Source: JAYKJB01 sp035284745 [NCBI: Candidatus Sericytochromatia bacterium] | Lineage (GTDB): Bacteria; Cyanobacteriota; Sericytochromatia; S15B-MN24 | Assembly: GCA_035284745.1 (NCBI GenBank) | Contig: JAYKIL010000007.1 | Coordinates: 1-25,143 of the forward strand | Direction of reading: 5' to 3' | DNA length: 25,143 nt | In this document: positions 1-25,143 of the stretch, piece by piece | How positions within the stretch are numbered: the first letter of the stretch is position 1 | How the letters are laid out: every line of letters starts with the position of its first letter | Program-made: the position numbers and the translations under genes | Notes under the pieces: model-generated | What the model was told of the DNA's origin: nothing | What the model saw: the letters and a program-made list of their open reading frames with translations, nothing else | Databases searched by the model: none

Positions 1-50
1 CACGATTAACTGGGCCAGAACCAGTCGTCCTACCATTAGACGAAGGGGGA
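1..50 (-). tRNA. tRNA-Gln (anticodon CTG), partial
   Basis: This is the 5' part of a tRNA gene that runs off the left edge. On the minus strand one sees a 7-nt acceptor 5' strand beginning at 50, a D-stem GTCT/GGAC, and a perfect 5-bp anticodon stem ACTGG/CCAGT around the loop TTCTGGC, which gives anticodon CTG. A 5' terminal U is usual for bacterial tRNA-Gln. The T-arm and acceptor 3' strand lie outside the window, so the fold cannot be fully confirmed. It starts one base after the encoded CCA of the upstream tRNA-Arg, so the two are surely co-transcribed and separated by processing. Confidence 0.88.
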
Positions 51-51
51 A

Positions 52-127
52 TGGCGTCCCTGACAGGACTTGAACCTGTGACCTTCTGCTCCGGAGGCAG
101 ACGCTCTATCCACTGAGCTACAGAGAC
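52..127 (-). tRNA. tRNA-Arg (anticodon CCG)
   Basis: A complete 76-nt tRNA including an encoded 3' CCA (52-54). All arms are visible on the minus strand: acceptor GTCTCTG/CAGGGAC with one G-T pair, D-stem GCTC/GAGC, anticodon stem TCTGC/GCAGA with loop CTCCGGA (anticodon CCG), and T-stem ACAGG/CCTGT with loop TTCAAGT. It decodes CGG arginine codons. It is the first gene of a tandem with tRNA-Gln, only one base apart. Confidence 0.96.
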
Positions 128-135
128 CTTACTCT

Positions 136-164
136 AGAATAGCGGAGGATTCCCGGAACGTCCA
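136..164 (-). promoter_or_regulatory. possible sigma70-type promoter of the tRNA pair
   Basis: Reading the minus strand upstream of tRNA-Arg, a -35-like TGGACG (164-159) and a -10-like TATTCT (141-136) are separated by exactly 17 nt. Each matches the consensus at four of six positions. The predicted start would fall about 2 nt before the mature 5' end of the tRNA. The call rests on pattern and position only; the hexamers are weak. Confidence 0.35.
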
Positions 165-260
165 GAGTCCGCAAGAAACTCATCGTGCAGGCTTCGCGGT
201 GTCGGTCGCTCGCGAATCGGTTTACAATAGAAGTGGCTCTTAGGCATCGAGGGAATCTTC

Positions 261-953
261 GTGGGCTTTAAAGCGGTACTTTTTGACATGGACGGTGTCA
301 TTTGTGACACGATGCCTTTGCACAGGCAGGTTTGGCGGCAGTTCGCCTCAACCCACGGAATCACGCTTTCAGACGTTGAATGGCGCAAACTTGATGGCCG
401 CAGGGCTGGCGACATTGTGGCCGCAGTCTTTGGGGTAAATGACGCCGCCGAGAACCTGCGTTTGAGCGAAGCCCGGGAAAACCTGTACCGAGAGGTGCTG
501 CAAACGGCAGACTTGCGCGCAGTTGCGGGGGTCCAGGCGTGTCTCGAATGGCTTAAGGAACGCGGAATCCCCTGCGTGCTTGCCACCAGCGCTACATCGG
601 AGAATGTTGTCCAAGTCCTCGGAACATTGGGACTGACCCACTATTTTTCGGCCATTGTATCCGCGCAGGATGTCAAGAACGGCAAACCAGACCCAGAGGT
701 TTACGAGACAGCGGCAAGACGGGCAGGGGTTCACGCCAGTGAATGCCTGGTGGTGGAAGACGCCATTCAAGGGGTTCAGGCGGCAAAGTCCGCCGGCGCG
801 ACGTGCCTCGGCCTGACAACCAGTGAGCCCGCCTCAGCGCTGCTGGCAGCGGGCGCAGTCTGGGTGCAAGATGACCTGACCTTTTTTGAAACCGGCCTCG
901 GGCCAGACGATTCACCGCTGGCCCCCTGGTTTCACGCGCTGAGTCGCCCCTGA
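261..953 (+). CDS. HAD-superfamily phosphatase / beta-phosphoglucomutase-like protein
   Basis: A soluble cytoplasmic enzyme of 230 residues, the usual size for HAD subfamily IA members with a helical cap. Motif I is FDMDGV with nucleophile Asp9 and acid/base Asp11. Motif II is the Ser in LATS (Ser110), motif III is Lys142 in GKPDP, and motif IV is VVED (Glu166, Asp167) followed by GVQAAKSAG. These are the motifs of beta-phosphoglucomutase and of sugar-phosphate or phosphoglycolate phosphatases, and sequence alone does not choose among them. The GTG start at 261 is preceded by a GAGG at 249-252 and puts the hydrophobic first strand directly before motif I. Glucokinase follows after 46 bases to its chosen start, which fits a role in converting or recycling sugar phosphates. 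Confidence 0.88.
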   Translation: MGFKAVLFDMDGVICDTMPLHRQVWRQFASTHGITLSDVEWRKLDGRRAGDIVAAVFGVNDAAENLRLSEARENLYREVLQTADLRAVAGVQACLEWLKERGIPCVLATSATSENVVQVLGTLGLTHYFSAIVSAQDVKNGKPDPEVYETAARRAGVHASECLVVEDAIQGVQAAKSAGATCLGLTTSEPASALLAAGAVWVQDDLTFFETGLGPDDSPLAPWFHALSRP

Positions 954-999
954 CTGAGACCAATTTTTGGACGATGGGATTCAAGAGTAAGGAGTGATC

Positions 1000-2031
1000 G
1001 TGACGACGCAAAATTTCCTGGCTGGTGACATTGGGGGTACCAAAGTGCACCTGGCCGTCATTGAGAAAAGTATCGCCGGCGTCAAAGTGACCCGAGAAGC
1101 CCGCTACGTCAGCGCTCAATATGCGAGTTTCACGGACATTTTGGCAGACTATGTACGCTCATTAGACTGTTCTATCGACAGCACAGGCCTTGGAATCGCA
1201 GGGCCCGTCACGAATCGCGCGTGCCAAGCGACCAACCTGCCGTGGCACGTCGATGCAGCCTCGATAGAAGACGCCATGCCTTTGGGTCCCGTCGCGTTAC
1301 TGAATGATTTTCAGACAGCCGCTCTGGGCGTTTTGCATTTGGACCCCCAAGACTGGCACGAACTAAACCCTGGGCAACCCGAAGCGGGCGCGCCTATTGC
1401 TGTTCTCGGGGCCGGCACCGGTCTGGGCGAAGCGTTTCTGTTTCATAACGGCGAGCGGTATCAGGTGATCGCGACTGAAGGGGGACACAAAGATTTTGCG
1501 CCGCGAAATGAGGATGAGATGGCCCTCCTGCGTTTCATGCTCAAACGCCACCAGCGGGTCTCCTACGAGCGCCTTGTATCGGGTGCTGGAATTGTCGCTA
1601 TTTACGAACATCTTACGGAATTATCGGGTTCTCCCATTCATCCGATGGTCGAAGCAGCGATGGTGAAAGGCGATCCTGCCGCTGTCATCGCGCAACTGGG
1701 CGCCGAAAACGCGGACCCGTTGAGTGCTCGGGCGATGCAAATGTTTGCGGGCATCTACGGGGCGGAAGCAGGAAATATGGTACTTCAGGTTTTGGCGCGG
1801 GGTGGCGTCTACGTCGCAGGAGGAATTGCGCCTAAAAATCTTGAACTGATGACCTGCGGTATTTTTCAATCTGCCTATAAACACAAGGGGCGTTTCTCTG
1901 ACCTTGTGGCATCTATCCCCGTGCGATTGGTCACCAACCCCTATTTAGCGTTAATCGGAGCAGCGTCGGCTGCGGAAGAGTTACTTCAAACAAGGGGGCG
2001 CTCGGAAACCCTCCCGTCCAGTCTCTGCTGA
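1000..2031 (+). CDS. glk: glucokinase
   Basis: A cytoplasmic ATP-dependent kinase that phosphorylates glucose to glucose 6-phosphate; 343 residues with the chosen start. It belongs to the Glk family typical of proteobacteria and cyanobacteria rather than the ROK family. Visible motifs are GDIGGTK near the N-terminus (phosphate 1), GLGIAGPV, LNDFQTAALG with the catalytic Asp, GAGTGLGEAF, the sugar-binding EGGHKDFAP, and YVAGGIAPK near the C-terminus. The longest reading begins at GTG 994, but the AAGGAG Shine-Dalgarno (989-994) overlaps that codon. The GTG at 1000, five bases further on, is therefore preferred. It lies behind the HAD gene and converges on the OPT transporter gene with only 14 bases between stops. 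Confidence 0.93.
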   Translation: MTTQNFLAGDIGGTKVHLAVIEKSIAGVKVTREARYVSAQYASFTDILADYVRSLDCSIDSTGLGIAGPVTNRACQATNLPWHVDAASIEDAMPLGPVALLNDFQTAALGVLHLDPQDWHELNPGQPEAGAPIAVLGAGTGLGEAFLFHNGERYQVIATEGGHKDFAPRNEDEMALLRFMLKRHQRVSYERLVSGAGIVAIYEHLTELSGSPIHPMVEAAMVKGDPAAVIAQLGAENADPLSARAMQMFAGIYGAEAGNMVLQVLARGGVYVAGGIAPKNLELMTCGIFQSAYKHKGRFSDLVASIPVRLVTNPYLALIGAASAAEELLQTRGRSETLPSSLC

Positions 2032-2045
2032 GGATCTGCGCCGGT

Positions 2046-3992
2046 TCAAGCGGCCCCTAGAAAGACCAGCAAGGCAATGATCACAACTGCAGCAATACTC
2101 TCCCCTGCAATAATTCCCGATGCGAAAGGAACGGTATGACGTTCGGCAAAGGCCGGCCTGAAACGAGCCAACCACCATGCCGTCAACGCCCCAAGAAAAA
2201 TGGCGAGCGAATCGCTGAAAGGAAGGACCATCGCAAGCCCTAGGCCGGTCGGTGAGGGCAGAAAACGTCTGAGCGCAGGCCGAAAATGCTCCAGCAAGGT
2301 GATAATGACCCCGAGGGCAACGGTGAACACGGCGAATTTGATAGCCGTCGGGGGTAGAGCAGCCAGCCCCCGCGACAAGGCTTCCGCCGTTGCCTTCCAT
2401 ACCAAGGCCCCTGGAGCGGCGAATTTTTCGCCCAAAACATTCGCCTCTGGCACCAGCAGGCGATAGGCCGGAATGCAAAATAATGAGCCCGCCATCACGC
2501 CGAACATCTGCGCCAAGAACTGTTGCCGAGGCTTCGCTCCCAGGAGATAGCCACTTTTGAGATCCGTCAAAAGATCGGCAGAGTGAATGGCGGCACCCGC
2601 CGTGACATTCGCCGTCATCAAATTCGTGACAGGCTGGCCCGGCGCCAACGCGCCATAGGCAAGTTGGGTGACCTTGCCCATCGCACCGGTCGGAGAAATA
2701 TCCGTTTCCCCTGTCACGCGAGAGACTACCATCGACAGAACCACCGCCAATAAAACGGCTGATATCGCCATCACCGGGTGAATGTGGAACAGCCAAACTT
2801 GCAACACGACGCACGCCACGGCCCCCCCCGAAAAACCCCACAAAAACCAACTTCCAGGGACTTCAATCCGGCGAGCCAACGCGTTTTCTTGCTCTGGATT
2901 TCTCGGCTTAAAGATGTCCGTGATGCCCGAAAAGCCGCGCACCAAGGAAGGCCATATCAGGGCAAGGCCAACCAAGGTGCTGATCACCAGCATGCCCGTG
3001 CCGGGCCACGTTGTCCACGCGGCCACCTGCCGCAACCCTCCTTCTATTACTTTGCCATTGGCCTCGACGTGATGATGGATCAGCCAAGGTGCCACGAAAA
3101 ACCAGTTCAAAACAGCCCCTATCAGAACACTGATTCCCGTTCGCATGCCAATGATGGCTCCCGCCGCATAGAGCAAGAGGCTCACATTGAGCCCGAGTGT
3201 TAGCTTCTGCCAAGGAATACCCTGAAAGCTGTACCGAGAGGGGTCAGGGGGCAATTGATTCGGCAAAGAAAGCCACGAAAGGCTCGTGAAAGGGGCAAAT
3301 TTTCCCGTCGATAAGACAGGGTGAAGATCCTTCAAATAGGCGACCACGGCGCCAATCATCCCGCCAATTCCCAAAGACTTTGCTTTGGCGATCGCTTCCT
3401 CGCCATGTCCGTGAAGACTTTTAATGGTTTCGGCAGCAGCAATACCACTCGGGAAGGGCAACTGGTCGATATTTATCATTTGCCGTTTCATCGGGATCGC
3501 AATGAAAACCCCGAGAATCGAAATGGCGCCAATCCATAGAAATAAATGAAACGGATTCAAGACCGTTCCGTTCAGTAACAAGAGTGCGGGGATCGCCGTG
3601 GTCAAGCCAGCCGAGGCCATGAACCCCGCCGCAGAGCTCACGGACTGCATCGCATTGTTCTCCAGGTCGGTGAATTCTCCCCCTGGCAAAATGGGCTCGA
3701 GCAACTTGAAGATGGCGTAAGCCAAAATACCCGCGGTGATCGTAACACCAAAGCCCCACCCCGTTTTGAGGCCGACATACAAGTTGGAAACGGACATCAC
3801 ACCACCGATGACCATTCCCATCAGAATGGCACGCACAGTGAGCTGCTTCACCTCGCCCCGATAAACGTGGGTGTACCAGTAGGCCTCGCGCTCATCGGGC
3901 GGCAAACTGGCCATCGTCTGCAAGGCCTTGTCGATATCGTGCGCTTCGTGAGAGACGACACCTGGCGTATTCAAATTCGGTTCAACAGACAT
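2046..3992 (-). CDS. OPT-family oligopeptide (or metal-chelate) transporter
   Basis: A polytopic inner-membrane protein of 648 residues with well over ten hydrophobic segments, the normal length for bacterial OPT proteins. After a hydrophilic N-terminus of about 50 residues come family-typical stretches: NLYVGLKTGWGFG, a block around DQLPFPSGIAAAETI, SPTGAMGKVTQLAYG, and the DLKSGYLLGAKPRQQFL loop, then a C-terminal bundle. Members take up oligopeptides, glutathione derivatives or metal-siderophore complexes with protons; the substrate here is unknown. The ATG at 3992 has a GAGG about eight bases upstream. It stands alone on the minus strand, divergent from the next operon across about 150 bases and convergent with glk. 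Confidence 0.93.
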   Translation of the reverse strand: MSVEPNLNTPGVVSHEAHDIDKALQTMASLPPDEREAYWYTHVYRGEVKQLTVRAILMGMVIGGVMSVSNLYVGLKTGWGFGVTITAGILAYAIFKLLEPILPGGEFTDLENNAMQSVSSAAGFMASAGLTTAIPALLLLNGTVLNPFHLFLWIGAISILGVFIAIPMKRQMINIDQLPFPSGIAAAETIKSLHGHGEEAIAKAKSLGIGGMIGAVVAYLKDLHPVLSTGKFAPFTSLSWLSLPNQLPPDPSRYSFQGIPWQKLTLGLNVSLLLYAAGAIIGMRTGISVLIGAVLNWFFVAPWLIHHHVEANGKVIEGGLRQVAAWTTWPGTGMLVISTLVGLALIWPSLVRGFSGITDIFKPRNPEQENALARRIEVPGSWFLWGFSGGAVACVVLQVWLFHIHPVMAISAVLLAVVLSMVVSRVTGETDISPTGAMGKVTQLAYGALAPGQPVTNLMTANVTAGAAIHSADLLTDLKSGYLLGAKPRQQFLAQMFGVMAGSLFCIPAYRLLVPEANVLGEKFAAPGALVWKATAEALSRGLAALPPTAIKFAVFTVALGVIITLLEHFRPALRRFLPSPTGLGLAMVLPFSDSLAIFLGALTAWWLARFRPAFAERHTVPFASGIIAGESIAAVVIIALLVFLGAA

Positions 3993-4145
3993 TGAAGCCT
4001 CTACAGTGAGTAAGAATTGGCGGACCCATCCCGAACGGGGACACGCTGCATTTTACCCTTCATCACGTCGCGCTTCTCAGTGAGAACGGGGGACCGAGCG
4101 CTGACGGATGCGAAAGAAACTCAGACCTTGTTATGATGGGGTCGT

Positions 4146-4496
4146 ATGAGTGACGCCCCTTTGTCTGTTCCAAACATCACGACGTGGCTGGGCTGGATGG
4201 CCTTGGTGACCCCCCTGGTCCTCTTGCTGGTGGTCTATGATGTTCGGTGGATAGCACTGAGTGTTCGTGCCGGCCGGCGCCCCCCTTGGGGCACCTGGGT
4301 TCGCTTGGCAGCCGCTGCTTTGTGTCACGGAGGTGCCCTGTTACTTGTGCTACGAGGCAGCACGTGGCCGGCGTCAGTGACCGTGTGGTGGATGCACATG
4401 CTGCTCGACCCGGGCCTGAGTCTCTACGCCGTTGGATTATGGGAATTGCAGCGCCGCGCTGTTCTGGGCGCGCGAGTGAGAAAACTTCCCCTTTGA
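4146..4496 (+). CDS. small membrane protein of unknown function
   Basis: 116 residues; not recognised. Two to three hydrophobic segments are visible, at about residues 14-36, 50-68 and 78-98, with Arg-rich loops (RAGRRPPWG) and a basic C-terminus (RRAVLGARVRK), as in a small inner-membrane protein. It is the first gene of a plus-strand run that leads into a histidine kinase and response regulator, with 56 bases to the next gene. A TATGAT element at 4132-4137 could be a -10 box, but it would leave almost no leader, and the Shine-Dalgarno is weak. The composition and downstream spacing look like a true gene; the function is open. Confidence 0.68.
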   Translation: MSDAPLSVPNITTWLGWMALVTPLVLLLVVYDVRWIALSVRAGRRPPWGTWVRLAAAALCHGGALLLVLRGSTWPASVTVWWMHMLLDPGLSLYAVGLWELQRRAVLGARVRKLPL

Positions 4497-4552
4497 GAAA
4501 CTGTTACACTGAGAGCATCCCGTTTACGTTCCCATACGACCAGGACTTTCAA

Positions 4553-4822
4553 ATGCCCCCGCACACCGATGAACACCCTATTTCGGAAGCTATAAGGAAC
4601 TTTCTCGCCCAAGAAGGCGTTGAAAACGATCTAGACGTTCAAACTCAGGCCGTCGAAGGCCTTTTCGCTCGCGTTCTCGTCACCGATACCACTCGGGAAC
4701 TCACACCTATCTTTGGCTTCCTTAAAAAGAGTGCTGGCGCGTGGACTGTTTTGGCTGCGGGAACCGACTTCGAACCTGAATTTTTTCGCGCGCACCAAGT
4801 TCCACCTGGACTTCACCTGTAG
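4553..4822 (+). CDS. conserved-looking 89-residue protein of unknown function
   Basis: Not recognised. The open frame extends back to 4247, but that part overlaps the previous gene in another frame. The ATG at 4553 has an AGGA seven bases upstream, so it is taken as the start. The protein is soluble, with an acidic helical N-terminal half and a C-terminal part reading like two or three beta strands (FARVLVTD, WTVLAAGTDF) ending in a Pro-Gly tail. There is no signal peptide or membrane segment. It lies in the run of closely spaced plus-strand genes before a two-component system, 53 bases from the next gene. Confidence 0.62.
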   Translation: MPPHTDEHPISEAIRNFLAQEGVENDLDVQTQAVEGLFARVLVTDTTRELTPIFGFLKKSAGAWTVLAAGTDFEPEFFRAHQVPPGLHL

Positions 4823-4875
4823 ACGCCGCGCGCCAACCCCCAGAACCGAGACAGTCCGTTGATGGAGAGATTCTG

Positions 4876-5397
4876 ATGCTAAAGATTCAACATCCCGCCG
4901 CGATCGTGCGTGACCGACAGAAGCAGGTCACGTCGTGGGAAAGCGTAAGGTACTATCGCTATGCCAATGGGGTGGAACTGCAACTACTGGTGGGAAGCCT
5001 GCCCCACGGCGAACTGCAATCAGCCATCAGCGCCAATCGGTCGCTGTTGATCGAGAAACACGAGGGAGAGGCCACCATAAAATTTGGCGAGACGCCGTTG
5101 GAAATGGTGGACTTTATGGGGGGGGCCCGCTTCACGGCTGAGAGCGACAACACGAAGGTGCTCGACCCGTGCCGATTCCTGCCCACGACCAAAGCCAACA
5201 TCAGAAACTCCGCCGAGACGTGTGCGCTGGTACCCGATGGGGACCGGCTGGTTGCGACCTTTCCGGACGGTACGCGGGTCGATGTGGAGCCTCATGGCGG
5301 CCACGGGCACGTGTCTGCAACGCGCGATGGGAAACGCGTGAAGTGCTTTTTTCACGGGCCAGACAATACCTTGGACATCCTGGGTAGCGAAGATTAA
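4876..5397 (+). CDS. hypothetical protein, 173 residues
   Basis: Not recognised. It is a soluble protein without signal peptide or membrane segments and appears rich in beta structure (for example VELQLLVGSL, DRLVATFPDGTRVDVE). The C-terminal half carries a His/Gly patch, EPHGGHGHVSA, that could bind metal, but this is a guess. Two Cys residues (CRFLP and CALVP) lie about 20 residues apart. The ATG at 4876 has GGAGAG (4864-4869) upstream at good spacing. It sits 34 bases before the sensor kinase gene and in the same direction, so co-expression with the two-component system is likely. A role in that signalling pathway is only inferred. Confidence 0.7.
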   Translation: MLKIQHPAAIVRDRQKQVTSWESVRYYRYANGVELQLLVGSLPHGELQSAISANRSLLIEKHEGEATIKFGETPLEMVDFMGGARFTAESDNTKVLDPCRFLPTTKANIRNSAETCALVPDGDRLVATFPDGTRVDVEPHGGHGHVSATRDGKRVKCFFHGPDNTLDILGSED

Positions 5398-5431
5398 GGC
5401 AGACTCCCTGCATCGTTCGGAGATTCTGAAT

Positions 5432-6352
5432 GTGCGAGCCAAAAACGCGTCAGTAGCTCCCCCCATTATTTATGGGGTGGCGCTGGTATTGGTCACGTTG
5501 ATACTGACCGTTCTGTACAACATTGCGATGGTGACAGATTGGTTTCCGGACAGGTCAACACCGGCACGGGGGTGGCCCCAGATCCTCGTCATTGGGGCCG
5601 GCTGGATGATGGGTTTGGCCGTGATGACAGGGCTCATCCTCTTCATTATATCGTTGGCGCGGCAAATCAAATTGAACCAGCAGCAGCAAAACTTCATCGA
5701 CAGCGTCACTCACGAGTTAAAGAGCCCCCTGACGTCGCTGAAACTTCATCTCGAGACGATGCAACGCCGTCCCATCACACACGAACAGTTGTTTGAATTT
5801 TCAAACACAATGCTGCACGATGTCGATCGTCTCGATCGCTTGATTGACCACGTATTGGAGGCGGCTCGCTCCGAGGCAGGCCGCCGTATCCCGATGAAGG
5901 CCCCCCTCGAAGTGCGGGCCCAGATTGCCGCCATCATCAAAACATTGGAAAGACGTCATCATCTCACTCATAACACCATTAGATTGGAGGGCCCCGCCGT
6001 CACGATAAAAACGGATGCCACAGCTTTTGACGTGGTACTCACCAATCTATTAGAGAATGCCATCAAATATTCTCAAGGCCCCGTAGAGGTGGCGGTTCGA
6101 CTCACGCCGCTGGTCTCGGGGGGCATATCCATTGCTGTGTCCGATCAAGGGGTCGGAATTCCGAAGAAACAATTACGCCGAATCTTTAAACGCTTTCATC
6201 GGGTCGGAAACGAATTGACACGCATCCGACAAGGGACGGGCCTGGGCCTTTCGATCGTCAAGGACACCGTCAAAGCGTTGAACGGCAGCATTGTCGCGAG
6301 CAGTCCTGGTGAGAACCAGGGCAGTGTTTTTACATTAACTTTGCCGGGTTAG
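5432..6352 (+). CDS. membrane sensor histidine kinase
   Basis: A 306-residue inner-membrane kinase that autophosphorylates on His and passes the phosphate to the adjacent regulator. Two membrane segments (about residues 12-34 and 48-75) are joined by only about 14 residues, so there is no extracytoplasmic sensor domain and no HAMP domain. The dimerisation helix carries HELKSPL with phospho-acceptor His94. The ATPase domain shows the N box NLLENAIKYS (about 205-214), the G1 box DQGVGIP (238-244), the F box FKRFH, and the G2 box GTGLGLSIVK (268-277). The GTG start at 5432 follows a GGAG nine bases upstream; an overlapping ATG at 5430 is out of frame. Only four bases separate it from the regulator gene. 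The short loop suggests intramembrane sensing or a partner protein as sensor. Confidence 0.95.
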   Translation: MRAKNASVAPPIIYGVALVLVTLILTVLYNIAMVTDWFPDRSTPARGWPQILVIGAGWMMGLAVMTGLILFIISLARQIKLNQQQQNFIDSVTHELKSPLTSLKLHLETMQRRPITHEQLFEFSNTMLHDVDRLDRLIDHVLEAARSEAGRRIPMKAPLEVRAQIAAIIKTLERRHHLTHNTIRLEGPAVTIKTDATAFDVVLTNLLENAIKYSQGPVEVAVRLTPLVSGGISIAVSDQGVGIPKKQLRRIFKRFHRVGNELTRIRQGTGLGLSIVKDTVKALNGSIVASSPGENQGSVFTLTLPG

Positions 6353-6356
6353 CGTC

Positions 6357-7088
6357 ATGGCGAGATTATTAATGGTCGAAGATGAAGACCATATCGCGCG
6401 AGGTCTGTTGTTCAATTTGGAGTTGGACGGACACACCGTTGTTTGGCTGCGCGATGGCCAAGAAGCATACGAGCGCCTGGTTGTAGCGCGCGAAGGCTTT
6501 GACCTGATCATCTTGGATCTTATGCTTCCCGGCATCTCGGGGATTGACCTCTGCCGCGCCTTGCGAACGTGTGGAAATTACACGCCCGTCTTGATGCTGA
6601 CGGCAAAAAACCACGAAAAAGATAAAGTTCAAGGGTTACAGGTCGGGGCAGATGACTATGTAACCAAGCCGTTCAACCTAGAAGAACTTCTGGCGCGGGT
6701 TGAGGGCCTTTTACGTCGTCAGGCGTGGGGTTCGCAACACCCGCCCCCTTCCAGCGACAGTGGGGTGCCAAACCAAGGCACCGCATCACTGAGTTTCGGT
6801 AATGTGCAGATTGACTTCGACCGCCACGAAGTGCGCGTGGGAGGGCAGGAAGTTCATGTGACCCCTCTTGAAATCGCCCTGATGAAAACATTGGCTGCCC
6901 ACGAAGGGCGGGTCCTCTCGCGCGAGGATCTCCTCCGGGAGGTCTGGGGTACCGAGGCCCCGATGGCCACGCGCACGGTAGACAATTTTATCCTGCGTCT
7001 GCGAAAACTTTTCGAACCCGACCCCACTCACCCGCGTCACATCCGCTCTGTCAGGGGGCGCGGCTACAAATTTTCGCGCCTGGGATAA
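6357..7088 (+). CDS. OmpR/PhoB-family response regulator
   Basis: A 243-residue DNA-binding transcription regulator. The receiver domain (about 1-120) has the acidic pair Glu8/Asp9, phospho-acceptor Asp54 in LILDLMLPG (switch residues Thr82 and Lys104 in TKPF), and GADDYV. A linker of about 20 residues rich in Pro, Ser and Gly leads to a winged-helix output domain (about 140-243) with the typical LTPLEIALM-like start, REDLLREVWG and the C-terminal RSVRGRGYKF wing. The partner kinase lies four bases upstream, so they form one two-component system. The target genes are unknown; the neighbouring small genes are natural candidates. Confidence 0.96.
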   Translation: MARLLMVEDEDHIARGLLFNLELDGHTVVWLRDGQEAYERLVVAREGFDLIILDLMLPGISGIDLCRALRTCGNYTPVLMLTAKNHEKDKVQGLQVGADDYVTKPFNLEELLARVEGLLRRQAWGSQHPPPSSDSGVPNQGTASLSFGNVQIDFDRHEVRVGGQEVHVTPLEIALMKTLAAHEGRVLSREDLLREVWGTEAPMATRTVDNFILRLRKLFEPDPTHPRHIRSVRGRGYKFSRLG

Positions 7089-7107
7089 TAAACACGGTCA
7101 AGGCCAA

Positions 7108-7130
7108 CAATGGTACAGTGGTGACCATTG
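7108..7130. repeat. inverted repeat before the 63-residue protein gene
   Basis: CAATGGT (7108-7114) and ACCATTG (7124-7130) are perfect 7-base inverted copies separated by 9 bases. They end one base before the GGAGG Shine-Dalgarno (7132-7136) of the next gene and begin 19 bases after the stop of the response regulator. It could be an operator dyad for a regulator, an RNA hairpin that controls translation of the small protein, or an attenuating stem. There is no T-run, so it is not a standard terminator. Confidence 0.4.
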
Positions 7131-7143
7131 CGGAGGAAAAAAC

Positions 7144-7335
7144 GTGATTTCTGCCTCTGTCACGGCGGCTATCGTGGCGTTTCTGGCGATGATAGGCATC
7201 GCGCCAGCCCCTTGGATGATAGGGGGCATCTGGTTGGTCGTGAAGGGCGCCATCGTCATTCTCGGTTTGCTGGGTGCCAATAAATTGCTACAGCGAACTA
7301 AAAATAACCGAGAAGACACTGAGAATGCGCGTTAA
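7144..7335 (+). CDS. 63-residue membrane protein of unknown function
   Basis: A short protein that is almost entirely hydrophobic from residue 5 to about 47. It probably forms two membrane helices around a Pro-Trp turn (PAPWMIGG), followed by a charged tail of about 14 residues (KNNREDTENAR). The GTG start at 7144 has a strong GGAGG (7132-7136) seven bases upstream, which supports a real gene despite its size. It is the last gene of the plus-strand run that includes the two-component system, 55 bases after the regulator. A small membrane peptide next to a kinase without sensor domain could modulate that kinase; this is inference. Its stop is four bases from the stop of the opposing gene. Confidence 0.66.
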   Translation: MISASVTAAIVAFLAMIGIAPAPWMIGGIWLVVKGAIVILGLLGANKLLQRTKNNREDTENAR

Positions 7336-7339
7336 GGGC

Positions 7340-7837
7340 TTACCTTTTGCGCACCGCGCCTTCGAGCGCCCCCATCAATTTAGGAAAACGCCCCCGCAAT
7401 TGATCCCAGGCCCATATCAAATCCTTCTCGATGGCTTCCCGCTGGGGTGCAGGCAGTTTCATCGCCTTGTCGAAGGCTTTCATCTGCCCGCGGGGATCCG
7501 CGGCACCGCCTAGCAGAGATTCGACCTCCGGGTGCCGGGCCATAAAATTCTCTTTGAGTCGCGTGAATTCGACCTGAAGCTTCATACCCTCTTGCGGGGG
7601 TAGACGCCGCATAGCGGCCTGAAGCGCTTCTTGGCGTTCAGGGCCCACATCAAACTCCTCAAAGCGTGCGGCCAGCACGGGGTACTTCTTTTGTATCTGC
7701 CGCATCATACGTTGCTGATATGCTTGGCCCATAAACCTTGCCAAAGGCGGGCCCAATCGCTTGCGCAGAAAGAAGGCGGCCAGCAAGAGACCTAGCACAA
7801 CGCCCAAAACAACCGTTAATATATTTATCCATGTCAT
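7340..7837 (-). CDS. membrane-anchored helical protein of unknown function
   Basis: 165 residues; not recognised. One N-terminal membrane segment (about residues 5-24, Leu/Val/Ala rich) is followed by a basic stop-transfer (RKR) and a cytoplasmic region of charged, helix-forming sequence (for example FEEFDVGPERQEALQAAM and IEKDLIWAWDQL). There is no lipobox or cleavage site, so the N-terminus is probably an anchor with the bulk in the cytoplasm. The ATG at 7837 has an AGGA about eight bases upstream. It is transcribed alone and converges on the two-component operon with a 4-base gap, and it is divergent from the broken acyltransferase gene. Confidence 0.78.
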   Translation of the reverse strand: MTWINILTVVLGVVLGLLLAAFFLRKRLGPPLARFMGQAYQQRMMRQIQKKYPVLAARFEEFDVGPERQEALQAAMRRLPPQEGMKLQVEFTRLKENFMARHPEVESLLGGAADPRGQMKAFDKAMKLPAPQREAIEKDLIWAWDQLRGRFPKLMGALEGAVRKR

Positions 7838-7858
7838 GGGTTTATCCTACCGCCTCAT

Positions 7859-9117
7859 GTGGCGATTTGTCAGGCGACCGGTCCCGAACCCACCACATAC
7901 TGTTTCGTGGAACGCCTGGTATGCCCCCGAGAAAATAAACCGGGCCGCCGACCTTGTGTTAAAGACCCTTCAAAGCAAAGACCGAATGTACGAGCACCCT
8001 GTGCTTCCGTCCGTCACGGCGCCCTAGACAGTCTCAGAGGCTGCGCCGCCCTGATGGTGGCGATCAGCCACTGTCTCATCGCGTTAAAATTTTCTGGCAT
8101 AGACCATCTGTGGGAAACACCCATTTGGGAGATTTCTCCTCTGGATGCCTGGGTTGCCAAAATCCTGTTTCTCCTTTTCAACGGGAAGCTCGCTGTCACC
8201 CTTTTTTTGTCCTGAGTGGGTTCGTTTTGGGCCTGTCATTGGACCGAAACAAAATCAGTCATTGGCGGAGCGTCTGGGTTTTCTGGTTGCAACGTGGCCT
8301 GCGAATCTACCCCGCTCACCTCGTCGTGATGACGGCAATCGTCTCCACGCTCTTTTTTTTCCGAATGACCCCGAATGAATCCATGACGCTGGGGTCGTCG
8401 TGGTTTCTCCGATGCTACCGGACCGCGCCAGATTTATGGAACACCTGTCAGAACGCGCTTTTGGTGTCAACGAATCTCAACCACATCACCTGGACACTGA
8501 GGGTAGAAGCCATCATCGCCCTCATGTTTCCGTTGCTTCATTGCCTCTCGAGGTGGCACACACGCACGCCCTGGCATCAGATCTGTTTGCTGTCCGTTCT
8601 GTTCATGGTAGGTTTCGCAAATCCTCACTCTGTCTGGATACCTCGAATTTATGAATTTTACCTGGGCCTGCTGCTGCCGAAATTCTTGCCTCAATGGCAG
8701 CGACTGAACAAAAGAAATCTTAGATGGGCATTGGCAATCGTTCTCCCCCTCACACTCAGTGCCTCAGAATGGTCGCCTTGGATCCGACTGAATGATCTTT
8801 TGCTCACCATGGCCGCCATTCTCATTCTTGGATATGGGATGCATCGAGACTCAGCACCATTTTGGGACGCTGCACTCACTCGTAAACTGGGAAGTATCAG
8901 CTATGGATTTTATCTATGGCACTTTCCTGTTCTCTGGTTCTCGTGCTTCGCTTTGCTTCACTCGGGCATTCTCAATATCTCCGGAATAAAAACGCCCGTC
9001 GTCACACTGCTCCTCGCGATATGGAGCATCAGTCTCGCTGGGCTTCTCGGGGGGCTGAGTTACTCCTTCATCGAGCGCCCGTTTATTGAACTGGGCCGTC
9101 GCATCGCGCGTCAGTGA
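7859..9117 (+). pseudogene. acyltransferase-3 family membrane protein, frameshifted
   Basis: Two adjacent plus-strand frames together make one OafA/YrhL-like O-acyltransferase. The first contains LDSLRGCAALMVAISH, the family N-terminal motif with its His, and ends at a TGA at 8213. The second, open to 9117, carries FFVLSGFVLGLSL, then repeated membrane helices and the C-terminal SFIERPFIELGRR. The two align if one base is added in the run of seven T at 8202-8208, giving AVTLFFVLSGF as in relatives. Such proteins acylate sugars or lipids at the inner membrane. The start is uncertain: GTG 7859 and GTG 7907 are in frame but lack a ribosome site, while ATG 7986 is in a third frame. A slippage-dependent functional gene or a sequencing error remain alternatives to a true pseudogene. 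Confidence 0.8.
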
Positions 9118-9325
9118 GGACATGTTCGGACTTACACAGTATCGGACCGGGTGCCCTGAAAGGATCCTTTGTTAGCGTCCTCGGGGATCAATCTGAGGAC
9201 ATCTCCCCAGCGCAGCACCCTTCATTTTTCCCTAAACATTAATCAATCAATAAGAAAAACATAAGAATTAGTGGGCCTGCTGGGGCGGAAAACGAAAATA
9301 CCCTGTCTCGTTCGGAGTCCATGAG
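9118..9325. other. intergenic region with AT-rich segment and a stem-loop
   Basis: 208 bases without a gene. A perfect 6-bp inverted repeat GTCCTC/GAGGAC (9177-9182 and 9195-9200) could form a stem but has no T-run after it. From about 9232 to 9272 the DNA is strikingly AT-rich compared with its surroundings, with tandem AATCAATCAAT, and looks like the promoter zone of the following gene. No convincing -35/-10 pair could be fixed. Confidence 0.35.
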
Positions 9326-10555
9326 ATGCCGTCTGTCAGATCATTCCCGCCCCTTCCGCCCGCTTCCCCTGCGCCACCTGCTCGGCGCAACCCCGCGATC
9401 GTCACCAAGTCGTCGCATGAATTCACTATCAGCGCTCAATCATCCGCCACCAGTCATCCATTTTTGGAGGCGCTCCGATCATTCCGAAAAGGGGTTCAAT
9501 GGTTGATATATGGCCCCGTGGTCGAGCGATTCACGACCCGAAGGGTAGAAGACGATCCCGACACCCGTTATGCGCCCATTCAAAAGGTGCGTGAAGCGGC
9601 GGGCCGAATTGAGGCAAATCGAGAGACAGAAACCATCGCGCTTGAAAAATTGGGCCCGCGGGCGGCGGCGTACCATCGCCTCGTAAAAACGCTCGAAGGA
9701 GACACCATGGCGCGAGACGCGCTTCAGACGATGCTGCTTGATGGCCGTTTGACCGACACCCAAGACCTGAAAAACCAAGGCGATGCCTTGAGTCATTTGA
9801 CCCGAATGAACGAGGGGTTGCTGGCATCCGGCCTCGATCGCAAGGAACTTCTGAGCCACGTGGTCGAAGAAGCGGAAAACCCCGTCAAAATTGCTCAAGA
9901 AGAGCGCGGAACTTGTGTTGCGACCACCGTCACTGTCCTGCTCGCCACCAAAAACCCCGCAGAATACCTCAGGCTTGTGGCCGACCTGGCCAGACCTGCT
10001 GGCACCACAACAACTTTAAGCGGCGCAAACCTCACGCGGAAATATAATTGGGCGAGCGACGGGGATGGTCATCGCACGCCCTCCGTTCGATTATTACAGC
10101 CCGCTCTTATGGAACTCGGGAATGGTTTTTGGCGTTACAGCAACGATCGCGACATACACACTTTGCCCGTGGGCGTGCCAGAAAATCCGCAGACAGGAGG
10201 CGTCCACAACTTATTGAATTGGCTGGGCGCCAGGCAAATTCTGCCGGGCGGCTTGACCGCTGGCGGCGCCAACAAGCTACTCGAAAAACTGATGGGTCAA
10301 GATTTCCAGATCGTAAACGTCTCCCGCTTCAATCGTGACCGTGCCTGGAGTCGTATTGAGGCCGCAGTGTCCGCGGGGCAAAGTGTACCCGCAGGTTTAA
10401 TCTGGAATGAAGGAGGCCACGAGGTTCTGATTGAGGGAATAAGGGATGACCGAGTCTACTACACCAATCCGTGGGGACAAGATGAATCGATGGCAGTGGG
10501 CGAATTCAAACAGAACCTGAGCAGCGCAAACCTCCTCCGTGCTGCGAGCGATTAA
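9326..10555 (+). CDS. putative papain-fold cysteine peptidase with long N-terminal region
   Basis: 409 residues; the family was not recognised by name. The C-terminal half holds a papain-like constellation: Gln191 and Cys197 in QEERGTCVATT, six apart as Gln19/Cys25 in papain, and His365 in GGHEVLIEG with Asn381 in TNPWG, sixteen apart as His159/Asn175. The stretch HEVLIEG...VYYTNPWG resembles C39-like and bacterial papain-fold peptidases. Residues 1-190 begin Pro/Ser-rich, have no clear signal peptide, and then are charged and helical, possibly a propeptide or targeting domain. The ATG at 9326 has GGAG (9314-9317) eight bases upstream; an ATG at 9321 is out of frame and too close. It could be a secreted effector, a maturation protease or a transglutaminase-like enzyme. 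Its last four bases overlap the end of oleD on the other strand. Confidence 0.72.
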   Translation: MPSVRSFPPLPPASPAPPARRNPAIVTKSSHEFTISAQSSATSHPFLEALRSFRKGVQWLIYGPVVERFTTRRVEDDPDTRYAPIQKVREAAGRIEANRETETIALEKLGPRAAAYHRLVKTLEGDTMARDALQTMLLDGRLTDTQDLKNQGDALSHLTRMNEGLLASGLDRKELLSHVVEEAENPVKIAQEERGTCVATTVTVLLATKNPAEYLRLVADLARPAGTTTTLSGANLTRKYNWASDGDGHRTPSVRLLQPALMELGNGFWRYSNDRDIHTLPVGVPENPQTGGVHNLLNWLGARQILPGGLTAGGANKLLEKLMGQDFQIVNVSRFNRDRAWSRIEAAVSAGQSVPAGLIWNEGGHEVLIEGIRDDRVYYTNPWGQDESMAVGEFKQNLSSANLLRAASD

Positions 10556-11556
10556 ATTTGAAACTGAGCTGAATCTCGACACCAAGCCGCAAGACGCTTC
10601 AACCCCTCGTGGGTACTCACGGCAGGTACATATCCCAATTCCCTTTTCGCAGCCGTGAGATCAAAATAGTGAGTGGTCGCCAGTTCACGCGCCACCCAAC
10701 GGGTCATTCGCGGCTCAGCATCAAGGCTGAAGGAGTTATGAATCGCCTCCAGAAAGGTTCCGCCAGCGATCGCAAGCCAAGCGGGAACCGAACCCACCAC
10801 CGGAGGGAGACCGGCCGCCCCAAGCAAATCATCCAACAAGTCCCACGCAGCCGTGGGTTCATCATTGGCAATAAAATACGCGCGTCCCGCGCACGCAGCA
10901 CCCGGCATCAAGGACTCTGCCGCGGCCAGATGGGCCATCGCGGCGTTATCAATATAAGTCGCATCAACGAGATTGCGACCATCCCCAATTCTTTTCAATC
11001 GGCCCGCCCGCCGCGCAGCAACAAGACGGGGCAGAAAATGAGGGTCACGAGGCCCCCAAACCAAATGAGGGCGAAGAGCCACCGTCGCCAGATCGGGACC
11101 ATTCGCAGCCAACACTGCGCGCTCAGCCTCGGCCTTGGTGGCCGGATAATTGGCTTCATAGTGCGCTGGATAGGGCACCCTTTCATCCACGCCGGCCATA
11201 TCACGGCCATTGAATACCACGCTGGGAGAGCTGGTATACACCAATTTGGGCACCCCCGCCCGTAAACACGCAGAAATGACGCTGCGGCTGCCCAGAACAT
11301 TGGCGCGGTAATAATCATCCCAGGATCCCCAGGATCCGGCTTTGGCCGCCACATGAAAAACGCAGTCTTGCCCGGCAGTGGCTGACAGAGCGGCCGTTTC
11401 ATCCGCGACATCCCCTCTCAGGACACGCACCCCGAGCCGCTCAAGTTCGGGGTAGACTCCGCGTTGAAGGGTGGTCACGAGATACCCGCGAGCCACCAGC
11501 AACTCGGTCAATGCAAGGCCTAAGAAACCACCTGCGCCGGTCACCAGGGCCTTCAC
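10552..11556 (-). CDS. oleD: 2-alkyl-3-oxoalkanoate reductase OleD
   Basis: A 334-residue NAD(P)H-dependent short-chain dehydrogenase of the 3-beta-hydroxysteroid dehydrogenase/epimerase type. In the Ole pathway it reduces the 2-alkyl-3-oxo acid made by OleA to the 2-alkyl-3-hydroxy acid. The Rossmann motif TGAGGFLG is at residues 6-13, and the catalytic Ser (YTSS, about 109-110), Tyr137 and Lys141 (YPATK) are in place. An upstream ATG at 11577 is in frame, but GTG 11556 gives the normal MKALVTG start and forms a GTGA overlap with the oleC stop. A GGAGG lies 10 bases before it. It is the last gene of the operon. The assignment as OleD rather than a generic epimerase rests on its place after oleA, oleB and oleC. 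Confidence 0.93.
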   Translation of the reverse strand: MKALVTGAGGFLGLALTELLVARGYLVTTLQRGVYPELERLGVRVLRGDVADETAALSATAGQDCVFHVAAKAGSWGSWDDYYRANVLGSRSVISACLRAGVPKLVYTSSPSVVFNGRDMAGVDERVPYPAHYEANYPATKAEAERAVLAANGPDLATVALRPHLVWGPRDPHFLPRLVAARRAGRLKRIGDGRNLVDATYIDNAAMAHLAAAESLMPGAACAGRAYFIANDEPTAAWDLLDDLLGAAGLPPVVGSVPAWLAIAGGTFLEAIHNSFSLDAEPRMTRWVARELATTHYFDLTAAKRELGYVPAVSTHEGLKRLAAWCRDSAQFQI

Positions 11557-13178
11557 GTGATCCGAGCCTCCGCCCATTGGGCCAACTTCTCGCGAAAGAT
11601 TTTGGCATTGTGGCGAATATCCACGGGAAATGCCGGATGAAATAGCAGGTGACGAATCCCCACGGTATGTTCGAATTCAGTGGCCAAAGCGAGCAACTCT
11701 GACGCTAAATCTGCGGTCTTGCGCTGCCCGGGTTCCAACTCAACACACACCACGGGCATCTGAAAACCTGCGTGATGCGGATCAGGAACCCCGACCAAAG
11801 CCGTCCGGCGCACCGTCGGATGCTGATTAAAGATGGTCTCGCAAGGAATCGTGTACATGTCGCCACGAAACGTCCGCACGCGATGCGACTTGCGGCCTAA
11901 AAACCACAGCCGGCCCGCTTCGTCGAATCGCCCCAGATCCCCCATACGGTGCCACACCGTCCCATCTGGTGCCGTTATTTTCCCCCGTGCGTCGTGATCC
12001 GGTCGCTGGCAGTAACGAGGACTGACCACGGGACCCCGAACAACCAATTCGCCCACAACCCCGACAGGAAGGCGCAGGGCGTCCATCCACTCAGCGATGG
12101 GCTCATCATTGACTGGAATGACGGCGACCTCTACTCCTCCGACGGGCCTCCCCACACAGGTGCCCTCACCCTTGGCCCAGGCCGCCGCGGTCTCCGTCAA
12201 AATCTCTTGGGCGGTAATATGCGCAACGGGCAACGCCTCGGTGGCCCCATAGGGGGTATAAACCGTGGCCTCGGGCGGAAGAAGATGACAAAATCGCTTG
12301 AGAACACCGGGCGATACGGGAGCACCCGCGCTGAAGACCCGTTTCATCCCCGCCAACTTGACCCCGCGGGAAACGCCCCAACGAGACACGCGATCGAGCA
12401 ACGCCGGCGAGGCAAACATTTGGGTCACGCCATAGCGTTGAATCGGCTCCAAAATGGCCCGCGGATCGACCCGCCCCGGCCGGGTGAAATCCATGCGGGG
12501 GATGATCGCGGTGACCCCCAAGGCCGCATCAAAAAGAGCGAAAAGAGGAAAAGTGGGCAGATCAATCTGGCCAGGACCCACGCCGAACTCTTTCGCGAGG
12601 ATGTCGACCTGCGCACAAAAAGTCCGGTGCAGATAAACGGCCCCTTTGGGGACTCCAGTGCTACCGCTCGTAAACAGAATCGCGGCCACATCCTCAGAGG
12701 AAATTTTGGGCCCCACAAAAGGCTCACCCGGCCTGGACGTGCCCCTCAGCAAACGGGCGCCCGGAAAGTATCCTTGAATTGAAACCAGCGTGCGCCAAGC
12801 CCCCTTCCGCCACGCGCCCCAAACGCGAGCCACATGCGCCAAAGGAATTCCGATGAACACATCCGGTGCCGCCTCCTCCAAGCACAAGCCAACGTGATGC
12901 AGGCCCATCCCTGGATCGATCATCACGGGGATGGCTCCCATCTTCAGCAGAGCAAAAGTCAGTGCAAAAAACTCAACACCGGGGCGTACCATTAAAGCAA
13001 CCCGTGTGCCGCGCGCGACCCCAAGCCCCGTCAAACGATGAGCGTACGCATCACACCGGCGCAACAACTCGTCAAAACGGCACACTTTCGAGCCGTGAAT
13101 CACCGCCGGTGTTGTTGGCTGGATGGCCGCATAGTATGCCAGTCGAGAGGCAATATTTTCCCCAGCGACCACCGTCAA
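11553..13178 (-). CDS. oleC: beta-lactone synthetase OleC (AMP-ligase-like)
   Basis: 541 residues of the acyl-CoA synthetase/AMP-ligase superfamily. OleC uses ATP to turn the 2-alkyl-3-hydroxy acid into a beta-lactone. The phosphate-binding loop FTSGSTGVPKG (169-179) is followed by YTPYGATEALP (about 307-317), RMGDLGRFDE, GRKSHRV and the catalytic Lys in HNAKIFREKL near the C-terminus. The open frame reaches back to 13550, but that part is antisense-like noise inside oleB. The TTG at 13178 has a perfect AGGAGG (13185-13190) six bases upstream and overlaps the oleB stop as TTGA. Two codons later a GTG could be used but is further from the ribosome site. OleB and OleC are separate here, unlike the OleBC fusion of some Actinobacteria. 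Confidence 0.94.
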   Translation of the reverse strand: MTVVAGENIASRLAYYAAIQPTTPAVIHGSKVCRFDELLRRCDAYAHRLTGLGVARGTRVALMVRPGVEFFALTFALLKMGAIPVMIDPGMGLHHVGLCLEEAAPDVFIGIPLAHVARVWGAWRKGAWRTLVSIQGYFPGARLLRGTSRPGEPFVGPKISSEDVAAILFTSGSTGVPKGAVYLHRTFCAQVDILAKEFGVGPGQIDLPTFPLFALFDAALGVTAIIPRMDFTRPGRVDPRAILEPIQRYGVTQMFASPALLDRVSRWGVSRGVKLAGMKRVFSAGAPVSPGVLKRFCHLLPPEATVYTPYGATEALPVAHITAQEILTETAAAWAKGEGTCVGRPVGGVEVAVIPVNDEPIAEWMDALRLPVGVVGELVVRGPVVSPRYCQRPDHDARGKITAPDGTVWHRMGDLGRFDEAGRLWFLGRKSHRVRTFRGDMYTIPCETIFNQHPTVRRTALVGVPDPHHAGFQMPVVCVELEPGQRKTADLASELLALATEFEHTVGIRHLLFHPAFPVDIRHNAKIFREKLAQWAEARIT

Positions 13179-14089
13179 GACGTTCCTCCTGCGGTGCTTT
13201 GCCGCAAAAACGTCACAATTTTTGGAATCAGATCGTCTCCCACATCTTCCAGCACATAGTGCCCCGCGCTCTCGTATGCGTGGGTCTCCGCACGAGGAAA
13301 ACGAGATTGCCATCCGGCCAAGAAGTGTCGATCGAAAACGAAGTCGCGCAATCCCCAGCCCAAAAACACAGGAACGTCCGAGAAGTTCGGCAGCGATTCC
13401 TCCACCATTTGAAGCAGGTCCCAAGCCGCATCCTCCGATCGCAGGGGGATGTCCTCCACAAATCGCAAAGTGGCGATGCGATGAGCCCACGTATCGTAGG
13501 GCGCGAGATAAGCCGCACGCACACGCGGAGCCAATGGGCGCACCGTACACACCCTGCTCGCGATCGATGCAAATGCGTTCAATCCCTGTACCAACGGGGC
13601 GCCCAAGGGGGTATCACGAACCACCTTGAGGGCCCACGGGAGCGGCTTGGCGGGAGGAAGGCCAAACGCAGAGGTATTTAAAGCGACGATCCGCGCGACC
13701 CTCTCAGGGTGACGGGCTGCCCAGGCCATTCCAATCATTCCCCCCCAATCGTGTAAAACCAGAGAAACGGGGCCATTCACCTGCAACGCGTCAAGCAAGG
13801 CTTCTAAATCGCACACACGACTTTCTAGGGTGTAGCGATACATGTCATCCGTCGGCTTGTCCGACAAGCCCATGCCCATATGATCGGGCACAATGCAGCG
13901 GCCGTGTAAGCGCCATTGCTGAACCAGGTCACGGAAAAGAAACGACCAAGACGGGTTGCCGTGCAACATAACCACCGGAACTTCCGATGATTCCCCTTCA
14001 TCGAGGTAGTGCAAGCGAAGGCCCCCACGCTCGAAAAAATGATGTTCAAACGGATACAGATCGTGGAAGGAAGCGATGTCGAAGGCCAC
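13175..14089 (-). CDS. oleB: beta-lactone decarboxylase OleB (alpha/beta hydrolase)
   Basis: 304 residues, haloalkane-dehalogenase-like alpha/beta hydrolase. OleB removes CO2 from the beta-lactone to leave a cis internal olefin. The oxyanion region is HGNPSWSF (His43), the nucleophile elbow HDWGG has Asp114 instead of Ser as in dehalogenases and OleB, and the catalytic His is His277 in SAGHYVLED. A strand-6 acid lies near LGWGLRDFVFD. The GTG at 14089 sits one base after the oleA stop, with GGGAG seven bases upstream inside oleA. Taken alone it could be a haloalkane dehalogenase; the flanking oleA, oleC and oleD make OleB much more likely. Confidence 0.92.
   Translation of the reverse strand: MAFDIASFHDLYPFEHHFFERGGLRLHYLDEGESSEVPVVMLHGNPSWSFLFRDLVQQWRLHGRCIVPDHMGMGLSDKPTDDMYRYTLESRVCDLEALLDALQVNGPVSLVLHDWGGMIGMAWAARHPERVARIVALNTSAFGLPPAKPLPWALKVVRDTPLGAPLVQGLNAFASIASRVCTVRPLAPRVRAAYLAPYDTWAHRIATLRFVEDIPLRSEDAAWDLLQMVEESLPNFSDVPVFLGWGLRDFVFDRHFLAGWQSRFPRAETHAYESAGHYVLEDVGDDLIPKIVTFLRQSTAGGTS
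13185..13190 (-). promoter_or_regulatory. Shine-Dalgarno that fixes the oleC TTG start
   Basis: A perfect AGGAGG on the minus strand inside the last codons of oleB, six bases before TTG 13178. It is the reason for choosing this rare start codon over the much longer upstream frame and over the later GTG at 13172. Confidence 0.75.
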
Positions 14090-14090
14090 G

Positions 14091-15128
14091 CTAGTGCTCC
14101 CAACCCAGCATCAAACAATTCAACCCACTGCCGATCCCCAACCAAGCCGTCCGCAAGCCGGGGCGGAAAAGACCTTGTTCCTCCGCGAGCGCTGCGGTCA
14201 GGGGTACCGCGACACTGCCTGTGTTGCCCAATTGATCATAGGTCACTGGGTCTATCTCCGAAGGCACGCCAATCGCCTCCAGAATGGCCTGACGGTTCGA
14301 CTGACCCACTTGATGGCTAATAATCAAATCTGGCTTTTGCCAGGATAGTTCCTCCAGTAACGCCTGCCAAGTTCGCTGCCCCATCGGAACGCCCTCTCTC
14401 ATAATGGGTACGGCATCAGTCTCCATCACCATCGCCTGCCGCGCGGGGTTTCGCCTGTCCGGTCCCCAGCGGCACAACGCGTGATGCCGGGGTTCTGCTC
14501 GCACCACTCCTCCCGCCAGACGGGCCAGGGGCTCGCGCCCCACGGTTCCATCCGTTAGAACAATCGCAGATGCGGCGGATCCGCCCGTCAGCGTGGCCAC
14601 CGCCTTGGTGAAGTGAGCCATCGAGCGTTCCAAAAGCATTTCTGCAATCATCGCTTCGTTGATCTCTCTTGCAGACTCACACCCCACCACAACACCCGCC
14701 TGGATATGGCCCAGTTCGATGAGGTTCGCCACGTGAATCACGCCTGACAAGAGGCCAAGGCACGCATTTCCGATATCCAAAACTTCTGCGGCACCAGAAA
14801 CACCCAGAATATGTGCGACCTCACAAGCCGTCGCAGGTTCGAAATCATCGCGGCAGACACTGCCGTACACCACGGCACCCAATTCGTCAGAAGCGACACC
14901 AGCCCGTCCCAACGCCTTTTGGGCCGCTCGCGCCGCCATCGGAGCCAAGCGCTGCCCCGGTTTCCACCACCGCCGGGTACGAATCCCTGTCAGGTAAGCC
15001 AATTGCCCCGGTGCAATACGCAAGTGTTCGTACAACGGGGCGAGACGCGACTCAAGGACAGCCGAATCGACCACCTCAGAAGGCAATTCATAGCCCAACG
15101 CCCCCAGATGCACCCGCGCATAATGCAT
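14091..15128 (-). CDS. oleA: thiolase-like acyl condensing enzyme OleA
   Basis: 345 residues, related to FabH. OleA joins two fatty acyl thioesters by a non-decarboxylative Claisen condensation to a 2-alkyl-3-oxoacyl product, so it determines chain identity. Catalytic Cys123 is in DIGNACLG, with His272 in ISHQVGQ and Asn302 in GNTGS. Glu97 lies 26 residues before the Cys, the spacing I recall for the essential Glu117/Cys143 of Xanthomonas OleA. A TTG one codon earlier extends the frame, but ATG 15128 is better: GGAGG (15136-15140) lies seven bases upstream, and its A is the last base of the pfaC-like stop (TGATG). This direct coupling to a PUFA-type synthase gene suggests that its acyl substrates are polyunsaturated. 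Confidence 0.94.
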   Translation of the reverse strand: MHYARVHLGALGYELPSEVVDSAVLESRLAPLYEHLRIAPGQLAYLTGIRTRRWWKPGQRLAPMAARAAQKALGRAGVASDELGAVVYGSVCRDDFEPATACEVAHILGVSGAAEVLDIGNACLGLLSGVIHVANLIELGHIQAGVVVGCESAREINEAMIAEMLLERSMAHFTKAVATLTGGSAASAIVLTDGTVGREPLARLAGGVVRAEPRHHALCRWGPDRRNPARQAMVMETDAVPIMREGVPMGQRTWQALLEELSWQKPDLIISHQVGQSNRQAILEAIGVPSEIDPVTYDQLGNTGSVAVPLTAALAEEQGLFRPGLRTAWLGIGSGLNCLMLGWEH

Positions 15129-18100
15129 CAAACACCCTCCGAGCGCAAAGTGATCGCAAAGTCAGACATGCTGTAAATGGGTCGCCCATCCACCATTAAG
15201 AGTCCATCAGCAACCAAAGACCGTGCCTCGTCGTCACAATGCTTGATATGGGCTTCCACCACCACCTCTTGGCTGCTCGGGACAATTTGTCCACGATACT
15301 GCCACTCGTGCGCCGTGTTCAGTTGCAAGGCCTCAAAGCGCGCACCGGGCGTAAGAGCCCCCCAACGACGCCAAGCCTCGGCCTTCAATAAATGAACCAA
15401 GGCCTCCAATCCCAACGAACCGGGACACACGGGATCCTGATAGAAATGTGCAGAAAAATACCAATCTCGCGGGTCCACACGTTTCCTTCCACGCAGACAG
15501 CCACGCCCATAACGGCCACCATCCGTACTCCAGTGATCAATCTCCGCCAACAGACTGAGTTTGCCTCGGGGCATCGGGCCGAATTCATTCGGGTAAGGTG
15601 AACTCAACGAAGCGGGGAGTTCGAAGGGTTCAACGCCACGCAGGCCCACTTGCTGAGCCAGAGCGGCCTTGGTAAAAAACCCAAACATGGTCCAACCTGA
15701 ATAGACGGCCGTTCCATCGCACGTCACCGAAAATTCAAATTCCTGAATGATCATCCCCGCGGATTGTGAGACTTTGGTTAGCGTGGCGCGTGTTTTAAGA
15801 GTTCCCATCTCGGGAACGACCGAAGCGTTCTGTCTCGCCCGGCCTCCCAGATTACGGAACGACAAATCGACGGGGGAGGTTAAAGCAGACCCCACATAGG
15901 CCGCCAGCCAGCCACAAGGTTGCAACGCAACCTCGAGTAACACGCCAAAGGGCATCGTCGGCTGGCCCTCGTCAGAGAAATACCATGCGTCGGGCGGCAC
16001 GTCGTACTCCGCCTCACACCAAGCGCCGGCCTCGCACACCCAGGGTTTTCCACCCACCGCAACCACGCGATCTAAAAACATGTAGGGAGGACCCGGCAAT
16101 CGAGCGATGATCCGCTCCTCATCGAACACGCGGTATCGTTCACCGAAGGCATCGGATGGCTTTCCTACCGCAAAGGCCAAAATGGTCTCGGGCCCGTAGA
16201 GCGTGTTTTTCGCCTGTGGTGCCAGCGTCATAGGCGCACCCGGGGAATTTTTAGCGATTCGATTCGCCCGCGCCAGTTCCCACAAGGCATCCAGGCTCGC
16301 ACGGGTCAAACCACTGGCTTTGACGCTCATATCACTGATTAAGACAATGGGTTTATCATCCGCAAACATCAACGCGTCTGCCAAAACATAAGGGACGCCA
16401 TCCGCGTCGAACCCCAGTTCTTTGAGAGACACTTCGTAGGTCACCAAACGGGTCGTCGCCAAGACCTGCCCGCGGCATTTCAAGCGACTTTTGACCTCTG
16501 AAACGGGTTCATAGATGACACTGCCTGCCGGCCCCACCCAACCAAGTCCCAGAAGAAAGACACGCAGGGTGTGCATGCAGCACTCGTACATCAAAGTGCC
16601 AGGCATCACCTGATCATCCACAAAATGACAGGTCAAATACCAAGCATCGGGAACCACGTCGTGCTCCGCGCGGATCAAACCCATTCCCCAACGCCCACCG
16701 GAAGGGTCCACGTGGACCACCCTGTCGACAAGCCGCATTCGACCATCAGGAATTGTGGTCGCTCGGTCGAACGGCAACCCGGCGAATTGCGCCCCAAAAG
16801 CGCCCACGAGGTCGCCCTCTCTCAGGGCCGTCAGTTGGGGAGCAGCAAGGCGTCCTGCCTCGAAAGTGACCGGGGGTTTCCAGTCTGTCAGCCAACGACC
16901 TTTGGCAGGCCGTGATTCCAACGCTGAAAATACAATGCCTCGCCCCTCTGCCAGCTGTGTCTCCGAAAAGAATCCCGCGCACCCCTCCCGCATGGTCATC
17001 AGCGGGATGCCATCCACCGTCGCGTCAAAACGGAAGAAGAAAAGGGTGACGCCGCTCTGATCCAGAAAACGATCGATGGCAATGTCGTAGTGGATCGTTT
17101 GGCCCGGGGCCGGCAAGGGTCCGTGAAAAGTAACCACCGCATCCAAGAGACGGTATACCGAAAGACCGCGGGTTTTAAAGTCGATTCCAAGCCACGCCGA
17201 CAAAAACAGGTCAGCCTGACCTGCCTCAACCGCGACACAGGTTGGAATCCTATTGCTATCCAAGTACCACGCCCCGGGCAGAACATCGTGCTCAGTCACA
17301 ATGGTGCCGTGACTCAAGCTTCCTCGCTCCCCGGAAATTGACATAATGCGATCAACCAACATCAGCGGCTCATCGGGCAGGCGCACCCGGGTGGGATAAG
17401 TATCAACAGGACTAAAATAATCCCCCAACACGGGGGCAATCTCCCCGCGAGCGAAAGCCAAGCAACCTGCGCGATCCAACCAGCATGGCGGGGGCGCAAC
17501 CCCGGTCGCCACGGCCGATGGTTTCTGTGATTGATTGAGAGACTTGAGCGCCTTTTCCAGCGACTCCATTGCCAACAATCCCAATCGTTGCTCTTTGTGG
17601 TACGAATCGTATGCTGCCTGAACACCGGCGTCTGCCAGCACCACTTTGTTTTGCCGTTCGAGGACGCCCTGCCAATGGCTCGATACATCCAGCGCCTGCA
17701 ACGCTCGCCCCTCCCCGGAGGCGGCCTTGACTTGTTGGCTTTTCCCAGAAGGCCGTTTCCGCCGCGGCAATACCAGTTTGACTGCCGAAGCGGCGGGCGC
17801 GGGGCTTCCAAGCGCCTTCACCGGCAATTCCGGCACCGTCTCACGCGTTTCTCGTTGCAAGCTGACACCTCCGTGAAGCGGGACACGAACCAAAGGGCCG
17901 AGGGTACGGGGGGTCATCTGCCCCCAATCTGCGGCTTCCCCATAGAGAGGAGCTAAGTCCACAGGGATTCTTTCCGCGTGTAAATGGGCCAGGACACGCA
18001 ACAGCGAGAGCTCGGCATCGACCCCCTTTACACAGGCAGAACGGGCCATGTAACGACCAGAGCCCAGAATCGCGCGAATCATGCGCGTGCAAGAATTACG

Positions 18101-21100
18101 GGGGCCCACCTCAAGGAAGATTCGACGGCCGTCACGAAACGCCGCGCGCACGACCGCCGGAAAATCAAGCGTGTTTTTGGCCTGTCCCACTAGCGCATCA
18201 ACCGCCGACTGACGATTCAGCACATAGCGCTGTCCCCAATGGCCGCTGTAAAAGTCAACACCCTCAGGTGCCACCGTAGGCATATCGTGAAGGGCCCGAT
18301 AGGCCTCTTCGACCCCGGCAACGACCTCACAGTGCACGCTCGTCACACCCTCCAAGGTTACAAAACGGCACCCGAGCCTTTCGACCAACTGAGCCACGGC
18401 CCCCGGCTCACCCCCCACAACACACTCTCCAGGGGCATTGACGATTAAAAGATAGACGCACGAGATACCCCTCGCAGCCTCTCGAACCGCATCAGGTCCC
18501 CGGTCAACAACACCCTCTCGCCACATCGCCGGCACCCCCGCAGGCAGGCCCCAATGACGCGCTGCCGCGGCATAACGTCCACCCAACTCCACGGTGAACA
18601 ACTTACTCGCCACCATTCGCCGCGTAAGTTCATCCCGATCAGACCACGCCCGCGTAGCGACCAAGGCCGCCGTCTCACCCAGACTATAACCCAGCACTGC
18701 CCGCGGACGGATGCCAAAAAGCCCCAACGTATCGTGCATCATCGCACCATGCGCCACCTGGGCAAGTAAGGTACTGCGATGGTCATCAGACAACGCGGCC
18801 TCTGTTATCTCCTCCCAATGAGCCGGCCACTCACGTCGCCAGGGCACAAGGCGCGCGGGACGGACCTGTGTGGCCAGGGTATGGGTCGCATCTGCGTGCC
18901 GACGAGCCACCTGCGGAAACTTCAGCCACAGGTCAACGCCCATGCCCACATAATGATTCCCGCTGCCAGGAAACACGAAGGTGATTGGGGTATCCGGGCC
19001 CAAGGGGTCCGGAACATGAAAAACTTGAGCCCCGGTCGACGTGACATCACACCCCGGGGTGACATCTCCTGCGAGGGCCAGAGCAGCCTCGCGCAACCGC
19101 GCATCCAAATCCTCCGTATCCCGTGCCACAATGGCGAGACCCAATGTTCCCTGACCGCATCCACGTTCCCGCCACCACGAGCGTGCGAGGTCAGACACAG
19201 CGGCCGTGGATGACTCAGCGCGACGATGCAAAGTCAGCGCCTCAATTTGTTGCAACAGCGCGCGTTTATCTGAACCGGCCAGCGCAAAGAGTCCGTAATG
19301 GGCCGGCACCAGGGGTTTTTGATGCTCCAACACGCTCTGGCCGTCGCGCGCTGATTCGCGGCACTCGGTGGCTGCCAGGACAACGTGACCGGCACTGCCA
19401 TCAAAGCCGAGCACATTCACCCCCGCGCGCCGAACGCCCTGGCTGCGGTCAAAGAACCAGTGTTGGGCCACGCGCGGCAAATGCACAGCGCCCACCACCG
19501 GCCCCGATTTCCGCAGATCCCACTGCGGCAGAACCTCGAAATACAGACACAATGCGGCGCGAATAAGGCTGGCCGCACCCCCGGCTATTCCCGGTTGGCC
19601 GTTGGCGTGCGACGCTCGAGCGCCTGCTGTCGTCATATCAGCCCCGTGAGCCCACAGCGATGCAACCGCCTCGTGTTCCTCCCGCAAACCCCATCCATCG
19701 AGTTCCAAAATTCCGGCACCGCTGAGGGATCGCCCTGCCTCTTCCCATGCCTTTTGAGTCGCCTGAATGACAGTGGCGGTGTCGGGCGGGGCGGCAGCGG
19801 ACGCCAGGGTGCTCGTCCCTGCCGAAGCCAAACCCTCAACGACAGCATAGATCCGATCACCATCCCTCGTTGCGTCTTCGAGACGCTTTAAAACCAAGGC
19901 TCCCGCGCCCTCAGACGTCGCCACCCCATGTCCTTCTCGTTGGCGGGCAGCCAGCACCCGCGCATCGCCCGGAACATCCACCGCCCCGACCAAAACAGCA
20001 TCCAATTCGTGACGCTGTAGAGCCCGCACACCCGCTTCAAAAGCGCGATAGGCAGACATTTCCTCCGCTTGAATCGTATGTGTCGGCCCCCCAAAACGGA
20101 ACTCACGCGCCAAACGGCTCGCTACCATTCCCCCGAGCGCTCCCAGCGTCCGATCGGACGTCAATGGCGGCGTATCAGGCTCAAGGCCCAACTTCAGACG
20201 ATGCCACCGCCGATGATAATCTGTCGTCCTGGCATCCAATCCAATTCCAATGTAGGCTCCCACGCGGGCATGCCGGGTTTTGCGTTCAGAGAACACACCA
20301 CCGGCGTCCCGCAGGGCTTCATCCGCAGCCCGCAACATCAACGCCTGCTGCGGGAGCATGTCAGGCCACTCGCGCGGTGGAATTCTAAAACGGGACGCGG
20401 ACACTTCGACATCATCGGGCAGATAATTGCCGCTGAAATCTCGCTCCAAACCCGGCACCTCGCGGCCCGCTCGCGAATGGGCCCCGTATTCGAGATCCCT
20501 TCGCAACTCTCCACCGCGCAGCGTCGCCACCTGGAATTCCTTTAAATTTCTCAGCCCTCCAAAATGACACCCCATCCCAACAATCGCGACCCGCGGGGGA
20601 AGGGAAACCGAGGCCGCGGCGGGCGGAACTTCCTGCTCGGTTCGTGGCATTCTCAATGATTCGTTCTCGTCGTGGGGTGCAGTGTCTTCCGACAGGCCCG
20701 AGGAGGCCGGCTCAGAAAGGGCGATATATTCCTCGATGAGCAGGTGCGCGTTAATCCCACCGAAGCCAAATGCGCTGACGGCCGCCCGGCGCGCCCCCGC
20801 ATTTGATGAAGGCCACGGTTCCGGCGCATTCAACACCCGAAGGTTCGCCTCATCAAGGCCCCAAGCGGCGGCGGAACGCCGGTAGTTCGCAGTCGGCGGT
20901 AGCGTACGAGACCGCAAAGCGTAAAGGGTTTTTATCAAACCCGCCGCCCCTGCTGCGGTGAGCAAATGGCCGACATTCGACTTAACCGATCCGATAACAC
21001 TGGCACGAGCCCCCTCGCCTCGCAATGCCCGCAGACTCGCAACCTCCACGGCATCGCCTTTCGGAGTGCCCGTGGCGTGACATTCGAACAGATCGACCGT

Positions 21101-22015
21101 GCCGGGATCCCAGCCGGCCTGGGCGTATGCCTCCCGCATCGCTCGCAATTGCCCCTCGGAGTGGGGGGCCAGCAAACTTCCTTCTAGGTCGTTGGAAGTC
21201 CCCAGGCCCCGAATGACACCCCAAATAGGGTCACCGTCCTGCTGCGCATCAGTCAAACGCTTCAGCACGACCATCCCGGCGCCTTCTCCCACCACCAAAC
21301 CGTCGCCCTCTTCATCAAAAGGCCTTGAACAGCCAGACGAGGACAGGGCCCTCAATTGTGAAAAACCCATCTGGGTATAGAGGCTATCGGGACGACTGAC
21401 ACCGCCGGCCAACATGACATCCGCACGTCCAGCGGCCAATTCGGCACACGCCAGTTTCAGAGCATACAGGGACGAAGCACACGCGGCGTCCAAGGCATAT
21501 CCACCCAAGCCAAAACCAAAAAGGCGAGCCAGAAAACCGCCCAGAAGACCCGCCCCCCGATAGGCATAAGGCTGGACATCCCCCTGGCCATCAAGGAACG
21601 CCACCGCATCGCGGCCCGCCCCCTCATCAGGTAACACAATGTTTCCCAAAATCACCCCGGCACGCTGACGAGATTGAGCGTTGAGCAGCAGCGTGGCACA
21701 TGCCTGACGAGCCGCCTCGATCGCCAAATGATAGAGGGGATCCAGTTCGCCAAGAAGATCATTGGGAATCGGCAGGTCTCCAAAGTCCGGTGTCCAATCT
21801 TTGACGGCGCACACGCGAGAGGATGCGACGCGATCACCTACCCCCGGTGATGCATCCACGATTTCATCAGGAGGCAAAACCCATCGGCTCGTCTCGACCC
21901 GATCGGCCGCGCTGCGGGCAGCAACCACGTTCGCCCAAAGTGCCTCGGGGGTGGGCGCATCCGGGAAAATGCCACCCACGCCCACAATGGCGACTGGAAC
22001 CCACGCAGTGCTCAT
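15128..22015 (-). CDS. pfaC: PfaC-like PUFA synthase subunit, KS-CLF-AT-(hot dog)4
   Basis: 2295 residues. An active ketosynthase (1-430) has Cys179 in DAACASS, His313 in ECHATGT and His350 in SNVGHL. A chain-length-factor domain (475-885) follows with the Cys site replaced (IQAEEMS). An acyltransferase (1010-1355) has Ser1111 in GYSLGE and His1228, in the role PfaB plays elsewhere. After a helical linker come four FabA-like hot dog repeats, starting near 1550, 1757, 1975 and 2150. The second (His1797, Glu1811 in CHFVDDQVMPG) and fourth (His2190, Glu2204 in AHFYQDPVCPG) keep the dehydratase pair; the first and third have lost it. FabA-type dehydratase/isomerases set the methylene-interrupted double bonds of PUFA. 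The ATG forms an ATGA overlap with the pfaA-like stop and has no clear ribosome site of its own. Confidence 0.93.
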   Translation of the reverse strand: MSTAWVPVAIVGVGGIFPDAPTPEALWANVVAARSAADRVETSRWVLPPDEIVDASPGVGDRVASSRVCAVKDWTPDFGDLPIPNDLLGELDPLYHLAIEAARQACATLLLNAQSRQRAGVILGNIVLPDEGAGRDAVAFLDGQGDVQPYAYRGAGLLGGFLARLFGFGLGGYALDAACASSLYALKLACAELAAGRADVMLAGGVSRPDSLYTQMGFSQLRALSSSGCSRPFDEEGDGLVVGEGAGMVVLKRLTDAQQDGDPIWGVIRGLGTSNDLEGSLLAPHSEGQLRAMREAYAQAGWDPGTVDLFECHATGTPKGDAVEVASLRALRGEGARASVIGSVKSNVGHLLTAAGAAGLIKTLYALRSRTLPPTANYRRSAAAWGLDEANLRVLNAPEPWPSSNAGARRAAVSAFGFGGINAHLLIEEYIALSEPASSGLSEDTAPHDENESLRMPRTEQEVPPAAASVSLPPRVAIVGMGCHFGGLRNLKEFQVATLRGGELRRDLEYGAHSRAGREVPGLERDFSGNYLPDDVEVSASRFRIPPREWPDMLPQQALMLRAADEALRDAGGVFSERKTRHARVGAYIGIGLDARTTDYHRRWHRLKLGLEPDTPPLTSDRTLGALGGMVASRLAREFRFGGPTHTIQAEEMSAYRAFEAGVRALQRHELDAVLVGAVDVPGDARVLAARQREGHGVATSEGAGALVLKRLEDATRDGDRIYAVVEGLASAGTSTLASAAAPPDTATVIQATQKAWEEAGRSLSGAGILELDGWGLREEHEAVASLWAHGADMTTAGARASHANGQPGIAGGAASLIRAALCLYFEVLPQWDLRKSGPVVGAVHLPRVAQHWFFDRSQGVRRAGVNVLGFDGSAGHVVLAATECRESARDGQSVLEHQKPLVPAHYGLFALAGSDKRALLQQIEALTLHRRAESSTAAVSDLARSWWRERGCGQGTLGLAIVARDTEDLDARLREAALALAGDVTPGCDVTSTGAQVFHVPDPLGPDTPITFVFPGSGNHYVGMGVDLWLKFPQVARRHADATHTLATQVRPARLVPWRREWPAHWEEITEAALSDDHRSTLLAQVAHGAMMHDTLGLFGIRPRAVLGYSLGETAALVATRAWSDRDELTRRMVASKLFTVELGGRYAAAARHWGLPAGVPAMWREGVVDRGPDAVREAARGISCVYLLIVNAPGECVVGGEPGAVAQLVERLGCRFVTLEGVTSVHCEVVAGVEEAYRALHDMPTVAPEGVDFYSGHWGQRYVLNRQSAVDALVGQAKNTLDFPAVVRAAFRDGRRIFLEVGPRNSCTRMIRAILGSGRYMARSACVKGVDAELSLLRVLAHLHAERIPVDLAPLYGEAADWGQMTPRTLGPLVRVPLHGGVSLQRETRETVPELPVKALGSPAPAASAVKLVLPRRKRPSGKSQQVKAASGEGRALQALDVSSHWQGVLERQNKVVLADAGVQAAYDSYHKEQRLGLLAMESLEKALKSLNQSQKPSAVATGVAPPPCWLDRAGCLAFARGEIAPVLGDYFSPVDTYPTRVRLPDEPLMLVDRIMSISGERGSLSHGTIVTEHDVLPGAWYLDSNRIPTCVAVEAGQADLFLSAWLGIDFKTRGLSVYRLLDAVVTFHGPLPAPGQTIHYDIAIDRFLDQSGVTLFFFRFDATVDGIPLMTMREGCAGFFSETQLAEGRGIVFSALESRPAKGRWLTDWKPPVTFEAGRLAAPQLTALREGDLVGAFGAQFAGLPFDRATTIPDGRMRLVDRVVHVDPSGGRWGMGLIRAEHDVVPDAWYLTCHFVDDQVMPGTLMYECCMHTLRVFLLGLGWVGPAGSVIYEPVSEVKSRLKCRGQVLATTRLVTYEVSLKELGFDADGVPYVLADALMFADDKPIVLISDMSVKASGLTRASLDALWELARANRIAKNSPGAPMTLAPQAKNTLYGPETILAFAVGKPSDAFGERYRVFDEERIIARLPGPPYMFLDRVVAVGGKPWVCEAGAWCEAEYDVPPDAWYFSDEGQPTMPFGVLLEVALQPCGWLAAYVGSALTSPVDLSFRNLGGRARQNASVVPEMGTLKTRATLTKVSQSAGMIIQEFEFSVTCDGTAVYSGWTMFGFFTKAALAQQVGLRGVEPFELPASLSSPYPNEFGPMPRGKLSLLAEIDHWSTDGGRYGRGCLRGRKRVDPRDWYFSAHFYQDPVCPGSLGLEALVHLLKAEAWRRWGALTPGARFEALQLNTAHEWQYRGQIVPSSQEVVVEAHIKHCDDEARSLVADGLLMVDGRPIYSMSDFAITLRSEGV
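15136..15140 (-). promoter_or_regulatory. Shine-Dalgarno of oleA inside the end of the pfaC-like gene
   Basis: GGAGG on the minus strand, seven bases before ATG 15128. It lies within the final codons of the pfaC-like gene, so ribosomes finishing that gene can restart on oleA. It supports ATG 15128 over TTG 15131. Confidence 0.7.
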
Positions 22016-25000
22016 AGAATTGCTGAAGATGCCAACGTGTTGCGCTTAAAGGCCTCTACCAGCCCCGCGTTGAACGTGCATTCAGCCCCTCTAAATTCCG
22101 CCACCAATTCTCCGGCAGCATCGATAAACGCCGCGTCTGCCAACAAGGTACCCACGCGACGGGCCGTCACGTGGACCGCCACGGTGTAGGCGCTGCTGAC
22201 GAATGGTCGATACTGTCTAAAATGGGCCACACGACAAGGGAGACAAGGAGCCCCCAACGTCTCAACACTCCATAGAATCAGCAATTGAAACATGGCATCA
22301 ATGGCCAGGGGCTCGGTCAGCCACGCATCCGTCACGGGATTCTGCATCCACAATTGTGGACGCGGCGATGCCTTGACGCGCCCCAACACCCCTTCCGGCC
22401 CCAAGGCCTCCACGGCCAGCAGTGCGTGGAACTCCGGACCATGGAACAAGACGTTTCGATAGGCCTCATCCAGACCACGAAAGTAGGGCCAGGCCTCGGC
22501 CCCGCCCCGCCAACCCGTCGACCAATGCGAGTGTGGCACCGGCAAAGCCGACTCCCGGAGCAAAGCAGTGGCCTGAGCCAAGGGCCGTTCCCGACCATCA
22601 CCAAAAAGACGAATACCGACCTGGAACCCGCCCCCTTGGGGATCTGACTCCAACGGGCCCACATCGAACCGAAGACCGTAACGCTCCCCTTCGAGGACAA
22701 CCCCTTTGAGCAGTATAAACTCATCAAAACCGGCAAAGGACAATTGCGGCTGTGACGCGCGGGCCGCCGCCGCCAACCACTCGAGCATCACGGCCACCGG
22801 CAGCACCGCTTTCCCGCTCAAGACGTGGTCCGCCAAGAATGGATGAGAAGCCACAGCCAATTCACGTTCCACGATCGTTTTGAAACGAGACTCCAGATGA
22901 TGTGCAATGGATGCTGAGACCGAGTCCTCTGTCCCCCCCGCGGAATCAGAGAGCCCCGGGGCCACAACATCACCGACGGGAGGGCCTGTAACGACCACCT
23001 CCGGAACCGGATGCCGCTCACGCCCCAACTCAGCGGCGAGCCAAGCCGCCCCCGCCTCCAAGGGCACCACCCCGACCCCTTCCGACGCGAAAATCTCTTT
23101 CAGGGCGGGCGTGACCATTCCACCATCCCACGGGCCCCAGCCGACGGACACCACTCGCGTTTCTAAACGGGTGGATGCGATCCGCCGTGCAAACTTATTC
23201 AGCACCTCATTCGCCATCGCATAGTCGCTCTGACCCACTCGTCCCACACGGGCTGTGACGGACGAGAACAAAACCACCGCCCTGAGCTCTCTAGGATCGA
23301 TGGCCCGCCACAGTGCCCGCAGCCCCCCGACCTTGGTATTGAAGACCCGGTCAAACATTGCAAGCGTCTTGTCCGAGATGTATTTGTCCGCCAGCACACC
23401 TGCTCCGTGGACCAGCATCCTCACCGGTCCGTGCGAAGCAGTTAAGCGTCGAAGAGTCATCTCGACAGCCAGTTCATCCCGCACATCCACAGGCAAATAC
23501 AGCGCCTCCACGCCCAATGCCTGTAACCGACCCAATGTTTGGGTCACTTCTCTGGCGGCGGCAATTTCCTGCCAGCGCGCTTCGAGTTCTTTCGGCGCCA
23601 GCGGAACTGGGGCCTGCGCCGCCACGGCTCGTTTGACTGACGCCTCGTCTTGCGCTTTGGAGAGCCAAGCCGGCTCTGCTTCAGGAAGAGGCGTACGGCC
23701 CAAGAGAGCCACGACCGGACGATAGGCGCGAGCCAAAGCAACGGCCACCTCAGCGGTCACACCCCGTGCTCCGCCGGTCAGAACAACGAGTTCCCCTGCC
23801 TTCACAGGAGCAGCCCGCAATGGTGCAGGGCCTGCCGCCTCCAAGGCGAGGCCAAAACGGCCCTCCGGGCCAAGACCTATTTCCACAGGACCCGGCAATC
23901 CTATCTCATCCACAATGGCCAGAGCCACTTCCGCATCGTCCCAAGAGAGATGAACATCGAAGGCCTGAGCCACAACATCGGGCCATTCAAGCTGGGCCGT
24001 TTTAGCCAGTCCAGCCAGCGCCCCGGAAACCGGGTTAAAGGGCTGGCTTCCGTCTACACAGCCAAATGCACCATCCATCCGGGAAACAGTCGCGAACCAG
24101 GCCCCTTGTTGCGTGGCTTGCGCTTTCAATCGTGGGGCAGCCTGTGTGACAAGATGGAAAGCAGATCGCAGGTACTCCTCATCCGCAAACGACCAATCGG
24201 TTCCCGCACCCGAAGGACCCAAAAGAATGAGGCCCGCCAGCGACTCAGGGACTTGCCAAAGTTGATCCTTGGTCAACTCTTTGACGCTGGCAGCAATCCC
24301 GGCCGATTGCAGGCCCTCCGCCACGGTCACTGCCAACGGTGAGCCCGCAGGCCCAGCAACCCACACCTCCGCCCCATGAGGCAGCTTAGGCTTCGACAAA
24401 CGCGGGGCTTCGGGCAAGCGCACCGCGACCGGATGTTCACAGCGCAAATTTAAAGTCATCGCGGGATCGGGCGCCAGACGAACTTGGTTCCAAAGCCCGG
24501 CTCCGCGTTCATCCCGCTCAACGACCGCAGGCGCGACCAGTGCCTCGATCGGGTCAGACGACATCGCGCCAGTCGGTTCCGCGACCGGCGAGGATTCCGC
24601 AGGGGTCAGTGGCGCCACCCCATCCGCTGTCGAAGCCATCACCTCGGGATCATCACGCGACAGAAGGGGCAAGACAGACGGTGAAGAAGGTTCCGATAGG
24701 GTGACAGGCGGAAACCAGTCAGGTGTCGAAGGCTCGAGTAAGCCGGCATCACCTTTTCCCGGGCCCATAGAATCTTCGGAAAAGGAAGGTGAAGGGGAGG
24801 CGACGGCCCCACCAAAGGCGCCCACGATGTCACGCAAGGTCTGCAGGCTCCCCGCCTGCTCGGGGCCGATGGGCTGGGCACCCGGCAAACGCTCGACCAG
24901 CGCCGACAGAATTTCAACCCGCTTGATCGAGTCAATGCCCAAATCGCCCTCAAGTGCCATGTCTAATTCCAGCGTGTCCGAGGGGTAACCCGTCTTCTCG

Positions 25001-25143
25001 GAAACCACCGCCAACAGGACCGACGCCGTATCGACACCCGGCGATGAGACCACAGGCGCCGAAACCGCCGGCATCGGGGCCGGTGCGACGAGCGGAACAA
25101 CAGGCGTCACAGGCTGAGAAACCGGAGCCGGCACGGCGATTCC
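22012..25143 (-). CDS. pfaA: PfaA-like PUFA synthase subunit, C-terminal part (ACP-KR-DH), partial
   Basis: 1043 residues are in view; the frame is open to the right edge, so the N-terminus is missing. Numbering from the in-frame GTG at 25134: a Pro/Ala/Val-rich linker (1-35), an acyl carrier domain with phosphopantetheine Ser69 in LGIDSIKR, a long Pro/Ser linker (110-210), then a ketoreductase with its structural half (about 220-435) and catalytic half (445-720; TGGARG, Ser624/625, Tyr638). A PKS-type dehydratase (about 755-1035) has HPFLADH and the Asp in EPLAIDAM. In PfaA proteins this follows KS, AT and several tandem ACPs, which should lie beyond the edge. It works in the cytoplasm with the PfaC-like partner and, in known systems, a separate enoyl reductase (PfaD). 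Confidence 0.94.
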   Translation of the reverse strand, partial: GIAVPAPVSQPVTPVVPLVAPAPMPAVSAPVVSSPGVDTASVLLAVVSEKTGYPSDTLELDMALEGDLGIDSIKRVEILSALVERLPGAQPIGPEQAGSLQTLRDIVGAFGGAVASPSPSFSEDSMGPGKGDAGLLEPSTPDWFPPVTLSEPSSPSVLPLLSRDDPEVMASTADGVAPLTPAESSPVAEPTGAMSSDPIEALVAPAVVERDERGAGLWNQVRLAPDPAMTLNLRCEHPVAVRLPEAPRLSKPKLPHGAEVWVAGPAGSPLAVTVAEGLQSAGIAASVKELTKDQLWQVPESLAGLILLGPSGAGTDWSFADEEYLRSAFHLVTQAAPRLKAQATQQGAWFATVSRMDGAFGCVDGSQPFNPVSGALAGLAKTAQLEWPDVVAQAFDVHLSWDDAEVALAIVDEIGLPGPVEIGLGPEGRFGLALEAAGPAPLRAAPVKAGELVVLTGGARGVTAEVAVALARAYRPVVALLGRTPLPEAEPAWLSKAQDEASVKRAVAAQAPVPLAPKELEARWQEIAAAREVTQTLGRLQALGVEALYLPVDVRDELAVEMTLRRLTASHGPVRMLVHGAGVLADKYISDKTLAMFDRVFNTKVGGLRALWRAIDPRELRAVVLFSSVTARVGRVGQSDYAMANEVLNKFARRIASTRLETRVVSVGWGPWDGGMVTPALKEIFASEGVGVVPLEAGAAWLAAELGRERHPVPEVVVTGPPVGDVVAPGLSDSAGGTEDSVSASIAHHLESRFKTIVERELAVASHPFLADHVLSGKAVLPVAVMLEWLAAAARASQPQLSFAGFDEFILLKGVVLEGERYGLRFDVGPLESDPQGGGFQVGIRLFGDGRERPLAQATALLRESALPVPHSHWSTGWRGGAEAWPYFRGLDEAYRNVLFHGPEFHALLAVEALGPEGVLGRVKASPRPQLWMQNPVTDAWLTEPLAIDAMFQLLILWSVETLGAPCLPCRVAHFRQYRPFVSSAYTVAVHVTARRVGTLLADAAFIDAAGELVAEFRGAECTFNAGLVEAFKRNTLASSAIL

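Follow-up and report, generated by a model that had tools for sequence, protein, structure and literature searches.

The stretch of DNA analysed here, referred to as the window, comprises 25,143 nt of contig JAYKIL010000007.1 (positions 1 to 25,143) and quite probably carries an operon in which a pfa-like synthase of Type I, in the sense of Shulse & Allen, is coupled to oleABCD and would yield a polyunsaturated hydrocarbon. On the minus strand, from 25143 down to 10552, lie pfaA (partial), pfaBC, oleA, oleB, oleC and oleD; the right end of the window falls inside pfaA. The operon is a divergent new example of the already described Type I pfa-ole operon. A feed from the Pfa synthase into OleABCD is a well supported prediction from homology, gene packing and co-occurrence, and the whole would likely serve as a dedicated polyene-hydrocarbon line.

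The packing of the genes is dense. The cut pfaA and pfaBC share an ATGA overlap, and the ATG start of oleA overlaps the pfaBC stop (TGATG), with GGAGGG upstream. A 1-bp gap separates oleA from oleB, the TTG start of oleC sits on the oleB stop (TTGA), and oleC and oleD overlap by GTGA, or by 25 bp if oleD begins at an upstream ATG. Both oleA and oleC are preceded by a purine-rich stretch, in the latter case AGGAGG upstream of TTG 13178. Spacing of this kind across six genes is the packing predicted for one operon, and the first-pass annotation, which had described an order from pfaA-like to oleD on one strand without a gap, is borne out: four of the five junctions are overlaps, and the fifth leaves just 1 bp. 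The oleC open reading frame is listed from 13550, but most likely starts at TTG 13178, since similarity to homologues sets in at residue 132 of the listed frame. A longer OleC of 665 aa carrying a novel N-terminal domain was considered and ruled out, as its additional residues come from the frame running over oleB and AGGAGG precedes TTG 13178.

The synthase is represented by two proteins. The pfaA-like gene (22012..25143, minus strand) encodes the C-terminal 1043 aa, in which one ACP, a KR and a PKS-type DH are visible through the PP-binding, KR and two dehydratase models of Pfam (PF00550, PF08659, PF21089, PF14765). It scores 415 bits against TIGR02813 (cut-off 1010), a shortfall that presumably reflects the missing part, more than half of the protein. 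Its KS, its MAT and the number of its ACPs lie past the window end; the complete PfaA of a relative (L103) reads KS-AT-ACP(3)-KR-DH, with three ACP stretches. Next comes pfaBC (15128..22015, minus strand; 2295 aa), with the domains KS, CLF, an AT of the PfaB kind and two FabA-type dehydratase regions that appear as four FabA stretches (Pfam). The CLF is assigned from its position and because residues 475-695 match 6riw_A ('ORF10'), which is the best solved-structure match of the protein (residues 8-429 and 475-695) and which we take to be a PUFA-synthase KS-CLF. The TIGR02816 PfaB model is matched at residues 1009-1357 with 59 bits, under its cut-off of 144. The gene had been called pfaC-like; a pfaC without an AT is ruled out, because the AT domain found makes the gene a pfaB-pfaC fusion. 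In the Cys and His motifs of its KS, in the AT motif GYSLGE and in both dehydratase motifs HFxxDxVxPG it matches the nine relatives displayed. Over the 78 aligned sequences the window PfaBC deviates at 31 of 510 near-invariant columns, a point against the preferred reading, though L020 (29 of 511) and L014 (25 of 512) deviate nearly as much. No PfaD was matched in the window, which ends within pfaA, and therefore a complete synthase is not seen here; of the 50 related loci that extend at least 9 kb upstream, 45 have PfaD on that side.

All four Ole enzymes are found by family-level homology, in agreement with the complete OleABCD set claimed before. OleA (14091..15128, minus strand) reaches 401 bits against the NCBIfam model PRK09258 (cut-off 285), whose title, 3-oxoacyl-ACP synthase III, is broader than OleA but which we take to be linked to OleA. 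None of 14 control genomes gave a score above the cut-off of this model, and both pfa-ole genomes did. OleA also matches solved thiolases, among them 3fk5 and 3row, with E about 1e-42, the latter presumably being the Xanthomonas OleA. Its Cys123, Glu97, His272 and Asn302 are identical in 59 of 59 OleAs aligned and align with the solved chain 3fk5. OleB (13175..14089, minus strand), an alpha/beta hydrolase of the haloalkane-dehalogenase kind (PF00561) and putative beta-lactone decarboxylase, has its best dehalogenase score with NF002938 (156 bits, cut-off 241), and its HDWGG and GHYV align with the solved hydrolase 8ooh. We assume that these four OleA residues and the Asp and His motif residues of OleB are catalytic. 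A strict search of solved structures gave no match for OleB or OleC. OleC (11553..13178, minus strand), an AMP-binding, putative beta-lactone synthetase, scores 667 bits against the broader model PRK09274 (cut-off 478), and 585 and 544 bits against the Xanthomonas- and Shewanella-type OleC models, below their cut-offs of 900 and 850. OleD (10552..11556, minus strand; alternative start 11577), a putative 2-alkyl-3-oxoalkanoate reductase, scores 415 and 388 bits against the Xanthomonas- and Shewanella-type OleD models, below the cut-off of 580 for each, with NF042422 (415) best. Since their scores miss these dehalogenase and Ole-specific cut-offs, OleB, OleC and OleD are regarded as divergent members of their families.

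For Geobacter bemidjiensis we draw on a paper that we take to be that of Yoshida et al. 2016 (PMC4882568). According to the part of it available, pfaD, A, B, C, oleA, B, C, D and pfaE stand in tandem in this organism, which makes C31:9 (PMC4882568). Its Type I cluster has the synthase-then-oleABCD order in common with the window (PMC4882568, PMC3098273); it differs in carrying pfaD and pfaE, neither of which is visible in the window, and in the full-length comparison no Geobacterales/Desulfuromonadales row exceeds 49% identity to the window PfaBC (best L062, 48.6%). In the accessible passages of Shulse & Allen 2011, clusters with a pfaBC fusion form Type I, found in Deltaproteobacteria and a planctomycete, and are suggested to feed olefin synthesis, the ole genes being "often linked"; Elusimicrobium minutum is placed in a different type, R (PMC3098273). 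The first-pass annotation had inferred a dedicated assembly line for long polyene olefins in place of membrane PUFA; the latter point is beyond what sequence can tell, since Shewanella makes both products and SS9, with adjacent operons, gave no detectable hydrocarbon. The feed from Pfa to OleABCD holds, on homology, packing and co-occurrence, but the arrangement is no novelty: the tandem cluster of G. bemidjiensis (PMC4882568), the account of Shulse & Allen (PMC3098273) and the neighbouring operons of Photobacterium profundum SS9 (PMC6463001) precede it. The available portion of a paper on OleA screening (PMC7064751) holds no passage on pfa, Geobacter or Elusimicrobiota.

In the proposed pathway, PfaA and PfaBC would work with a PfaD whose gene presumably lies immediately past the end of the window. 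Without using oxygen, they would assemble a polyunsaturated acyl chain, cycle by cycle, on the PfaA ACPs. OleA would take two such chains straight from the ACPs and condense them to a beta-keto acid, which OleD would reduce. OleC would then close the beta-lactone, and its decarboxylation by OleB would yield a polyunsaturated hydrocarbon, in the simplest case the C31 nonaene from two 16:4 chains. We infer the reaction steps and the hand-over at the ACPs from the literature on homologues; the exact chain length in the window organism and the absence of a membrane PUFA product are guesses.

In Shewanella, pfaB and pfaC are separate genes and the pfa and ole loci lie apart. The chemistry expected for the window is the same as that of Shewanella pfaABCDE and oleABCD, where OleA takes Pfa chains, and Shewanella also makes EPA, so that EPA and C31:9 come from one synthase (PMC6463001, in part). 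Allemann et al. 2019 co-expressed the Pfa synthase and OleA in E. coli, which gave a 31:8 ketone, and argue, in the part available, that OleA draws 16:4 chains from the ACPs of PfaA (PMC6463001). A system with two products as in Shewanella, in which PUFA, or another secondary lipid, is the main product of the synthase and OleABCD draws off a shorter intermediate for hydrocarbon, is thus a possibility for the window too, if a less probable one; it shares its chemistry with the pathway preferred here and differs on the main product. The same possibility is raised by Shulse & Allen for pfa homologues, in the text accessible (PMC3098273). Two observations weigh against it: no Pfam model of a thioesterase or acylglycerol-phosphate acyltransferase matched in the visible part of PfaA, which is cut, or in PfaBC, and the exact co-occurrence of pfaBC and OleA among 247 Elusimicrobiota genomes, described below, suggests that the synthase is not kept for a separate product there.

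Genomes were searched for pfa next to oleA, as the first-pass annotation had advised. The resulting 146 relatives were found by exact 8-residue patterns from the window PfaBC alone and the best 80 were kept, so they are not an unbiased sample. These best 80 of 146 loci are mostly from Geobacterales/Desulfuromonadales, with Planctomycetota, Elusimicrobia, one Hydrogenedentes and one Mariprofundaceae also present. Within them, oleA lies on the same strand at most 2 kb from pfaBC in 56 of the 68 loci with at least 1.1 kb downstream, and oleA-B-C-D follow in order in 33 of the 42 with at least 8 kb. Recurrence of this order rules out mis-assembly or chance adjacency in the window. The nine exceptions among the 42 are L007 (oleA only), L038 and L078 (oleA and oleB only), L048 (oleA 7.3 kb on, oleD past the stretch) and L014, L046, L049, L051 and L058, where no oleA was found in the stretch of at least 8 kb downstream of pfaBC. 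The 12 loci of 68 with no oleA within 2 kb are L014, L017, L020, L025, L046, L048, L049, L051, L053, L054, L058 and L075; six of these (L017, L020, L025, L053, L054 and L075) have only 1.3-4.5 kb after pfaBC, and the oleA of L075 sits 2.2 kb away. OleA is present in all eight related genomes searched whole, in those of L014 and L058 on another contig, and therefore the linkage is not universal.

The relationships of the window genes were traced in a full-length PfaBC set of 82 rows including the window (L103, L107, L113 and L119 were dropped as cross-matches to PfaA), of which 78 were aligned, 44 entered a tree (quick method, midpoint root) and 59 a distance comparison. In the tree the window groups with nine rows from Elusimicrobiota (SH-aLRT 100), but its end branch (1.39) is longer than any other among the 44, and the placement of such a row is unsure. 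Its highest full-length PfaBC identity is 50%, to L071, or 51%, to G168, among the matches listed. By OleA alone, its nearest neighbours among 59 rows are loci of the Geobacterales type, that of L062, Geomobilimonas luticola, being the closest (55%). Pairwise distances of PfaBC and OleA agree closely over the 59 rows (Mantel r 0.94; top of 999 permutations 0.18), an agreement that, at the level of sequence, is read as shared gene history and not as protein contact.

Genes neighbouring the operon point to mixed affinities. An OPT transporter was matched in 13 of 19 chosen genomes: at 46-50% identity in nine Elusimicrobiota genomes, more weakly in three more and at 36% in one Brocadiia genome, with no match in five further non-Elusimicrobiota genomes nor in the Elusimicrobiota genome G122. 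A glucokinase was matched in two of 23 genomes, both Elusimicrobiota (38%). The open reading frame at 9326-10555 was matched in 0 of 247 Elusimicrobiota genomes, and the empty answer of such a search shows nothing by itself.

The divergence of the window PfaBC bears on the product. An alternative holds that a diverged chain-length factor selects chains other than 16:4, giving a hydrocarbon that differs from C31:9 in length or unsaturation. The CLF is the least conserved domain of the window PfaBC (mean identity 39.8% to 14 other rows) and the end branch of the protein is the longest in the tree, but in the other 14 rows, too, the CLF ranks last or second-last in conservation among the five domains, and that of L058 is lower still (39.1%). 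A shift away from C31:9 on these grounds is unlikely. Still less probable is a stronger version, in which, in a lineage near Elusimicrobiota, the Pfa synthase would be the obligate partner of its own OleA and make hydrocarbon only, no PUFA, the diverged CLF setting a hydrocarbon other than C31:9.

Elusimicrobiota offer the clearest view of co-occurrence. Strong pfaBC matches (at least 646 bits) occur in 34 of 247 genomes among the matches listed, where the next genome reaches 208.6 bits in the ketosynthase region only. OleA (E<=1e-40) is found in exactly the same 34 genomes and in 0 of the 213 others. The resulting table (34/0/0/213) rules out chance co-occurrence with a Fisher value of 1.4e-42, a figure that ignores kinship, related genomes not being independent draws. 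In these 34 genomes pfaBC and OleA lie at most 1 kb apart in 28, 2.2-12.2 kb apart in five and on different contigs in one. Ten of the clusters, chosen by the length of their contigs, were opened, and all ten have oleA-B-C-D in order and PfaD upstream; in G197 an 865-aa open reading frame without an NCBIfam match stands between oleA and oleB. The order pfaD-pfaA-pfaBC-oleA-oleB-oleC-oleD, as in L071 and L103/L104, is shared with the visible genes of the window.

Planctomycetota present a different picture. Of 246 genomes, 87 have OleA, 38 have a match (E<=1e-40) to PfaBC, for which only the C-terminal 790 aa served as query, and 35 have both, the two lying at most 1 kb apart on the same strand in 27 of these 35; some of the 38 matches are only 36-41% identical and perhaps belong to other synthase types. 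OleA without a pfaBC match occurs in 52 genomes, where it reaches 282.5 bits at most. The 31 OleAs that reach 289 bits, a line chosen after the scores were seen, all come from genomes with a pfaBC match (AUC 0.94), though in G334 and G305 that match is weaker and on another contig. Four pfaBC genomes have an OleA below 289 bits: G472, G468 and G408, with partial matches, and G259, whose pfaBC match is 41% identical. As the high-scoring OleAs fall in pfaBC genomes, the window OleA is a member of a sequence group that mostly accompanies this synthase.

These data also bear on a reading in which the ole genes use ordinary FAS II chains, the pfa synthase makes something unrelated and adjacency reflects shared inheritance alone. 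The 52 planctomycete genomes show that OleA can stand alone, and the congruent OleA and PfaBC distances are explained by common descent no less than by partnership. In P. profundum SS9 the pfa and ole operons are adjacent, yet hydrocarbon was undetectable, according to the part of the report available (PMC6463001), so linkage does not prove product. Against this stand the overlapping genes of the window, the exact co-occurrence in the Elusimicrobiota sample, the company that window-like OleAs keep with pfaBC in Planctomycetota and the polyene made by G. bemidjiensis (PMC4882568, in the part available), and we consider two unrelated pathways highly improbable.

With the Pfa synthase as the predicted supplier of OleABCD, the oxygen-independent route to polyene hydrocarbons would extend to further lineages, with 34 of 247 Elusimicrobiota genomes carrying the genes. 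No earlier report of pfa-ole in Elusimicrobiota was found by title and abstract in the open-access literature, a scope that leaves aside most subscription journals, and within it the extension appears to be new; the one relevant paper to emerge was Shulse & Allen 2011. A genomic rule also emerges, in that OleA without this synthase did not occur in the 247-genome Elusimicrobiota sample. The function of these hydrocarbons thereby becomes open to comparative tests, and the gene order provides a handle for finding more producers.

Coupling of pfaBC, the fused PUFA-synthase gene, to the head-to-head hydrocarbon genes is not found at every locus compared with the window. In three loci from Schlesneria (L046, L049, and L051), PfaBC was found, but the 10 kb following it contained no oleA match; the opposite strand in each carries an OleD homologue about 4 kb away. 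A Mariprofundaceae genome encodes pfaBC without neighbouring ole genes (L058), and on another contig of the same genome oleA and oleB lie side by side (L086), with no pfaBC next to them within the 4 kb examined. In one Elusimicrobiota cluster, an 865-aa ORF is located between oleA and oleB (L120, 8565-11162, minus strand), for which NCBIfam gives no match at E<=1e-10.

Within the window, a 409-aa ORF on the plus strand (9326-10555) converges on oleD, the last operon gene, their ends overlapping by 4 bp. This ORF was assigned to no family by Pfam or NCBIfam, and had no matches across the 247 Elusimicrobiota genomes. Further left, a histidine kinase followed by a PhoB/OmpR-type regulator is encoded on the plus strand (5432-7088), the kinase having HisKA and HATPase as its sole Pfam domains above the cut-off. 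An OPT-family oligopeptide transporter (2046-3992, minus strand) shares 46-50% identity with copies from nine Elusimicrobiota genomes; of six genomes searched that do not belong to Elusimicrobiota, five gave no match to it.
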